This document shows positions 1 to 64,000 of a stretch of DNA of 64,000 nucleotides, piece by piece. A program made the translations under genes and the position numbers. The stretch is from Thermanaerothrix daxensis (GTDB taxonomy: Bacteria; Chloroflexota; Anaerolineae; Anaerolineales; Anaerolineaceae). Location of the stretch: assembly GCF_001306145.1 (NCBI RefSeq), contig NZ_LGKO01000005.1:310001-374000 (forward strand), given 5' to 3'. Each line of letters begins with the position of its first letter. Position 1 is the first letter of the stretch. The notes beneath the pieces were generated by a model. The model did no database searches, was not told where the DNA came from, and saw nothing but the letters and a program-made list of their open reading frames with translations.

Positions 1-4
1 GACA

Positions 5-1012
5 TTGGATGCTCGTGCTCACGACAAAGATGCACTTTTGACCACCAAGCGCGAAAGCCTGTGGCAAGATGCCTTGCGCCGGTTGGTGCGCAACCGGGCG
101 GCGGTGGTGGGTGGGGTAATCATCCTTATGTTATACCTGATGGCCATTTTTGCCGATAAAATTGCCCCTTACCCCTACGAAAAGCAAACGTTGGTGGACC
201 AAAACAAGGTACCGGCCTGGATGCTTAAAGTCTTTCCTACTATGCAGCCTTATGCCAAGATCTCGGATAAGTACCTCCTGGGGGCAGATTACGTTGGGCG
301 CGACCTTTTCAGCCGCATTGTGTATGGGACGCGTGTATCGTTAACGGTGGCCTTGATTGGTCCGCTCATCAGCCTGATTATCGGGGTGACTTACGGTAGC
401 ATCTCGGGGTATTTCGGGGGGCGGTTGGATAACATCATGATGCGCATTGTGGATGTGCTCTACGCCTTCCCGGGTTTGCTCTTTATTATCCTCCTCATGG
501 CCTTCTTCCGTTCGACCTTTGCCCGCCCGGAGCCCGGCACGTTCACTTATGCAGTCAGTCAATTGGATGCGCGTCTGGGGGGGATGTTGTTTATTTTCAT
601 CGGCATCGGCCTCACGGCGTGGGAAACCATGGCGCGCCTGACCCGCGGACAAGTGCTGTCTATGCGTGAGAAGGAATTCATTGAGGCTGCCCGCACCATT
701 GGCGCAACCGATTTGCGCATCATGTTCCGTCATATTCTCCCCAACATTGTCGGTCCGCTGGTTGTAGCGGAGACCCTAGCCATTCCGGGGTATATTACTA
801 CCGAGGCGTTTCTCTCGTTCATCGGTCTGGGGGTTAACCCACCTACACCCTCCTGGGGCTCCATGATCTCCGAAGGGGCGCAGGTGATTCGGACTTACCC
901 CAACCAGACCATTTTCCCGGCCCTCGCCTTGGCGATTACCATGTTTGCTTTCAACTTCCTGGGGGATGGCCTGCGCGATGCGCTCGATCCCCGCTTACGC
1001 GGTACCCAGTAA
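5..1012 (+). CDS. Peptide/nickel-type ABC transporter permease (OppC/DppC family)
   Basis: Inner-membrane permease of an oligopeptide-type ABC importer. A cytoplasmic N-terminus of about 30 residues is followed by a first membrane helix (about residues 34-54) and an extracytoplasmic stretch ending in the LGADYVGRDLFSR motif typical of OppC/DppC. The core BPD_transp_1 helices follow, with the EAA loop 'EAARTIGATDLRIMFRHILPN' (about 222-242) that docks the ATPase. Length (335 aa) is usual. The first in-frame start seen is TTG at position 5, so the true start may lie just outside the window. A substrate-binding lipoprotein lies 124 bp downstream, so the ATPases and the DppB partner are expected upstream, out of view. 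Confidence 0.93.
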   Translation: MDARAHDKDALLTTKRESLWQDALRRLVRNRAAVVGGVIILMLYLMAIFADKIAPYPYEKQTLVDQNKVPAWMLKVFPTMQPYAKISDKYLLGADYVGRDLFSRIVYGTRVSLTVALIGPLISLIIGVTYGSISGYFGGRLDNIMMRIVDVLYAFPGLLFIILLMAFFRSTFARPEPGTFTYAVSQLDARLGGMLFIFIGIGLTAWETMARLTRGQVLSMREKEFIEAARTIGATDLRIMFRHILPNIVGPLVVAETLAIPGYITTEAFLSFIGLGVNPPTPSWGSMISEGAQVIRTYPNQTIFPALALAITMFAFNFLGDGLRDALDPRLRGTQ

Positions 1013-1054
1013 ATATCTTTAGTCCCGCAACTCTTGCACTTTTAAATTTCGGAA

Positions 1055-1095
1055 AAACCGCACTGAAGCGCTTTCCGAAGCCTTCGGGGCGGTTT
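1055..1095 (+). other. Stem-loop between permease and binding-protein genes
   Basis: AAACCGC (1055-1061) pairs with GCGGTTT (1089-1095), and inside it CCGAAG (1075-1080) can pair with the TTCGG at 1083-1087, giving a two-part hairpin. There is no clear U-tract after it. It may be a partial terminator or an RNA-stabilising element that lets the binding protein be expressed above its permease, as is common in such operons; that role is inference. Confidence 0.4.
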
Positions 1096-1135
1096 GCTAT
1101 TAAACCAAAATGGAGAGATAGAAAGGAGGAGAACG

Positions 1136-2971
1136 ATGCGTACAAAGGTCTGGATGGTTCTAAGTGTTCTATTGGCTGTGGCGATGCTACTGGCGGCTTG
1201 TCAACCTGCCACCCCAACCCCGCAGGTCATTATAGAAACGGTGGTCGTAGAGGGAACTCCCCGGGTGGTCGTCGCCACGCCCCAACCCACCCAGCCCGCC
1301 GAGCAACGCAAGGTCTTGCGGCTGGCCTGGGGGCCGGGAGATATTCCCACCATTGATACTGCGTTGGCGGTGGATGTGATTTCGATTCAGTTGATTGACT
1401 CGATGACGGTCGGGCTGACCCGCCAAAATGAGCAGACAGCGGAATTGGAACTGGCCATGGCCACTGAGGTTAAGACCTCGGAGGATGGGCGTACCTACAC
1501 CTTTACGATCAAAGAGGGAGTACCCTGGGTGCGCTACAACGGTAAGGAGGTCGAGCAGGTATTGGATTGTGACGGCAATCCACGTTATGTAACCGCTTAT
1601 GACTTCGAGTACGGCATTCTGCGCACATTGAGCCCGGCGACAGCCTCAGATTATGCTTACGTGCTTTATGGCATTGAGGGCGCGGCGGCCTATAACCAGG
1701 GTGAAACCGATGATCCAAGCACCGTAGGGGTCAAGGCACTAGACGAGAAGACTTTGCAGATCACCTTTATCGAACCGGCGGTTTACAACCTCAACATTGC
1801 CGGGTTGTGGGTGGCCCATGCCCAGCCCAAATGGATTATCGAGGGCGATGACTGCACCGAAGGGCGGGGCGAGCGCTGGACAGAAACGGGCTTTTACCAG
1901 GGCTACGGGCCTTTCACGCTAAAGGAATGGGTGCATGATTCGGAGATCTCCATTGTGAAAAACCCCTTCTGGCCCGGTGATGCTGTGGTGCCTTCGCCCA
2001 AGATTGATGAGGTACACTGGTCGCTCATTGACACAAGCGCAGCGCTCGCAGAGTTTGAGGCAGGCAATTTGGATGTGACGGGTATTCCAACAGGGGATAT
2101 TGATCGGATCATCTCTGATCCAAAATATCAGGATATGCTCCGTGATACCTACACCCTGGGCACCGAATTTTACGCCTTCAACACGACAAAAGCCCCGACC
2201 GATGATGTGCGGGTGCGCCTGGCTCTTGCCCTCTCGGTTGATCAGGAGGCAATTGTAAAGAATGTGATCAAGACCGGCTCGCCCGCACACTGGTTCACGC
2301 ATCCCGGCGTTGCTGGTGCGCCAAAGCCAGAAAAGTTCCCCAACCTGGGGGTCTATTATGACCCCGATCGAGCCAAAGCCCTGTTGGATGAGTATCTAAA
2401 GGAGAAGGGCTTAACGGCGGATCAGTTGGATATTACGTTGATGTTTAACACCAGTGAGGCGCATAAGCGCAAGGCGGAGGCTGTGCAGGCGATGTGGAAA
2501 GAGGTCCTGGGGATCAACGTTAAGTTGACCAATCAGGAGTGGAAGGTTTACCTGAAGCAGCGGGTAGCCGGCAACGAAAACATCTACCGCGGCTCGTGGG
2601 TGCAGGATTATCCGGATGCTAACAACTTCCTGCGAGAAGTATTTGCCGACAATAATGGGACACCGGGTGCCTATCAGGACGTGGTAAATTGGCCAGTAGC
2701 CGAATCCGAAGATGGTCGCATTGTGTACACGCCGGGTACGAACCCACTCTACGATAAATTCGTTGAGCTTGTGCTGGCGGCGGCAAAGGAGACGGATCCT
2801 GATAAGCGTATGCAACTCTATGCCGAGGCCGAGAAGATCCTGGTGGTGGACGCGGCCGTGATAGTGCCCCTCCAGTGGTATGCAAGCAAGATCCTGGTCA
2901 GCCCACGGGTTGTGGATACCCCCTCCATCACTGGCTATGATCGTTACGAGAAGTGGGATATTAAATCCTGA
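1136..2971 (+). CDS. Peptide ABC transporter substrate-binding lipoprotein (SBP_bac_5)
   Basis: Extracytoplasmic solute-binding protein that delivers peptides or similar ligands to the permease encoded just upstream. The ATG at 1136 is chosen because it follows a strong GAAAGGAGGAG ribosome site and begins a classic lipoprotein signal: MRTKVW, hydrophobic core, then LLAAC with the lipidated Cys at residue 22. A Thr/Pro-rich tether follows, then the family-5 binding fold (about 60-611), including 'DDVRVRLALALSVDQEAIV'. Total is 611 aa. A rho-independent terminator lies 29 bp after the stop. The ligand cannot be predicted from sequence alone. Confidence 0.93.
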   Translation: MRTKVWMVLSVLLAVAMLLAACQPATPTPQVIIETVVVEGTPRVVVATPQPTQPAEQRKVLRLAWGPGDIPTIDTALAVDVISIQLIDSMTVGLTRQNEQTAELELAMATEVKTSEDGRTYTFTIKEGVPWVRYNGKEVEQVLDCDGNPRYVTAYDFEYGILRTLSPATASDYAYVLYGIEGAAAYNQGETDDPSTVGVKALDEKTLQITFIEPAVYNLNIAGLWVAHAQPKWIIEGDDCTEGRGERWTETGFYQGYGPFTLKEWVHDSEISIVKNPFWPGDAVVPSPKIDEVHWSLIDTSAALAEFEAGNLDVTGIPTGDIDRIISDPKYQDMLRDTYTLGTEFYAFNTTKAPTDDVRVRLALALSVDQEAIVKNVIKTGSPAHWFTHPGVAGAPKPEKFPNLGVYYDPDRAKALLDEYLKEKGLTADQLDITLMFNTSEAHKRKAEAVQAMWKEVLGINVKLTNQEWKVYLKQRVAGNENIYRGSWVQDYPDANNFLREVFADNNGTPGAYQDVVNWPVAESEDGRIVYTPGTNPLYDKFVELVLAAAKETDPDKRMQLYAEAEKILVVDAAVIVPLQWYASKILVSPRVVDTPSITGYDRYEKWDIKS

Positions 2972-3000
2972 ACCCTAGTGTTTTCCTGTGCTCGCTCTGT

Positions 3001-3030
3001 CAGCCCCTGGGACTACCAGGGGCTGCTTTT
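3001..3030 (+). terminator. Rho-independent terminator after the first binding-protein gene
   Basis: A perfect 10-bp inverted repeat (CAGCCCCTGG, 3001-3010; CCAGGGGCTG, 3016-3025) with a 5-nt loop is followed by CTTTTT. It closes the transcript of the preceding lipoprotein gene. Confidence 0.9.
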
Positions 3031-3060
3031 TGCATCGGGGTGTGAATAAATGGTTATAAT
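3030..3060 (+). promoter_or_regulatory. Sigma-70-type promoter for the second binding protein
   Basis: A perfect TATAAT (3055-3060) has TTGCAT (3030-3035) 19 bp upstream, a slightly long spacer. Because the -10 box overlaps the ATG at 3050, initiation of translation must be further downstream, which supports the start chosen at 3104. Confidence 0.6.
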
Positions 3061-3103
3061 GGGAAGCACCTTGTGGGTATCCCGATCCGATGGCGATTTC
3101 GTT

Positions 3104-5080
3104 ATGGAGCATGGTATGAATCGGAAGCCAATTCTCTTCCGCATCCGTTATGGTGTGATGCTGATCCTGATTCTGACCCTGGTGGCCTGTCAGGCAGGGC
3201 CTGCGGGGGCGGGCAAAGTCACCCCCTCAGACGCCGTGGCGACGACGGCCCCCTCGCCACTTCCCACTCCTACCCAGCCACCCAAAGTGTTGACGGTGTG
3301 CCTGGGGGAAGAGCCCCTTACCCTTTACCTCTACGGGGGCAACAGCCGCGCCATGTGGAACATCCTGGAGGCGCTTTATGATGGCCCGGTGGATTGGGTG
3401 AATGGCCAGGCCCGGCCGATCTTACTGGAACGGCTGCCGGATCGTGAGAACGGGGATGTGGTTGAGGAGACGGTGACCGTTCAGGCGGGGGAGGAGGTGG
3501 TAGATAGCAGGGGGCAGGTTGTTTTCCTGGAGAAGGGGGTGCATGTCCTCCCGGCCGGATGCCGTGAGGCTGGTTGCGCGCAGACGTGGGATGGGAGCGC
3601 ACCTTTGGAAATGACCCGCCTGCGCATTACCTTCCACCTTCGGCCTGGTGTGACCTGGTCGGATGGACAGCCCTTGACCGCTGCAGATTCGGTGTATTCC
3701 TTCCATTTGGCCGCCGACGCTAAAACGCCAACCTCAAAGTTTTATGTGGAGCGCACCGCTGAGTATCGGGCAGAAGATGCACAGACGGTTGTTTGGGTGG
3801 GGAAACCCGGCTATGTTCCTTACGATTATGCTGCGGTGTTTTTTATCCCACTACCCCAGCATGTCTGGGGCACCTATACCCCCGAAGCCCTGCTGACCGC
3901 CGAAGTCAGCACGCGCCGGCCTATCGGCTGGGGGCCCTATGTCATCGAAACCTGGCAACCGGGCGAGGTTTTGCGCTTGCGGCGCAATTTAAACTACTTC
4001 CGGGCGGGTGAGGGGTTACCCAGATTCGATATCGTTGAGTTTCGCTTCCTGGGCGATCAGGCGGATAACAACCTCTACGCATTGCTTCACGGTACATGCG
4101 ATGTAGTGGATCGGACGGTATTGCTGGAAAATCAATTAAAGGACGTATTGGAAGCTGAGAAAAATGGTCAGATTCGCTTGTGGCGCTTGCTTGGTCCGAC
4201 CTGGGAGCATTTGGATTTTGGCATTCGCCCGGCGGCTTATGATGCGGGCTACTCGCCGTATGGGGGGTATCGTCAGGATATTTTCGGTGATGTGCGCGTG
4301 CGCCAGGCATTTGCCTATTGCCTGGATCGGGAGCGGGTGATTAGGGAGGTCTTCCTAGGGCAGAATCGGGTGCCGCTTGGGTTCTACCCACCCGATGACC
4401 CGCGTTCTCTTCAAGGTGAGAATCCGTTCCCCTACGACCCTCAAAAGGGTCAGCAACTGCTGGATTCTGTTGGCTGGGTGGATGAGGATGCCAACCCGGC
4501 CACCCCGCGCGTGGCTCGGGGCGTGCCCAATGTCCTGGAGGGTACGCCGCTGGCGGTTACATACCTGACGACAAACGCCCCGTTGCGACAAAAGGTGGCC
4601 GCGATCCTGGCTGAGAGCCTGCGCGGGTGCGGGATTGGGGTGAATGTGCAGAGCCTGGACGCGGGCGAGTTTTATGCGCCTGGGCCGGAGGGGCCATTGT
4701 TCGGGCGGAAATTTGATCTGGCCGCCTTCGCCTGGCAAAGCGGAGATGAATCTCCCTGCTTTTTATACATGACGGAGCAGATCCCCAGTGCAAGCAATCA
4801 CTGGCTGGGCACGAATGTGACCGGGTTCAGCGATCCCACTTACGATCGGCTCTGTCAGGTGGCGCTCTCTGCGCATCCATCGGATGGCGAGGTCTATCTG
4901 ACGGCACAGCGTGAGGTGCAGGCGTCCTACATGCAATTCGTGCCCTCGCTACCACTTTATTATGCGTTGGACCTGGTGGCAGCACGTCCGGACATTTGCG
5001 GGCTGGCGCCGAGCCTCACGGGGCGTAGTGACTTGTGGAACCTGGAAACACTGGATCGCGCGTCGAATTGCCAGGAATAG
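3104..5080 (+). CDS. Second peptide-type ABC substrate-binding lipoprotein
   Basis: A family-5 extracytoplasmic solute-binding lipoprotein of about 658 aa, divergent from its upstream neighbour. ATG 3104 (or 3116) is chosen because the promoter -10 overlaps the earlier ATG at 3050, and because it yields a short signal ending in the lipobox LVAC with Cys at about residue 29. Family signatures include 'LRITFHLRPGVTWSDGQPLTA' split around residues 180-200 and 'VRVRQAFAYCLDRERVI' later on. It has its own promoter and sits behind a terminator, so it is a separate transcription unit. It could use the same permease with another ligand; that is inference. Confidence 0.9.
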   Translation: MEHGMNRKPILFRIRYGVMLILILTLVACQAGPAGAGKVTPSDAVATTAPSPLPTPTQPPKVLTVCLGEEPLTLYLYGGNSRAMWNILEALYDGPVDWVNGQARPILLERLPDRENGDVVEETVTVQAGEEVVDSRGQVVFLEKGVHVLPAGCREAGCAQTWDGSAPLEMTRLRITFHLRPGVTWSDGQPLTAADSVYSFHLAADAKTPTSKFYVERTAEYRAEDAQTVVWVGKPGYVPYDYAAVFFIPLPQHVWGTYTPEALLTAEVSTRRPIGWGPYVIETWQPGEVLRLRRNLNYFRAGEGLPRFDIVEFRFLGDQADNNLYALLHGTCDVVDRTVLLENQLKDVLEAEKNGQIRLWRLLGPTWEHLDFGIRPAAYDAGYSPYGGYRQDIFGDVRVRQAFAYCLDRERVIREVFLGQNRVPLGFYPPDDPRSLQGENPFPYDPQKGQQLLDSVGWVDEDANPATPRVARGVPNVLEGTPLAVTYLTTNAPLRQKVAAILAESLRGCGIGVNVQSLDAGEFYAPGPEGPLFGRKFDLAAFAWQSGDESPCFLYMTEQIPSASNHWLGTNVTGFSDPTYDRLCQVALSAHPSDGEVYLTAQREVQASYMQFVPSLPLYYALDLVAARPDICGLAPSLTGRSDLWNLETLDRASNCQE

Positions 5081-5084
5081 GCTC

Positions 5085-5984
5085 TCACGTTGGCCAAAAT
5101 AGCAACCACACCCCCACCAGGGCAACGCCGGCGCCGGCAACGGCACGCAGGGATAATCGTTCGCCGTTCCATGCGGCTAGCGGGAGGACAAAGATGGGGC
5201 TGGTGGCCAACAGGGTTTGGACGACCCCTGCTGCTGCGTAGGTAAGCGCGACCTGTTGTAACCACATGGCCAGGTATGTGCCGAGGAAGGTGGCACTTAC
5301 TGCGATTCCCAGCAGGTGCGGGTGATTCCGGAAAGGAGCCGTATCCAACCGGGGCTGGCGGGTAAGCGTGATCCAAAGGAGCAATCCAACAACCCCGGCG
5401 GCCAGGCGGACCACTGCACTTTGTAGTGCATGGATGGAAGTGGTGAGGAAGACAGCGCGTGAGAGCAGGACGGCGACGGACTGTGCCAGCGCCGCTACAA
5501 ATCCCCAAAGCACGCCCCGCCAGCGTAAAGGCCCGGTCTGCTGCTCTGCGGGAATACGTTCACTGATGACCCAGGCTACCCCGCCACTGGTGATCAATAT
5601 CCCTGCCCAGGCTTGCAGGCTTAAGGATTCGTGTAGAGTCACCATGCCGAGCAGGGCGGTGATGGGCGGAGCAAGAATGGCCAGGAGCAACGTGCGGCGT
5701 GGTCCCAGGTCATTCAGAGCGGCCAGGTAGGCGGTATCGCCCAGGCTGATCCCGACCAAACCGCTCAATCCTAACCACAAGCCTGCTTGAAAAGAGAGCG
5801 GGGTAAATTGACCCGGGAACAAAAGCAGGGTCATCCCAAGCAGGAAAAGTCCGACGATCCCTTTGAGAAGGTTGAGATGCAGGGGACGCAGCCAGCGTCC
5901 CGATTGCGCGAACAGGAAGGAGGCGCTGGCCCATAACAAGGCGGCCGTCAACGCGGCCAGAGCGCCGAGGGTAGGAACAGCCAT
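5085..5984 (-). CDS. EamA/DMT-family transporter
   Basis: Integral-membrane drug/metabolite transporter of 299 aa with about ten hydrophobic segments arranged as two EamA repeats. The first starts at 'AALTAALLWASASFLFAQ' and ends near residue 140; the second starts at 'LWGFVAALAQSVAVLLSRA' and includes 'TYAAAGVVQTLLATSPIFVLPLA', a typical second-repeat segment. The substrate is unknown; family members export metabolites or amino acids. The gene is convergent with the lipoprotein gene, with only 4 bp between stop codons. Upstream on the minus strand a TATGAT box is present about 40 bp before the start. Confidence 0.88.
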   Translation of the reverse strand: MAVPTLGALAALTAALLWASASFLFAQSGRWLRPLHLNLLKGIVGLFLLGMTLLLFPGQFTPLSFQAGLWLGLSGLVGISLGDTAYLAALNDLGPRRTLLLAILAPPITALLGMVTLHESLSLQAWAGILITSGGVAWVISERIPAEQQTGPLRWRGVLWGFVAALAQSVAVLLSRAVFLTTSIHALQSAVVRLAAGVVGLLLWITLTRQPRLDTAPFRNHPHLLGIAVSATFLGTYLAMWLQQVALTYAAAGVVQTLLATSPIFVLPLAAWNGERLSLRAVAGAGVALVGVWLLFWPT

Positions 5985-6076
5985 GAGCCAATCTCCACAG
6001 CCAGGAATTCAATTCCTCTTATCATACCGCAATTCTCCATGGCAGATTGACTTCTCATAAAGAGCAGAAATTGGAG

Positions 6077-6104
6077 TTGGAAATCCGAATAGGTATGGTA
6101 TAAA
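6077..6104 (+). promoter_or_regulatory. Promoter of the PilZ gene
   Basis: TTGGAA (6077-6082), a 16-bp spacer and TATAAA (6099-6104), placed about 54 bp before the PilZ ATG. Confidence 0.5.
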
Positions 6105-6157
6105 TGAATTAAGTAAGGAAAAGGCAGCAGGGTGAATACCGAAAAGGGAGAGCGCTG

Positions 6158-6433
6158 ATGGTAAGTTTTGGTGATGCACGGCGCGCAAACCGGATTGATT
6201 GGGAACGTCCGGTGCAGATTATCGCTCCCGTACTGGCGGCGGCGAAAACCCTCAATGTAAGTGCGGTGGGGATGTTATTGCTGACCGCTGCTGATGTGGC
6301 CCTCAACGTGGGGGATGAAGTGGCTTTGGAGGTGCCTCACCTGGATGCGAGTGATCCTCTGGTGGTTCACGGGCGGGTGGTGCGCCTGGAGCGCGCCCCG
6401 GATTTCCTGCGCGTGGCGGTAGATTTTTCGTAG
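6158..6433 (+). CDS. Small PilZ-domain protein
   Basis: A 91-residue protein that is almost exactly one PilZ beta-barrel. It has the N-terminal 'RRANRIDWERPVQI' (R-x3-R type, about 9-22), a central beta region 'NVSAVGMLLLTAA' in place of the classical DxSxxG motif, and a C-terminal 'VHGRVVRLER' strand. PilZ domains bind cyclic di-GMP and control motility or envelope functions. Here the second motif is degenerate (N-V-S-A-V-G), so c-di-GMP binding is plausible but not assured. It is monocistronic. Confidence 0.75.
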   Translation: MVSFGDARRANRIDWERPVQIIAPVLAAAKTLNVSAVGMLLLTAADVALNVGDEVALEVPHLDASDPLVVHGRVVRLERAPDFLRVAVDFS

Positions 6434-6522
6434 AGATTTTCCTGCGTCCTAAGAGTTGGTTATAAAAAGACCGTGCCTCTTTTTTGAAGCGCACGGGTTC
6501 TTAGAACGTTGGACAAACCTTG

Positions 6523-6551
6523 TTGACAATTTATACTAATGATAGTAAAAT
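6523..6551 (+). promoter_or_regulatory. Strong promoter of the superoxide dismutase gene
   Basis: A consensus TTGACA (6523-6528), exactly 17 bp, then TAAAAT (6546-6551) in an AT-rich leader. The best-formed sigma-70-type promoter seen in the window; it fits an abundantly expressed protective enzyme. Confidence 0.85.
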
Positions 6552-6620
6552 AATCAAGAAAATATAATAATTTTGAGCATAAAAATGCAAATTCAAAAAC
6601 AATTCGGAAAGGATTGAAAC

Positions 6621-7238
6621 ATGGGAAAGTCGTTTGAACTGCCCGAACTAAAATATGCCTACGCGGCTTTGGAGCCGGTTATTGATGCCCGCACCATGGA
6701 GATTCACCATACCAAACACCATGCGGCTTACGTTAACAACCTCAACAAGGCGCTGGAAAGCGCACCGGAATGGTTTGAATACCCCATCGAAACCATCTTG
6801 CGCCGGATCAACGAGATTCCAGAAGGCATTCGTACCGCTGTTCGCAATCATGGAGGTGGTCATGCCAACCACTCCTTATTCTGGGAGGTCATGATCCCCG
6901 GCGGTGCGAAGGAGCCCCATGGGGCGCTGGCCGAGGCGATCAATACCACCTTTGGCTCCTTTGCGGCTTTTCAGGAGCAGTTTAGCAATGCTGCCATCAC
7001 CCGTTTTGGCTCTGGATGGGCCTGGTTAGTGGTGGATGGAGAGAAGAAATTGCGCGTTTACTCAACCGCAAATCAAGATAGCCCCTACATGGAGGGGCAC
7101 ACGCCCATTTTGGGATTGGATGTGTGGGAGCATGCCTACTACCTCAATTACCAGTGGCGCCGCCCTGACTATGTAAAGGCGTGGTGGTCGGTGGTTAACT
7201 GGGATGTGGTGGGGCGTTTGTACGAACAGGCGTGCTAA
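6621..7238 (+). CDS. sodA: Superoxide dismutase (Fe/Mn family, Mn-type features)
   Basis: Converts superoxide to oxygen and hydrogen peroxide in the cytoplasm. At 205 aa it is full length. The four metal ligands are visible: His29 in 'MEIHHTKHH', the second His of '[11 protein letters not shown]', and Asp and His of 'DVWEHAYY'. The Gly-Gly before HANH and the Gln in 'ANQDSP' are those of manganese rather than iron enzymes, so Mn (or cambialistic) use is likely. A GGAAAGGA ribosome site precedes ATG 6621. It is transcribed alone from the consensus promoter at 6523 and ends at the hairpin at 7272. It shows that this organism meets oxygen at least at times. Confidence 0.95.
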
Positions 7239-7271
7239 TCGGTTTGGCTCTTCAATTTGCTAATGCAACGG

Positions 7272-7302
7272 GGACGGGTGTAGTAACCCGTCCTCTTGTA
7301 TT
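7272..7302 (+). terminator. Terminator of sodA
   Basis: GGACGGGT (7272-7279), a 6-nt loop, ACCCGTCC (7286-7293), then TCTTGTATTT. It lies between convergent genes and could also serve the minus-strand gene that ends at 7306. Confidence 0.75.
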
Positions 7303-7305
7303 TGG

Positions 7306-8238
7306 CTAGGGCGCCGTTTTACCGTTTTCATCAATTGTGGCGGTCAGGTGAGCACCTAACAGAGTGATCATACTGCTGACATACATCCAGATCATGAAGA
7401 CAACCACGGTGCCCAGCGAGCCGTAGATCAGTTCGTACCGTGCCCACCCGCTACTCAGGTAGAAGACAAAAGCCCGCTTGGCTATTTCCCATCCCAGTGC
7501 GGCGAAAAGGGCTCCCCATAGTACGGCTCGCCAGCGTACAGAGGTGTTGGGAATCCAGGCATACAGGCCGAGGAACATCAGGAAAGTAAATGTCCAGGGA
7601 ACCAGTGTAGAGAGAGCGGTCCAAAGCAAGGTTTGTTCTAACGGGACGCCGTTGCGAACCGGCAAGTGAGATTGGCGAAGTAGGTTGATCAGCGGGGTGG
7701 AGGCCAACGAGAGGATCAGCAGCAGGATGATGATCAATACCATGAGCAGCGCCATCAGGCGGGTGCGGATAAGATCGCGCGGCTTGACCCCTTGCCAGGC
7801 GTAATTGATGTTGCGCACCAGAGTATTGAAGAACCCCGTTGCCGACCATAATGCCCCCAGCAAACCGATCAACCCATAGGCGCTGCGACGGCTGAGGACT
7901 TCTTGCAGGGTGCGCTCAAGCAGACTCTGGGCACCTGGCATGAGCTCTGTTACCATATTAAGGGTAATCTGGTAGGCGTCCTCACGGCGCAGCACAAAGC
8001 CAAGTACCGAGATCATGATCAGCAGTAGAGGGAAAAGGGAGAATAACGCGTAGTACGAAAGGCTGGCGGCTGCTTCGGCGCCGCGTGCCTGACTGAAGCG
8101 GAGAATGGTCAAGCGGATGATTTGCAGGCTTCCTCGGCTCAGTCGGTTCGTACGGCGGTAAAGGGTTCGAATCTTTAGGTAGCCCTGGTGAGCGTATTGG
8201 GCCAGATGAGCGTATTTTTCGGGGGGGTTAAGGGGCAT
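7306..8238 (-). CDS. YihY/BrkB-family inner-membrane protein
   Basis: Polytopic membrane protein of the YihY/UPF0761 family, with about six transmembrane helices. Hallmarks are 'ARGAEAAASLSYYALFSLFPLLL' (written here in parts: RGAEAAASLSYYA then LFSLFPLL), 'ALWSATGFFNTLVRNINYAW' and 'GSLGTVVVFMIWMYVSSMI'. The molecular function of the family is not settled; it was once called ribonuclease BN in error. ATG 8238 is preferred to the TTG at 8277 because it opens directly on the conserved soluble N-terminus. It is convergent with sodA. Confidence 0.88.
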   Translation of the reverse strand: MPLNPPEKYAHLAQYAHQGYLKIRTLYRRTNRLSRGSLQIIRLTILRFSQARGAEAAASLSYYALFSLFPLLLIMISVLGFVLRREDAYQITLNMVTELMPGAQSLLERTLQEVLSRRSAYGLIGLLGALWSATGFFNTLVRNINYAWQGVKPRDLIRTRLMALLMVLIIILLLILSLASTPLINLLRQSHLPVRNGVPLEQTLLWTALSTLVPWTFTFLMFLGLYAWIPNTSVRWRAVLWGALFAALGWEIAKRAFVFYLSSGWARYELIYGSLGTVVVFMIWMYVSSMITLLGAHLTATIDENGKTAP

Positions 8239-8368
8239 CACGAATGGCTCACACTTTACATGGCTTTTCGTTCTCAATTTACCATATAAAATCTCATTTG
8301 GGTATGGAAAGGGCTGTCTTCTGGTACAATTTTCTAACGCTGTCTATCGGTATGATAAGGAGGGTTGG

Positions 8369-8968
8369 GTGACCGAACAGGAATCTTCTCTAAGCGTCAT
8401 GCCTCGGTTTTCCAAAGGGGTACGCATTGTAACCACACGATTGGTCGAACAGGGGGTGAAAACAACCGGCTTGTGGTTCTTTCATCTCTTTTGCCGGGTC
8501 GTGCTGGATCGGCCCTTGCGGCGCCTTTCGCAGGTCACGCCGAGTCTGTTTGTGGGGGGGCAGTTCAAACGACGGGGCAAGCGCATTCTTGAAGGCTGGG
8601 GAATTGAGGCAGTGGTCAACCTGCGCGATGAGTTTGATGATCGTGCGGCCGCGCTAGCCCCCCCACATTATTTGCATCTACCCACCGTAGATGATCAGGC
8701 GCCCTCTATGGAGGCGCTGGAGGCAGGGGTTGCCTTTATCCGAGGCCAGATTGATGCCGGGCGCAAGGTCTACGTGCATTGTGCTTCAGGGGTAGGACGA
8801 GCCCCCACCCTGGTGGCAGCTTACCTGGTCAGTACCGGCCTCACGGTGGAAGAAGCCTGGGAAAAGATTCGCCGGGTACGTCCCTTTATTCGGCCCACAC
8901 CGGTGCAGCGCCGCCAGGTGGAGCGTTTTGCTCAATGGTGGGGGGAGCGCGAACGGTTTTCCTCTTAA
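8369..8968 (+). CDS. Dual-specificity/tyrosine-type protein phosphatase
   Basis: Cys-based phosphatase of 199 aa. The P-loop signature 'HCASGVGRAPTLVAAYL' holds nucleophile Cys138 and the phosphate-binding Arg144, and an acidic 'TVDDQAP' loop about 27 residues earlier supplies the likely general acid. The first 55 residues are an extra basic/aromatic segment resembling a membrane-proximal extension ('LWFFHLFCRVVLDRPLRRL'). The GTG start at 8369 is set by the AAGGAGG just upstream. Substrates (phosphoprotein or phosphoinositide-like) cannot be inferred. It is followed by msrPQ in the same direction. Confidence 0.88.
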   Translation: MTEQESSLSVMPRFSKGVRIVTTRLVEQGVKTTGLWFFHLFCRVVLDRPLRRLSQVTPSLFVGGQFKRRGKRILEGWGIEAVVNLRDEFDDRAAALAPPHYLHLPTVDDQAPSMEALEAGVAFIRGQIDAGRKVYVHCASGVGRAPTLVAAYLVSTGLTVEEAWEKIRRVRPFIRPTPVQRRQVERFAQWWGERERFSS

Positions 8969-9022
8969 GGGTAATTCCATAATCATCCTCGTACAAACCC
9001 GACACAGTATCTCCTAATTCGT

Positions 9023-9028
9023 TATAAT
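9023..9028 (+). promoter_or_regulatory. -10 box upstream of msrP
   Basis: Perfect TATAAT about 22 bp before the ATG of msrP. No convincing -35 box is seen at the right distance. Confidence 0.4.
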
Positions 9029-9049
9029 GAACGCGAAAGAGGAGCACCT

Positions 9050-10006
9050 ATGCGATTCAAATATCCTCTACCGCGTTCTTCAGAGATCACCCCGGAAGCG
9101 CTTTTTCGTTCCCGCCGACGCTTTTTGCAAGGGGCATTGAGCCTTTCGGCGGGTATTGCATTGGCCGCATGTCTGCCTGGCACTCAGAACCCTGCCCCCG
9201 ACGATGTTACGAGCCTGACCCCACAGGCCACGGGTAGTGCGGATGAACGCGGGGATGCACTCACACCTTTTGACGCAGTGACCCATTACAACAATTACTA
9301 CGAATTCTCTGCGGACAAACAGGCAGTGGCTCGGTTGGCGCGTGATTTCCAAGTGCGTCCCTGGGTGGTTGAGATTGGGGGGTTGGTGCACAAACCCCAT
9401 ACAATAGGAATTGAAGACCTCCTGCGGGCATTTTCTCTCGAAGAGCGCATTTATCGTTTACGCTGTGTGGAGGGCTGGTCCATGGTGATTCCCTGGCTGG
9501 GCTTTCCATTGCATCGGTTGTTGGAGCGGGCAGAGCCCATGGGTTCGGCACGGTTTGTGCGCTTTGTGGCGCTCTATGATCCGGAGCAAATGCCGGGCCA
9601 GAAGAATCCCCTTTTTCCCTGGCCCTATACCGAGGGATTGCGCCTGGATGAGGCCCTGCATGATTTGACCATCTTGGCGGTTGGGCTTTATGGGCAGATG
9701 CTGTTGCCTCAAAACGGGGCACCCTTGCGTCTGGTGGTGCCGTGGAAATACGGCTTCAAGAGCATTAAAGCCATTGTGCGCATTGAACTTACTGAAGAGC
9801 AACCTGCAACTTTATGGTCCACTGTTGCGCCGCAGGAATACGGTTTCTACGCCAATGTTAACCCGGAGGTGCCCCATCCGCGTTGGTCGCAAGCCACAGA
9901 GCGGCGGATTGGCGAAAACGAGCGCCGACCTACTTTGCCCTTCAACGGTTATGCGGAACAGGTGGCAAGCCTGTATCAGGGCATGGATTTGAGCGTTTAT
10001 TATTGA
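9050..10006 (+). CDS. msrP: MsrP-type molybdopterin methionine-sulfoxide reductase subunit
   Basis: Catalytic subunit of the MsrPQ envelope repair system (formerly YedY), which reduces oxidised methionine in exported proteins. It is an oxidoreductase molybdopterin-domain protein of 318 aa. The Mo-binding cysteine is Cys139 in '[14 protein letters not shown]'. The N-terminus carries a twin-arginine signal, 'SRRRFLQG' (21-28), followed by LAAC with Cys41, which fits a lipobox. The protein is therefore probably exported folded by Tat and then lipid-anchored, unlike soluble periplasmic E. coli MsrP. The heme subunit gene msrQ begins 6 bp downstream. Confidence 0.93.
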
Positions 10007-10012
10007 GATCTC

Positions 10013-10654
10013 ATGGCAAGGGTGTTGGCACGCAAGGCGGTTGAACCCCGGGCGTGGCTTCTCTGGGTTCACGGCCTGGGGGTGGCGCCGTTGGTTTTCT
10101 TTGGGATTGGGTTTTGGCGGGGGATGTATTGGATCAATCCTTTGCAGGTGGCCATTCAACGCAGCGGTGATGCGGCTGTGTTGCTGTTGCTGGCGTCGCT
10201 GGCTTGTACGCCTCTGTCGTGGGTGCGCGGCTGGGCGTGGTTCGTGCGCTGGCGGCGTCCCCTAGGACTGTATGCCTTTGCTTATGCCCTGGCTCATGTC
10301 GTGCTCTATGCGGGAGTGGACTACGCGTGGAACTGGGGCTGGTTAGGGGCAGAATTTCGTGAGAAGCCCTATTTATGGTTTGGGGCTGCCGCTTTCCTCA
10401 TCCTCAGTATCCTGGCCGTGACCTCACTGCGGCGCATCCAGCGCAGGCTCGGGTGGCGTTGGAAGGTGTTGCATCGGTTGGTTTATGCGTCTGCGCTTCT
10501 GGTACTGGTGCATCTGGTGCTGGTGGTTAAGGGGGATGCTTTACGTTTGCGCGGCGATGTGTGGAAACCCTGGCTGGTGGGTGCCGGCGTGGGTGTGCTC
10601 TTAGGGGGGCGTTTGCTCCGAATGGCCTGGAAGAGCATGAAAAGGCGGCTCTGA
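10013..10654 (+). CDS. msrQ: MsrQ heme b membrane subunit
   Basis: Membrane electron-transfer partner of MsrP (formerly YedZ), a ferric-reductase-like protein of 213 aa with about six helices. It passes electrons from the quinone pool or a flavoprotein to the molybdenum subunit. Likely heme-ligand histidines lie in 'YALAHVVLYAGVDY' and 'WKVLHRLVYASALLVLVHL'. It follows msrP by 6 bp and is clearly co-transcribed. Length and topology match the family. Confidence 0.92.
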   Translation: MARVLARKAVEPRAWLLWVHGLGVAPLVFFGIGFWRGMYWINPLQVAIQRSGDAAVLLLLASLACTPLSWVRGWAWFVRWRRPLGLYAFAYALAHVVLYAGVDYAWNWGWLGAEFREKPYLWFGAAAFLILSILAVTSLRRIQRRLGWRWKVLHRLVYASALLVLVHLVLVVKGDALRLRGDVWKPWLVGAGVGVLLGGRLLRMAWKSMKRRL

Positions 10655-10812
10655 TGCACCCACGGGGGAGGGGAGAACGGGGTGAGGGCATATGCTTCAA
10701 GAGCGGGGAGTGTGACCCGAAATATGACCGGAATGCTCTGTAATGGGCATGGGCGGAAGGTGGAAGCAGGCTAGAATGGAAATATCCTCTTAGTATTTTG
10801 GAGAAGCCTGCT

Positions 10813-11887
10813 ATGGAAACCACAACCCGCGAGGCGCGTCTGGCTGCCTTGCCGAAACTTAATGAGATCAATCGTGAGATTGCTGCTTTCCAGCGTGCGG
10901 ATACGCGTCGGGCCATTTGGCAACTGATCAACACTCTTGTACCCTACGGTGTGTTGTGGTACTTGATGTACCGCAGTCTGGCCGTTTCGTATGTGTTGAC
11001 TCTTGGGCTGGCCGTATTGGCGGCTGGTTTTTTGATTCGTGTATTTATCTTTTTTCATGACTGCGGTCATAACTCGTTTTTCCCTTCTACTCGACTGAAC
11101 CGCACAGTGGGCTTCTGGCTAGGCATTCTAGTGTTTACCCCCCGGTGAGCAGTGGTGGCATTCCCACGCCATTCACCATGCCACTAGCGGTAATTTAGAC
11201 AAGCGTGGGGTGGGAGATGTGACGACGCTGACCCTTGAGGAATTTTATGAAAAGGCCTGGTTGGAGAAATTGGGTTACCGCTTTTTCCGCAACCCGCTGG
11301 TGATGTTTATCCTGGGGCCAATTTTCATGTTCTTGATAATGCATCGCTTGCCCTTGCCGCGGTATGGCAAGCGTCAAACCCACAGTGTGTGGCTGACCAA
11401 TCTGGGCATCGTGGCCTTAGCCGCCGGGCTGATTGCGCTGGTGGGCTGGAAGGCATATGTGATGATCCAGCTTCCGGTCATCTGGCTTGCCGGAACCGGT
11501 GGCATTTGGTTGTTCTACATCCAACATCAGTTTGAAGATGTGTACTGGGAGCGGGCGGAGAACTGGAATTATGTGGCTTCGGCTTTGCTGGGGGCTTCCT
11601 ACTACAAATTACCCAAAGTGCTGGAATGGTTTACCGGTAGCATTGGCTATCATCACATTCACCACCTCAGCCCACGCATTCCCAATTACTACCTGGCCGA
11701 GTGCCAGCGCCGTTCTCCCATCTTGCAGCGATGGGCGCGGGTGGTGACCATTCCCGAAAGTCTGCGCACCGTTCGCCTCAAGGTGTATAACGAATCCCGT
11801 CAACGCATGGAAGGCTTCCCGAAAACCGAAGCACCCCCTGTGGGTGAGGGCCAAACGGGAAAGGCGACTTTGTCGAATCCCTCTTAG
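10813..11887 (+). pseudogene. Membrane fatty-acid desaturase, split by a one-base frameshift
   Basis: Two adjacent reading frames make up one acyl-lipid/acyl-CoA desaturase of about 357 aa. The first frame (10813-11148) carries the first histidine box 'HDCGHNSFF' and runs to 'VFTPR' and a stop. Removing one C from the C6 run at 11138-11143 restores 'FTPGEQWWHSHAIHH', the second box, and the reading continues without interruption through 'GYHHIHHLSPRIPNYYL', the third box, to 11887. All three di-iron histidine clusters are intact, so the enzyme was functional until very recently or the indel is a sequencing error or phase-variable site. A function in lipid desaturation would complement the lipid synthase further along. 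A terminator follows. Confidence 0.85.
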
Positions 11888-11910
11888 GTTTTGAGTATGC
11901 CTCTGCTTGT

Positions 11911-11949
11911 CACAGACCGGTGAGCATGCAAGCCGGTCTGTGATTTTTT
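11911..11949 (+). terminator. Terminator after the desaturase
   Basis: A perfect 10-bp stem, CACAGACCGG (11911-11920) with CCGGTCTGTG (11933-11942), followed by ATTTTTTG. Confidence 0.9.
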
Positions 11950-12045
11950 GTGTGCTATGATAGTAACAATATTTTATCCACCCAGGCTATCCAGCCGGGA
12001 TGGGTTTTCTCCGACACTTTAAACTCTCAGGGAGGCAAAAGCACG

Positions 12046-13854
12046 ATGGTCTGGCAACCTCAACGTGCACCGCTGATGACTCGGTGGGGCCGGGCGTTAC
12101 TGTCTGAGGTAGTCTGGCCGGAGTACCCTCGTCCACAGATGGTACGAGAAGCGTGGCTAAACTTGAATGGCCTCTGGCAATATGGGATCGCTCCACGTGA
12201 GCAATCCACACCTCCCACCTTCACAGGCGAAATTCGAGTGCCCTTTGCGATTGAAGCGGCACTTTCGGGTGTGATGCGTCCGTTGCTCCCCGAGCAGCGC
12301 TTGTGGTATCGGCGTACCTTCAAGTTGCCGGAAGCGTGGGAGGGTTGCCGTGTGCTGCTCCACTTTGGGGCGGTGGATTGGGAAGCAGAGGTTTGGGTGA
12401 ACGGTACCCTGGTAGGCCGTCACCGGGGAGGATACCTCCCGTTTGGATTTGATATTACCCCTTACTTGCGTCCGGGTGAGCAGGAAGTTATTGTGGCAGT
12501 GTGGGATCCCACAGATGCTCACTGGCAGCAACGCGGAAAGCAGGCGCGTCAGCCACATGCGATTTGGTACACCTCCGTTTCGGGGATCTGGCAGACTGTC
12601 TGGTTGGAGGCCGTTCCTGACCATTATGTGGCCGGGCTGCGGATTACACCGGATGTGGCCGGGCAGTCGGTGCGGGTGCGGGTTCTGGCGGGCGGCACGG
12701 CAACCTTGCATAACGTGCAGGCAGAGGTGTTTGCCGAAGGGGTCAAAGTGGCCGAGGCGCGCGTGCCCACCTCTGCAACGGAGTTGGTCATTCCCTTGCC
12801 TTCGCCACGCCTTTGGAGTCCGGATTCACCGTTCCTTTATGATCTGGTGGTGAGTGCCGAAGGAGATCGTGTGCAAAGTTATTTTGGAATGCGCGAATTT
12901 CGGCTGGGTAAAGACGGGCGAGGGCGAACTCGGGTTTTGCTTAACGGGGAGACGCTGTTCATGTTAGGTCCGCTGGATCAGGGGTATTGGCCGGATGGCC
13001 TTTACACCCCTCCTTCGGAAGAGGCGATGCGTTGGGAACTCGCTTTTCTCAAGCGATTGGGCTTCAACATGGTGCGTAAACACGTCAAAGTTGAACCGGC
13101 TCGCTATTATCATGCCTGTGATCAGATAGGATTGATCGTCTGGCAAGATATGCCCAACGGCGGGCGTGCCCAGGGCCTTTTAGAGGCCACTTTAACCCTT
13201 TTGATGGGATTGCATCAGAGCGATCAACATGCTCTGTGGCGCTTTGGCCGGCAGTCCCCTGCAGCGCGGGAGGATTACCGCCGCGAGTTACGGGCAATGG
13301 TGGACCATCTTCATCCTTTCCCCAGTATTGGGGTGTGGGTGCCTTTTAACGAGGGGTGGGGGCAGTTTGAGGCGCGTGCCATTGCTGAGTGGCTCAAAGC
13401 CTACGATCCAACCCGCCTGGTAGATCACGCCAGTGGATGGTATGATCAGCAGGGCGGCGACTTTTGCTCTTATCACATTTATGGTAAACCCCTCCGGCCG
13501 ATTCCACCCGAGGAAGACCGGGCCGTGGTGCTGTCTGAATTTGGGGGCTATAGCCTGGAAATCTGTAATCATCTCTGGAATCCCCGCCGGCGCTTTGGGT
13601 ATAAGCACTTTAGGACCATCCCGGATCTGACGGCAGCCTATGAACGCCTGCTGGATGAGCAAGTGCGTCCTTGGGTGGAGGCGGGCCTTTCGGCAGCCGT
13701 TTATACCCAGACCAGTGATGTGGAGATCGAGGTGAACGGCTACCTGACCTATGACCGAGCCGTGGTCAAGATGGATGAAGATCGGGTGCGTGTGGCTCAC
13801 GCAAGGTTGATGCAGACGGCACGGGAGGCGGCTCAAGGGGCAAATGAGAAGTGA
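12046..13854 (+). CDS. Glycoside hydrolase family 2 protein
   Basis: GH2-family exo-glycosidase (beta-galactosidase, beta-glucuronidase or beta-mannosidase type) of 602 aa. Domains in order: a jelly-roll sugar-binding domain (about 25-180), an Ig-like beta-sandwich (about 185-280) and a TIM barrel (about 285-595). The acid/base is Glu436 in 'VPFNEGWG' and the nucleophile is Glu498 in 'VLSEFGGYS'. The ATG at 12046 follows GGGAGGC, so the longer frame from 11950 is rejected. No signal peptide is seen, so it acts in the cytoplasm or is exported in another way. The sugar specificity cannot be read from the sequence. The stop overlaps the region of the next methyltransferase gene. Confidence 0.9.
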   Translation: MVWQPQRAPLMTRWGRALLSEVVWPEYPRPQMVREAWLNLNGLWQYGIAPREQSTPPTFTGEIRVPFAIEAALSGVMRPLLPEQRLWYRRTFKLPEAWEGCRVLLHFGAVDWEAEVWVNGTLVGRHRGGYLPFGFDITPYLRPGEQEVIVAVWDPTDAHWQQRGKQARQPHAIWYTSVSGIWQTVWLEAVPDHYVAGLRITPDVAGQSVRVRVLAGGTATLHNVQAEVFAEGVKVAEARVPTSATELVIPLPSPRLWSPDSPFLYDLVVSAEGDRVQSYFGMREFRLGKDGRGRTRVLLNGETLFMLGPLDQGYWPDGLYTPPSEEAMRWELAFLKRLGFNMVRKHVKVEPARYYHACDQIGLIVWQDMPNGGRAQGLLEATLTLLMGLHQSDQHALWRFGRQSPAAREDYRRELRAMVDHLHPFPSIGVWVPFNEGWGQFEARAIAEWLKAYDPTRLVDHASGWYDQQGGDFCSYHIYGKPLRPIPPEEDRAVVLSEFGGYSLEICNHLWNPRRRFGYKHFRTIPDLTAAYERLLDEQVRPWVEAGLSAAVYTQTSDVEIEVNGYLTYDRAVVKMDEDRVRVAHARLMQTAREAAQGANEK

Positions 13855-13897
13855 GGGCGTCCAACGCTGCTCGTCCCCTGGTCAACAAACTTCGGGC

Positions 13898-13903
13898 TAT
13901 AAT
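13898..13903 (+). promoter_or_regulatory. -10 box for the methyltransferase-mvaD pair
   Basis: A TATAAT lies 40 bp before the GTG at 13944. It supports a start downstream of the open frame that begins at 13851. Confidence 0.45.
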
Positions 13904-13943
13904 TCATCCGAAACTCCTGATGGGAATATTTTTAGAGGCAGTT

Positions 13944-14522
13944 GTGTCTGAAGCAAAGCGTTTTAACCCCAAAAAACATGCGGTTCTCCTGGAAGCCGCG
14001 CGTGAAGCCAAGTGGCATCCACGAGCCTTGCTACGTCAGGTTGGAGTGCAGCCGGGTCAGGTGGTGGTGGACCTGGGGTGTGGGCCGGGTTTTTGGACCT
14101 TTCCCCTGGCCGATCTGGTCACTTCTACCGGGGTAGTTTGGGCGCTAGATATCAGTCGCGAAATGCTGGATGCGTTGATGGCTCGTCATCCTCCGGAGCA
14201 GGTCCACACAATGTGCATTGAACTGCCGCGCATCCCGCTCCCAGCGGCAAGCGCAGATCTGATTTGGGCGGCTTTCGTGGTTCATGAGATTGAACCACTG
14301 GACTACCTGATGCGTGAAATCCAGCGTGTTCTGAAGGTTGGCGGCCGGGTGGCGGTGCTGGATTGGCGTCCAGATGCGGTTCATGAGGATGGTCCCCCGC
14401 GCGCTCATCGTCTAGATGTCGGGGTGATTCGCAACGGACTCCAAACTGCTGGGCTAACCCTGCTGGATTCGCCCTGGCAGCACGAAGACGCCTATCTTGT
14501 CATGGCCCAAAAGGGCAGGTGA
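13944..14522 (+). CDS. Class I SAM-dependent methyltransferase
   Basis: Methyltransferase of 192 aa with the Methyltransf_11/25 fold. Motif I is 'VVVDLGCGPGFWTFPLA', motif II holds 'WALDISREMLDAL' and the post-II motif is 'IWAAFVVHEIEPLDYL', so S-adenosylmethionine binding is clear. GTG 13944 is chosen because AGAGG lies 5 nt before it, a TATAAT lies upstream, and it gives the N-terminus 'SEAKRFNPKKHAVL' common in this group; ATG 13920 is the alternative. The acceptor is unknown. The mevalonate decarboxylase starts 6 bp after its stop. Confidence 0.85.
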   Translation: MSEAKRFNPKKHAVLLEAAREAKWHPRALLRQVGVQPGQVVVDLGCGPGFWTFPLADLVTSTGVVWALDISREMLDALMARHPPEQVHTMCIELPRIPLPAASADLIWAAFVVHEIEPLDYLMREIQRVLKVGGRVAVLDWRPDAVHEDGPPRAHRLDVGVIRNGLQTAGLTLLDSPWQHEDAYLVMAQKGR

Positions 14523-14528
14523 AGGGGT

Positions 14529-15512
14529 ATGGAAACAACAGCCACTGCCATTGCCCATCCCAACATTGCTTTTATTAAATACTGGGGCAACCGTGATGCC
14601 GAACTGCGCCTGCCGGCGAACGGCTCGCTTTCCATGAACCTGGGCGGGCTTTTCACCCGCACCTGCGTGCGGTTCGATCCTGCGTTGGCTCAAGATGAGG
14701 TCTGGCTCAATGGTCAGCCTCTGGAGGGAGAGCCGCGCGAACGGGTTGTGCGGTTTTTGGACCTTGTGCGGGGTCTGGCTGGACGCAATCTGGCGGCACG
14801 GGTGGAAAGTGAGAATAATTTTCCAGCAGGCGCCGGCCTAGCCTCCTCCGCTGCAGCATTTGCGGCGCTGGCGCTGGCTTCAACAGCCGCTCTGGGCTTG
14901 CACCTGGATGAAGCCGTGCTCTCTCGCCTGGCACGGCGCGGTTCGGGGTCTGCGGCGCGTTCCGTCCCAGGAGGGTTCGTGGAATGGCAACCCGGTCGGG
15001 GAGATGCCGATTCCTATGCCTTCTCAATTGCCCCACCCGAACACTGGCCCTTGGTGGATTGCGTGGCGATTGTGGAAGCCGCCCATAAAGCCGTAGGCTC
15101 GAGTCAGGGGCATCGGTTAGCGGCAACCAGCCCCCTGCAGGTGGCACGCTTGGTGGATGCACCACGGCGACTGCGGGTTGCCCGTCAGGCGATCTGGCGG
15201 TGCGATTTTGAGGCGTTAGCCGAAATTGCTGAGCAAGATAGCATGATGATGCATGCAGTGATGATGACGTCACGGCCCCCTTTGATCTACTGGCAGGGCG
15301 TTTCGGTGGATCTCATGCGTGCGGTTGCGTCGTGGCGCCGTGAGGGGGTCGCCGCCTTCTACACCCTGGATGCCGGGCCTAACGTGCATGTAATTTGTCT
15401 GCCCGAATATGCTGAAAATGTTCAAAGACGGTTGCAGAACTTTCCGGGAGTGCGCGAGGTGATTGTCGCGGAGATCGGAGGTCCGGCGCGCCTGGTGGGG
15501 GTGCAAGGTTGA
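14529..15512 (+). CDS. mvaD: Diphosphomevalonate (or phosphomevalonate) decarboxylase
   Basis: GHMP-kinase-fold decarboxylase of 327 aa in the mevalonate route to isoprenoids. It uses ATP to phosphorylate the tertiary hydroxyl and then drive decarboxylation. Characteristic motifs are 'NIAFIKYWGNRD' at the N-terminus, the ATP loop 'AGLASSAAAFAALAL', 'GSGSAARSVPGGFVEW' and the C-terminal catalytic 'TLDAGPNVHV'. A mevalonate pathway is not universal in bacteria. In Roseiflexus, another Chloroflexota, a homologue acts on phosphomevalonate and works with isopentenyl phosphate kinase, so substrate assignment here is open. No other pathway gene lies in the window. Confidence 0.88.
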   Translation: METTATAIAHPNIAFIKYWGNRDAELRLPANGSLSMNLGGLFTRTCVRFDPALAQDEVWLNGQPLEGEPRERVVRFLDLVRGLAGRNLAARVESENNFPAGAGLASSAAAFAALALASTAALGLHLDEAVLSRLARRGSGSAARSVPGGFVEWQPGRGDADSYAFSIAPPEHWPLVDCVAIVEAAHKAVGSSQGHRLAATSPLQVARLVDAPRRLRVARQAIWRCDFEALAEIAEQDSMMMHAVMMTSRPPLIYWQGVSVDLMRAVASWRREGVAAFYTLDAGPNVHVICLPEYAENVQRRLQNFPGVREVIVAEIGGPARLVGVQG

Positions 15513-15521
15513 GCACGATTT

Positions 15522-15550
15522 TTGCCCGGTATACCCAAAAGCGATATAAT
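15522..15550 (+). promoter_or_regulatory. Promoter of the RseP-type protease operon
   Basis: TTGCCC (15522-15527), a 17-bp spacer and a perfect TATAAT (15545-15550), 44 bp before the ATG at 15595. Confidence 0.65.
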
Positions 15551-15594
15551 CAGGGTGGAAACGATAACGGTTAAAAACATAAAAGGTAGAGGCG

Positions 15595-16665
15595 ATGATC
15601 TTTCTAGAGTTTTTCATTTTCTTCAGCCTGACGCTGTTTTTGCATGAGTTCGGGCACTATCTGGCCGCCCGGATGTTTGGCATCCGGGTTGAGGAGTTCG
15701 GTTTTGGTTTTCCGCCGCGCCTGGTGCGCCTGTTCCGGGTTGGTGAAACTGAAGTCACTTTGAATTGGATTCCCTTCGGCGCTTTTGTGCGTCTTTCCGG
15801 CGAAAATGACCCCAGTGTACCGGGGGGATTTATCAACGCAAAGCCCCTGGCGCGGATTGTCGTACTACTGGCCGGGCCCTTCATGAACCTGTTGACCGGG
15901 TTGGTTCTCTTCAGCGTGTTTTTCTTGCAAGCAGGTGTTCCTGAGGTCACCAAGGTCATGGTGGATTATGTTGAGCCCGATTCTCCGGCGGCTCAGGCTG
16001 GCATCCTGGCAGGTGATCTGGTTCGTGAGGTTAACGGCGTGGCCATTACCAGCATGTCGCAACTGAGTCAGATCATCAGTCAGCATCGTGGGCAGGAAAT
16101 TACCCTGGTTGTCGAACGGCAGGGTACGTTAATCACCCTGCGGGCTACTCCCCGCCTTAACCCGCCTCCAGGTCAGGGGGCGTTGGGGATTCGCATGGCC
16201 ACCCCCTGGCGGGCGGCCTCCTCCTGGTTTGAGACGTTGCCCTGGGCCTCACGGGCTACTTGGGAGGGGCTGATCCAGATCCCACGTTCCCTCATTGCGG
16301 CAGCGCGTGGGGAGATTCCCCCTGAGCAGAGCCGGGTGGTCGGTCCGGTTGGCATTTACACCATTTTCTCCCAAGCCCGTGAGCGAGATATTGAAAATGA
16401 ACAGGCGGGGGCCAGTCCAATTGAATCCACCCTGACGCTGCGCCTGATGGCGCTGATTTCAGTCGCGGTGGGGTTTGCCAATTTGTTGCCGCTTCCCGCT
16501 CTGGATGGTGGGCGCATTCTTTTTATCTTGCCCGAACTGGTGATAGGTCGGCGCGTACCGCCCAGATATGAGGCACTGATCCACACCATTGGTTTTGTTC
16601 TGCTATTATTGTTTTTCCTGTATATCACCGCCCAGGATATTCTTAATCCGGTGGTATTACCCTAG
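15595..16665 (+). CDS. rseP: RIP/site-2-type zinc metalloprotease (RseP, M50)
   Basis: Intramembrane protease of 356 aa that cleaves membrane-anchored anti-sigma factors or signal peptides within the bilayer. The zinc motif 'LHEFGH' (His17, Glu18, His21) is in the first helix. A PDZ domain lies at about 120-195 ('DSPAAQAGILAGDLVREVNG'), and the third zinc ligand is in 'PALDGGRILF'. Two further helices follow to the C-terminus. It is first in a tight run of four genes, with 14 bp to the next start. Confidence 0.92.
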   Translation: MIFLEFFIFFSLTLFLHEFGHYLAARMFGIRVEEFGFGFPPRLVRLFRVGETEVTLNWIPFGAFVRLSGENDPSVPGGFINAKPLARIVVLLAGPFMNLLTGLVLFSVFFLQAGVPEVTKVMVDYVEPDSPAAQAGILAGDLVREVNGVAITSMSQLSQIISQHRGQEITLVVERQGTLITLRATPRLNPPPGQGALGIRMATPWRAASSWFETLPWASRATWEGLIQIPRSLIAAARGEIPPEQSRVVGPVGIYTIFSQARERDIENEQAGASPIESTLTLRLMALISVAVGFANLLPLPALDGGRILFILPELVIGRRVPPRYEALIHTIGFVLLLLFFLYITAQDILNPVVLP

Positions 16666-16679
16666 AGAAAGAGGCACGT

Positions 16680-17738
16680 ATGTCAAGAAAATCGCGTAAG
16701 CAAGTTTCGTTTGAGCAGGTTTTGGAAGCCCTGCTGGATATGAACCAGCCGTTCCCGGCGCGCTTTTTGCATCGCTTCTCAGATCTCAGCCCTGAGGATC
16801 TGGAAAGCCTAAAGAAGGTGTGGAAGCAGGTGCCAGCCGAGCGGCGGGCAGCGCTCATGGAAGATCTGGAGATGCTGGCCGAGGCCGACACATTGGTCTC
16901 GTTTGATGAACTGAGTAAATTCGCCCTGGATGATGAAGACCCACGGGTGCGGGCGGGTGCGCTTAGCCTGCTGTGGGAGTGCCAGGATCCGCATCTGATT
17001 CAAAAGATGATTCAGATGATGGAAGAGGATAGTGATGAAATTGTGCGGGCTCAAGCGGCTTCGGTGCTGGCCCAATTCGTTTACCTCGGCGAGGTTGAGG
17101 AACTCCCGGAGACCACCTTGCACATGGTGGAAGATCACCTGCTTGGTGCATTGAGCCGCGACCGCTCGCCGCTGGTGCAACGACGGGCTTTGGAGGCGCT
17201 TGGTTTTTCCAGCCGTCAGGAGGTGCCTACCTTGATCCTGCGCGCTTATACCAGCAGTGATCCCACCTGGGTGGCCAGCGCACTTTTTGCAATGGGACGC
17301 TCGGCCGATCCGGCATGGGGGCAACATGTGGTGCGCATGCTGGATCATCCTGATTTCGATGTGCAACTCGAAGCGGTGCGGGCGGCAGGCGAACTGGAAG
17401 TGGAGGAGGCGCGTGAACCCCTCTTAAAGATGCTTGAAGAGGGGATCGAAGACGAGGAAGTGCGCATGGCCGCCATATGGTCGCTTTCGCAAATTGGAGG
17501 GGAAGGAGTGCAGGAGGCATTGGAGCGACTGCTGGCCGAAACCGAAGATGATGATGAGGCCGCTTTCATCGAGGATGCTTTGGATAACCTCTCCTTCAAT
17601 GAAGGGGTGATGCCGTTTGGAATGTTCGAGTTTGAAGTCCAGGACGAGAAAGATCTTGATCACATCATTGATCTTGCGTCTGAGGAAGAGGGTGAGGACG
17701 AGGATCTGGACGAGGACTTGCTGGCGCGCTTGAACTGA
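16680..17738 (+). CDS. HEAT-repeat protein
   Basis: Soluble acidic protein of 352 aa made mostly of HEAT/armadillo-type helical repeats. Repeated units include 'DPRVRAGALSLLWECQDPHL', 'SDEIVRAQAASVLAQFVYLG' and 'DFDVQLEAVRAAGELEVEEA', from about residue 70 to 300. The C-terminal tail is extremely acidic (D/E runs). Such scaffolds bind other proteins or modify phycobilin-like cofactors, but no catalytic motif is seen and no function is assigned. It is 14 bp after rseP and 3 bp before the peptidase gene, so it is operonic with both. Confidence 0.8.
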   Translation: MSRKSRKQVSFEQVLEALLDMNQPFPARFLHRFSDLSPEDLESLKKVWKQVPAERRAALMEDLEMLAEADTLVSFDELSKFALDDEDPRVRAGALSLLWECQDPHLIQKMIQMMEEDSDEIVRAQAASVLAQFVYLGEVEELPETTLHMVEDHLLGALSRDRSPLVQRRALEALGFSSRQEVPTLILRAYTSSDPTWVASALFAMGRSADPAWGQHVVRMLDHPDFDVQLEAVRAAGELEVEEAREPLLKMLEEGIEDEEVRMAAIWSLSQIGGEGVQEALERLLAETEDDDEAAFIEDALDNLSFNEGVMPFGMFEFEVQDEKDLDHIIDLASEEEGEDEDLDEDLLARLN

Positions 17739-17741
17739 GGT

Positions 17742-18965
17742 GTGATCTCAGCGGGGAGGTGGGGCGAATTGGGCTGGCTGGTCGTGGCAGTGCTGTGGTG
17801 GCAAACTCTCTGGTGGCCGCAGGTAGCCACAGATCCCATTGTTGAAGGGGTCTCCGCAGAACCCAGGTTTGGTGAGCAAGTGATCTTTCAGGCTCACCTG
17901 CGCCTTTCCGTTCCGCCGCGCGAAGTCGTATTGCTTATCTCCCCCGAGGGTCAGCCACCCCTTACCGTTAACCTCACCCCGACCGCCGCCGGACAATTGG
18001 TCTACACCTGGAATTTGTCAGGGCGTGCGCTGACACCCTTTTCCCGCATTACCTATTGGTTTCAGGTTAGACGGGATGATGGGCAGGTGGTGGAGAGCGC
18101 GCGTTATCAGTTTATCTACCGCGATGACCGCTTTGAGTGGCAGGAACTGCAAGATGGCATAATCCAGGTGGGATGGGTGGAAGGCGATCTGGCCTTTGGA
18201 CGGGCGGCACTCCTGGCCGCGCAGAATGGTCTCAGTAAAGCCCAATCGCTTCTGGAGGCCGAGCCTCCCGCTCCTTTGCAAATCTATGTCTACCCGGATA
18301 TTCAAAGCCTGCAGGAGGCGCTGAGCCTGTCTCAAACCCCCTGGTTGGCAGGCCATGCCAGCCCAAAGACGGGAATTGTGTTGGTGGCGATCCCCCCTGG
18401 GCCGGATCAGGTGGCAGAGATGGAGCGCCAGATCCCGCACGAGATTGCGCATCTTTTGCAATACCGGTTGATGGGGGAAGCCTACGAGCAATTGCCGGTT
18501 TGGCTGGCAGAAGGAGTGGCCTCACTGGCTGAGTTATACCCCAACCCAGATTATCAGCGTGCATTGGAACGGGCGCTTCGGGAGGATCGTTTGCTCCCCA
18601 TGCAGAGTTTGTGCCGTGCCTTCCCGCGCGAGACAGCCGGTGCTTTTCTGGCTTATGCCCAATCCGCTTCGTTCGTGCGCTATCTGCAGGAGCGTTTTGG
18701 GCGCAGTGGGTTGACGGCGCTGACACGGGTCTACCAGGACGGCCGGGGATGTGAGGAGGGCGTGCAGGCAGGGTTGGGGATCCCGCTGATGCAATTAGAA
18801 CGCGAATGGCAGCAGGACGTGCTGGGAGTTAATGTGTGGCAACGTGCCTGGCGCCATTTGTGGCCTTATTTAGTACTGGGGGTTTTGATCACTTTGCCAG
18901 TACTTATCAGCGCGTTTCTCGTCCACCCTCATCGCTCACATCTTCCCCGACAGGAGGAGCCGTGA
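17742..18965 (+). CDS. Peptidase-MA-like (gluzincin) membrane-anchored metalloprotease
   Basis: Exported protein of 407 aa with an N-terminal signal/anchor ('LGWLVVAVLWWQTLWW'), a beta-rich region (about 40-130), and a peptidase MA-like domain. In that domain 'QIPHEIAHLLQYR' gives the HExxH zinc motif and 'WLAEGVASLAELY' gives the third, glutamate, ligand. A C-terminal helix, 'YLVLGVLITLPVLISAFLV', anchors it. The active site faces outside the membrane. It begins at GTG 17742, three bases after the HEAT gene, and its stop overlaps the acylphosphatase GTG. Substrate is unknown; envelope protein turnover beside RseP is a reasonable guess. Confidence 0.82.
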   Translation: MISAGRWGELGWLVVAVLWWQTLWWPQVATDPIVEGVSAEPRFGEQVIFQAHLRLSVPPREVVLLISPEGQPPLTVNLTPTAAGQLVYTWNLSGRALTPFSRITYWFQVRRDDGQVVESARYQFIYRDDRFEWQELQDGIIQVGWVEGDLAFGRAALLAAQNGLSKAQSLLEAEPPAPLQIYVYPDIQSLQEALSLSQTPWLAGHASPKTGIVLVAIPPGPDQVAEMERQIPHEIAHLLQYRLMGEAYEQLPVWLAEGVASLAELYPNPDYQRALERALREDRLLPMQSLCRAFPRETAGAFLAYAQSASFVRYLQERFGRSGLTALTRVYQDGRGCEEGVQAGLGIPLMQLEREWQQDVLGVNVWQRAWRHLWPYLVLGVLITLPVLISAFLVHPHRSHLPRQEEP

Positions 18966-19252
18966 CAACAGATGCCGTGCGCCTTCACGCTTTGATCCAT
19001 GGTCATGTGCAAGGGGTCGGTTTTCGCTATTTTGTTCAGGATCGGGCCCTGGCCTTGGGGCTGGTTGGGTGGGTGCGCAACACCTTTGATGGGGATGTTG
19101 AGGTGGTGGCAGAGGGTCCGCGTCCGCGCCTGGAAGCCTTGCTGGATCACTTGCGCCGCGGCCCCCGCGCTGCTGTGGTCACGGGGGTAGATGTCGAATG
19201 GTCGCCGGCCAGCGGCGAATTTCGACGGTTTGAAATCCGTCCCACGGTTTAG
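18962..19252 (+). CDS. acyP: Acylphosphatase
   Basis: Small enzyme of 96 aa that hydrolyses acyl phosphates. The signature '[19 protein letters not shown]' holds the phosphate-binding Arg in 'GFR', and '[17 protein letters not shown]' holds the catalytic Asn. The GTG at 18962 is chosen because AGGAGGAG lies just upstream and GTGA overlaps the stop of the preceding gene; the longer frame from 18836 has no ribosome site. Its stop overlaps that of uvrB by a few bases on the opposite strand. Confidence 0.93.
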
Positions 19253-21297
19253 GGCGCTTCCTCACCGGCTAGCAGGCGGGCTTTTTGCCAGGGCGGCAGG
19301 TTGCTTTCCTCGGCCAGCAGTGCCCGCAACTCAAAGATTTGGTCTCGCAAAGCGGCCGCTTTTTCAAATTCCAGATTCTTCGCTGCGGCTCTCATTTGCT
19401 GTTCTAATTCGGTGATTAAGTGTTTCAGTTCACGGGCAGAAGCCGTGCGAGCGGCTGCCCGGCCAGCGCTGTACTCAGCGCGCCCTTCAGCCACGGCGGC
19501 GGCACTCAACCGTTCGGTCAGGTCATGGACGGCCTTGACGATGCTGACGGGCTCGATCCCATGAGCCTGGTTATAGGCCATTTGTTTGGCACGACGGCGG
19601 TTGGTTTCATCAATAGCCTGGCGCATGGCGTCGGTGATGTGGTCGGCGTACATGATCACGTGCCCATTGACGTGGCGTGCAGCGCGTCCAATGGTTTGGA
19701 TGAGCGCGGTGGCGGAACGTAAAAAGCCTTCTTTGTCGGCATCCAGAATGGCGACGAGAGAAACCTCGGGCAAATCAAGTCCCTCGCGCAGCAAGTTGAT
19801 GCCCACCACTACATCAAAAACCCCCAGACGCAGATCGCGCAGGATGCCCACCCGTTCGAGGGTATCAATTTCGGAGTGTAGGTAGTGCACTTTGATGCCC
19901 AGTTCCATCAGGTAGTCTGCCAGGTCCTCGGCCATGCGTTTGGTCAGGGTCGTGACCAGAGCCCGCTCGCCGCGCTCGACGCGTTGGCGGATCTCTTTGA
20001 CAAGGTCATCAATCTGGCCCTGGGTGGGACGTACTTCCACCACCGGATCGAGCAGCCCGGTGGGGCGAATAATTTGCTCAACCACCTGATCGGCGCGTGC
20101 CAGTTCGTAGGGGCCGGGAGTGGCCGAGGTGTATATGGTGTATCCCATGCGCTGCTCAAACTCTTCAAAGGTCAAAGGACGGTTGTCCAACGCCGAGGGC
20201 AAACGGAAGCCGTATTCCACCAGCACCTCTTTGCGTGAGCGGTCGCCGTGGTACATGCCTCGGATCTGCGGGATGGTCATGTGGGATTCGTCAATGATGA
20301 GCAGATACTCGCTGGGCAGGTAGTCCATCAGAGTCCAGGGAGGCGAGCCGGCAGGACGCTGATCGAGATGGCGCGAGTAGTTCTCAATGCCGGCGCAGTA
20401 GCCCACCTCGCGCAGCATTTCCAGGTCGTAGCGCGTGCGCTGTTCCAGACGCTGGGCCTCCAGCAATTTCCCCTGGGCGCGCAGGTAAGCCAGGCGCTCT
20501 TCCAGTTCGGCCTCGATATCCTGGAGGGCTTTTTGCAGGCGTTCTTGCTCGGTGATGTAGTGTTTGGCAGGGTAAATGGCAATTTGTTCGGGTTGTTCGA
20601 GCAGTTCGCCAGTGAGGGGGTTGACCACCTGGATACGCTCAACCTCATCGCCAAAGAAGGTGATGCGATAAGCACGCTTATCCTCATAAGCCGGGAAGAT
20701 CTCCAGAGTATCCCCGCGAACGCGAAAAACACCGGGACGAAGTTCAAAGTCGTTGCGTTGATACTGACTCTCAACCAACTGACGTAGCAGAGCATTGCGA
20801 CGGTAAATACCACCGATTTGCAGATCAATCACGCTTTTCCCGTACGCCTGGGGATCGCCTAGGCCGTAGATGCAGGAAACGGAGGCGACGATGATCACAT
20901 CTGGCCGCGACATCAGCGCAGTGGTTGCGGCCAGGCGCAGGCGGTCAATTTCTTCGTTTATGTCAGTTTCTTTTTCAATGTACAGATCGTGCTGAGGTAC
21001 ATAAGCCTCAGGTTGGTAGTAGTCGTAGTACGAAACAAAGTATTCAACGGCATTATCGGGGAAGAACTGCTTAAACTCGGCATAGAGCTGGGCGGCCAGA
21101 GTTTTATTGTGGGCCATCACCAGCGCGGGCATTTGCAGTTCGGCGATGACATTGGCAATGGTATAGGTTTTGCCCGTCCCGGTTGCACCCAACAGCACCT
21201 GATGCCGATAGCCGCGCCGCACGCCCTCGACTAATTGGCGGATGGCTTCGGGTTGATCCCCGGTGGGGTGATAGGGGGCCTGGAGTTTAAATTTCAT
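19249..21297 (-). CDS. uvrB: Excinuclease ABC subunit B
   Basis: Damage-recognition helicase-like subunit of nucleotide excision repair (682 aa). Walker A is '[15 protein letters not shown]' near residue 36. The beta-hairpin region '[17 protein letters not shown]' inserts between DNA strands. Helicase motif VI is '[12 protein letters not shown]', and the C-terminal UVR/UvrC-binding helix pair is at about 630-665. ATG 21297 is preferred to the upstream start at 21351, since it begins at the conserved '[17 protein letters not shown]' and leaves room for the SOS operator. Regulation by LexA is indicated by the box at 21326. It is a separate unit from mfd, about 200 bp away. Confidence 0.97.
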
Positions 21298-21325
21298 AAG
21301 GTCTCTACCTGATAATCGGATGAGT

Positions 21326-21339
21326 GAAACATTTGTTCG
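21326..21339 (-). promoter_or_regulatory. SOS (LexA/DinR-type) operator upstream of uvrB
   Basis: On the minus strand the sequence CGAACAAATGTTTC matches every position of the Gram-positive SOS consensus CGAACRNRYGTTYC. It lies 29-42 bp before the uvrB ATG and just downstream of a TAGAAT -10 box (21355-21350), where a bound repressor would block initiation. Confidence 0.75.
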
Positions 21340-21499
21340 AACACGGATCATTCTATCATATTTTCAAACGAGTGGGAGGAATTGCTACGATGGGTGACGA
21401 AGCCGGATTGCTGGCTTTTCAATGCAGTCAGTTAAGCGCGTATACCAGGGGTGGTGTTGAGCACGGCCAGCGGGGTATGAAGCGCTTTCCGAGGCACGA

Positions 21500-24400
21500 T
21501 CAGCGATCCGAAACCTCGGTCTGCGGCTGTTCGAGGTGACTGAGGCGCTCTAACACCTTGAGCAGGCGTTCGCGCCATTGGGGGTCGTCCGGGTCAAAAG
21601 ACATCCAGTAGGCGTTCTTACCCGTGCGGGCCAGAGGTTCCAAGGAAGGTAGAGGGCGGGGTGGTGCATCGTCGGGGCGTGGTGGATAGCGCAAGACCAG
21701 TTGCCCGCTCTCCACGCTGACCGAGGCCAAGCCCGCGGCCTCGGCGCGCAGTTTGACCTGCATTTGGAAGAACAGGTTTTGGACGGATTCCGGAAGCGGG
21801 CCAAAACGATCATGGAATTCATCGCTGAGAGCAGCCAGTTCGTTTTCGCTCCGGGCTTCGGCCAGGCGGCGGTAGAGGCTGAGACGGGTGCTCTGAGCGG
21901 GCACATATGAAATCGGGATGCCAATGTCCAGGGGTAAATCCACGTTCACCATCAAACCCAAGTCGGCTGAAGGTTGGGTGGGTTCAGCGCCTCCGGCCAA
22001 GGGGTACTCTCGACGCAGTTCTCGCACGGCCTGGGCCAGCAGGCGGGTGTACAGATGAAAGCCCACGCTGGCGATATACCCATGCTGGCGGGTGCCCAGG
22101 ATCTCACCGGCACCACGCATTTCCAAATCGCGCATGGCAATGGCATACCCCGAACCCAATTGCGTGTTTTCAGCAATGATTTCCAGCCTCTCCTGGCCTT
22201 CAGGTGTGGGGGGACGCTTGCGGTGACGGAAGAAGTACGCATAGGCGCGCTGAGTGCCACGCCCGACCCGCCCGCGCAATTGATACAATTGGGCCAGTCC
22301 AAAAGTATCCCCGCGATCTACAATGAGGGTATTGGCGTTGGGGATGTCCAGACCGGATTCGATGATTGAGGTACAAAGTAGAACATCCACCTCGCCGCGG
22401 GTGAAACGTTCCATTACCTTAGCCAGTTCCTCCTCGGGCATCTGACCGTGTGCCACGGCGATGCGGGCTTCGGGGACCAGGGTTTCCAGGTGACGTCGCA
22501 TTGCCTGTATGGTCTGGACGCGATTATGCACAAAGAAAACCTGCCCACCACGCTCCATTTCACGCAAGATGGCCTGTCGTACCAGCCGAGGGGAATAAGG
22601 GCCGATGTGGGTGATCACAGGGAGGCGTTCTGCCGGAGGGGTGTTGATCACCGAAATGTCGCGCACGCCGGCCAGTGCCATATAAAGGGTGCGCGGAATG
22701 GGGGTGGCCGTCAGGGTGAGCACATCCACCTCGGTGCGCAGTTTCTTGAAGTACTCCTTGTGCGTGACCCCAAAGCGTTGTTCCTCATCAATGATGACCA
22801 GCCCCAGGTCTTTGAAAACCACGTCCGGCTGGAGCAGGCGATGGGTGCCGATAATAATGTCAATGTCGCCCAGCGCCAGGCGAATCAGGATGTCTTCCTG
22901 TTCTTTGGGCTTGCGGAAGCGAGAGAGCATCTCGACGTTGACGGGGAAGGGCGCTAATCGCTGGCGGAAGGTCTCATAATGCTGCTGGGCAAGGATGGTG
23001 GTGGGTACCAGAACGGCCACTTGCTTGCCATCCATCACCGCTTTAAAAGCGGCGCGTAATGCAACCTCGGTCTTACCATAGCCCACATCACCGCAGAGCA
23101 AGCGATCCATGGGGCGTGGGCTTTCCATGTCGCGCTTAACTTCTTCGATGGCACGCAGTTGGTCCTCGGTTTCAATGTAGGGGAAACTGGCTTCCAGTTC
23201 CTGCTGCCAGGGTGTATCTGGGCTAAAAGCAAACCCCTGGGCTACTTGGCGTTTGGCATATAGTTCCAGCAATTCACGTGCCACCTCGCGGACGGCTTCG
23301 CGCACGCGTTGCTTGGTGGTATTCCAATCCGCGGTCCCCAGACGGGTGGGGGTGGGCTCTTCGCCATCGGGGCTGATGTAGCGGCTGATGCGATCGGCCT
23401 GATGCACCGGAACAAAGAGCTGATCGCCTTCGGCATAAGCAATGCACAAAAACTCGCGTTCCACCCCTTCCAGAGTGCGGCGGACCAGTCCCACGAAGCG
23501 CCCAATGCCATAATCTACGTGGACCACCCAGTCCCCCGGCTTGAGATCGGCGTAGATGGCTTCGGGAGGGGCTGCTTGAGGACGAGCGCGGCGGCGCGGC
23601 TGAGGGCGTTCCCAGCCGAAAAGTTCACTGTCTCCCACCAGGTGAAGGGGTTTGCCGTCGGGACGAGCGAGCATCCAGCCCTCGCTCAAACTTCCCTCAA
23701 TAAAATGCACGTGTTGTTCCGCAGCGGCAGACAGGTAGCGACGGTGTTCATCCCATAACTCGCGCAGGCGCGACACCTGGCGAGATACGATCAGCACCTC
23801 CTCCTCAGCGGTGCCACGCAGGGCCAGCCACTCCAGGAAGGATTTGAGGCGCCCCCCAAAGCGCGGCTGGGGCTGAAACTGCCTTGCCAGCGGATGTCCT
23901 TCCTCATCCTGACTGTGGCCCATTTCAAGCCAGAGGAAATCGCCTAGCAGATCCTGGAGTTCGGACCAGGGAAGGTAGGGGAGCGGAAAATCCGGAGCCA
24001 GCAGGCCCTCTGCAATGCTATCCTGGCGCATTCGCACGGCCAATTCTTCAATTTCATTGGCGGTGTTACGCAACAGGTCCAGATCGTCAAAAATGAGCAG
24101 CGTACCCCGAGGAAGATAATCCAGCAGGCTGCCCGGTAAGGGATAAACCAGGGGCAGCCAGAATTCATCCGCCTCTTCTGGAGTAAGCCCTGCCGCGGCT
24201 GCCTTAACCGGAAGCACCTCACGGGCCGGAGTGATGAGGGCTTGTTCGAGATTGTGGACAGTGCGCTGGGTGGCAGGATCGAACTGGCGCAGGGTGTCCA
24301 GTTCATCGCCGAAGAATTCCAGACGGAGCGGCAGGGGTTCTGTGGGCGGCCATAAATCGAGGATACCGCCACGCAGGGCGATCTGTCCGGCCTCGACGAC

Positions 24401-24931
24401 TACCTCCACGCGCTGGTAGCCGATATCCAGGCATTGGCGCAGGAAATTTTCCAAGGGCAGGGTTTGGCCAACGCGGATCAGCCGGGTGTGTTTAACGAAT
24501 TCCCGGCGGGGTAGGGTGCGGGTCATCACTGCGCGGAGGGGAGCCACGATGAGCGGCGGGGAATCGGGGCGTGGCAGGCCCGGCAGGTGGTAGCGGCTGA
24601 GCAGGCTAAGCACCAGCAAGCGATCTTTGCGGGTTAGCATCCCCCAGGCAGCGTGCTCGTAGAAAAGGGGGTTGGGCTCGGGGAAGAGGTAATGTTCACC
24701 TTCGCCCAACCAGAGAGAGAGTTCATCCTGAAGAGCCAGCGCACGATCTGTGCGCTCGACCACCCAGACCAGGGGGGTGGTTAGATCGCGGTGCAGTGCC
24801 GCGGCCAGGGGCAGGCGAGCCGCACGCATGAGCCCCATCCCTTGCACGATCAAGCCATCGCGCAGGTCATCCAGCAAATGGCGGTACTCAGAGTGGGAAC
24901 GGAGGGCGTCCAGCAGTGTGGCAAGGTTCAT
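21500..24931 (-). CDS. mfd: Transcription-repair coupling factor
   Basis: ATP-dependent translocase of 1143 aa that removes RNA polymerase stalled at lesions and recruits UvrAB. In order: a UvrB-like N-terminal module that binds UvrA (about 1-400), the CarD/RNA-polymerase-interacting domain (about 450-540, 'LKPGDWVVHVDYGIGRFVGL'), and RecG-like helicase lobes with Walker A 'LLCGDVGYGKTEVALRAAFK' and 'DEEQRFGVTHKE'. The C-terminal TRCF domain ends near 1120. The ATG overlaps the pth stop (ATGA), so it is translationally coupled to pth. Its neighbour downstream is uvrB, its pathway partner. Confidence 0.97.
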   Translation of the reverse strand: MNLATLLDALRSHSEYRHLLDDLRDGLIVQGMGLMRAARLPLAAALHRDLTTPLVWVVERTDRALALQDELSLWLGEGEHYLFPEPNPLFYEHAAWGMLTRKDRLLVLSLLSRYHLPGLPRPDSPPLIVAPLRAVMTRTLPRREFVKHTRLIRVGQTLPLENFLRQCLDIGYQRVEVVVEAGQIALRGGILDLWPPTEPLPLRLEFFGDELDTLRQFDPATQRTVHNLEQALITPAREVLPVKAAAAGLTPEEADEFWLPLVYPLPGSLLDYLPRGTLLIFDDLDLLRNTANEIEELAVRMRQDSIAEGLLAPDFPLPYLPWSELQDLLGDFLWLEMGHSQDEEGHPLARQFQPQPRFGGRLKSFLEWLALRGTAEEEVLIVSRQVSRLRELWDEHRRYLSAAAEQHVHFIEGSLSEGWMLARPDGKPLHLVGDSELFGWERPQPRRRARPQAAPPEAIYADLKPGDWVVHVDYGIGRFVGLVRRTLEGVEREFLCIAYAEGDQLFVPVHQADRISRYISPDGEEPTPTRLGTADWNTTKQRVREAVREVARELLELYAKRQVAQGFAFSPDTPWQQELEASFPYIETEDQLRAIEEVKRDMESPRPMDRLLCGDVGYGKTEVALRAAFKAVMDGKQVAVLVPTTILAQQHYETFRQRLAPFPVNVEMLSRFRKPKEQEDILIRLALGDIDIIIGTHRLLQPDVVFKDLGLVIIDEEQRFGVTHKEYFKKLRTEVDVLTLTATPIPRTLYMALAGVRDISVINTPPAERLPVITHIGPYSPRLVRQAILREMERGGQVFFVHNRVQTIQAMRRHLETLVPEARIAVAHGQMPEEELAKVMERFTRGEVDVLLCTSIIESGLDIPNANTLIVDRGDTFGLAQLYQLRGRVGRGTQRAYAYFFRHRKRPPTPEGQERLEIIAENTQLGSGYAIAMRDLEMRGAGEILGTRQHGYIASVGFHLYTRLLAQAVRELRREYPLAGGAEPTQPSADLGLMVNVDLPLDIGIPISYVPAQSTRLSLYRRLAEARSENELAALSDEFHDRFGPLPESVQNLFFQMQVKLRAEAAGLASVSVESGQLVLRYPPRPDDAPPRPLPSLEPLARTGKNAYWMSFDPDDPQWRERLLKVLERLSHLEQPQTEVSDR

Positions 24932-25551
24932 GAGTCAAGAGACATACCGTTAAAACGATTCATGGCGGTGTCAAGTCCTTCGGTGACGAAGACGCGGATG
25001 GCTTGCACGGCGCGGTCAATCAGCAGATCCAGAGCGGGTTGGTCGCTTTCGCTGAAATCTTGCAAAACGTAGTCAGCAGGATCCATTCGTCCCGGTGGTC
25101 GGCCGATGCCGAAGCGCAGGCGCGGAAAGGCCTGTGTCCCCAATCGTTCAATAATCGAGATCAGTCCTTTGTGGCCTCCGGCGCCGCCGCCGGGACGCAG
25201 GCGAATCACCCCAAAGGGCAGGTCGAGGTCGTCGTGTATGACTAGAAGGTGGGCCAGCGGAATTTTATAGTAACGCACCAGGCTACCAACGGCCTCGCCT
25301 GAAAGATTCATATAAGTTTGAGGCTTGGCCAGGATTACCCTGTGCCCGTTTAGGTAACCGTTCTGGATCAGGGCTTTCATTTGCAGGCGAGGTGTGCCCA
25401 GATTCAACTGGCGGGCAAGCGCGTCAATGACCATGAAACCCACGTTGTGGCGGTTGCGTGCATAAACGCGCCCAGGGTTGCCCAGCCCAATTAGCAGGTA
25501 GGGCGGGGCGGTTGTTTCCGGAGGGAGGGGAGAGGGAGAAGAATGGGTCAT
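24928..25551 (-). CDS. pth: Peptidyl-tRNA hydrolase
   Basis: Recycles tRNA by hydrolysing peptidyl-tRNA released from ribosomes. It is a 207-aa bacterial Pth. 'LIGLGNPGRVYARNRHNVGF' contains the catalytic His of 'RHNVGF'. Also visible are 'PQTYMNLSGEAV' and 'HDDLDLPFGVIRLRPGGGAG', all conserved. The first 15 residues are a Pro/Ser-rich addition, so a later start is possible. It overlaps mfd and is 5 bp from the preceding surface-protein gene. Confidence 0.96.
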   Translation of the reverse strand: MTHSSPSPLPPETTAPPYLLIGLGNPGRVYARNRHNVGFMVIDALARQLNLGTPRLQMKALIQNGYLNGHRVILAKPQTYMNLSGEAVGSLVRYYKIPLAHLLVIHDDLDLPFGVIRLRPGGGAGGHKGLISIIERLGTQAFPRLRFGIGRPPGRMDPADYVLQDFSESDQPALDLLIDRAVQAIRVFVTEGLDTAMNRFNGMSLDS

Positions 25552-25556
25552 CGGAT

Positions 25557-26162
25557 CTAGCCACGATGGGCGCGGGAACGGATCCCGGCCAGCAATCCAA
25601 GAAAGATCAGGAGGCCCAGAGCGGTCATCCCCCCACGCGCCAGGGTAGTCAGGAGGGTGCCGGGGGTTAGCGTCAGTGGGTTGGAAGGCAAGGGGGTGGG
25701 CGATGGGGCAGGGGTTGGGCTTTGTGCAGGGAGAGTGGGTGTGAGGGTGGGGGCGTTGGTAAGCACCTCAAGGGTGGGGGATTCCACCGGCGTGTAATTG
25801 CGTACCCGCAGGTGTTCAACAACCTGTTCTAGGACCCGGCCGTCTTTCAGCAGGAGCCGCAAGCGCAGACGGTAGGTGCCGTCGGTAAGCGTGGTAGTAT
25901 CCCACAGGGCCAGCGGGTCAGCGGCAGGGGGCTGTTCGGATTGCACAATGGGAAACCAGGTCTGGGTGGGATCTTCCTGGTAAGCAAACTCTAGTTCGTA
26001 GCGCACCCAATTGCCTTCAGGCAGAGCGGCGCGAATGGCCACCTGTCCGTGCAGCACAGCCCCGGGCTCGGGGGCGGTGAGCAGCGGAGGCGTGGCTTGC
26101 GAGAGCGGTGCCGATCCAACCAGACTCAGAAGAATGACCAGGCGAAAAACGGCCCAGAGCAT
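25557..26162 (-). CDS. Hypothetical exported, C-terminally anchored protein
   Basis: Not recognised as a named family. From the ATG at 26162 it has a signal peptide ('LWAVFRLVILLSLVGSAPLS'), a beta-rich domain (about 25-135) resembling a carbohydrate-binding or Ig-like fold ('DTTTLTDGTYRLRLRLLLKDGRVLE' in parts), a Pro/Thr-rich spacer (about 140-175) and a C-terminal helix 'GGMTALGLLIFLGLLAGI' followed by a basic tail. This is the usual plan of a cell-surface protein held by its C-terminus. Other starts at 26201 and 26261 are possible. It is first in the pth-mfd operon, probably by chance of genome packing. Confidence 0.6.
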   Translation of the reverse strand: MLWAVFRLVILLSLVGSAPLSQATPPLLTAPEPGAVLHGQVAIRAALPEGNWVRYELEFAYQEDPTQTWFPIVQSEQPPAADPLALWDTTTLTDGTYRLRLRLLLKDGRVLEQVVEHLRVRNYTPVESPTLEVLTNAPTLTPTLPAQSPTPAPSPTPLPSNPLTLTPGTLLTTLARGGMTALGLLIFLGLLAGIRSRAHRG

Positions 26163-26604
26163 AGCATTTAAGTTTATCACGAAAATTCGCCAGAACCCCA
26201 TGCCCTTTAAGGCAAGGGGAAGGTATTTTTCTGGCTTTCCTGCAAAGAAGGAAGTCCACAAATGGTATCAAAAACCGACAGCCAGTATAACCGCCAGGCC
26301 TCTTGGGTGATCCGCTTTCTGAGAAACTGACTCCCGGTTAGTTAAGCGAGCGGAGCGACCGATGCCCCGGTCTTTTATCTGGCAGGCCAAAGCGTAAAAC
26401 TGTTGGGTGTTTAGTCGAAGATGGGGTAGGGGGCGTTAAACGGTTGACGCGCAAACCGCTGCATTATACACTTGGGGCAGAGGACGCCCTTGGACGTCCC
26501 ATCTTTGACCCCGGCACAGTACCTGAAGGCCAGGGTTTGTAGGTTGACAAAAGGTTCTGCCGTTGCTGCCAGAAGCGTGGTGCTGCTCTCGTTGGGTGAT
26601 TCCT
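26163..26604. other. Long intergenic stretch before the MgtC-family gene
   Basis: About 440 bp between divergent genes with no convincing gene. It holds a startless open frame of about 65 codons (about 26338-26541, plus strand), possible promoter boxes TTGACG (about 26443) and TACACT, and a TTGACA at about 26544. No known riboswitch structure could be confirmed by eye. It may contain a leader RNA for the downstream gene or simply decayed sequence. Confidence 0.4.
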
Positions 26605-27258
26605 ATGAATCCTGTTCAGATAGAAACTTTCTTGCATGAAACGCTTCTTCCCATTCTGGCTGCCATGATCGCGGGTGGGCTGATTGGGTTGGAACGCGAA
26701 TATCGCGATAAGTCTGCCGGTTTCCGCACCTTCATTTTCATTGCAGCGGGTTCGGCTTTGTTTACAATGCTGTCGCGCTCCTTTGGGGGAGGGGATATCT
26801 CACGGATCGCAGCAAACATTGTCACCGGGATTGGCTTTTTAGGGGCCGGGGCGATTCTCCGAGAGGGGCCGCGTATTGCCGGATTGACCACAGCGGCCAT
26901 TATCTGGTTGACCGCTGGGGTAGGAATGGCCATGGGAGCAGGAGCGTATCTGCTAGGGGGATTGGTAACCGTGTTTGCGCTCATTGTGTTGTGGCTGTTC
27001 CCTGCCTTTGAACGGCGCATTGACCTTCTGCGCGAGCAACGAGTTTATGAGATGGTAGTTCAGGGGGGAACGGAGTCGCTGGAACAGATTCATGCGGCTA
27101 TGGGGCAGGTTGCTCTGCGCCTGATCCGACGCGAGTACTTCAAGGAGAGCACCGGACTCTTGCGCTGTCGTTGGGTGGTGCTGGGAAGCCATGCAGCTCA
27201 TGAACAATTTGTGGCTTTTCTGGTGGCATCCCCGTGGGTCGTGCAATTTCGCTATTGA
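26605..27258 (+). CDS. MgtC/SapB-family membrane protein
   Basis: Membrane protein of 217 aa. The MgtC signature is in the first 130 residues: 'AAMIAGGLIGLEREYRDKSAGF', 'RTFIFIAAGSALFTML' and 'GIGFLGAGAILREG', with about four helices. The C-terminal soluble part (about 145-217) resembles an ACT-like domain as in SapB/MgtC relatives. The family is linked to magnesium homeostasis and, in pathogens, to control of ATP synthase, but it is not itself a transporter. ATG 26605 is chosen since the frame before it lacks family similarity. Confidence 0.88.
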   Translation: MNPVQIETFLHETLLPILAAMIAGGLIGLEREYRDKSAGFRTFIFIAAGSALFTMLSRSFGGGDISRIAANIVTGIGFLGAGAILREGPRIAGLTTAAIIWLTAGVGMAMGAGAYLLGGLVTVFALIVLWLFPAFERRIDLLREQRVYEMVVQGGTESLEQIHAAMGQVALRLIRREYFKESTGLLRCRWVVLGSHAAHEQFVAFLVASPWVVQFRY

Positions 27259-27268
27259 GAAGCAGAAA

Positions 27269-27295
27269 GCCCCTGCCGTTTCGTTGGGCAGGGGC
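27269..27295 (-). terminator. Terminator shared by convergent mgtC and the sulfur operon
   Basis: A perfect 9-bp stem, GCCCCTGCC (27269-27277) with GGCAGGGGC (27287-27295). On the minus strand it is followed by TTTCT, so it best terminates the dsrE-end of the sulfur operon; it may also act for the plus-strand gene. Confidence 0.75.
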
Positions 27296-27318
27296 ATGGG
27301 GACAAATCGGAGTAACGT

Positions 27319-27819
27319 TTAGATGAAGATGATCTGAGCACCCTCGGTCATATCAATGAAGTCGCTGGCGGTGACGATCCCCTGGACACCCTCGACGAAA
27401 TCGTCCATGGTCAATCCCATCATGTCCACGGTCATTTTGCAGGCGTAGAGTTTGGCACCACCATCCACCAGCATCTGTAAATACTCCCGTACCGGGGGAA
27501 CGCCCAGGGCTTTCATTTTGTCCTTCATTAGCTTTGTGGCAAGCGCAGTCATGCCGGGCAGAACGCCAACCAGGTTGGGAATGCCCAGATTGCCCGGAAT
27601 GCCCATCATGTTCATCTTCATGCTGGTATTCGCCACGGGTGGGAGTTCCAGATGGTCCACCCGATGTTTATTGATCAGATCCAGTCCCCAGAACGTGAAG
27701 AAAATGGTGACATCCACGCCGTTGCCCAAAGCAGCCCATCCCATCACCAGGGCCGGATAAGCCATATCCAAGTTGCCCTTGGAGCAAATAAAGGCGATGT
27801 GGCGATTTCCTTCTGTCAT
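27319..27819 (-). CDS. DsrE/DsrF-like (DsrE2-type) sulfur-relay protein
   Basis: A 166-aa protein of the DsrE/DsrF/DsrH-like superfamily, which carries persulfide sulfur between enzymes. The N-terminal strand 'RHIAFICSKGNLDMAYPALV' holds a Cys, and 'GGAKLYACKMTVDMMGL' holds the conserved Cys of DsrE2-type proteins. A Met-rich segment 'TSMKMNMMGIPGNLGI' is typical of the DsrE2 subgroup. ATG 27819 is fixed by AAGGAGG 7 nt before it. It is the last gene of the five-gene minus-strand operon and 29 bp after the TusE-like gene. Confidence 0.87.
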   Translation of the reverse strand: MTEGNRHIAFICSKGNLDMAYPALVMGWAALGNGVDVTIFFTFWGLDLINKHRVDHLELPPVANTSMKMNMMGIPGNLGIPNLVGVLPGMTALATKLMKDKMKALGVPPVREYLQMLVDGGAKLYACKMTVDMMGLTMDDFVEGVQGIVTASDFIDMTEGAQIIFI

Positions 27820-27848
27820 GATCAAACCTCCTTAATTGAGAAAAAAGA

Positions 27849-28166
27849 TTAGACACAACCCTCGGGCTTGCCCAGGCCGGCAATTCGGGCCACCTTCTTG
27901 GCCGGGCCCTTGGGGAAGAGGGCAAATAATTCTTTGGTGGAGATGCCCGTTCCTGCGGTGATCGTGCGCAGGGTGGGGGCCTTGCCGGTGGCACCAGCGC
28001 TCTGGCGGCAGAAGTTGATCACCTTCCAGTGCTCGGGGGTTAACTCCTCGATACCCTCTTCTTTGGCCAATTCAATCGCAATTGCTTCGTTCCATTCATT
28101 GGGGTTAACCATGAACCCTTCAGCGTCCACTTCCACGGTTTTTCCGGCAATGACTCGGGTAGGCAT
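27849..28166 (-). CDS. TusE/DsrC-family sulfur carrier protein
   Basis: A 105-aa DsrC/TusE-fold protein. The C-terminal arm ends in 'GKPEGCV', with the conserved penultimate cysteine (CysA) that carries sulfur or forms trisulfides. The second cysteine of true DsrC, about 11 residues earlier in 'ACR', is replaced by Ala in 'KVARIAGLG', so it should behave like TusE or other single-Cys DsrC relatives and not like the dissimilatory sulfite-reductase partner. ATG 28166 follows AAGGAGG by 8 nt. Neighbours are DsrE-like and DUF1641 genes. Confidence 0.9.
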   Translation of the reverse strand: MPTRVIAGKTVEVDAEGFMVNPNEWNEAIAIELAKEEGIEELTPEHWKVINFCRQSAGATGKAPTLRTITAGTGISTKELFALFPKGPAKKVARIAGLGKPEGCV

Positions 28167-28200
28167 AGGTATTTCCTCCTTCAAAACTTGGATTTATGTT

Positions 28201-28902
28201 TTAGTCCTGTGCAGATACAGGGTTGGACTTCGATTCGGCCTGATGGCCGATAACGTGCAGGACTCGCAGCGTCAGTGCCAGGCCGCGACGAACAGCCGGG
28301 TCTTGCAACTGGCGCAAAAGGCTGAAGAGCGAAATATCTACCGGCTTACCGACCTCCTCTTCGGCCAGGAGCAGGGTGTTGCGGACAAAGGTCAGGATTT
28401 CGGGCTGGGTCATGTCCTTGACGGTGTTGAGAATGAGCACAATGTTATCTCCCAGCCGATTAACATCCTCTTCGCTGAAAGAGGTGACAATGTTATCCAC
28501 AATGCGCACCCCGCCACGGGCAAAGGCGAAATACCCTTTGTCTTCCAGCGTTTGTAGGGCTTCGGTGAGGCGCATCAGGACATCCTTGGAGACGGGGGTT
28601 AGTGTCTCGATGAGATCGTAGAGGGCATCCAGTTGGTCAAGCAGGGTTTCAATCTGGCGCGCATGACGAAGCAGTTTCTTGAACAGGCGTAGCAATTCTT
28701 CTGGCTGGATGTATTCCTGGATCTCCTCAAGTTGTTCACTTCCCAGGCGCAGGGCTTCCTTGGCGATGGGCATAGCCGTTTCGATGAGTTCATCTCGCGC
28801 CTGGCGTTCGCGCTCGGCCAACCGGGCCTGTTCGCTCAGGTAAGCCACCTGCTCCATGAGGGCGTCCAGTTTCTGGTTCAGGGCGGTGATTTCAGCCTCC
28901 AT
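28201..28902 (-). CDS. DUF1641-domain protein
   Basis: A 233-aa, mostly helical, charged protein. The first 45 residues are a predicted coiled coil ('EAEITALNQKLDALMEQVAYL'), and the DUF1641 region at about 150-195 ('DKGYFAFARGGVRIVDNIV') has the usual glycine-containing helix pair. The biochemical role is unknown. From established co-occurrence, DUF1641 genes often sit beside sulfide:quinone-oxidoreductase-type flavoproteins, as here, where the stop of the flavoprotein gene... lies 12 bp upstream. GGAGGGG precedes the ATG. Confidence 0.82.
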   Translation of the reverse strand: MEAEITALNQKLDALMEQVAYLSEQARLAERERQARDELIETAMPIAKEALRLGSEQLEEIQEYIQPEELLRLFKKLLRHARQIETLLDQLDALYDLIETLTPVSKDVLMRLTEALQTLEDKGYFAFARGGVRIVDNIVTSFSEEDVNRLGDNIVLILNTVKDMTQPEILTFVRNTLLLAEEEVGKPVDISLFSLLRQLQDPAVRRGLALTLRVLHVIGHQAESKSNPVSAQD

Positions 28903-28914
28903 AATACCCCTCCG

Positions 28915-30147
28915 CTAAACCTTCCACTTGCCGGCCATGCTCATCGTGGCAGGAAGCGGCAGTTCCATTCCGCGCAGCAGGATGTGCCAGTACATCCAGT
29001 GGAACATCAGTTTGCCCCAGTGGTTAAATTCGGATTCCTGCAGCAAGGTCAGGGGGCCGATGCCGGGGAGTGGGTAGCGCCCAGGCAGGGGTTCCTGGGT
29101 GTAGTTGAAATCGATCATCAACCCCTTGCCAAAACCGGTTTCGATGAAGCAATTGGCGTGCCCATCGAAGTAAGGCGGGAGTTCGCCGGTCTCTACGTAG
29201 TCCAGGAAATGCTCGGTAAACAGGTCAATTGAGAAGTGGGCGGTTGCCCCGGCCTTGGAGGCGGGAGCATCCGAAGCATCGCCGAGCACGAAGATATTGG
29301 GATGGGCCTTGGCGCGCAGAGTGTGGGGATCCACCGGCACCAGGTTAAGTTCGTTTCCCAACCCCGATTTTCCAATCACCTCGGCGCCCTTATTGAGCGG
29401 GATGGTGACCAATAGATCGTACTCGATCTCGCGCTCATCGTAAGAAACGATCTTCCTGGCGTCTGGGTCCACCCGCTCAATCATGAAATCGGGCTCAACT
29501 TTGATGTTCTTGCTTTCCAGCAGTTCTCCCAAAAGTTTTGAAGCCGTCGGTTTGGTGAAAGCGCCGGATAGCGGCGTGGCGTAGATGATTTCGACCCGAT
29601 CGCGCATGCCCTGCTGGTGAAAATACCAATCTGCCAGCATAAGGAATTCCAGGGGTGCTACTGGGCATTTGATGGGATTGTCAACGACGTTGACAACCAA
29701 ACGCCCTCCTTTCCAGGAGCGCAAAGTGTCTCGCAGGGCTAGGCTGGTCGGTAAGGTATAGAAGGAATGGATGGTTTTGCCCCATTCGCCATCCAGCATT
29801 CCCGGCGTTTCCTCGGGGTAAATATCTACACCGGTTGCAATGATGAGAAAATCGTAGGGCAATACACTCCCATCGGCCAGGTGCACGCGACGGTGCTCGG
29901 CGTCAATTTCTTCAACTTTGGATTGGATGAAACGCAGTGGAGGATCTATAAAGTCACGCTTGGGCTTGATGACGTCTTTTGGGGTGTACATGCGGAAGGG
30001 GATAAACAAGAAGCCAGGCTGGTAGTAGTGAATAGGATCCGGATCCACCAGCGTAACTTCCCACCGTCCAAAATCGAGCAAGCGCTTGAAGCGGTTGGCA
30101 ACGATTGTGCCTGCAGTGCCGGCGCCGAGAATGACGATTTTTTTCAT
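28915..30147 (-). CDS. Sulfide:quinone-oxidoreductase-like flavoprotein
   Basis: FAD/NAD(P)-type oxidoreductase of 410 aa. FAD sites are 'ILGAGTAGTIVANRF' (6-20) and 'VLGDASDAPASKAGAT' (about 287-302). Only two cysteines exist, Cys161 in 'IKCPVAPLEF' and Cys333 in 'HANCFIETG', matching the two redox cysteines that bridge sulfur in SQR; the third cysteine of type I SQR is absent. The C-terminus is amphipathic ('FHWMYWHILLRG'), as in membrane-bound SQR. It likely moves electrons from sulfide or persulfide to quinone. ATG 30147 is chosen over a longer frame because of AAGGAG and the start of the Rossmann fold. Confidence 0.85.
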   Translation of the reverse strand: MKKIVILGAGTAGTIVANRFKRLLDFGRWEVTLVDPDPIHYYQPGFLFIPFRMYTPKDVIKPKRDFIDPPLRFIQSKVEEIDAEHRRVHLADGSVLPYDFLIIATGVDIYPEETPGMLDGEWGKTIHSFYTLPTSLALRDTLRSWKGGRLVVNVVDNPIKCPVAPLEFLMLADWYFHQQGMRDRVEIIYATPLSGAFTKPTASKLLGELLESKNIKVEPDFMIERVDPDARKIVSYDEREIEYDLLVTIPLNKGAEVIGKSGLGNELNLVPVDPHTLRAKAHPNIFVLGDASDAPASKAGATAHFSIDLFTEHFLDYVETGELPPYFDGHANCFIETGFGKGLMIDFNYTQEPLPGRYPLPGIGPLTLLQESEFNHWGKLMFHWMYWHILLRGMELPLPATMSMAGKWKV

Positions 30148-30163
30148 AGAGTCAACTCCTTGA

Positions 30164-30907
30164 CTAAGAGATTTGAGTAAGCGTAGCGATTTGTTGCAAG
30201 CGCTCAATGAACAATAGGCGCTCACGCAGAATGCCTTGCACAGCGCGGGCGGCCGCAGTTGGCCAGGCTGCCACACGCTGGTGCTGGCTGGGATCTATGG
30301 TTCGAATCTCACCCGCGGCCGCACGCACTTGTTCCACAGGGAGATCATATTGCTCGGCCAGTTGCCGCCAGAGGGTTTCAGGGTCGGTGGGTGGATTTTG
30401 CCAGAAGCAGGGGCCGCATAGGAACCAGGCCACAACCTGACCTTCGTCGTAGATGGGAGCCAGCAAGTAATTTAGCCCGGCGTGGCAGGTGGCAATACCT
30501 CCCCGTGGCCCAACCTCATGCACCATGCGCCGCCGGGAGGTCTGGCAATCGGCGCGTGCCTGTTCGTGCTGCCACAGCAGTTGGCAAAGCGCACAGGGGT
30601 GGCTGGTCTCGGTCAAGGGGTTCCCATCGTTGTCCACCACCACGGCGCTCAGACCGCTGATCTCGGCATACAGATCCTGAATGGGTTGAACGCAATGGGT
30701 GGGGAAACCGATTGCCAGATCAATGGCCTGGGAAGAGGTTTCGGTGGGGGTGCGTCCCAGCAGGCGCTCAACCTCGCTCCGCGGGAAGCGCCACTGCTGG
30801 CCGATCTTCACCCCTTTGAGCCGCCCATCCTGGAGCATGCGGTAAATGGTGATGCGATCAACCTTGAGGAGATCTTGAACCTGGCGTGTGGTTAATAATT
30901 CTTCCAT
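30164..30907 (-). CDS. Helix-turn-helix regulator with PocR sensory domain
   Basis: First gene of the sulfur operon, 247 aa. Residues 1-52 form an excisionase/MerR-like winged helix ('LLTTRQVQDLLKVDRITIYR'). Residues about 70-225 form a PocR domain with a cysteine cluster, 'HPCALCQLLWQHEQARADCQ', and 'GIATCHAGLNYLLAPI'. PocR domains sense small molecules or metal/redox state; the Cys-His set suggests a redox or metal ligand. It probably controls its own operon: the promoter region has two 10-bp-spaced TATAACAT copies on its coding strand. It is 16 bp from the SQR-like gene. Confidence 0.85.
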   Translation of the reverse strand: MEELLTTRQVQDLLKVDRITIYRMLQDGRLKGVKIGQQWRFPRSEVERLLGRTPTETSSQAIDLAIGFPTHCVQPIQDLYAEISGLSAVVVDNDGNPLTETSHPCALCQLLWQHEQARADCQTSRRRMVHEVGPRGGIATCHAGLNYLLAPIYDEGQVVAWFLCGPCFWQNPPTDPETLWRQLAEQYDLPVEQVRAAAGEIRTIDPSQHQRVAAWPTAAARAVQGILRERLLFIERLQQIATLTQIS

Positions 30908-30910
30908 AGC

Positions 30911-30930
30911 ATGTTATAAAATGTTATAGC
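30911..30930 (-). promoter_or_regulatory. Helically phased direct repeat at the PocR-regulator start
   Basis: ATGTTATA occurs at 30911 and again at 30921, exactly one helical turn apart, directly in front of the regulator ATG. Read on the minus strand each copy contains TATAAC, so they also look like -10 boxes. It is a candidate binding site for the excisionase-type HTH protein encoded next to it. Confidence 0.45.
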
Positions 30931-30976
30931 ATTCTTTATCACGCTTTATGGTAGCACCCCTGCCCCGGTACGGATA

Positions 30977-30990
30977 GTGACAAATGTCAC
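30977..30990. promoter_or_regulatory. Palindromic candidate operator
   Basis: GTGACA-AA-TGTCAC is a perfect 6-bp dyad with a 2-bp centre, followed by a related half site (ATTGTCAT, about 30995-31002). It resembles CRP/FNR-type dyads in general form. It sits between the two divergent operons, 70 bp from one start and 350 bp from the other. Confidence 0.5.
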
Positions 30991-31341
30991 GATGATTGTC
31001 ATGTTCGTTATTTGCTTCACAAACTGGCTATCATAAGGACCGCCTTTATTTGTGGCTTTGGTTAGGAATTGTTCCCCTTCGGTGGGGCTATCCCCGGCAG
31101 TGCTTTGGTTCGGTGTAAAAGGCGTAACTCGTGCACTGCCCAGGGGTTACCTATGGTTAGAGTATGCATTGCGGAGAGAAGGATTCCATAAATGCCATCC
31201 GACTCTACGGGTTTGTAAAGGTAGGAAAAGGTAGAAGATGAGAGAGGGTTCGTTTCCCTCGCAGTAAGGGTTTGGCCCGAGATTGCCAGTTTTGCGCCAG
31301 ATGCGCTTTGATCATCCTACGTCCTTGGAGGAGGAATCAAC

Positions 31342-34300
31342 ATGAGCGAAACCAAAGCGGTAGCCATCGTGGGGGTTGGAGCGATTTTGCCGGATGCCCC
31401 CGATGCACCGACCTTTTGGCAGAATATCAAGCAGGGGCGTTATTCGGTGACCGAGGTGCCTCGTGAGCGTTGGGATCCAGATCTCTACTACGATCCCGAC
31501 CCGCGAGTGCCTGATAAGACCTACACCAAAATCGGAGCATGGGTGCGCGAGTTTCATTTTGAGCCGCTTAAGTGGGGGATTCCCATCCCCCCCAATGTGC
31601 TGGCCGTCATGGACAACACCCAAAAATGGGCCATTGCGGCGGCGCGTGAGGCCCTTCTGGATTACGGTTTCCCGCAACGTCCGTTGGATCCCACCCGTGT
31701 GGCCGTGATCCTGGGAAACTCCATGGCGGGGGAAAATCAGTACAACACCAGTTTCCGCGTGCGTTTGCCGGAGTATCTGGAGGCTCTGCGTGAATTAGAA
31801 GTGTTCCGTGATCTTCCGCCGGATGTGCAGCGCACACTGTTGGAAGGGGTGGCGGCGAAGATACGGGCCAAACTCCCACCGATTACTGAAGACACCATGC
31901 CGGGCGAGTTGGCCAATATCATTGCCGGGCGGGTGGCCAACGTTTTTAATTTCTCGGGCGCAAACTTTGTCACGGATGCGGCTTGTGCCTCTTCCCTCGC
32001 GGCCCTCCAAGCCGCCATTGAAGGGCTGAACGCCTATCAATTTGATGCCGTCTTGACCGGGGGCGTGGACGGCAACATGAGCATTGATGCATACGTCAAA
32101 TTCTGCAAAATCGGCGCGCTCAGCCCGGATGGTTCGCGTCCATTTGCCGAGGGCGCTAACGGCTTTGTGATGGGCGAGGGCGCGGCGGTATTCTTGCTCA
32201 AACGCTTGGCCGATGCGGAGCGAGATGGGGATAAGATTTATGCTGTCATCCGGGGGGTGGGTTCCAGCAGTGATGGACGGGGTAAGGGCATCACAGCCCC
32301 CAACCCCACTGGTCAGCAACGGGCCATTGAACGGGCATGGAAGAACGCCGGTCTCTCACCCGCCACGGCAACCCTGATCGAGGCTCATGGCACCTCCACC
32401 CGCGTTGGGGATGTGGTGGAGGTGAACAGCCTGAACGCTATTTTTGATCCTTTTGATCTACCGGTGGCTTCAATTGCCCTGGGTTCGGTCAAATCCAACA
32501 TTGGTCACCTGAAGAGCGCAGCCGGTGCCGCAGCGTTGTTGAAGGTGGCGTACGCGCTTCATGAGAAGGTGCTGCCTCCCTCGATCAACTTCACCCGCCC
32601 CAATCCTAATATTGACTTTGATCACCTTCCCTTCTATGTCATTACGGAGTTGCGCCCCTGGGAGCGTCCACGCGGGGAAATCCGACGTGCGGGGATTAGT
32701 TCGTTTGGTTTTGGTGGGACAAACTTTCACGCTGTCGTAGAGGAATATGTACCGGGTTTACTGACGAGCGAAAGGAAGGTCTTCCCGGCGGTGGCGGTTG
32801 CCCAGGCCGAGATTCCAGCCGAAGCCTCGGCGGTGTCGGTCTTTGAGGGACTGCCCACTTTCCGTGGATTATTCGTAGTGGGGGCGCCGGAGCGTGCGGC
32901 CTTAATCTCTCGCTTGCAGAAGGTGTTGGAAGAGGCACGCGCCGGGCGTATGCCGGCCTGGAGGACGCCGCCACTGGATGAAGTGCGCTACCCTGAGCGC
33001 ATAGCGCTGGATTACGCCGATGCCGCTGATTTGGCCAAACGGGTGGAGAAGGCCCTGGCGGCCTTGGAGCGAGATGCGCCTGATACTTGGCAGGCCCTGG
33101 CCGGTCAGGGGATTTATCGCGGGCGGGGGGCACCCGGCAAAGTTGCCTTTCTCTTCCCAGGACAGGGCTCGCAGTACGTCAACATGCTGCGAGATTTGTA
33201 CGAACTAGAGCCCATTGTCGCCGAAACGTTTCGTGAGGCCGATGCGGTGATGACCCCGATTTTAGGTCGGCCCCTCAGCGCATATATCTTTGTTGAAGAT
33301 GGTGATGAGCGGCTTAAGCAAGCCGAATCCGAGTTGCGCAATACGATTGTGACCCAACCGGCCATGCTCACCGCGAATGTGGCTCTGCTACGCCTGCTGG
33401 CCAAGTACGGTTTTCCCCCGGATATGGCCATTGGTCACAGCCTGGGGGAGTACGCCGCGTTGGTTGCGGCCGGTGCTCTGCCCTTTGCCGAGGCGCTGGA
33501 GATTGTGAGTGCGCGGGGGCGGGAGATGGCACGGGTTTCCATGGCAGATAACGGTTGCATGGCGGCGGTTTCGGCACCTCCTGAGGCCATTGAGCGCATT
33601 TTGAGCCAGGTACCCGGTTATGTGGTCATCGCGAATTACAACAGCCCGTTGCAAAGTGTCATCGGTGGTGCAACGCCGGCGGTTGAAGCGGCGCTGGAGG
33701 CGCTCCAGGCTGCTGGCTATCAGGCCGTCAAAATTCCGGTCTCGCATGCTTTCCATACCCAAATTGTGGGGCCGGCCAGTGAACCGCTGCGTCAGGTCAT
33801 TGCGCGCATGCATCTCCAGCCCCCTCGCATCCCGGTTATTTCGAATGTGACCGGTGAGTTTTATCCATCGGATCGGGAGGCTATGCTGGATTTGCTGGCG
33901 CGTCAGGTGGCTTCACCGGTCCAGTTCATCCGAGGTGTTCAGACACTCTACGCCCAGGGAGCGCGTATTTTTGTTGAGGTGGGTCCCAAGCGCGTTTTGG
34001 CCGGGCTGGCCAGTGACATTCTCAGGGAGAAGGCGTCTGAGGTGCTCATTTTGGCCACTAACCACCCGCGCAAAGGCGGGCCGGCTTCATTCAATGAGGC
34101 GCTGGCCGGTTTGTTCGCTGCAGGAGTGTTGCCCCGGGGGGTTGAGGAGCGTGCGCTGCCGGTGCAAATCACGCCGATACCTGAGGCAGCCCCAAGACTC
34201 ACCTCCGAACCCCCGGTGCCCCAGGTTGCTCCCGCCATTCTGGTCAAGGAAGGAAGGTTGCCTCTTACGGGCTCGGTGGTTATCAGCGGTGCCGGTTTGG

Positions 34301-37300
34301 GGTTGCCGGGGCGTCAACGGGCAGTGTTTGCGGATGACAATGTTGAGCGCTTGCTGCGGGGCGAGATCATGATTGAGCCGCTGCCCTTGGAAGTGCGCCA
34401 AAGCCTGCTGCAACGGCGTATCATTCGCCTGATCAAGAGTGATAACGGCGCCGAAGTGCAGCCGGTGGAAGATTTGGAGCAGACGGTCAAACTGGCGGGG
34501 CAACGCGGGCAGTTTGACCTGAGTGAGGATTTTGGTGTGCCGGAAGAGCGGGTGGAAGCCCTGGATATTTCCACCCAACTGGCCATTGCGGCAGGCATTG
34601 AAGCCTTGCGCGATGCGGGCATTCCCCTGGTGATGCATTACCGCCCGACGAGTGTGGGTACTTACCTGCCGGATCGTTGGCGCTTGCCTCCCGCACTGGC
34701 GGATGAAACCGGGGTGATTTTCGCTTCGGCTTTTCCGGGGCTTGCAGAACTGGCACGAGAGTTAGAGGACTACCATCAGTATCAATCTCTGAAGACCCAG
34801 TTGGAAACCTTGCAAGCGCTGGCGGCGCAACTCGGTTCAGCCCCCCCGGAGATGCTGGCCTTCTTAAAGGCTCAGATGGCCGATCTCGAACGTCGCTTGG
34901 CTGACCGGGATTATCATCTGGATCGCCGGTTGGTCTTCCGGGTACTGACCATGGGGCACTCGCAGTTTGCTGAGTACATTGGTGCACGGGGCCCAAATAC
35001 CCATGTCAATGCGGCCTGTGCCAGCACAACCCACGCGCTGGCGCTGGCTGAGGATTGGATTCGCCAGGGACGCTGCCGGCGGGTCATCATTATCGCCGGG
35101 GATGATGTTACCAGTAACCCTCTGATGTCCTGGATCGGCGCTTCGCTTATGGCCAGTGGCGCGGCCACCATTGAGGGGGACTTGCGGCAGGCGGTATTGC
35201 CCTTTGACCGTCGGCGCAATGGGATGATCATGGGGATGGGCGCTGCTGCGCTCGTTGTTGAATCGGAAGATGCGGTGCGCGAACGAGGAATGCGTGGCAT
35301 TTGTGAGGTCCTGGCCACTGACATTGCCAACAGTGCCTATCACGGCACGCGCCTGGATGTGACTCATGTGAGCGAGATCATGGAGCGCCTGGTCGGCACG
35401 GCGGAGCGACGATTTGGGCTCAACCGTGCGGAGATGGCGCCGTACATGGTGTTTGTGTCTCACGAGACTTATACCCCTGCGCGGGGGGGCTCGGCTTCTG
35501 CCGAGATTCGCGCCTTGCGGTATGTCTTTGGAGACCACGCTAATCGCATTCTGATCGCCAACACCAAAGGGTACACCGGGCATACCATGGGGGTGGGGGT
35601 GGAGGATGTGCTGGCCGTCAAGGCGTTGCAATATGGGCGCGTGCCCCCAATTGCCAACATTGATAATGGTTTTGAGCCAGACCCCGAACTGGGGGATCTC
35701 AACCTATCCCGGGGTGGGACCTTCCCATTGCGCTACGCCCTGCGCCTGGGAGCGGGCTTTGGATCTCAGGTGGCAATGGCCTTGCTGCGGCGCATTAATG
35801 GTGGAGATGAGCGGGTTAACCCCACGGTGTACAGGCGTTGGCTGGCCGACCTGGCCGGGTATGAGCAAGCCGAACTAGAGGTCGTCAAACGTACGTTGCG
35901 CATTCGCCATGCGGGACCTCCCCAGCGCCCTCCCTTGCAATCGCGGTGGCAGTATGGGCAGGGACCGACCCAATGGGCTGAGACTCCCGCTGCTGAGAAT
36001 CCGGTGTCCTCCTCGCAACCGGGTGCGTTTTCCTCGCCGCGTGAGGAGGTCGCGTTTGAAGGGACAGGGGGACCGGCCGTGACGGTGCCGGAGGAAGGCC
36101 AAGTCGCTGAGTTTCTCCTGAACCTGGTCAGCGAGAAAACCGGGTACCCACGTGAAATGCTGGACCTGGATTTGGACCTGGAAGCCGATCTGGGCATTGA
36201 TACGGTGAAACAGGCGGAGCTATTCGCCAGTGTGCGGGAGCAGTACGGCATCCCGCGGCGCGAAGATCTGCGTCTGGTAGATTACAACACGTTACGTAAG
36301 GTCATTGCCTTTGTGCGGGAATCGCTGAGCAATCTGCCTTCGGCAAGCGCTCCCCTCCCACAGGGGGATCAAAACGACGGATCTTCTCCAATGGCGTCTG
36401 TCGAGGTGGGTGCTGGCGAGACCCCGCCAATATCCCCGGCGATGAAACCGGCCTTGCCCGATGAAGAGGAGATCCGGGCGGTGCTGGTGGCGCTGGTGAG
36501 CGAGAAAACGGGTTATCCTCCCGATATGCTGGATCTGGACCTTGATCTGGAAGCCGACCTGGGCATTGATACGGTCAAGCAGGCGGAGTTGTTTGCCGCG
36601 GTGCGCGAGCGCTATGGCATCCCGCGCCGTGAGGATTTACGCCTGGTGGATTACAACACCCTCCGCAAGGTCATCGGCTTTGTGCGGGAGTCATTGATGG
36701 CCCAGTCAGAATGGAGCGGGGCGCAGCCCTCAACAATGCCTGCTGAGCAGCCAACCCAGTCCGTCAGCCCCGAGGTGCTGGAACTGGTGACTGCTCGCGT
36801 GGGCTACCCGGTGGAGCATCTGCCGGTGCAGACAGAACCTCCTGCTTCTTACTCGGTGGAGGTGCACTCTTCCTCCTCGGGGCAGGCCGGGAGCATAAGC
36901 CTGGATGAAGAGAGAATTCGGGCATTCGTACTTTCTCTGGTCAGTGAAAAGACTGGTTACCCTCAGGAGATGCTGGATCTGGATTTGGACCTGGAAGCCG
37001 ATCTGGGCATTGATACGGTGAAGCAAGCCGAGTTGTTTGCTAGCGTGCGGGAGCAGTACGGCATCCCGCGCCGCGAGGATTTGCGCCTGGGCGATTACAA
37101 CACGCTGCGCAAGGTCATCGCCTTCGTGCAGGAGTCGCTGCAGGCGTTGCAGGAGGCTGAACGCCAGCCGACAGAGAAAAGAGAGACAGCAGATCTCTCA
37201 TCCCTCCCGGTGTCTGATGAGGTGGAAAGCCCCATACTGGAAGAAGCAAGGGATGAAGCACCGGGGAGCGGAATTATTCGGCGCCGGGTACCGCGGGCCG

Positions 37301-39774
37301 TTTTGCGCCCAAAGGCGGTGCTCTGCCAGCCTACCGGCATTTCGCTGTCCGCCGGGATGCGGGTGGTCATTGTGGGAGATCAAAGTGGCGTGGGGGTGGC
37401 GTTGGCGCGTCGTTTGCGGGGGCACAAGGTTAAAGTACTGCTCCTCCCCGGTGACTCACCAGAACAAGTGCTCTCTCAAGTGCGCCAATGGGTGGAAGAA
37501 GCCCCGGTGAACGGTCTCTTTTTCCTGCCGGGTCTGGATGTGGAGCCTGCATTGGAGGATATGGACGCCGAACGCTGGAATGTTGAGGTGCACCGACGTG
37601 CGCACATGCTGTTTGATTTGCTCCAGGTGATTACTGGCGAGCCGTTCCTGATTGCTGCTACGCGCCTGGATGGATTGCACGGATTCTCGGGAGCTCCTCT
37701 GGCATCTCCTCTGGGCGGTATGATCAGCGGGTTGGTTAAAGCGGTATCGTGGGAGCGCGCCAATGCTCTGGTAAAGGTGGTGGATTTCACGCCCCGGGCT
37801 GAGCCGGCGACCATCGCGGCCCAGTTGATCGAGGAATTGCTTTATGACCCTGGTGTGGTTGAGATTGGGCGGTGTGACGAACAGCGTTATGGGGTCACTG
37901 TGGTAGAGGCTCCTCTGGGTGAAACCCAGTCGTTTAATCTGGGTGACAAACCAGTTTTCCTGATTACGGGTGGGAGCGGCGGGATTACCCGGGCTGTGGT
38001 GCGTGACCTGGCGCGTAAAACGCGGGGGGTGTTTTACCTGGTAGGACGTTCATCCCTTCCTGATCCGGAAAACCCGGACCTGCTGATGCTTCGTCAGGAT
38101 CGCGCAGCCTTGCGCCAAACCCTGCTCAAGCGCCTGGCAGCACGGGGGGAACGACCCTCATTGGCGGAGGTTGAACAGCACCTGGCGGCGCTGGAACGTG
38201 CTGAGGGAACGTTAAAGTTATTAGAAGAGGTGCGCACCTGGGGCGCAGAGATTACTTATATCCCTGCGGATGTCACAGATGCGCAGGCGGTGGAGAGCGT
38301 TGTCCGCCGCGTGGCTCAGGAGCAGGGACGCTTGGATGTGCTGATTCATGCTGCCGGTGTGGAGCGCAGCCGCCGCCTGGAAAGCAAACCACCAGAGGAA
38401 TTTGCCCAAATCCTGGCGGTCAAGGCGGCAGGCTTCTATCACCTCTATAAGGGCTTGCAACGTCATGGCCTGTGGCCGCGGGCGCTGGTCGTTTTCACCT
38501 CAATTGCGGGGCGCTTTGGAAACGCTGGACAGGTGGATTACTGCGCGGGCAATGACTTTCTTGCCAAAATGATGCTGGCATTGCGACATCACCCGTCTGG
38601 GATCAAGACCCTGGCGCTGGACTGGGGGGCTTGGGCCGAGGTGGGTATGGCCAGCCGGGGTTACGTACCTGAGATTATGCGCCGCGCCGGGATTGATCTG
38701 ATGCCACCGGAAGAAGCCGCCGCTCATGTGCTACGCGAATTGCTCGGCAATCCGGGCCAGGCCGAAGTGGTGCTGGCAGGCTCATTGGGCGTACTCACGT
38801 TGCCACGTCGCGATCAGGATGGCCTGGATCTGGAAGCGCTGAACCGAACCCTGGGCGGGCATCTCAACATTTTGCCGGGCATCCTGACACGTTATGATCG
38901 TTGGGAGGGGGCACATTTTGAGGTGGAACTGGATCCCCAGCAGACCCCTTATCTTTATGATCATGCCCTGAATGGGATTCCGCTATTACCTGCGGTGATG
39001 GGGCTGGAGGGGTTTGCCGCCGCTGCTCTTCGCTGGGCTTCTCTGGCTGGAGAGAAACCTGTCTGGCGGGTCAAGGGGTTTAGTGAGGTCCAGTTTATGG
39101 CCCCCTTGAAGTTTTATCGCTCTCAGCCGCGTCGTTTTGCCATCACGATCCAGATGATGCACGATGGAGAGGGATTGACCGCCCACGCGGTGCTGGAATC
39201 CAGCCTGAACCGCCCGGGCATGGGTGCTCAGACCTTGCGTCACTTTGCTGCAAATGTTCATTTGGTATCTGGGGAGTACGAGGCAGAGCCTCAGAAGATC
39301 ACCCTCCCCCTGTGGGAAGAAAGCAAGGCGGTAAAACGCGAAGCAATTTATGCCCTCTTCTTCCATGGGCCGGCTTTTCAGGTGCTGGAAGCCGCCCAGG
39401 TGGAGGCGGAGAGAAGCGTAGGGCGTTTACAGACCGACCTGCCCACACTTGGCGCCGTTTCACTGGTCACTGCCCCGCACCTGCTTGAATTGGTGTTACA
39501 AACGGCCGCTGCCTGGGAAGTGGCTCAGGATGGGGTGCTGGCCTTGCCCTCTGGCGCAGAGCGGATTGTTTACCATGCCCGGACGTGGCAGGAGCCGGTC
39601 TGGGTTGAGGTCACTCCCAGTAGCAGCCAGGAACGGCGCTTTAACGCACGGGTGCTGGATGCTCAGGGTCACCTGATCCTGGAGGTGGAGGGGTGCCGCA
39701 CGGCCCGCCTACCTTATGCAGCAGAGGCCCCGCTCGTGGCACCTTTCCGAATCAACCTTGGCCGAGGAGGGTGA
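31342..39774 (+). CDS. Pfa-like iterative megasynthase: KS-AT-KS-ACP-ACP-ACP-KR-DH
   Basis: A 2810-residue type I iterative lipid/polyketide synthase of the PfaA-like kind. KS1 (about 1-470) has Cys215 in 'DAACASS', His349 in 'EAHGTST' and His389 in 'NIGHLKS'. AT (about 600-900) has 'LFPGQGSQ' and Ser700 in 'GHSLGEYAA'. A second KS (about 975-1485) keeps Cys1226, His1374 and His1414, with a coiled-coil insert near 1135-1190. Three carrier domains follow, whose 'LGIDTVKQ' places Thr1621, Thr1744 and Thr1892 where Ser is expected. KR has 'TGGSGG' (2209-2214), Ser2387 and Tyr2400. A double-hotdog DH has His2541 in 'DHALNG' and 'FFHGPAFQ'. It lacks a thioesterase and an ER; the latter is supplied by the PfaD-type gene. 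GGAGGAGG precedes the ATG. The product is unknown, perhaps a polyunsaturated or otherwise unusual acyl chain. Confidence 0.93.
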   Translation: MSETKAVAIVGVGAILPDAPDAPTFWQNIKQGRYSVTEVPRERWDPDLYYDPDPRVPDKTYTKIGAWVREFHFEPLKWGIPIPPNVLAVMDNTQKWAIAAAREALLDYGFPQRPLDPTRVAVILGNSMAGENQYNTSFRVRLPEYLEALRELEVFRDLPPDVQRTLLEGVAAKIRAKLPPITEDTMPGELANIIAGRVANVFNFSGANFVTDAACASSLAALQAAIEGLNAYQFDAVLTGGVDGNMSIDAYVKFCKIGALSPDGSRPFAEGANGFVMGEGAAVFLLKRLADAERDGDKIYAVIRGVGSSSDGRGKGITAPNPTGQQRAIERAWKNAGLSPATATLIEAHGTSTRVGDVVEVNSLNAIFDPFDLPVASIALGSVKSNIGHLKSAAGAAALLKVAYALHEKVLPPSINFTRPNPNIDFDHLPFYVITELRPWERPRGEIRRAGISSFGFGGTNFHAVVEEYVPGLLTSERKVFPAVAVAQAEIPAEASAVSVFEGLPTFRGLFVVGAPERAALISRLQKVLEEARAGRMPAWRTPPLDEVRYPERIALDYADAADLAKRVEKALAALERDAPDTWQALAGQGIYRGRGAPGKVAFLFPGQGSQYVNMLRDLYELEPIVAETFREADAVMTPILGRPLSAYIFVEDGDERLKQAESELRNTIVTQPAMLTANVALLRLLAKYGFPPDMAIGHSLGEYAALVAAGALPFAEALEIVSARGREMARVSMADNGCMAAVSAPPEAIERILSQVPGYVVIANYNSPLQSVIGGATPAVEAALEALQAAGYQAVKIPVSHAFHTQIVGPASEPLRQVIARMHLQPPRIPVISNVTGEFYPSDREAMLDLLARQVASPVQFIRGVQTLYAQGARIFVEVGPKRVLAGLASDILREKASEVLILATNHPRKGGPASFNEALAGLFAAGVLPRGVEERALPVQITPIPEAAPRLTSEPPVPQVAPAILVKEGRLPLTGSVVISGAGLGLPGRQRAVFADDNVERLLRGEIMIEPLPLEVRQSLLQRRIIRLIKSDNGAEVQPVEDLEQTVKLAGQRGQFDLSEDFGVPEERVEALDISTQLAIAAGIEALRDAGIPLVMHYRPTSVGTYLPDRWRLPPALADETGVIFASAFPGLAELARELEDYHQYQSLKTQLETLQALAAQLGSAPPEMLAFLKAQMADLERRLADRDYHLDRRLVFRVLTMGHSQFAEYIGARGPNTHVNAACASTTHALALAEDWIRQGRCRRVIIIAGDDVTSNPLMSWIGASLMASGAATIEGDLRQAVLPFDRRRNGMIMGMGAAALVVESEDAVRERGMRGICEVLATDIANSAYHGTRLDVTHVSEIMERLVGTAERRFGLNRAEMAPYMVFVSHETYTPARGGSASAEIRALRYVFGDHANRILIANTKGYTGHTMGVGVEDVLAVKALQYGRVPPIANIDNGFEPDPELGDLNLSRGGTFPLRYALRLGAGFGSQVAMALLRRINGGDERVNPTVYRRWLADLAGYEQAELEVVKRTLRIRHAGPPQRPPLQSRWQYGQGPTQWAETPAAENPVSSSQPGAFSSPREEVAFEGTGGPAVTVPEEGQVAEFLLNLVSEKTGYPREMLDLDLDLEADLGIDTVKQAELFASVREQYGIPRREDLRLVDYNTLRKVIAFVRESLSNLPSASAPLPQGDQNDGSSPMASVEVGAGETPPISPAMKPALPDEEEIRAVLVALVSEKTGYPPDMLDLDLDLEADLGIDTVKQAELFAAVRERYGIPRREDLRLVDYNTLRKVIGFVRESLMAQSEWSGAQPSTMPAEQPTQSVSPEVLELVTARVGYPVEHLPVQTEPPASYSVEVHSSSSGQAGSISLDEERIRAFVLSLVSEKTGYPQEMLDLDLDLEADLGIDTVKQAELFASVREQYGIPRREDLRLGDYNTLRKVIAFVQESLQALQEAERQPTEKRETADLSSLPVSDEVESPILEEARDEAPGSGIIRRRVPRAVLRPKAVLCQPTGISLSAGMRVVIVGDQSGVGVALARRLRGHKVKVLLLPGDSPEQVLSQVRQWVEEAPVNGLFFLPGLDVEPALEDMDAERWNVEVHRRAHMLFDLLQVITGEPFLIAATRLDGLHGFSGAPLASPLGGMISGLVKAVSWERANALVKVVDFTPRAEPATIAAQLIEELLYDPGVVEIGRCDEQRYGVTVVEAPLGETQSFNLGDKPVFLITGGSGGITRAVVRDLARKTRGVFYLVGRSSLPDPENPDLLMLRQDRAALRQTLLKRLAARGERPSLAEVEQHLAALERAEGTLKLLEEVRTWGAEITYIPADVTDAQAVESVVRRVAQEQGRLDVLIHAAGVERSRRLESKPPEEFAQILAVKAAGFYHLYKGLQRHGLWPRALVVFTSIAGRFGNAGQVDYCAGNDFLAKMMLALRHHPSGIKTLALDWGAWAEVGMASRGYVPEIMRRAGIDLMPPEEAAAHVLRELLGNPGQAEVVLAGSLGVLTLPRRDQDGLDLEALNRTLGGHLNILPGILTRYDRWEGAHFEVELDPQQTPYLYDHALNGIPLLPAVMGLEGFAAAALRWASLAGEKPVWRVKGFSEVQFMAPLKFYRSQPRRFAITIQMMHDGEGLTAHAVLESSLNRPGMGAQTLRHFAANVHLVSGEYEAEPQKITLPLWEESKAVKREAIYALFFHGPAFQVLEAAQVEAERSVGRLQTDLPTLGAVSLVTAPHLLELVLQTAAAWEVAQDGVLALPSGAERIVYHARTWQEPVWVEVTPSSSQERRFNARVLDAQGHLILEVEGCRTARLPYAAEAPLVAPFRINLGRGG

Positions 39775-39777
39775 CCT

Positions 39778-40530
39778 ATGGTAAGCATTTACTGGACGCT
39801 AGGGGGTGGGGCGGCTGTGATGGCCGATCCCCTTCCCCTGGAACAAAGCCTGTCGCTTGCCGAACAGGTGTATTTTCAGAATCTGCACTTCCCTCGACGC
39901 CGGGCCGATTGGCTGTTGGGCCGTTGGGTGGCAAAATGTCTCCTGCGCGCCGCCGATGAGCGGTTACGGGATTATGCGCTACGACGCATCAGCGTCTTGC
40001 GGAATGCTCAGGGCGCACCTCAGGTCTGGGTGACCCCCGATACTCCCTACCCGGTGGCTCTTTCGCTCACTCATCGCGAGGGTTGGGCAGCCTGCGCGTT
40101 GGCTCCTGCTCCCGATTTAATGCTGGGCATTGATCTGGAGTGCATTGAGCCTCGGGTGCCTGCTTTTGTGGCGGATTATTTTACTGCCGAGGAACGGGCT
40201 TATGTGAAATCCCTCCCTGAAACATATCTTTCCTTGGCGGTCACCCTCATCTGGAGTCTGAAAGAGGCGGTGCTTAAAGCCTTGCGGGTTGGGCTGGCCT
40301 GGGATACGCGGCGGGTGAATGTGGATCTGCCCGTTTCCCTGACCCCCAACCCCTCCTGGCAGGCGGCGCGCGTAAGCGTGCGTGGTATTGCGGCCCCCTG
40401 GTGGGCCTGGTGGTGCGTATTGGGGCAAAAGGTGCTTACCCTGGCGGTTTGTGCGGACGAAAGCCCCACCGACCTGGCCTACGTGCCGATTGGTTACCCT
40501 GCCAGGATGCGTCAGAGCATTGGTTGTTGA
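39778..40530 (+). CDS. 4'-phosphopantetheinyl transferase (Sfp type)
   Basis: Transfers the phosphopantetheine arm of coenzyme A to carrier proteins. It is a 250-aa two-lobed Sfp/HetI-type enzyme. The Mg/CoA motifs are 'GIDLECIE' (about 119-126) and 'WSLKEAVLKALRVG' (about 159-172), and the N-terminal substrate motif is 'RRRADWLLGRWVAK'. Its ATG is 3 bp after the megasynthase stop, so it is certainly co-transcribed and dedicated to those three carrier domains. Its stop lies within the end of the convergent PfaD-type gene (19 bp overlap). Confidence 0.93.
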   Translation: MVSIYWTLGGGAAVMADPLPLEQSLSLAEQVYFQNLHFPRRRADWLLGRWVAKCLLRAADERLRDYALRRISVLRNAQGAPQVWVTPDTPYPVALSLTHREGWAACALAPAPDLMLGIDLECIEPRVPAFVADYFTAEERAYVKSLPETYLSLAVTLIWSLKEAVLKALRVGLAWDTRRVNVDLPVSLTPNPSWQAARVSVRGIAAPWWAWWCVLGQKVLTLAVCADESPTDLAYVPIGYPARMRQSIGC

Positions 40531-42170
40531 GGCCGATAACGCCTTAGATCTGGCGCCAGCCGCACGCCCTGCAGCGCCAGTATGTGGGTACGGGCGAGGT
40601 AGGCGCAGCCGGTCATCAGGTGCAGGGCCACGTCGGCCACATGCCGGTTTTCGGGGGCTTCCAGGTAAGAGCCCTGAACCCAGGCATTGAAAGCGCCCAT
40701 GGCCGGCCCGCACCAAATCTGGTAATCCATCTCCCGGCCGGGTTCGCCGCGGTTAGCCCAACGGGAGGAAAGCCCCAGATACCAGCGGAAAACCAGAGCC
40801 ATCTTTTGATGGGGGTCACGCTGCGCGCGCTCAATTTGGCGCGGGTCGCGCTCTTGGAAATACTGCACGGTTTCCTGCCAGATGGACTCGAGGTCGCGCT
40901 TGAAGATTTGACGCTCCAATTTCTCCCGTTCTTCAGGAGGAATGGCTTCAAGGGAGGGAAAGCGGGTGTAGAGTTCGTAAAGCCTCTGAGCCCGCATAGG
41001 GAAGAGCGTACCCCGTTTGAGCAACTGTACCTTGACCCCCATTTCGAACATATCGGCGGCGGGAGCCATCATCACATCGGCCATATCCGCCTGGGCTAAC
41101 AAGCGCTTCACATGAGCGGAAGTGCCGGCTTCAACACAGGATTGATTGACAGAGCCTGTCACAATATAGGCAGCGCCCATGGTGAAAGCCGCCAGCGCCG
41201 CTTCGGGGGTGCCAATGCCGCCTGCGGCGCCAACAAAGACTGGCTGAGAATAGGAATATTGCGCCTGGATGCGGTCACGCAGGGTTAGCATTGTGGGAAT
41301 CAACCCCACCAGGGGGCGGTTGTCGGTGTGACCGCCCGAATCCGCCTCTACGGTGATGGCATCGGCCATGGGCACATATTGGGCCAGATTAGCCTGGGTT
41401 GGGCTGATTTGCCCACTTTGCAGAAGTTGCGCCACCAGGTCTGCCGGTGCTGGCTGCATGAAGCGTTGGGCTACTTCGCGGCGTGAGATCTTCGCGATAA
41501 TGCGGTTTTGCGCCACAATTCGTCCCTGTGGGGTTTGGGTGAGCCCGGCTAGGCGGTACCGCACCAGGTTAAGGGTCAGATCTACATAGGCCGAAGCCTC
41601 GATGGTTCGGATGCCGTGTTTCAGGTAAAGATCCGTCGTGCGTTCTTCCAGCGCAGGTTCATTGGGGCTGAAAATCAGGTTAAAACCGTAGGGACCTTGC
41701 GGCAAGGCTTCGCGGATGCGGTGAATGGCCTGCTCCACCCGGGCGGGGAGCAAACCGGCAGCCCCGAATATGCCCATGAAACCGTTCTTGCCCAATGCGA
41801 TGACCAGTTCTTCGGAGGCAATACCCCCTGCCATGGCGCCAGCATAGTAAGCATATCGCAGGCCAAACAGGTCGCGGAAGCCCGGGTCGCCCAGGGCTTC
41901 GGCTGGGAGGGGAGGGGCATAAGCCAGGATTGTGGCCGCTCCGGGATCGGCCTGGCCCGCAGGGAGCAAAGCCGTTTCAGTGGTCAGGGCAAGCGAGCCT
42001 TCATGGGTTACAGCCCAGAGAGGATGATCGAGTTGGAGAAGGAATTGGCGTTGGGCCTCCGTGGTACGGGCGAGACGGGAGGGATCTCCTTGCCAGCGCC
42101 ACTCAGTGAAAGGTGCAGGGTAAGAAGTGACAAGGAGGGGGAAGGGGGATGAAGACTTTGAAGTGGGCAT
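40512..42170 (-). CDS. PfaD-family enoyl reductase / FMN-dependent oxidoreductase
   Basis: Trans-acting flavin enoyl reductase of PUFA/polyketide synthases, 552 aa. The TIM-barrel (about 80-400), related to nitronate monooxygenases, has 'EADSGGHTDNRPL', 'VGAAGGIGTPEAALAAFTMG' and 'AYIVTGSVNQSCVEAGTS', all PfaD landmarks. The PfaD-specific C-terminal part includes 'DYQIWCGPAMGAFNAWV'. It reduces the 2-enoyl thioesters made by the KR and DH of the megasynthase. It is transcribed towards the PPTase gene, so expression from its own promoter would let the cell vary reduction independently of chain building; this last point is inference. Confidence 0.93.
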   Translation of the reverse strand: MPTSKSSSPFPLLVTSYPAPFTEWRWQGDPSRLARTTEAQRQFLLQLDHPLWAVTHEGSLALTTETALLPAGQADPGAATILAYAPPLPAEALGDPGFRDLFGLRYAYYAGAMAGGIASEELVIALGKNGFMGIFGAAGLLPARVEQAIHRIREALPQGPYGFNLIFSPNEPALEERTTDLYLKHGIRTIEASAYVDLTLNLVRYRLAGLTQTPQGRIVAQNRIIAKISRREVAQRFMQPAPADLVAQLLQSGQISPTQANLAQYVPMADAITVEADSGGHTDNRPLVGLIPTMLTLRDRIQAQYSYSQPVFVGAAGGIGTPEAALAAFTMGAAYIVTGSVNQSCVEAGTSAHVKRLLAQADMADVMMAPAADMFEMGVKVQLLKRGTLFPMRAQRLYELYTRFPSLEAIPPEEREKLERQIFKRDLESIWQETVQYFQERDPRQIERAQRDPHQKMALVFRWYLGLSSRWANRGEPGREMDYQIWCGPAMGAFNAWVQGSYLEAPENRHVADVALHLMTGCAYLARTHILALQGVRLAPDLRRYRPQQPML

Positions 42171-42210
42171 GCATTTTCTCCGCTGCAGGGCATAATTTTG
42201 AATATCAACA

Positions 42211-42238
42211 ATTAAAACCCGCGCCTTGGGTGCGGGTT
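42211..42238 (-). terminator. Terminator of the hpt-pfkA unit
   Basis: On the minus strand AACCCGC (42238-42232) pairs with GCGGGTT (42222-42216), followed by TTTAATTG. It separates pfkA from the pfaD-like gene downstream. Confidence 0.7.
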
Positions 42239-42281
42239 GCAGGGCGTGGGCAGGTTGGTGTTTAATCTGGATGGAGTCGTT

Positions 42282-43415
42282 TTAATCGCCCAAGCAGGTG
42301 CCAACCAGACGGGCACCTTGTACCCAGGAATGATCCAGGGGAACTCGTTTGACCTTTCCGGCTACCTGTGCGAGAGGAATGGGTTTGACGCTACCACCCT
42401 GAATACCTACCATAACACCATAATGCCCCTGGCTGACCAGATGAGCGCAGGCTGTGCCGAGCTGGGTCGCCAGGACGCGATCGAAGGCAGAGGGAGCACC
42501 GCCGCGCTGCAGGTAGCCCAGGATGGTGACACGGGTTTGCAGGCGGGTAAATTCCTGCAGACGGTTGGCCAGATGGAGGGTATCCCCGGCGGAACGTTTT
42601 TCGATCTCCTGCAAGCCGGCTTCTACCGCTTCGGCCTCGTTTCCACTGCGCAAGCGCCGGTTAGCCTGGCGGGCGTGCTCGAAGAACTGGAGAGTCTCTT
42701 TGGCAATGGCGCCCTCTGCTACCGCCACCAGGCTGAAGCGTTTGCCGCGGCGGCTACGCTCCAGGATGGCCTCGGCGACTTTATGGATGTCATAGGGGAT
42801 CTCGGGGATGAGAATGACATCCGCACCACCGGCAATGCCCGCCCCCAGGGTCAGCCAGCCGGTCTCGCGTCCCATTACCTCCACGATGATGATGCGGTGA
42901 TGGCTGAAGGCAGTGCTGTGAAGGCGGTCAATGGCTTCTGCAGCGATTTCCATGGCGGTATTGAAGCCCACCGTCATATCGGTTTGGGGGATGTCATTGT
43001 CAATGGTAACGGGCAGGGTGATGACGTTAAGGCCCTTTTGCAGGAGGTAGTATGCGCTTTCCTGCGTATTGCCCCCGCCCAGGCAGATCAGGCCATCCAG
43101 GTTGTGCTGGCGGTAAACCTGGAGAATGCGCTCGGTATAATCCACCGTTTGGCCTTCTTCTTCGGCGCTGTAGGGTTTATCGCGATTGGTACCCAGGATG
43201 GTGCCCCCGGTCGTCAGGATGCCAGAGAGCGCTTCTCCTTCAAGGGGCATGACCAGATTGTGGGCCATCCCGCTGAAACCATCGTGGAAGCCGATTAACT
43301 GGAGGTTGAAGTGCCCGGCCACGGCTTTGCCGATGCCGCGTATGGCGGCGTTGATGCCGGGGCTATCGCCACCGGAGGTCAGGATGCCGATTTTGCGAGG
43401 GGGTTTGGTTTTCAT
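42282..43415 (-). CDS. pfkA: 6-phosphofructokinase
   Basis: Phosphorylates fructose 6-phosphate in glycolysis; 377 aa in the PfkA fold. Nucleotide/phosphate loops are '[15 protein letters not shown]' and '[14 protein letters not shown]', and the catalytic base is in '[12 protein letters not shown]'. The second loop is GGGNT rather than the GGDGS of E. coli, and the residue before TIDND is Val, not the Lys of pyrophosphate-dependent or Gly of ATP-dependent enzymes, so the phosphoryl donor is not certain. '[19 protein letters not shown]' binds the sugar. ATG 43415 is preferred for its AAAGG spacing; 43421 is the alternative. It follows hpt by 21 bp. Confidence 0.92.
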
Positions 43416-43436
43416 GGTCATACCTTTTCTGGTGCT

Positions 43437-44021
43437 TCAGGTGCCGCTGCCGTAGAGGGCGCGGTACTTTTCCAGATCTACCGCGGCGATATAGGGAAGG
43501 TTGCGGCCTTTCTCATCAATATCCAGGCCGTAGCCGACCACGAAGTAATCGGGGATTTCGAAGCCCAGGTAATCAATGTGGATATCCACTTTGTGGCGGG
43601 CTTTCTTATCCAGCAGAGCGCAGATTTTCAGGCTGCGCGGCTGGCGTTCGAGGAGCAATTTACGCACGGTATGAATGGTGTAACCCGTATCTATGATATC
43701 ATCCACCAGGATGACATCCCAATTGTGAATGTTAATCTTGTGATCCGCATCAATGCGAACGAAACCGGAGGATTCGGCACCGCGGTAGGAGGAGACGAGC
43801 ATGAAATCCATGGTCATGGGACGATTGATCTTGCGCATGAGGTCGGTAAGGAAGACCACGCTACCGCGCAGCAGGCCGAGCAGGAGCAAGCGGTCGGAGT
43901 CGCGGTAGTCTGCGGTGATCTGGGCACCCAGTTCGGCCACGCGCTGCTCGATTTGCTCCTGGGTGATCAGAATTTGGCCGATGAAATCGTAAGGAAGGGG
44001 GGAGGCTTGATTCTGCGCCAT
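43437..44021 (-). CDS. hpt: Hypoxanthine phosphoribosyltransferase
   Basis: Purine-salvage enzyme of 194 aa that makes IMP or GMP from hypoxanthine or guanine and PRPP. The PRPP loop is 'VILVDDIIDTGYTIHTV', 'LLGLLRGSVVFLTDLMRKI' is the N-terminal PPi loop and 'PDYFVVGYGLDIDEKGRNLPYI' (in two parts) is the purine-binding end. ATG 44021 follows GAGGGTAAC and begins at 'AQNQASPLPYDFI', so the longer frame from 44069 is rejected. It heads the pfkA unit. Confidence 0.95.
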   Translation of the reverse strand: MAQNQASPLPYDFIGQILITQEQIEQRVAELGAQITADYRDSDRLLLLGLLRGSVVFLTDLMRKINRPMTMDFMLVSSYRGAESSGFVRIDADHKINIHNWDVILVDDIIDTGYTIHTVRKLLLERQPRSLKICALLDKKARHKVDIHIDYLGFEIPDYFVVGYGLDIDEKGRNLPYIAAVDLEKYRALYGSGT

Positions 44022-44116
44022 GTTACCCTCGCGAGGGAATGATTCTGAGGTTCTGGTATATGTTACCATGAAAAAGGGGAGACGAAATGATAAAATGCAT
44101 ACACAGCGTGTTTGTT

Positions 44117-44129
44117 TGATTAGAGAAGC
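44117..44129 (+). repeat. Left 13-bp direct repeat (target-site duplication)
   Basis: TGATTAGAGAAGC, identical to 45551-45563. It directly abuts the left end of the IS1202-type element, as expected of a target-site duplication. Confidence 0.85.
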
Positions 44130-45550
44130 CTGTTAGCCCAAAGTTAAGATGTCACCCCAACCACCAAAGTTAGAATGTCCCCTATCAGGGAGCAGCTTTG
44201 GTAGGGGATTGAGTAGATATAGGGGAAAACGCCATGGATGGTCGGGTGCAGGCTTATGGGCTTTGGATGCATTGAGCAACTCGAAATCAATTGATTCGGC
44301 AGCGACGACTCTAGCTTGATCTGCCTGTTGAGAGCAAAGCACAAAGGCGAGGGGCTGATTTTTGTAGAGGACGGTGATTTCACCTTTGGAATTCTCCAAA
44401 ACGGTCACCTTGGCCTTCCGCATAGCATGGGTTGGACGATCGACCTGGATTTGATAGCCAGAACGATGACGCTGGAAAATCAGGTTTTTGGAGAGGATCC
44501 GCTCGGCTTTGCGGCGCAAAATTTGATCCAACTGCTCGGCATCCCCGAGCGGACGATGGACATCCACTGGACGGCGGGGCAGGATGGCAAAACGTCGGTT
44601 GTAATCATCGATAAACGTGGGTAACCATGAATTGGCCTGCTCGGGGGTAGAGATCCCCTGTACCCCCATCTCCTTGGTTAGGCGATCCTGCAGGGTCTGG
44701 TTGGCTTGCTCGACACGGCCCTTGGCTTGGGGTGTGTTGGCGCAAATAATTGGGATTTCCAGCTCTTGCATTGCCCGGCCATATTCGGTCAGGCCGTCCC
44801 CAGGACCACTTTGGGGGTATTGAGGTGAAAGATGCCGTCCTTGTCACTGTAAAAGGCTCCAGGCTTGTCGTAGCACTCGAAATAACTTCGGGCGGTTACA
44901 CAACAGTCAAAGAAGGTTTCATGGGGCACAAAGCGCATTTCTGCTAGTTTCCCCGTGGCATCATCCACAAAGACCAATAAAGACCAATGAGGTGCAGCGC
45001 GGACTTCGGCCCTCGAACCAATCGTAATCTGAGCCATCAATCTGGATCAACTCGTCCAAAGCGGCTCTTCGCTCGCGCATTTGGAATACCCGGAATTTGC
45101 GCTTCCGGCGAGGTTTCCACAACCCCTCGCTGATCATCAGCTTCCATACGCTTTCGTCTGAAATCCGCAATCCATGCACTTCCGTGAGCTTTTCGGTTGC
45201 CAGGGTGGGCCAAAAGTCCCGATATCGCTCCAGGGTCAAGGCTAAGGCTTGTTGTATTACTTCTTCGCTCAACCGATTGTGGCTCGGTCTCCCTCGAGAT
45301 TGGTTGACTCATCCTTCTGCCCCGTCCCGCTTGAACCTCCGCCATAGCCGCTTGACATGTCGTTCGCTCACTCCTAACAGCTCACCAGCCTGTTTTTGGG
45401 TGATCCTTTTTTCTTCCAGTTGGGTCATGATTTGTAGACGATACAGTTCTTTTTCGCTCATGGTGTGTAATTTTTTTCCATTTCTCCGGCCCTTTCTTAG
45501 AGGGACATCTTAACTTTGGTAAAAGGGGACGTTTGTACTTTGGTGTAGCA
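44130..45550 (-). mobile_element. IS1202/ISNCY-type insertion sequence
   Basis: An element of about 1.42 kb bounded by the 13-bp direct repeats. Each end carries two tandem copies of a CCAAAGTTnnnATGTC motif. On the left these are at about 44137-44157 and 44163-44183; on the right, inverted, they are at about 45501-45520 and 45525-45547. The outer tips, TGTTAG and TGCTAC, match in part. The transposase within is decayed. The element lies exactly where GC-rich conserved genes give way to the AT-richer polysaccharide island. Confidence 0.82.
44133..45461 (-). pseudogene. Decayed IS1202/ISNCY-family transposase
   Basis: About 443 codons long, starting at ATG 45461 with an HTH ('ITQKQAGELLGVSERHVKRL') and followed by an integrase-core DDE region ('DELIQIDGSDYDWF', 'FVDDATGKLAEMRF', 'ANTPQAKGRVEQANQTLQDR'). 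Three lesions are visible: a TGA stop at 45311-45309 where a Leu codon is expected, an exact 10-bp tandem duplication at 44969-44988 that shifts the frame, and loss of one G in the G-run at about 44798-44801. Its normal stop overlaps the left terminal repeat. It cannot move on its own. Confidence 0.85.
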
Positions 45551-45563
45551 TGATTAGAGAAGC
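45551..45563 (+). repeat. Right 13-bp direct repeat (target-site duplication)
   Basis: TGATTAGAGAAGC, an exact match to 44117-44129, directly after the right end of the IS1202-type element. Confidence 0.85.
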
Positions 45564-45580
45564 TCTTTTCAGTACTGGGT

Positions 45581-45586
45581 TATAAT
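45581..45586 (+). promoter_or_regulatory. -10 box before the first island glycosyltransferase
   Basis: A perfect TATAAT, 15 bp before the ATG at 45601 and 31 bp outside the IS end. The expected transcription start leaves almost no leader, so translation is leaderless at 45601 or starts at an ATG at 45616 or 45622. Confidence 0.5.
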
Positions 45587-45600
45587 CTAACAAGTACTCA

Positions 45601-46779
45601 ATGTCCTTAGTTAAGATGCCTATGAATTTACCGTTGATTTCCGTTATCATACCGGCCTATAATCACGAGCAATATATTAGGGAAGCTATTCAATCAGTCG
45701 TTGTACAAAGCTATTCACCGATAGAAATAATTGTTATAGATGATGGTTCGAGCGACTCAACAGCGGAGCAGGCTGAGCGTGCTTTGGCAGAAGGGGGGCG
45801 TCCCTGTAGACTGATTCGTCAGGCAAACTCGGGAGCCCACGTAGCACTTAACCTGGGGATATCGTTGGCTTCAGGGGAATATGTTGCTATTCTAAACTCG
45901 GATGATCGTTATCATCCCGAAAGGCTCTTGAAAGTATTCCATAAAATGCGACAAAACCAATCCCGTTTTGCTTTTACCCAGGTTAGTCATATTGATGAAT
46001 ATGGGCGGCCACATCCGTATCATTCTCATTATCTTAAGTTATTGGCAGAGATCGACCTTTTCCCAACAGTTGGTTTTGCTCTTCTTCTGAACAATCTTAC
46101 TATTACAACCGGAAATTTCATTTTCCATCGTACCCTTGTTGATGACGTTGGTTACTTCTCTCCGTTTAAGACTTGTCATGATTGGGATTATGTACTTCGG
46201 GTTTTGTTAATTGAGGAACCGTTATATGTCCCCCAAGAGTTGATGGATTATCGAATACATCCACAAAATACGTTAAAACAAAATGCAGCGCTGGTTGAAG
46301 AAGAGGGGGTATTAGTACGACAAGCCTACTTAAGGGAAGTTAATGGTGCCAGAAACCCTCTTGCTCCTTGCCCCCGATACTGGGGAGAGTATTGGAATTT
46401 TTTTGTGGATCACTATTTCCTACCAATGTGTGAAGGATCGGATCTGAGTGTTGCCTTACAAAAGACAAAAGCGAATGGTCTAAGTGCCCCTAATCTTCAA
46501 GTTTATCAAATCTTGGCAGGTACTTTAGAACGATATGTGTTGTGGCTAGAGCGGTGTGAATTGTGGAATGAAGACCTGACTTATAAGGTCAATAGCTTAA
46601 CTCAAAAAGTTATCAATCTTGAAAAGATAGTAGCTGATCAAAAGGAACAGCTTCAAGCACCCCTTTACTTTGCTCTTCGCAGGAAATTGCTCCCCCTCTA
46701 TCATTTGCTGGGTGGAGAGAAAGTCGGTTTTCTTACGGACGCAAAGAATCGTATTAAACGATTATTTGGTTTGAAATAA
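45601..46779 (+). CDS. Family 2 glycosyltransferase
   Basis: GT-A fold transferase of 392 aa that adds a sugar during surface-polysaccharide assembly. 'ISVIIPAYNHEQYIREAI' (about 12-29) and 'IVIDDGSSDSTAE' bind the nucleotide sugar, 'AILNSDDRYHPERL' holds the DxD-like metal site and 'CHDWDYVLRVL' the catalytic-base region. The C-terminus (about 315-392) has a short coiled coil and a basic tail, common in such enzymes and perhaps for membrane contact. Base composition is much richer in A+T than in the genes before 44 kb. The next gene is 26 bp downstream. Confidence 0.9.
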   Translation: MSLVKMPMNLPLISVIIPAYNHEQYIREAIQSVVVQSYSPIEIIVIDDGSSDSTAEQAERALAEGGRPCRLIRQANSGAHVALNLGISLASGEYVAILNSDDRYHPERLLKVFHKMRQNQSRFAFTQVSHIDEYGRPHPYHSHYLKLLAEIDLFPTVGFALLLNNLTITTGNFIFHRTLVDDVGYFSPFKTCHDWDYVLRVLLIEEPLYVPQELMDYRIHPQNTLKQNAALVEEEGVLVRQAYLREVNGARNPLAPCPRYWGEYWNFFVDHYFLPMCEGSDLSVALQKTKANGLSAPNLQVYQILAGTLERYVLWLERCELWNEDLTYKVNSLTQKVINLEKIVADQKEQLQAPLYFALRRKLLPLYHLLGGEKVGFLTDAKNRIKRLFGLK

Positions 46780-46805
46780 GAATATTTCGGATTGCTATTT
46801 GGACT

Positions 46806-48830
46806 ATGTTAAAGCACATTATTAAAAAAATTAGCGCCTTTCCATGGAGTTGGGGGACAGCTGTAACTTGTCTTGCATTCTTTCTATACATATCGTTTGT
46901 CCAGTCTGTTCGGACCTCCGTTCCGGATCACGGTAATTATTGGACAGACATGAGTGTGCTAGTACAAGCGCAAAATTTTCTTGACTGCGGTTTTCTTAGG
47001 TTGAAGTTTATAGCTACGTGGGATCAAGGCTGCAAGATAGGTTTACCATTACCAGAAAATACAAGTTTTACCTCTATTCATTCTAGCTTCCCCCAAATAG
47101 TTGTGGCTTTACTTAAGATATGGGGGTTTCAGCTTCCAGGTATTCGACTGGTTATGTTAATTTTCTCGACCTCTGCAATTTTCGGGGTTTTTCTTTTTGT
47201 GCGAGATTGGACAGGTAAGGGTAAACTAGCTTTTTTAAGCGCTTTTGGTTTTGCTACGCTGCCGTTTTTTCGGCTATTGGCAGATAATCTAACTGTGCCA
47301 TATGATATTGCAGTTAGGGTATGGTTTTTCTATTTAATCGCCAAGGTTTCTATTAATCGGGAACTTCTAAGAGAAAAAAAGTGGTTACTAATTTGTGCCG
47401 GTATTGCGTTCTTAAATGCCCTGATTTTCAGCGTTGAAATTATCCCAAGTGTCTTGGCCTTTGCAGGGTTGGCTCCGTTTGCTATTTCAATTCTAGGGGG
47501 CAGACCCTCGATTAGAGAAACTATTAAACTGGTTGCCATTCTGGGTGTGGGATATTTTATTGGTGCGGTAATTCGATTGTTGCACCTCTTTTGGGTACTG
47601 GGTTCATTTGAATTGGTCAGTAATTTGGTCATTAGCCGTGCACTTCGTAGGCTCTCTGCCCCTGAGTTGGCCTTCACTTTGACAACTTTTGATTATGTGA
47701 AATGGCTTCTGAGTCGTTTTATACGCCTTGCCCCTTTGCAAAGTGCCTTGGCGCTGTTTGGCTTCTTTGCTCCTTGGTTTGTTGGGTTTCGTCAGTCAGC
47801 TTCTGGTGAGACTAAAGCCCTTTGTGTGAAATTTACCGCTCTTTTTTTAAGCGAAGTTATGTGGTTTGGATTGTTTCGCCAGCATAGTGCCGAGCATGAT
47901 CATACCGTTTTGCAGATGTCTATTTCTTTAGCATTTCTATGCGGTGTCGCCATTTATTCTATTGAAAAAATTTTTTCTGTCCGTTCCTTTTCAAGGCTGC
48001 TTCAATTTGGTCTCGCCTCTTTATTAGTATTTCAAGCGGTCTCATTAAAGGGAGTAAAATCCTTACAATATAATGTGCAGACTCATTTTGATGCTTCATT
48101 TTTGGAAAGACAGACGAGAGTCTTAGCACCAGTTCTAAGAGGAAATATTGAGATTGTAAATATGGCTGAACCTATTTCGTTTCCTCCTTTTTATCTTGTT
48201 AAGGAGGTAGCGCAATTGCCTAGGGGGCCTGTCATTACGTGGCGTTCTGCAGAAGAATTACATGGAAAGCGTTACTTGGTGTTTGCTAATCCCTTTAGTC
48301 CAACATTCAATGAGTTAATCGGGCAGTATCGTTTGGTGGGGCTAACCAGACATTATGCTCTTTTTGACCCTCAAGTTGCCCCGTCTTTCCTTAACCACTT
48401 TGTACAACAAGAGCAAAGTGAGAGTAAGGAGTCAGTAGCAAAAATTGAAGAGACTTGGTTGGGAAATATTGGTCTAGTGGGGTTTTGGCTGAGTCCAACC
48501 GATGAGGGTTATCCCTCAAAAGTCTCTTTTTACTTGCCTCACATTAACGAGACAATAACTTGGTTGGTAATTATCCCTGCTGAGTCTCAAACCAAGACTT
48601 TATCATCTACTCTGCAAATTACTTTCGAGAAGCAGGTTGGCGAGGATAAGCAGGAGATTTTATCTCTGAGTACTCCTGTACCTCAAAACGAAATTTTCAT
48701 TGAACAGGTATCCACCCCCTTCTTGGATGATAAAGATTCAATCGGATTGACGATCTTGGTGAAAGGGGATCTCTCGCTAATGAGCGGAGTTCGGGTTTTT
48801 TTAGCACCAGTCATGAGTTCGGTAGAATGA
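46806..48830 (+). CDS. Large polytopic membrane protein of the polysaccharide island
   Basis: A 674-aa protein with about ten or more hydrophobic helices in the first 425 residues and an extracytoplasmic C-terminal domain (about 430-674) that is beta-rich. An early loop contains 'VPDHGNYWTDMSVLVQAQNF', with the acidic residues after the first helix that GT-C-fold lipid-linked sugar transferases use. The family is not recognised with certainty; a GT-C-like transferase is the best guess from topology and setting. It is co-directional with the GT2 gene before it. Its end overlaps by 20 bp the remnant on the other strand. Confidence 0.6.
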   Translation: MLKHIIKKISAFPWSWGTAVTCLAFFLYISFVQSVRTSVPDHGNYWTDMSVLVQAQNFLDCGFLRLKFIATWDQGCKIGLPLPENTSFTSIHSSFPQIVVALLKIWGFQLPGIRLVMLIFSTSAIFGVFLFVRDWTGKGKLAFLSAFGFATLPFFRLLADNLTVPYDIAVRVWFFYLIAKVSINRELLREKKWLLICAGIAFLNALIFSVEIIPSVLAFAGLAPFAISILGGRPSIRETIKLVAILGVGYFIGAVIRLLHLFWVLGSFELVSNLVISRALRRLSAPELAFTLTTFDYVKWLLSRFIRLAPLQSALALFGFFAPWFVGFRQSASGETKALCVKFTALFLSEVMWFGLFRQHSAEHDHTVLQMSISLAFLCGVAIYSIEKIFSVRSFSRLLQFGLASLLVFQAVSLKGVKSLQYNVQTHFDASFLERQTRVLAPVLRGNIEIVNMAEPISFPPFYLVKEVAQLPRGPVITWRSAEELHGKRYLVFANPFSPTFNELIGQYRLVGLTRHYALFDPQVAPSFLNHFVQQEQSESKESVAKIEETWLGNIGLVGFWLSPTDEGYPSKVSFYLPHINETITWLVIIPAESQTKTLSSTLQITFEKQVGEDKQEILSLSTPVPQNEIFIEQVSTPFLDDKDSIGLTILVKGDLSLMSGVRVFLAPVMSSVE

Positions 48831-49269
48831 CTAAAAATCGGAGGCAGCTTGGCTCGATTGTGGAGATTGAAGCAACTAATTGGCGACTCGTCAGCGATAA
48901 ACACACCGGGTGAGGGCAGTAGGAATCGGGGGAAAGGCTGGCCTGCGCCATCTCCCAACCGTGTTGATGGACAATGTCAAACAAGCGCTCAATCCCACCC
49001 TCTGGGAACTGGATATCATCATCCAGCAGCAAAATATATTCGTAGGGTTCAAGAATGTGCGCATATTCGGTTAGCAGGCTGTGAAAGGCGGTAAATTTTG
49101 TACCGGGCAGCCGGCCGGTTTGATGGAATTCCACATCGCAGGGGATCTTGCCGACGTACGTAGAGTCGTAATGGTTGATGATCAGGTCAAACGGGCGGCT
49201 GCCGTCCTGCCACCAGCCACCCCACACTGCTCCTGCCCCGCACTGAAGGAAGACGGCCCATCTACTCAT
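48811..49269 (-). pseudogene. Truncated DUF707-like glycosyltransferase remnant
   Basis: The frame from ATG 49269 encodes a coherent N-terminal domain ('WAVFLQCGAGAVWGGWW', 'PFDLIINHYDSTYVGK', 'YEYILLLDDDIQFPEGGIE', 'QASLSPDSY') like the DUF707 transferase-like family with its DDD motif. After about residue 115 similarity fades and the frame ends in unrelated sequence that runs into the end of the membrane-protein gene. A full-length relative would be roughly twice as long, so this is a 3'-truncated remnant. An IS copy begins 80 bp upstream, a likely agent of the rearrangement. Confidence 0.55.
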
Positions 49270-49350
49270 TGAAATGCGATGATCAACTACTAGGTAGGTA
49301 TGGATAAAGTTACAATTAGAGAGAATTGAGTTCATTTAATATTATTAAAT

Positions 49351-50275
49351 GCTCTGTTGCAAAGATTAGACAAACCGAGACACACTTACCGATGGATATT
49401 GTAGACCAATCCTTTAACAATCGGCTCTCGCCGCTGCAGGCTGGGCTTCCGAGAGCAAAAGTTGTCACCGAACGTGCGTTTGATCACCGAGTTCACCATG
49501 TCGGTCTTCCGACGCTGTCCAAACAGACCATCGAAACTAACCCGAGGAACCAGATCGGCTCGCGCTCTCCGTTTAGGGTTCAACAACTGACCACCCTGTC
49601 GCACCGTCGGGATCAGATTGTCGTCTCAAACGGTTTGACCGTCAAAGCCCGAGTCGGCTAACATGACCCAGGATTTACGCTTGTCTTGGTAACGTCCATA
49701 GTGGCGGGCGTCTCCCCGCAAGCGGACAGATAGGCCACCTCGCTGCCCGCTCCCCAACCCAGGCGCCAGGCCGGGATAAATTGCGACACAATGCCGACTG
49801 CATACACCCCTTTTATCCATCGCTGATAGATTCGTCCTATACGAGTTTGGTAGAACAGGATAGCTTGCCCCGGCGAAAAGCCGGTGCTGTCTGAATCAAT
49901 CCCCTCTTCATCCACTTCATTTTCATCCAGAAGCCGGTTCTTCATCTTTTCAAAATCCAGCATACGCAGCTTCCGAAAGGTGCATTGCAAAAGTGGCGTG
50001 GTCAGGAATACGCGACAGTTCCAGCTCCCGGCAGATTTGGTCACTTGCCAGCAACCACTCTTCCGTGTCGCGGTCCCCCAAGTCCAGGTAGAACATAAAC
50101 AGCACACAAGCCCTCAATTAAGAAATGGTAAAGTGATGAAGACTTTTTGGATGTGAATAGCGTGGTAGCGCGTGTTGGGTCAGGTGATAGGCAATCCGAG
50201 CGACTTTGACGTAACGGCTTTCTCGTAGCTTCATGTCTTATCTTTACCACATAATTTCAATGTTTGCAACAGAGC
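49351..50275 (-). mobile_element. IS element, copy A (13-bp perfect terminal inverted repeats)
   Basis: A 925-bp element with GCTCTGTTGCAAA at 49351-49363 and its exact inverse at 50263-50275. It holds one degraded DDE transposase. The same end and transposase sequence recur at 63537, in the same orientation. No clear target duplication is visible in the AT-rich flanks. Confidence 0.85.
49386..50234 (-). pseudogene. Degraded DDE transposase of IS copy A
   Basis: Reading from ATG 50234, 'KLRESRYVKVARIAYHLTQH' is followed by an in-frame TAA (50120-50118) where Gln is expected. Further frame changes separate 'DPGFSPGQ-like' sequence 'STGFSPGQAILFYQTRIGR', 'SWVMLADSGFDGQTV' and 'DMVNSVIKRTFGD'. 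The 'ADSGFDG' and 'NSVIKR' segments match the apparently intact copy at the window end and mark an IS4/IS5-type DDE enzyme. At least one nonsense and two frameshifts make it inactive. Confidence 0.8.
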
Positions 50276-50373
50276 AATATCAAATAATAATGTGGTATTA
50301 AGTAGGGTAGCCAGACCAACTATTTAGAAGGCTTATCAATTTATATCATGACAAACAGGTTGATACGGATGTA

Positions 50374-51156
50374 TTATGAAGGTTTCCTAGCCATAATCGG
50401 TACTGACCATTCTCCAGACCATAGAATACCAAACTCAAGATCATTATCAGAGCATAAGCTAATATCTTTGAATCCTGCGACTACAAGGTGATGTTCGAGT
50501 GATAATCGAGAGAATACACGCATCTCCAGTGTTAGACCGCTTCCTCCATGAAAGCACAGATCAGTGAATACTTGCTCCCGGCCATCTGCCGTAATGTTAC
50601 GCAGAATATATCGGCCATTCTCTTTGTTGATGCTCCAGTTGTACAATTCGGGAAAGTGTTCATCAGTTTCCTCAGTCTCCGTTCGGAACGGAACGGTCAG
50701 GATGAGGAGGCCACCGGGTTTGAGTAATGAATAAGCACCATCAAATGCACGCTGTACTGGTGGTGGTATATGTTCAAAAACTTCACTGCTGATAAGAAAG
50801 TCGGCTGATCCAAACATGTAATCAGGTGGGTTTGTGATATCCAAAAATGGTTCCTGATGATAAAAGGTATTTAGGAAGTCAAATTTCTCCTCAAGTAAGG
50901 GTAAATAGCCCGGCCATTCGCTAAGACCTATACCACGTTTATTCTTACATTTTGGAAAGTCGGGTAACGCCAACGACTTACCATATAGTCCAATGGATAA
51001 GGCACGAATGATAGAACGAAAGCGTAATGTTGAACCGCAATTTACACAGGAAGGTTGCTCTCGCTCCCGAATTAGTGATTCCAATGCATACCCCGAATAA
51101 CCACATATATTACAGCGGAAACGAAGCGCCTCTCTGCCAGTGCTTTTAACTTGCAA
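50374..51156 (-). CDS. Class I methyltransferase with N-terminal zinc ribbon
   Basis: A 260-aa protein. Residues about 12-45 have two CxxC pairs ('FRCNICGYSG', 'PSCVNCGSTLRFRS') forming a likely zinc ribbon, and the rest is a SAM-dependent methyltransferase ('SSEVFEHIPPPVQRAF', 'LLKPGGLLILTVPF'). Similar two-part enzymes occur in polysaccharide clusters, where they methylate or modify sugars. The first NTG is TTG 51156, and the frame is open 14 codons further without ATG or GTG, so the start is uncertain. It lies between IS copy A and an IS256 element. Confidence 0.75.
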   Translation of the reverse strand: MQVKSTGREALRFRCNICGYSGYALESLIREREQPSCVNCGSTLRFRSIIRALSIGLYGKSLALPDFPKCKNKRGIGLSEWPGYLPLLEEKFDFLNTFYHQEPFLDITNPPDYMFGSADFLISSEVFEHIPPPVQRAFDGAYSLLKPGGLLILTVPFRTETEETDEHFPELYNWSINKENGRYILRNITADGREQVFTDLCFHGGSGLTLEMRVFSRLSLEHHLVVAGFKDISLCSDNDLEFGILWSGEWSVPIMARKPS

Positions 51157-51271
51157 AAACTGACGTATTTTTTTCTGTAATCCTATGGAGTATCACTTCC
51201 ACCGTCCTGATTAAGTAATAACTTTATAGTATATTTTTTAATCATAACATGAATTTGGTTAGTGTAACATA

Positions 51272-52576
51272 TTTTCTGTAAATTCTAGAACCTTAACAAA
51301 AGTGGTGAGTCAGAAGTATCCTTAGTGTTGGAAAGGACAAAAAAGGAGACTGAAATGACTCACCAAAATGATTATACCTCTGTGCAAGAACTGACGGAAA
51401 AGGGATTGGAAGGTGTTTCGGAACTGATGCGTGTTTTGATCAACAACATCATGCAAGTCGAGCGCACCAGGTACCTACAGGCTGGCGAGTACGAACGGAC
51501 CGAGGAGCGCAAAGGGCATGCCAACGGCTACAAACCGAAAACGGTCAAGACCCGGGTTGGAGAGATTACCTTTGCCATTCCACAGGTACGAGAGGGTGGC
51601 TTTTACCCTTCGGCGCTGGAAAAAGGATTGCGCAGCGAGCGGGCCTTGGTTGTGACGCTGGCAGAGATGTATATCCATGGAGTGTCCACCCGGAAGGTCA
51701 AAGCCATAACCGAGCAACTATGCGGTGTCGAAATTTCCGCCATGCAGGTCAGCCGGGCCGTTGCTCAACTGGATGAGGTGCTGCAGCAATGGCGAGAAAG
51801 ACCGCTGGGCGAAATCACCTATCTCTACTTGGATGCTCGTTACGAAAAGGTGCGCGAGGCTGGACAGGTGCGCGACACCTGCACTTGCAGCAGGTGCAAG
51901 TGTACAGCGGTTTTATTGGCCACAGGGATCTTTCCAGAAGGCGAATGGCAGGTGTTAGGAGTTTCCACCTCTCTCAGCGAGCACGAAAGCCACTGGAAAG
52001 CCTTCCTGAAGGGCTTGAAGGATCGCGGCATGCATGGCGTACAGTTGGTCATCAGCGATGACCACAGCGGACTGGGAGCAGCCAGGAGAGCCGTTTTGGG
52101 CAGTATCCCCTGGCAAAGATGCCAGTTTCACCTGCAGCAGAACGCAGGCGCTGACGTGCCTAAACAAGCCATGCGCATGGAGGTAGCCGCCGACATTCGT
52201 GCGATGTTCAATGCGCCGGATCGCAAGACCACAGAGAAGTTCCTGCAGGCTGCTATCCAGAAGTATGCCGTTTCAGCTCCGCGGTTATCTGCTTGGCTGG
52301 AGCAAAATCTGGCGGATGGTTTCATGGTCTGCGATTTCCCGCTCGAACATCGGCGGTTGATCCGCACCACCAAGAGCCTGGAGAGGGTCAACAAGGAGAT
52401 CCGCCGCAGGACAACAGTTGTGGGTATCTTCCCCAACGAGGCATCCTGCCTGAGACTGATCTTCGCTCTTCTGATGGAGATCAGCGAGGAGTGGCAAATT
52501 GGAAAACACTACTGTGCTGGCAAGTCATTGACATGTTAAAGAACAATGGGTATTTCTGGCTCGATTTTACAGAAAA
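51272..52576 (+). mobile_element. IS256-family insertion sequence
   Basis: About 1.3 kb with TTTTCTGTAAA at 51272-51282 and its inverse TTTACAGAAAA at 52566-52576 around one transposase gene. The usual 8-9 bp target duplication is not evident, so one end may have been altered or the ends may be slightly different from those marked. Confidence 0.7.
51355..52539 (+). CDS. IS256-family transposase
   Basis: Mutator-type DDE transposase of 394 aa. Catalytic Asp residues lie in 'TYLYLDARYEKVRE' and 'QLVISDDHSGLGAARRAV', with the catalytic Glu in 'SLERVNKEIRRRTTVV'; 'CQFHLQQNA' is the conserved CxxH-type segment. Just after 'GQVRD' there is an unusual insert, 'TCTCSRCKCT', encoded by a self-complementary sequence, before the family sequence resumes at 'AVLLATG'. 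The frame is intact, so the gene may be active. ATG 51355 follows AAGGAG. Confidence 0.9.
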   Translation: MTHQNDYTSVQELTEKGLEGVSELMRVLINNIMQVERTRYLQAGEYERTEERKGHANGYKPKTVKTRVGEITFAIPQVREGGFYPSALEKGLRSERALVVTLAEMYIHGVSTRKVKAITEQLCGVEISAMQVSRAVAQLDEVLQQWRERPLGEITYLYLDARYEKVREAGQVRDTCTCSRCKCTAVLLATGIFPEGEWQVLGVSTSLSEHESHWKAFLKGLKDRGMHGVQLVISDDHSGLGAARRAVLGSIPWQRCQFHLQQNAGADVPKQAMRMEVAADIRAMFNAPDRKTTEKFLQAAIQKYAVSAPRLSAWLEQNLADGFMVCDFPLEHRRLIRTTKSLERVNKEIRRRTTVVGIFPNEASCLRLIFALLMEISEEWQIGKHYCAGKSLTC

Positions 52577-52672
52577 AGAGTTGCATAATCTGAATTTGGG
52601 ATAAGGAAGAGGCTCTCCAAAAGGAAGTAAACTTTTTTCACCACAACACAAGATCTTTCAAAGAGGCCCCCA

Positions 52673-52915
52673 ATGGACAGTTTACTAGAGTTGTTCTGCG
52701 ATGTCGATGATTTTTGTCAAGCATTTCTACCCCAATCAAACCATCATTTACCGAGCAGCGGGCAAAAACAACGTCAGCGTAACCGCCCTTTGACCACCCG
52801 TGAAATTATGACCATCTTGATTGACTTCAATCCGTTCCATTACCGTGATTTCAAAGCTAACTATAACCCTTGGTTCACAATGATTGCATCAAGGTCTTTC
52901 TCGTTCGGGAATTAG
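52673..52915 (+). pseudogene. N-terminal fragment of an IS982-family transposase
   Basis: Eighty codons matching the start of IS982 transposases ('[20 protein letters not shown]', '[13 protein letters not shown]', 'HYRDFKANY') before the frame ends in unrelated sequence. The catalytic domain is missing. It is a relic between the IS256 element and the glycosylation operon. Confidence 0.8.
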
Positions 52916-52977
52916 ATTTATCTTCTGCTTTGAAATTTTCCCATAGATATTACACTGGAAGTACATACCGCTATCCT

Positions 52978-54489
52978 TCACCAAGTTATACATAACGCTC
53001 CTTCCACATTTACCATTCCACATTTTCTCATTGCATTATCATAGTCCCTGTCTTCCATTGCCCAAACTGTGATAATTGGAAAATCTCTTCCATGAATTTG
53101 CTGCAAGACCTGAATATCTTGAGAAGCGTCAAGCCTTAGCTGTTTTGGGTAGAAAAATCTTATCGGACTGTTCTGGACACTATCAAGATTCAAGGGTTGG
53201 GCTAACCCCCCTAGATCATATATCCATCCGTCCTTTCCGGATAAGTAACCAGTAATTCCTATCTCAGGACTTTTGATAAACGAGTAACCAATCCCATCTA
53301 TGTTATAAACACCTCTATACGCCAAGGTAGCCAAGTACATATAACCCTGCGATCTTGATGGATTTTTAAATGACCACATGCTTGGACCGTCTGTAAAAAT
53401 GCTTCCAATAGTTACAATCAACAAAATACTTGCTGGGTATAACATCAAGAATTTTTTCAAACGTGGTCTCCCTATCAAAGGTATGTTATCCGAAATTACA
53501 AAACCAGTTGAAGCACCAATTATTAATATGAGAGCGTTCTCATAATACCACCAATAATTAGCTGGTGCTTTGTAATATATAAATCCATATAGCAACAACA
53601 AGATCAAAGAAAAAATCTTGCTTAATGTACTTTTGGTAAAAGAAAGCAGAAATGAAATAACAATCAAAGTTCCTATTAATGTGTAAAATTCTGGTTGGCT
53701 ATTAATATTCTTTAGTGAAACTCTTCCCAACCTTTCAAAAAAATAATAGATCATATGCTTGTCTTCAAATAGCGTTGACAAGGACGATTTTGCCCAATAA
53801 GTTACTGGAATAGGCCAAACTTTGTAAAAAGAAGCTATTAAAACCCATAAAAGAGTTAATATAGCAAACGATTTTATCGCATGGATGAAATATGCGTTCA
53901 TACCTTTTATAGTAATAATGTAAAATAACCCCACAAAAACTATTGGTAAAGTAATTTCTGGTCTTATAAATAAACCCATAGCGAATAGGAAACTAACACT
54001 GGGTTGATCATAATCTTGTTTTATTTTTAGATTATAAATTAGAGTTGCTATCCATAAAAACAACAAGCCACCTTCAAACTCAAAAATCGAGTTCAAGGAC
54101 AGCGCCAAAACAAAATATATGATGCCCAAAAATAAAAAGATTTCAAAGTTCCTTTTCCAAAACGGTAACCAAATTATATATGATATTAATCCGTTGATTA
54201 TCAAAACCATTTTAGCTGATTGTAAACTTCTTTCATTGAAGCCAAGAATGTTTCCAATATAGGATGATATAGTCAAAACCGTTATCTTAATCGGCGAAGT
54301 TGCCAACAAAGCCGGTCTATTGACCAACGGGAAATACTGCCATGTACCAGTCTCAACTGCGTTTTGAGCGATATTGAGGTAAATGAAAACATCATCATAA
54401 AAGTTATATCTTAGGTATAAATAATAAAATACAACACTAAACGCTGACACTAACAAAAAAGTTATCAGGATAAATCGCAGAACTCTCAT
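52978..54489 (-). CDS. Polytopic membrane protein (GT-C-like), last gene of the export operon
   Basis: A 503-aa membrane protein with about eleven hydrophobic helices and a short soluble C-terminal part. The first extracytoplasmic loop has 'YDDVFIYLNIAQNAVETGTW', the acidic pair and position expected of GT-C glycosyltransferases acting on lipid-linked sugars, though the exact family is not recognised. ATG 54489 sits 1 bp from the stop of the GT2-GT4 gene, so translation is coupled. Very AT-rich (many AAA, ATT and TTT codons), unlike the first 44 kb, which points to horizontal acquisition. Confidence 0.65.
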   Translation of the reverse strand: MRVLRFILITFLLVSAFSVVFYYLYLRYNFYDDVFIYLNIAQNAVETGTWQYFPLVNRPALLATSPIKITVLTISSYIGNILGFNERSLQSAKMVLIINGLISYIIWLPFWKRNFEIFLFLGIIYFVLALSLNSIFEFEGGLLFLWIATLIYNLKIKQDYDQPSVSFLFAMGLFIRPEITLPIVFVGLFYIITIKGMNAYFIHAIKSFAILTLLWVLIASFYKVWPIPVTYWAKSSLSTLFEDKHMIYYFFERLGRVSLKNINSQPEFYTLIGTLIVISFLLSFTKSTLSKIFSLILLLLYGFIYYKAPANYWWYYENALILIIGASTGFVISDNIPLIGRPRLKKFLMLYPASILLIVTIGSIFTDGPSMWSFKNPSRSQGYMYLATLAYRGVYNIDGIGYSFIKSPEIGITGYLSGKDGWIYDLGGLAQPLNLDSVQNSPIRFFYPKQLRLDASQDIQVLQQIHGRDFPIITVWAMEDRDYDNAMRKCGMVNVEGALCITW

Positions 54490-54490
54490 T

Positions 54491-56452
54491 CTAATCGCCC
54501 TCAAATAGTATCTTTGACCACACCATTTTAGCAGCATTTATGGAATATTTTTCTTTAACAAAAGCCAGACCATTCGTAGATAAGTTTTCCCATATATCAG
54601 GTGATTTATATATCCTTAGAATACTTTCCACAAACCGATTGGGCGAATCTGCTATTAAAATATTTTCGCCATCTTTCAGCCCCATTCCTTCTGCAGCTAT
54701 CGAAGTGGCCACACAGGGAACCCCATAGGACAAACTGGTTACAATTTTCCCCTTTACACCAGCTCCATATCGCAATGGGGCTACGGAAATCCTGATGTTT
54801 TCAAATAAATCACTTAAATCTTTAACATAGCCCAATACCCTGATCCCATCTTTACCATCCATACTATAAAAATGGGCGGGCATATTACTCCCAGCGATAA
54901 TAAAAGAAATTTCTGCATGGTCTTTACGTATAAGTGGCCATATCTCCTCTAAGAAATACTCAACCGCGTCTACGTTTGGGAGATGCTGAAAACCGCCTAA
55001 AAATAGCAATCCCTTCCTGTTATCGAATCCATTGCTTCTACCTGGGATATGCCTTGGGATGGGCATTACTATTGTTTTCGCTGAAGGCACTAAATTTGAT
55101 ATTAACTCTTTTTCGACGTTGCTGACCAGAAGGGTTATATCTGATAAGCCTATAGCTTGAATTTCCTCTTGTCGAGTTTTCTGGGCCTGCTCAAATAAAG
55201 AAACATCGTTTTTCAACAAAGCTTCTCTCTCTTGCCTGAGAAAGTGCAAATCTACTGTATTAAAAATTATTTTTGGTTTCCTTAGACTGTTCCTAATTAG
55301 GTGTATAAATTCTCTTGCCACAGTAATCCTGGAAAGAATTATGAAATCGAATAAATCACCTTTATCCAATAGAAAATCAGCAATGGAGGTAATAAAGGGA
55401 TAATATAAGACCTCAACCCCTTCTTTTTGTAATGCCACTGTATATTCACCAAAATGTGCCAAGTTTTGAGGAATAAATGTTACAGCACAACCTAAACTGC
55501 GAATAATCTTCATAAAATTATAAGAGTCGATTGATCCAGAGTCTTTATCTGGTGTTGGCGTTGTTGCATCAATGAATAAAACAAATTTCTTGGCAAAGCG
55601 GTTTCTGATTTGCAATTCGTTCAGTTTTTCGCTTGTGAGATGGTAAGAGAGTATATTTTTCCATTTTTCCCTGAATTTCAATTGATTGACTTTTTGATAG
55701 GATTTAACGCCTGAGTTTATATCAGTGCCAGAGGATACCCCTTCATAATGGATTACCCTTGCGAAGGGTTGGTAAACCACCTTGTAACCAATTTCTCTAA
55801 CCCTAAAGCATAAATCAGTATCCTCATAATATGCAGGAACAAACAGTTCATCAAACCCCCCCAACTTTTCCCAAATTTCTTTCTTTATCAATAGGCAGGC
55901 TCCTGAACAATAATCCACTTCTCTAATGTAGTTATACTTTGGATTGTCCGGGTCATCTCCCCTTCCATAATTCCAACCACTAGCGTCCTCCCATATAATG
56001 CCCCCGGCTTCTTGTAGTTTTCCATCTGGGTATATTAATTTAGCGCCTACACATCCTACATTAACATCAAACTCAAAGGTACTCACCAGTTCATCTAACC
56101 AATTGTCCAGCACTTCAACGTCATTATTCAATATAAGCAGATATCTACCAATTGCTTTCTGGGCAGCCAAATTACAGCTTTGTATGAAACCCAGATTCTT
56201 CTGATTTCTAATGAATTTTAAGCCCTCTAATTTTCCCAGCAATTCTGGTATGCGCCAATCGGTCGAATGGTCATCAATTACAATAACCTCAAAAGGAACT
56301 TTTGAGTTGGCTGACTTTAGGGATATTAAGCATCGCAAAGTGACCTCGAAGTGATTATAAACCGGTACAATTATTGAGACTAATGGATAATCATCCTCTC
56401 TTTTGCCATATAGATTTTTTACTCTTCGTTTTTGTTTTGTCGTTGAACTAAC
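54491..56452 (-). CDS. GT2-GT4 glycosyltransferase lacking a normal start codon
   Basis: A two-domain transferase. GT2 (about 20-250) begins at 'YPLVSIIVPVYNHFEVTLR' and includes 'VIDDHSTDW' and 'LILNNDVEVLDNWLD'. GT4/GT1-like (about 270-653) includes 'GLLFLGGFQHLPNVDAVEYF' and 'SVAPLRYGAGVKGKIVTSLS'. The first NTG in frame is TTG 56338, which would cut off the essential 'SIIVPVYN' strand, yet the frame is open back to 56452 and to the A10 run. It has no ATG, GTG or other NTG there, so it is most simply read as the continuation of the upstream gene after a one-base shift. Downstream it abuts the membrane-protein gene. Confidence 0.85.
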   Translation of the reverse strand, partial: VSSTTKQKRRVKNLYGKREDDYPLVSIIVPVYNHFEVTLRCLISLKSANSKVPFEVIVIDDHSTDWRIPELLGKLEGLKFIRNQKNLGFIQSCNLAAQKAIGRYLLILNNDVEVLDNWLDELVSTFEFDVNVGCVGAKLIYPDGKLQEAGGIIWEDASGWNYGRGDDPDNPKYNYIREVDYCSGACLLIKKEIWEKLGGFDELFVPAYYEDTDLCFRVREIGYKVVYQPFARVIHYEGVSSGTDINSGVKSYQKVNQLKFREKWKNILSYHLTSEKLNELQIRNRFAKKFVLFIDATTPTPDKDSGSIDSYNFMKIIRSLGCAVTFIPQNLAHFGEYTVALQKEGVEVLYYPFITSIADFLLDKGDLFDFIILSRITVAREFIHLIRNSLRKPKIIFNTVDLHFLRQEREALLKNDVSLFEQAQKTRQEEIQAIGLSDITLLVSNVEKELISNLVPSAKTIVMPIPRHIPGRSNGFDNRKGLLFLGGFQHLPNVDAVEYFLEEIWPLIRKDHAEISFIIAGSNMPAHFYSMDGKDGIRVLGYVKDLSDLFENIRISVAPLRYGAGVKGKIVTSLSYGVPCVATSIAAEGMGLKDGENILIADSPNRFVESILRIYKSPDIWENLSTNGLAFVKEKYSINAAKMVWSKILFEGD

Positions 56453-58058
56453 TTTTTTTTTTCAAAGCCCTTAAATAACCAAAAATGTTCTTCCCTACCT
56501 TCTCTCTCCAACTTCCCCTTGGAAACAGCCACAATCTTACACGCCACATCCATTGAATAATCTTCCAGGCCGTACTGCTGTAAATTTCCAGCAGAGTAGA
56601 GTTCAAGTTTTGCAGAATCTGCTCGCGTTCCTGCTGGTACTGGCGCAGCGATTCGGTTTGATGACGGGCAGCATCTAATTCTTGCTGGAGCGCTGCCTTT
56701 TGCAAAGAAAGCGCTGTATTTTGCTGCTCCCGCTCGGCCAGCTGCGCCTCTAACCCGGCCACTCGCTCCCGGCTGGTTTCCACCTCCACCCGCAGCGCCG
56801 CCAAAACCGCCTCCCGCTCGCTCAGCTGCGCCTCCAGCCCGGCTACTCGCTCCCGGCTGGTCTCCACCTCCGCACGCAGCACATTAAGGTTCCCCTCCAC
56901 CTGCTTTAACCGATTCGAATACTTCAAAGCAGTGCGAGCGAGCACTTCCTCAGCGGTTATAACTCCACCATCATTGCGTACGGGAATAGAAATTCCTACC
57001 TCTGTAGATATCTGAACTAACGTTCGGTAAAACTCTTCCCAAGTAGCAGGAATGTGTACTTTTACCCCTTTATAAAGGGAAGCTAATTTTTCAATAATCG
57101 TTTCTAATACCTCATCTCGCCATATAGTATAAGGTTCTACTAATTTGTGTAAAAATACAAAATTGCCTTCTACACCGAAGAAAGGGGTCTTGACCAGCGC
57201 CGATGAAGATAAAGACAAATACACCTTGGGCAACTCGATATGACTTGATGGATCAATATGCTTGAGTATAAGAAGAGCCTCCCAAGGCCCTCTATACTCT
57301 TGATTGGCAGGATGTTCATAAAGAGGATTGGTATATGCAGGATGATCTTTAATTATCAGAGAGGTAGGATCGAAAAGAGAACAAATTTGTTTGTCAACCC
57401 ACGCATCAATTTCGGGAAGCAGAGTACCTATAGCAGAAAAGTACTGCCGAAAATAAATAAATGGAGCATACAACAATTCAAAATTCTCAGGAAAGCCGAA
57501 TAAAGCTCTAAATTTTTCAACTAACCCTGAATTTTGGCGACATACTTGATAAAACGATTCGAGAGGGATGGAACGTATTTCGGCAAGGGTGGGTTCACAG
57601 ACCATGGATGGAGAGAAGACCCAAATTTGACTGACAGCATCTAAGTTAAATTCAGTGATTACTTGAGCATGGCTTAACGGGTTTTGAGATAACCATCCAG
57701 CCAACCGGCGCCGCGGGCTGTAACTCAGCAGACCTTCATCTGTAAGTGCAATAGGGACTCCTTTCGAAGCACACAAAGAGAAAAGCCTATTAAAAAGCGG
57801 AAACCCCCAGCTATAAAAATGAAGAATAGAGGCGCTGGAGGAGAGTGCCTCAAATAATTGCATGTTTGCATCCGGATCACCTTCAATAACCACCACTTCA
57901 TCCCAAATTCCAATACTGGTAGCTTTTTGAGCATATGGAATAGTGCGATGAGAGTTCAAAAGTAATACTTTATAGTCCTCTTTGTATTCTGTAACGGATA
58001 AGATAAAGGAAGTTAAGACATGTGACTCAGTTCCGCAAGCAAAAATGATTTTCCTCAT
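56448..58058 (-). CDS. Polysialyltransferase/GT52-like protein with coiled coil
   Basis: A 536-aa protein. The N-terminal 370 residues resemble polysialyltransferase/GT52-type enzymes, with 'ALTDEGLLSYSPRRRLAG' and 'SLIIKDHPAYTNP' in the expected places. Residues about 390-480 form a coiled coil with an almost exact 28-residue repeat. The end, 'STAWKIIQWMWRVRLWLFPR...' (shown in part), is the short linker that in many large glycosyltransferases leads straight into a GT2 domain. It ends only because an A10 run puts a TAG in frame. A one-base shift would fuse it to the GT2-GT4 frame. The sialic-acid-like assignment is by motif and is tentative. Confidence 0.7.
   Translation of the reverse strand: MRKIIFACGTESHVLTSFILSVTEYKEDYKVLLLNSHRTIPYAQKATSIGIWDEVVVIEGDPDANMQLFEALSSSASILHFYSWGFPLFNRLFSLCASKGVPIALTDEGLLSYSPRRRLAGWLSQNPLSHAQVITEFNLDAVSQIWVFSPSMVCEPTLAEIRSIPLESFYQVCRQNSGLVEKFRALFGFPENFELLYAPFIYFRQYFSAIGTLLPEIDAWVDKQICSLFDPTSLIIKDHPAYTNPLYEHPANQEYRGPWEALLILKHIDPSSHIELPKVYLSLSSSALVKTPFFGVEGNFVFLHKLVEPYTIWRDEVLETIIEKLASLYKGVKVHIPATWEEFYRTLVQISTEVGISIPVRNDGGVITAEEVLARTALKYSNRLKQVEGNLNVLRAEVETSRERVAGLEAQLSEREAVLAALRVEVETSRERVAGLEAQLAEREQQNTALSLQKAALQQELDAARHQTESLRQYQQEREQILQNLNSTLLEIYSSTAWKIIQWMWRVRLWLFPRGSWREKVGKNIFGYLRALKKKS
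56453..56462 (-). repeat. A10 homopolymer at the junction of two ORFs
   Basis: Ten A on the minus strand. Read as ten, the upstream frame gives Lys-Lys-Lys-Ser-stop. With nine (or twelve) A it continues into the downstream GT2-GT4 frame. Such runs cause transcriptional or replication slippage, and are also a common place for sequencing error. Confidence 0.8.
56731..56880 (-). repeat. 84-bp tandem repeat in the coiled-coil region
   Basis: Two units with a period of 84 bp (for example CGCTCG at 56731 and 56815) encode two copies of a 28-residue, four-heptad block ('ETSRERVAGLEAQL'). The block is noticeably more GC-rich than the gene around it, suggesting recent duplication or import of the coiled coil. 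Confidence 0.8.
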
Positions 58059-58085
58059 AGTTTATCCCCAGCAAACCGATTAGGA

Positions 58086-58844
58086 TTAGTTACTAATGCC
58101 CATATATTTTTCAAACTTCTCAATCACTTCTGATACACCACCAACCGCACGCAAGACACCCCCATCCAACCAAGCAGCCCGGCTGCACATCTTCTTCACC
58201 GCAGCCATGCTGTGCGAAACCAGCAAAATGGTCGCCCCCGCTTCGCGGAATTCGCGGATGCGCGCTGCGCTCTTTTCCTGAAAGGCAATATCGCCCACCG
58301 AAAGCACCTCATCGACAATCAGCACATCCGGCATACGGGCAGTGGCCACGGCAAATCCAAGCCGTGCTACCATACCTGAGGAATAAGTGCGCAATGGGGC
58401 ATCTATGAAATCCCATAATTCGGCAAAATCAACAATTTGATTAAATAACGCCTCGATTTCCCTGCGTGTTAGTCCAAGGAGCGTTCCGTTAAGGAAAATG
58501 TTTTCTCGGCCGGTGAGTTCCATGTGAAAACCGGCACCTATGGCTAACAAGGGGGCAATTCGCCCTTTGACCCAAACCCGTCCCTCGGTGGGGCGCATGA
58601 CCTTGGCAATAAGCCTTAATAAAGTGGTTTTACCAGCGCCATTGGGGCCGATTAGCCCAAAAACTTCGCCTTTATGGATCTCGAGGTTTATGTCTTGCAA
58701 GGCCAACAAATCCAGATATTGCACCCGTCCTTGGATCCGACGAATGGCGAATTCCTTGAAGGTGTGGTAGTTTTCACGAGGTACACGATACCGTACTGTA
58801 ACGTTTTGTAGGATAATTACAGGTTCGTTTGGCATAATGGGCAT
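58086..58844 (-). CDS. Polysaccharide ABC transporter ATP-binding protein (Wzt/TagH type)
   Basis: ATPase of an ABC-2 exporter for undecaprenyl-linked polysaccharide, 252 aa. Walker A is 'GLIGPNGAGKTTLLRLIA', the signature region is 'LRTYSSGMVARLGFAVATA' and Walker B is 'DVLIVDEVLSVGD'. It ends soon after the ATPase and so lacks the C-terminal carbohydrate-binding domain of O9a-type Wzt. Chain length is therefore probably controlled in another way. The permease gene lies 37 bp upstream and the GT52-like gene 27 bp downstream. Confidence 0.92.
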   Translation of the reverse strand: MPIMPNEPVIILQNVTVRYRVPRENYHTFKEFAIRRIQGRVQYLDLLALQDINLEIHKGEVFGLIGPNGAGKTTLLRLIAKVMRPTEGRVWVKGRIAPLLAIGAGFHMELTGRENIFLNGTLLGLTRREIEALFNQIVDFAELWDFIDAPLRTYSSGMVARLGFAVATARMPDVLIVDEVLSVGDIAFQEKSAARIREFREAGATILLVSHSMAAVKKMCSRAAWLDGGVLRAVGGVSEVIEKFEKYMGISN

Positions 58845-58881
58845 GCTTGTTTTTCAGATTGGCAGCTTAGAGGCTCCTCTA

Positions 58882-59715
58882 TCAGGTTCGATAGGCAAAT
58901 TCATCCACTTTCGCGGTGAAAATTAACCAACCCACTAGAAATGTTCCCAGTGAAGACAGGCCTGCTGCTAGCCACGTCCCAAGCGAGGGATGGATGCCAT
59001 CGAAAACCAACATTCGGAAGACATTCACGATATGTACCATTGGGTTGAAAAGGAGCCAGAACTGTATATTGCTGGGTAAAGCGCTCATGGGATAAATGAC
59101 CGGTGTTAAGTACATCCATCCCATAAGGACAATGGCGTACATTTCAACTACGTCCACAAAGTACATTCCAACGGTGGAGATGAGGAGGCCCACCCCCATA
59201 GTAAAGAGAGACAAAAACAGCATGGCCACCGGAACGAAAATTAGGGTGGTTTTTGGCCAGATACCCAATGTTGCCATTACCAATAATAGCGGTACCAAAG
59301 AGAGAGAGAGATTGACCACCCCGGTGCCAATAGATGAAAATGCAAACGCCGAACGCGGGACATAAATTCTGCGAAAAAGATCGCCACCCCATACCAGGCT
59401 ATTGATTATGGCTGTACTTACCTGGGCAAAAAAATTCCACACGACCAAGCCGCTTAAGACGTAGGCTGGGTACCCCCTCACATTCACATGAAAGATATGT
59501 GAAAAAACAATGCTAAGAATAATCATCATTCCCAATGGATTAAGCATGGTCCATGCTACGCCGAGCACTGAACGCTTATAGCGCGTTGTAATATCGCGGC
59601 GCACCAAGTAGAGGATTAAATCCCGATAACGCCATGCCTGTAAGAATTCCTCGAGGAAGGTTGGCGGTCTGATGCTGGAGTCGTATTCTAGAGAAAGAAG
59701 GTTTATCTTTGTCAC
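58882..59715 (-). CDS. Polysaccharide ABC-2 transporter permease (Wzm/TagG type)
   Basis: Integral-membrane half of the exporter, 277 aa with six helices. Landmarks are 'YRDLILYLVRRDITTRYKRS' (N-terminal amphipathic gate helix), 'LGVAWTMLNPLGMMIILSIV' and 'YLTPVIYPMSALPSNIQFW', then 'NPMVHIVNVFRMLVFDG'. It moves a lipid-linked glycan across the membrane with the Wzt-like ATPase. The start is GTG 59715. It heads the minus-strand operon that runs down to 52978. Confidence 0.92.
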   Translation of the reverse strand: MTKINLLSLEYDSSIRPPTFLEEFLQAWRYRDLILYLVRRDITTRYKRSVLGVAWTMLNPLGMMIILSIVFSHIFHVNVRGYPAYVLSGLVVWNFFAQVSTAIINSLVWGGDLFRRIYVPRSAFAFSSIGTGVVNLSLSLVPLLLVMATLGIWPKTTLIFVPVAMLFLSLFTMGVGLLISTVGMYFVDVVEMYAIVLMGWMYLTPVIYPMSALPSNIQFWLLFNPMVHIVNVFRMLVFDGIHPSLGTWLAAGLSSLGTFLVGWLIFTAKVDEFAYRT

Positions 59716-59840
59716 GAGGATAATTCTACATGTCGGTGCAGGTTATGTCAATGGACCGCGCGCGGTGACCGTTCCAAATTTGGTAAAGGATGAAGTAGGA
59801 TGCAACAAGCCAGATTTAGAAGGGCGAATCTACTTGCGGG

Positions 59841-60946
59841 TTAGACGAACAGGGTCGCCAAATCCAGTCCACGCAACAGATGGTTAACGGCGTGTGCAAT
59901 CACTCGGCTGACATTGAGAGCCGATTGCTCCCGTTTGTAACCTCTCATCGAACGATAGCGTTCTCTCACCCACCAACCGATACTGCGTTCACAGCCATTG
60001 TTGGTTCCGTCTAATTTCGGGTGTCTATGTTCATCTTTCCAGGTTCGATAGAAAGTAAGCCGCGGCCATAAGTTCCGGCGGTCTAAAAACAGATTGCGCA
60101 TCCGATAGGAGACCTCAAAGCGTTTGCTTTTGGATGGCTTGCGTGCATGGGCATATCGTTGATACATGCGTTCGAGTTCTTCCTGTTCTTGGGGCTGACG
60201 AGAGCGAATAAGGTCTTTCAGGCGCGCCAAGTCTGCCGAAGCCTGTTCTGCCTAAACCCCCACAACATCCAAGGAGGGGTCTTGACTGGCGCGAATCAAC
60301 GCTGACAGCTCGTCCACTAACGCATCCGTGTTGCGCCTAACATGACTCTTGCACACTTGATGGGCGCGCCCCGTTTCGTCACTCACCTTTTTGAACGCAT
60401 CCGCATCGTCGCTGACCAACACATCGGCCTCCGTGGCTTCCAAAATAGGCTCCAGCCACTCCTACAATTCTTCCGCTTCTTCGCCCGCTAAAGCGTCAAT
60501 ACTCAACGTCCACCCATGGACTGCATCTACGCAGATCCCTAACAGTAACCATTTCCCATTAAGCACACACTGGTTACATCTGCGCCTACCGCGCCTGTTT
60601 TGTAGCCCTTCAGCAATTCCTTGCGCTTCATCCCGGGTATCTTTTGCGCCGCTGCTTGCACAGCGCGATGGACGCTGGTCTTTCCAATACCTATTCCCAA
60701 CGCACTGAGGACGATTGCCACTGCATCATAACTCAGCCCCAAAATATACAACATCACGGCCAGCCCCAGCACCCGATGAGAGATGTGTTGACAACCTACG
60801 CCTTTCGGATAGGCCCGAAACGTGCCACCACAATTCGCGCATTCATATCGCCACACCTTCACATTCGAATAAGTCCCGTCCACCAGTTTCTTCTCTACCT
60901 CCTGGCGCGGATAGAAACGCTTGCCTTTGCATCCATCTCTGGGCAT
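59841..60946 (-). pseudogene. Decayed DDE transposase with N-terminal zinc ribbon (family not determined)
   Basis: Three pieces of one transposase. The first (60946-60539) has a cysteine ribbon ('YECANCGGTFRAYPKGVGC') and an HTH-like part. A frameshift at about 60540-60590 then leads to 'LLLGICVDAVHGWTLSIDAL' in another frame, with stops at 60464-60462 and 60254-60252. The DDE region contains 'VLVSDDADAFKKVSDE', and the end contains 'NNGCERSIGWWVRERYRSMRGYK' (in part). No terminal repeats could be fixed. It is inactive and is one more scar in the island. Confidence 0.75.
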
Positions 60947-61029
60947 TGCTTGGGCAATTCAAATTGTCCCAGGTTCATAACTGGTAAAAGCAGGTTCAAT
61001 CGCATATATATAAGTCCTTTTGTTTTTGT

Positions 61030-61063
61030 GGTAACGGGATGGTCTACCAACCATCCCGTTACC
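61030..61063 (+). terminator. Perfect 14-bp hairpin upstream of the last glycosyltransferase
   Basis: GGTAACGGGATGGT (61030-61043) and its exact inverse (61050-61063) around a 6-nt loop, followed by CATTTTATC. It could terminate plus-strand read-through from the decayed transposon. No gene in the right position uses it now, so it may be a leftover. Confidence 0.55.
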
Positions 61064-61129
61064 CATTTTATCTATCCTTTTACCAATTGTGGAACAATCA
61101 CAGATCAATCACATCACATCATTTATGGA

Positions 61130-61138
61130 TGATATAAT
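61130..61138 (+). promoter_or_regulatory. Extended -10 promoter of the last glycosyltransferase
   Basis: TGA-TATAAT (61130-61138) is an extended -10 element, 43 bp before the GTG. No good -35 box is seen, which an extended -10 tolerates. Confidence 0.6.
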
Positions 61139-61180
61139 CTCTACAGCCGCTATATAGTTAGTTGGAGGAGGTTTAATCCC

Positions 61181-63484
61181 GTGAGTCGAACTTCTTCATT
61201 AGTACATGTGAAGACATTCGATTTTTCAAACACCCCTGTTTCATTACATCGTCCGAAGTTTACATATTCGCTAGAAAGATCAGCGAATGAGCCATTAATA
61301 AGCATTGTAACCCCATTCTACAATACTGGTCATGAATTTCATGAAACGGCTCAATCGGTGTTTCAGCAATCTTTGCAACAATTCGAATGGATCATTGTGA
61401 ATGATGGAAGTGATAACCCAGAGTCTATCTCAATCCTTGAATCCTATCGGAAGATCGATCCTAGGGTACGTGTAATTGACCATCTTTCCAATAGAGGGTT
61501 GCCAGCGGCGCGGAATACCGGCTTTCGAGAGGCAAGAAGCGATTTTATCCTTTTCCTAGATAGTGATGACCTGTTAGAACCAACGGCAGCTGAGAAATGG
61601 TTTTGGTTCTTAATCACAAACCCAAGTTGTGCATTTGTCAAAGGTTATACGGTAGGTTTTGGTGAATATAACTATTTATGGGCTAGGGGGTTTCATCAAC
61701 GGAGGCTTTTCTTAGGAGAGAATTTAGTTGATATTACTTCATTGGTAAGAAAAAGTGTATTAAACAGCGTTGGGGGATTTGACGAATCATTAAAACAGGG
61801 TTTTGAGGATTGGGAGTTCTGGCTTAAATGCGCTAATGCTGGTTTTTGGGGAGCAACGATTCCGGAGTATCATGATTGGTATCGCCGGCGCTCTATGCAG
61901 CAAGTTCGTTGGCAGGCATTTGATAGCCGAAAGGAAATAGTCCATTTACTCAGAAAGAGATATCCTAATCTCTTCAGAAAACGAAATTTTCCCTCAATTA
62001 ATCTTAATGCCTCGGAGCAAGAGAAAAATCAAATTGATCAAGAAACCGCGTTATTAGCTGGCAAGAATAGGTTGTGTAAGAATAAACCCAGAATCTTAAT
62101 GATCGTGCCTTGGTTAAATCTTGGCGGGGCCGATAAGTTTAATCTTGATTTAGCCAAGTTGTTAACCCGTTCTGGGTGGGAAGTTTCGATACTTACTACA
62201 TTAACCAGTGAGGATCCATGGTGGCAAGAGTTTTCAAAAATCACACCTGATATCTTTATGCTTCACCGTTTCTTGACCATTGAACACTACCCATCTTTCA
62301 TTCGCTGTTTTATTGAATCTAGACAACCTGATGTGATTTTCTTAAGTAATAGTGAATTCGGTTACTTGTTACTCCCGTCGTTAAAGCGTTGTTGGCCCAA
62401 TCTTGTCTTCATTGACTACTGCCACATGGAGGAAGAGGATTGGATCGACGGTGGATATCCTATGCTTTCCATTAAGCATCAGAATTACATAGATCTTACT
62501 CTGACAGCAAGTGAGCATTTGAAAAAGTGGATGATTGAACATGGGGCAGATGGAAGAAAAATAGAGGTGTGTTATATTAATGTGGATACAAAGGAATGGG
62601 AACCCTCAGAAGAGGTTCGCAAACAAGTAAGAAATGAGTTAAGTATACCCGATGATCTTCCTGTTTTGTTATATGCGGCTAGATTATGCAAACAGAAACA
62701 GCCTTTGCTGCTCGCAAACGTGATTAGGGTTCTAGCAAAACGAGGTTTGAAATTCCTCGCAATAGTTGTGGGGGATGGTCCTGACAAGGGGGAGCTTGTC
62801 TCCTTCATCAACCACAACAAGCTTCAGAATTTTGTGAAGATTATGGGAGCGTTACCCAATGATCAAGTACGTCGACTCATGCAAGCAAGTGATATTTTTT
62901 TTCTTCCTTCTGAATGGGAGGGCATTGCACTCTCGATTTATGAGGCAATGGCTTGTGGTCTAGCCGTCGTTGGTGCTGATGTAGGGGGGCAACGTGAGTT
63001 GGTAACAGAGTCTTGCGGAATTCTTCTCAAGCCATCTGGAAATTTCCAGAATGATGCGATAGCATATGCTCAGATATTGGAGCGCTTAATAACCAATGAA
63101 AAAGAACGTAAGTGTATTGCTGATCATGCTCGATATCGAGTTGAGAGCTTATTTAATCAAGAAGAGATGATTTCGCGTTTTTTATATCTAATTGAAAAAG
63201 CATTTCAAAATCGCAAAACGCTAGAAACTATCGCTGATTGTGAGTCAGCAATGATCATTGCTAAGCGCAAGGCTCAAATGTATAGTTCAAAAACACAGAC
63301 CTCAGTTGAGCTGCTGAATATGCAATGGAAACCGCCGACTATCAACTCAAGGTTATATTTCTGGCTTCGGGCTCGACTTAGTACCCTATATAACTATGGA
63401 AAACGCCGTGGATGGAGGTGGATGGTGAGAATCAAGGAGGTATTGGTGAGATTTCTTATTCCCGATGAGTATGAGGAACTATAA
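61181..63484 (+). CDS. Bifunctional GT2-GT4 glycosyltransferase
   Basis: A 767-aa protein with two transferase domains. GT2 (about 35-260) includes 'ISIVTPFYNTGHEFHETAQS', 'IIVNDGSDN' and 'ILFLDSDDLLEP'. GT4 (about 300-690) includes 'ILMIVPWLNLGGADKFNLDL', 'PVLLYAARLCKQKQPLLLAN' and 'WEGIALSIYEAMACGLAVVG', the E-x7-E donor site. It probably adds two successive sugars to the surface glycan. GTG 61181 follows GGAGGAGG. It has its own promoter and stands apart from the minus-strand exporter operon, with IS remains on both sides. Confidence 0.9.
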   Translation: MSRTSSLVHVKTFDFSNTPVSLHRPKFTYSLERSANEPLISIVTPFYNTGHEFHETAQSVFQQSLQQFEWIIVNDGSDNPESISILESYRKIDPRVRVIDHLSNRGLPAARNTGFREARSDFILFLDSDDLLEPTAAEKWFWFLITNPSCAFVKGYTVGFGEYNYLWARGFHQRRLFLGENLVDITSLVRKSVLNSVGGFDESLKQGFEDWEFWLKCANAGFWGATIPEYHDWYRRRSMQQVRWQAFDSRKEIVHLLRKRYPNLFRKRNFPSINLNASEQEKNQIDQETALLAGKNRLCKNKPRILMIVPWLNLGGADKFNLDLAKLLTRSGWEVSILTTLTSEDPWWQEFSKITPDIFMLHRFLTIEHYPSFIRCFIESRQPDVIFLSNSEFGYLLLPSLKRCWPNLVFIDYCHMEEEDWIDGGYPMLSIKHQNYIDLTLTASEHLKKWMIEHGADGRKIEVCYINVDTKEWEPSEEVRKQVRNELSIPDDLPVLLYAARLCKQKQPLLLANVIRVLAKRGLKFLAIVVGDGPDKGELVSFINHNKLQNFVKIMGALPNDQVRRLMQASDIFFLPSEWEGIALSIYEAMACGLAVVGADVGGQRELVTESCGILLKPSGNFQNDAIAYAQILERLITNEKERKCIADHARYRVESLFNQEEMISRFLYLIEKAFQNRKTLETIADCESAMIIAKRKAQMYSSKTQTSVELLNMQWKPPTINSRLYFWLRARLSTLYNYGKRRGWRWMVRIKEVLVRFLIPDEYEEL

Positions 63485-63536
63485 TTTTCAACAAATAACC
63501 TAGATACCGGAACTAGGTTACTAAAGTACAAAAGAT

Positions 63537-64000
63537 GCTCTGTTGCAAAGATCAGATAAACCGAGACAACACTTAGCAATGGATATTATAGATCAGCCTT
63601 TTGACAATCGGCTCTCGCCGCTGCAAGCTGCGCTTGCGAGAGCGAATGGTGTCACCAAACTTGCGTTTGATCACCGAGTTGACCGTTTCGCTCTTCCAAC
63701 GCTGTCCATACAGACCCTCCAGGCGCGCTTGAGAAACCAAATTGGCTCGCGCTCTGCGTTCAGGGTTCAACAAATTGCCGCCCCGTCGTACCGGCGGGAT
63801 CAGATCGTCGTCGTGAACAGTTTGACCGTCAAAACCCGAGTCAGCCAACATGAGCCAGGCTTTCCGTTTGCTCTGGTAATGTCCATAGCGGCGGGCGTCT
63901 CGCCGCAAGCCGGCCAGATACGCCACATCGCTGCCCGGTCCCCAGCCCGATCGCCAGGCCAGGATGAACTGAGAAACTCTGCCAACCGCATATACCCCTT
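63537..64000 (-). mobile_element. IS element, copy B (partial, cut by window end)
   Basis: Begins with GCTCTGTTGCAAAGAT, as copy A does at 49351, and continues with closely similar sequence in the same orientation to the end of the window. Its other end lies outside. Confidence 0.85.
63573..64000 (-). CDS. DDE transposase of IS copy B (partial, apparently intact)
   Basis: The frame is open from the window end to the stop at 63573, about 142 codons of the C-terminal half. It contains 'AWLMLADSGFDGQTV', 'LEGLYGQRWKSETVNSVIKR' and 'SLQRREPIVKRLIYNIH', where the Glu of 'SETVNS' is the likely third catalytic residue. It is of IS4/IS5 general type. In contrast to copy A no stop or frameshift is seen in the visible part, so this copy may be the active one. 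Confidence 0.8.
   Translation of the reverse strand, partial: GVYAVGRVSQFILAWRSGWGPGSDVAYLAGLRRDARRYGHYQSKRKAWLMLADSGFDGQTVHDDDLIPPVRRGGNLLNPERRARANLVSQARLEGLYGQRWKSETVNSVIKRKFGDTIRSRKRSLQRREPIVKRLIYNIHC

Follow-up and report, generated by a model that had tools for sequence, protein, structure and literature searches.

Gene content and domain organization of the synthase locus

The analysed window, a 64,000-nucleotide stretch of the Thermanaerothrix daxensis genome (Anaerolineaceae; contig NZ_LGKO01000005.1, positions 310,001 to 374,000), was shown to harbour a three-gene locus encoding a PfaA-like megasynthase (31342-39774, + strand, 2810 aa), a 4'-phosphopantetheinyl transferase (PPTase; 39778-40530, + strand, 250 aa), whose start lies 3 bp after the synthase stop, and a convergently transcribed PfaD-type enoyl reductase (40512-42170, - strand, 552 aa), whose 3' end overlaps that of the PPTase gene. 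The locus as described in the first-pass annotation was thereby confirmed. The genes upstream of the synthase, encoding a PocR-type regulator and a pyridine nucleotide-disulphide oxidoreductase, were not surveyed in relatives.

Profile searches of each domain, which had been proposed in advance as a test of the annotation, identified two ketoacyl-synt stretches, Acyl_transf_1, three PP-binding domains, KR and PS-DH plus PKS_DH_N in the megasynthase, ACPS in the PPTase, and PfaD_N, FabD_helical_ins and NMO in the enoyl reductase (Pfam). Among NCBIfam models, the enoyl reductase matched TIGR02814 (pfaD_fam) with 673.6 bits, above the cut-off of 449.25, whereas the megasynthase scored 1004 bits against TIGR02813 (PfaA), just under its cut-off of 1010.1. 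The first ketosynthase (KS1; 31354-32751, + strand, aa 5-470) is Pfa/PKS-like with a Cys215-His349-His389 triad, and is followed by a malonyl-type AT (33139-34131, + strand, aa 600-930; Ser700, Arg725 and His805) and a second, FabF-like ketosynthase (KS2; 34342-35841, + strand, aa 1001-1500), which is catalytically complete (Cys1226-His1374-His1414). Both triads and the AT residues were retained in 46 of 46 aligned synthases. Three ACPs follow on the + strand, i.e. ACP1 (36109-36336; TVKQAE of the GIDTVKQAE motif at aa 1621), ACP2 (36481-36681; motif at aa 1744) and ACP3 (36925-37131; motif at aa 1892), and precede a KR (37957-38640, + strand, aa 2206-2433) in which the Ser-Tyr-Asn residues are present. 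The C-terminal DH (38905-39726, + strand, aa 2522-2795) carries HxxxGxxxxP, although the usual catalytic Asp position reads Glu, an invariant and unusual substitution; its structure model (pLDDT 90) matched PKS double-hotdog dehydratases. No thioesterase or release domain was seen. The PPTase is of the Sfp type, and its LSLTH sequence fits the hShxH motif that Shulse & Allen (2011) give for Types M-P and R-T.

Conservation and phylogenetic placement of the two ketosynthases

To establish whether this arrangement recurs, loci of the Anaerolineaceae clade were compared, an absence of linkage between PfaD and the synthase elsewhere having been named beforehand as an outcome that would contradict the annotation. 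The same domain order (KS1 61-98% identical) was found in these loci, with the PPTase within 300 bp in 28 of 28, and convergent PfaD in 27 of 28, of the loci that extend at least 2.5 kb past the synthase. Loci cut before this point were left out, and one further locus (L101) ends too early to tell. In the single exception (L103), PfaD lies about 72 kb away.

A KS phylogeny had likewise been proposed, with placement of both KS domains outside the Pfa/secondary-lipid clade as the contrary outcome. KS1 was located on the PfaA/Type P side of the tree and clades with Acidobacteria/Chloroflexota homologues, whereas KS2 groups with FabF (100/100 support), and a KS1+KS2 clade was rejected (p-AU 0.0015). 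A first tree of 60 rows gave the same grouping but contained very long rows (a Persicobacter PfaC-like pair and a second Streptomyces KS), and was therefore rebuilt with 36 rows, leaving out those three and 21 others. Since the one PfaC-like KS pair at hand, that of Persicobacter, was too long-branched to be used, a PfaC origin of KS2 was not tested well. Consistent with the tree, TIGR03150 (fabF) was the best family for KS2, albeit below its cut-off, and its best PDB profile hits were FabF; the KS2 structure model was too poor to use (pLDDT 70). A chain-length factor (CLF) identity for KS2 was rejected on the basis of its Cys-His-His triad, the FabF profile and the tree.

The interpretation offered in the first-pass annotation was thus supported in part. 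The domain string, the single chain, the single double-hotdog DH, the linked PfaD, the Anaerolineae origin and the affiliation of KS1 were upheld, whereas its view of KS2 as the KS part of PfaC was not supported. The compactness it emphasized is not special to this genome, as the single-chain form is widespread and was published as Type R in 2011, and its reading of the locus as a secondary-lipid synthase of unknown product is largely replaced by the distribution data described below.

Distribution of ketoacyl synthases in the Anaerolineaceae

In the host genome, the only ketoacyl synthases found are the two within the megasynthase. A search with KS2 returned one place and Ketoacyl-synt_C only the megasynthase; of six PF00109 hits in the host, four were not inspected, but no Ketoacyl-synt_C lies outside the synthase. 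The only ACP_syn_III_C match was an HMG-CoA synthase (543 bits), and FabA/Z was not detected, although its absence is uninformative for loss of FAS II, as it is also absent from the other families of the order, and only 6 of 61 genomes have it, all six in the family and beside PfaD. A weak free ACP gene is kept (76 bits). The inferred absence of FAS II rests on profile searches in draft genomes. PlsX and eight FakB/DegV genes are present in the host.

Of 147 family genomes, 63 have Ketoacyl-synt_C, and the one stand-alone FabF found is in G086, a 70%-complete MAG, on a stretch of 56.5% GC compared with 42.2% in a congener's stretch. Conversely, among 61 genomes compared (37 from the family and 24 outside it), 24 of 24 outside the family have a FabF-size KS ORF. 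In the family's 37 genomes, a strong KS occurs in 23 of 23 with PfaD and in 1 of 14 without, over two synthase architectures. Among carriers of the synthase, 16 of 16 without linked PfaD keep a FabF-size KS ORF, whereas 7 of 8 PfaD-linked carriers do not; for the former, PfaD was sought in the retrieved locus only. The eighth, UBA6092 (genome G049, locus L122), has the PfaD-linked synthase and FabF together, and had been left out of an initial comparison of seven PfaD-linked genomes.

The genomic context of plsX was also examined. fabF lies within 0.5 kb of plsX in 15 of 24 outgroup genomes and in 0 of the 31 family genomes with plsX. In the stretches inspected, the order plsX-fabF-X was observed in 3 of 4 outgroup genomes, the fourth (G048, locus L069) showing neither fabF nor X beside plsX, and plsX-X in 6 of 6 family genomes. 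As fabF is not beside plsX in 9 of 24 outgroup genomes, the gap is a footprint only where that order is ancestral. As to malonyl-CoA supply, accA (TIGR00513) did not separate the groups, with 0 of 61 genomes passing its cut-off, but its weak hits beside the synthase revealed acyl-CoA carboxylase-like genes in 8 of 32 clade loci. The substrate of this carboxylase was not identified: the carboxyltransferase (two scanned) matched TIGR01117 (methylmalonyl-CoA decarboxylase alpha) best, below cut-off, the biotin carboxylases (four scanned) matched acetyl-CoA carboxylase and pyruvate carboxylase models, with one of four just over the NF006367 cut-off, and BCCP was named by eye from its biotin motif, without an NCBIfam hit.

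Published major fatty acids of A. thermolimosa, L. arvoryzae, O. apprima, L. saccharolytica and T. daxensis are saturated straight, iso and anteiso chains (PMC4070665, Table 1), and the genomes of the first four show no KS other than those of this synthase. However, 84 of 147 family genomes (34 of 64 good ones) show no Ketoacyl-synt_C at all, so the family tolerates loss of de novo synthesis. One KS-less genome, G012 (3.7 Mb, about 20 contigs, three sampled stretches at 46.6-49% GC), resembles Leptolinea tardivitalis YMTK-2 (3,687,036 bp, 15 contigs, 46.82% GC), a strain reported with branched C17:0, C16:0 and C14:0 (PMC4070665), in which case either these acids come from the medium or a KS-free route exists.

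The latter possibility, in which thiolase-based reverse beta-oxidation or an unrecognized synthase makes the membrane fatty acids of the family and the megasynthase is accessory, is considered unlikely. In its favour, weak, short PF00109 matches that look like thiolases, which were not inspected further, are common, and KS-less G011 carries a FabH-like gene close to a gene with a weak KS-profile match. However, no such membrane-lipid route is established in bacteria, PfaD-less genomes are smaller (2.71 versus 3.67 Mb, p 0.004), as expected of auxotrophs, and the PfaD/KS co-occurrence would be left unexplained. An accessory role, in which the protein makes a specialized long saturated or hydroxylated chain, as in other Type R carriers, while the whole family scavenges membrane fatty acids through FakAB/PlsX, is also regarded as improbable, although less so. 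It is consistent with the absence of fabF beside plsX in three KS-less members, with the expansion of FakB/DegV in the family (mean 8.2 versus 4.5 copies, 37 versus 24 genomes, Mann-Whitney p 9e-6), with the coexistence of homologues outside the family with a FabF-size KS (16 of 16), and with the designation of such synthases as secondary in the field. Against it, major iso/anteiso C15 and C17 saturated acids in the four type strains are not what we would expect from scavenging of yeast extract, an expectation that was not tested here, linked PfaD is found where FabF is missing, and two different synthase architectures alternate in the family, both with PfaD. A point against the primary role proposed below is that PfaD-less family genomes have fewer, not more, FakB genes; the 14 genomes used for this and the size comparison include G003, which has an unexamined KS fragment at a contig edge.

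Proposed role and relationship to known synthases

With moderate confidence, we propose that the three genes encode the primary fatty acid synthase of the cell, an iterative type I FAS built on a Pfa-like (Type R) chassis, with saturated membrane fatty acids as the likelier product. In this view, AT would load malonyl (and perhaps the acyl primer), KS1 and/or the FabF-like KS2 would condense, KR would reduce, the C-terminal DH would dehydrate and PfaD, acting in trans, would saturate the enoyl, while the three ACPs, primed by the adjacent PPTase, would carry chains in parallel; chains would leave at C14-C20 and enter phospholipid through PlsX/PlsY or FakAB. What the analysis demonstrated is the complete KS-AT-KR-DH-ER-ACP set with intact catalytic residues (bar the Asp-to-Glu position in DH), the conserved linkage of PPTase and PfaD, the lack of another detectable ketoacyl synthase in the host and in four sequenced type strains, the fabF gap beside plsX, and the PlsX and FakB/DegV complement of the host. 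The direction of events (loss of FAS II in the family's ancestor and take-over by the PfaD-equipped megasynthase), primer choice, the division of labour between KS1 and KS2, chain release and the product are inferred; no product, mutant or expression data were obtained, and neither the chain length made nor its requirement for growth was measured. That Pfa genes can complement fabD loss in Escherichia coli (PMC8174602) is in line with this proposal. Against it stand the KS-less family genomes, the presence of both the PfaD-linked synthase and FabF in UBA6092, the lack of a thioesterase or release domain, the unusual Glu of the DH and the weak free ACP gene that is kept.

A more far-reaching scenario is also compatible with the data, though it is put forward only tentatively: the whole family lost type II fatty acid synthesis in its ancestor, some members run membrane lipid synthesis on the PfaD-equipped Type R megasynthase with two KS domains of different ancestry, others on a second, classical-like Pfa cluster, and the rest have dropped fatty acid synthesis and live on scavenged fatty acids. 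So-called secondary lipid synthases could then become the primary FAS, with capture of an enoyl reductase as the key step. In the open-licence literature searched, incompletely for several topics and judged on titles and the beginnings of abstracts, no paper was found that reports loss of FAS II or a type I FAS in Anaerolineaceae (sources consulted also include PMC3098273, PMC13291983, PMC4653793, PMC4574363, PMC10937449 and PMC5481317). If the family does use such an enzyme as its main FAS, a further bacterial route to type I fatty acid synthesis, apart from that of Corynebacterineae, exists in cultured digester and hot-water bacteria; PfaA-KS amplicons from Anaerolineales, read as putative PUFA synthases (PMC11837533), could instead mark ordinary membrane lipid synthesis; and, by inference, FabF/FabH-directed inhibitors should not act through those targets here. 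The open question of what Type R synthases make would thereby be linked to cultured type strains with known fatty acid profiles, while the question is raised of how 84 of 147 sampled family genomes do without any detected ketoacyl synthase.

Among known systems, the closest is the Type R secondary lipid synthase of Shulse & Allen (Roseiflexus, Koribacter, Solibacter and Elusimicrobium), with which the locus shares a single PfaA-like chain of KS-MAT-[second KS-fold]-ACP(3-6)-KR followed by a PPTase gene with the hShxH motif. Roseiflexus-labelled MAG loci L144 and L151 match every domain of the window protein, and KS1 is 63% identical to that of L151; as the 2011 reference proteins were not part of the comparison, this leaves undecided whether KS1 clusters with them. 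The published description calls the second KS fold a CLF and lists no DH or ER, whereas here Cys-His-His is kept, a PKS-type DH is present (also in the homologues) and PfaD is linked, the latter only in the Anaerolineaceae clade.

The canonical PfaABCDE synthases (Types A/B) share the PfaA-like KS-AT-tandem ACP-KR, the PfaD ER and the PPTase, but the present locus has no separate PfaB or PfaC, no KS-CLF pair and no FabA-like DH/isomerase, neither in its proteins nor in the genome, and carries a FabF-like second KS on the same chain. A true PUFA synthase making polyenoic or monounsaturated acids, suggested by the TIGR02813/TIGR02814 similarity, was therefore rejected as the main reading and is regarded as very unlikely, given also that published Anaerolineaceae profiles are saturated, unsaturated acids being reported only for strain SW7 (PMC4070665). 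Enediyne PKSs (PksE) have a KS-AT-ACP-KR-DH order with an integrated C-terminal PPTase, which differs from the separate PPTase gene, second KS and three ACPs observed here. The type I FAS of animals and of Corynebacteriales/fungi likewise places all FAS activities on few polypeptides and is, as proposed here, the de novo source of membrane acyl chains; however, the AT-ER-DH-MPT-ACP-KR-KS order of the corynebacterial/fungal enzyme was not found, and the present system differs from these in its domain order, its ER in trans, its two KS domains of different ancestry, its tandem ACPs and its lack of a TE or MPT-type release domain. Types S and M (Desulfobacterium and Renibacterium) were proposed in 2011 as possible core synthases because fabA/fabZ are missing, embodying the same idea of a Pfa-like synthase as the main or only FAS, whereas here, in a different cluster type, it is the ketoacyl synthases of FAS II that are missing, with a syntenic gap, across a family with cultured members.

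Architecture and ancestry of the synthase domains

To verify the three-gene locus reported in the first-pass annotation, the ORFs, domain content and catalytic residues of the encoded proteins were examined. All three ORFs were confirmed at the stated places, and the observation stands: the megasynthase reads KS1-AT-KS2-ACP-ACP-ACP-KR-DH, the PPTase gene follows after 3 bp, and a PfaD-type enoyl reductase gene converges on the latter, with the two 3' ends overlapping. PfaD easily passed its curated profile, while the PfaA profile scored 1004 bits, six bits below its cut-off. The C-terminal domain, which gave a weak Pfam match, was modelled at a pLDDT of 90, and its predicted structure matched polyketide-synthase double-hotdog dehydratases (8qk4 and 3kg6).

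Alignment of 46 full-length homologues (28 from the Anaerolineaceae clade, including the window protein, and 18 from elsewhere) revealed that KS1 retains Cys-His-His, AT retains Ser, Arg and His, and KS2 retains Cys-His-His in all 46 sequences, indicating that the middle domain is not a chain-length factor by sequence. The DH retains the histidine of the HxxxGxxxxP motif, whereas the second catalytic position, usually Asp, is Glu in the 14 rows displayed and invariant in an 18-row DH alignment.

The two ketosynthases are of different origin. The best-matching family of KS2 was fabF, although far below its cut-off (140 of 494 bits), and its best PDB profile matches were FabF enzymes. In a 36-row tree, KS2 was located on the FabF side (100/100) and KS1 on the PfaA/Type P side (89/82 for that join, without a star), while a topology holding KS1 and KS2 together was rejected (p-AU 0.0015). 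As the KS2 stem is long (4.4 changes per column), the description 'FabF-like' is safer than 'from FabF'. The inference that the second ketosynthase corresponds to the KS part of PfaC was not supported, although a PfaC origin was not tested well, the one PfaC-like KS pair available (Persicobacter) being too long-branched to use.

Distribution of the synthase and its association with PfaD

The host genome comprises 3.01 Mb in six contigs, T. daxensis GNS-1 being reported at 3.06 Mb in 6 contigs (PMC4653793). Within the window, GC content falls from about 60% at the locus to 37-49% across positions 44000-64000, where a weak integrase-core fragment (44136-44771, minus strand) and a glycosyltransferase (45601-46779) were observed, suggestive of a possible acquired island. 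A scan with the KS2 alignment returned at least 588 stretches, and the 80 loci retained included those of Ornatilinea apprima, Levilinea saccharolytica, Longilinea arvoryzae and Anaerolinea thermolimosa IMO-1 and, at 56-61% identity, Caldilineales, Chloroflexales, Myxococcota, Acidobacteriota and Rhodothermota. The single-chain protein is thus widespread, and it matches Type R of Shulse & Allen 2011. The Anaerolineaceae clade is set apart by PfaD. The gene was convergent beside the synthase in 27 of 28 clade loci with at least 2.5 kb downstream, against 0 of 21 loci elsewhere, while the PPTase gene was within 300 bp in 28 of 28 and 18 of 21 loci, respectively.

Two architectures were found to share PfaD as a partner. 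Of the 37 genomes of the host's family, Anaerolineaceae, that were compared, 23 have PfaD (22 over the cut-off) and all 23 have a strong KS, 16 with this megasynthase and seven with another cluster. The latter was opened in genomes G017 (locus L089) and G014 (locus L090), where it encodes a PfaA-like KS-AT-ACP protein, a separate KR plus PKS-type DH protein, an AT-like protein and PfaD, in G017 also a FabA-like protein and PPTase, with acyl-CoA carboxylase-like genes next door. Of the 14 family genomes without PfaD, one (G003) has a strong KS, a contig-edge fragment, while in a larger sample of 147 family genomes, G063 has one ORF of each size class. Acyl-CoA carboxylase-like genes (CT-BC-BCCP) lie directly upstream of the synthase in 7 of 32 clade loci with at least 4.5 kb upstream and are divergent in an eighth (L125), whereas carboxyltransferase genes lie downstream of the synthase in 13 Chloroflexota loci without PfaD. 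In the host, such genes are not in the window beside the synthase.

Ketoacyl synthases outside the megasynthase

To assess whether other ketoacyl synthases accompany the megasynthase, profile searches were performed on 61 genomes (37 of the host's family and 24 of other families in the order). FabF-size ketoacyl synthase ORFs were present in 24 of 24 outgroup genomes, whereas in the host's family the strong PF00109 matches lie on ORFs above 1200 aa, plus the G003 fragment. Of the 147 family genomes, 63 have a Ketoacyl-synt_C match. Four of the short ORFs were opened: three (in G061, G144 and G169) run into the contig end and match KS1 of one or the other synthase type, and one, in the 70%-complete MAG G086 (L192:4350-5700), is a real, stand-alone FabF beside a FabD-like stretch, in a family where no other was found. 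The GC content of this stretch (56.5%, against 42.2% in a congener's stretch) suggests a contaminating contig, although other contigs of G086 were not compared. Three strong matches on ORFs of 823-1109 aa, weaker ones on ORFs of 799-910 aa, and three of 22-25 bits over 50 columns on ORFs of 427-428 aa (G004, G066 and G068) were left unopened. ACP_syn_III_C at FabH strength (118 bits or more) was found in 21 of 24 outgroup genomes (not in G039, with a partial match of 82 bits, G049, or G050, with a split match) and in 0 of 37 family genomes. The only match in the host is an HMG-CoA synthase of archaeal type, adjacent to HMG-CoA reductase (host contig C2:66000-78000), representing mevalonate pathway genes. 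FabA/Z was found in 6 of 61 genomes, all in the family beside PfaD.

Furthermore, the vicinity of plsX was shown to carry a footprint consistent with loss. By coordinates, a ketoacyl synthase lies within 0.5 kb of plsX in 15 of 24 outgroup genomes and in 0 of the 31 family genomes with plsX. In opened stretches, three of four outgroup genomes (G049, G051 and G055, but not G048) read plsX-fabF-X, whereas six of six family stretches (the host, Longilinea, Levilinea and three KS-less genomes) read plsX-X. X is a conserved ORF of about 230 aa (L071:10065-10775 on host contig C3; also in stretches L184-L191), whose host copy has no Pfam or NCBIfam match and which lies beside plsX(-fabF) in 9 of 10 opened stretches, making it a possible lipid-linked gene of unknown function. 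FabF therefore seems to have been lost before the family radiated.

Conversely, a search of the whole genomes behind 24 named loci showed that 16 of 16 carriers without linked PfaD have one or more stand-alone ketoacyl synthase ORFs of 407-529 aa. A. thermolimosa, L. arvoryzae, O. apprima, L. saccharolytica, the uncultured Thermanaerothrix, DeMMO6_45 and UBA5404 have matches only inside the megasynthase, while UBA6092 (G049, which belongs to another family by the genome grouping) has both.

Proposed role in fatty acid synthesis

Published fatty acid profiles (PMC4070665, Table 1) list ai-C17:0, i-C15:0 and C16:0 for A. thermolimosa; C14:0, i-C15:0 and C16:0 for L. saccharolytica; i-C15:0, ai-C15:0 and C14:0 for L. 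arvoryzae; i-C15:0 and ai-C15:0 for O. apprima; and C16:0, C18:0, i-C17:0, C20:0, i-C15:0, ai-C17:0 and C14:0 for T. daxensis, with unsaturated acids said to be found only in strain SW7. A fully reducing synthase fits these profiles, whereas a PUFA synthase does not.

Of the 147 family genomes, 84 (34 of the 64 of good quality) have no Ketoacyl-synt_C match, among them G018 (one contig, 99% complete), and these represent candidate fatty acid auxotrophs or users of an unknown route. They may scavenge fatty acids: PlsX is present in 31 of 37 family genomes, the fatty-acid-binding FakB/DegV family is expanded compared with other families of the order (8.2 vs 4.5 copies; eight genes in the host, e.g. 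C2:489319-490158), and PfaD-less genomes are smaller. However, the FakB count of PfaD-less genomes is lower, not higher, than that of PfaD-bearing ones (6.7 vs 9.1), which does not favour this idea. In addition, a genome that fits Leptolinea tardivitalis in size and GC content is KS-less, yet branched acids have been reported for the strain. If those are made by the cell, a KS-free route exists, and the present argument weakens for all members. Another KS-less genome, G011, carries a FabH-like gene (L196:6587-7594; 202 bits, below cut-off) close to a gene with a weak KS-profile match (L196:9270-10535; 31 bits), which could represent another route to acyl or polyketide chains.

Taken together, the locus itself, its domain order and the distribution of detected ketoacyl synthases are observed, whereas the loss of FabF and the role of the synthase are inferred from them. 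The initial interpretation was supported in part: the compact Pfa-like synthase belongs to a known protein class, but its likely role differs from that suggested both by the first-pass annotation, which considered the product to be unknown, and by the name 'secondary lipid synthase' used in the field. A function as primary fatty acid synthase is favoured here, with moderate confidence. The idea that Pfa-like clusters can be core synthases was raised in 2011 for Types S and M, based on the absence of fabA/fabZ (Shulse & Allen 2011); to this, the present analysis adds the family-wide absence of FAS II ketoacyl synthases, the fabF gap and the PfaD contrast.
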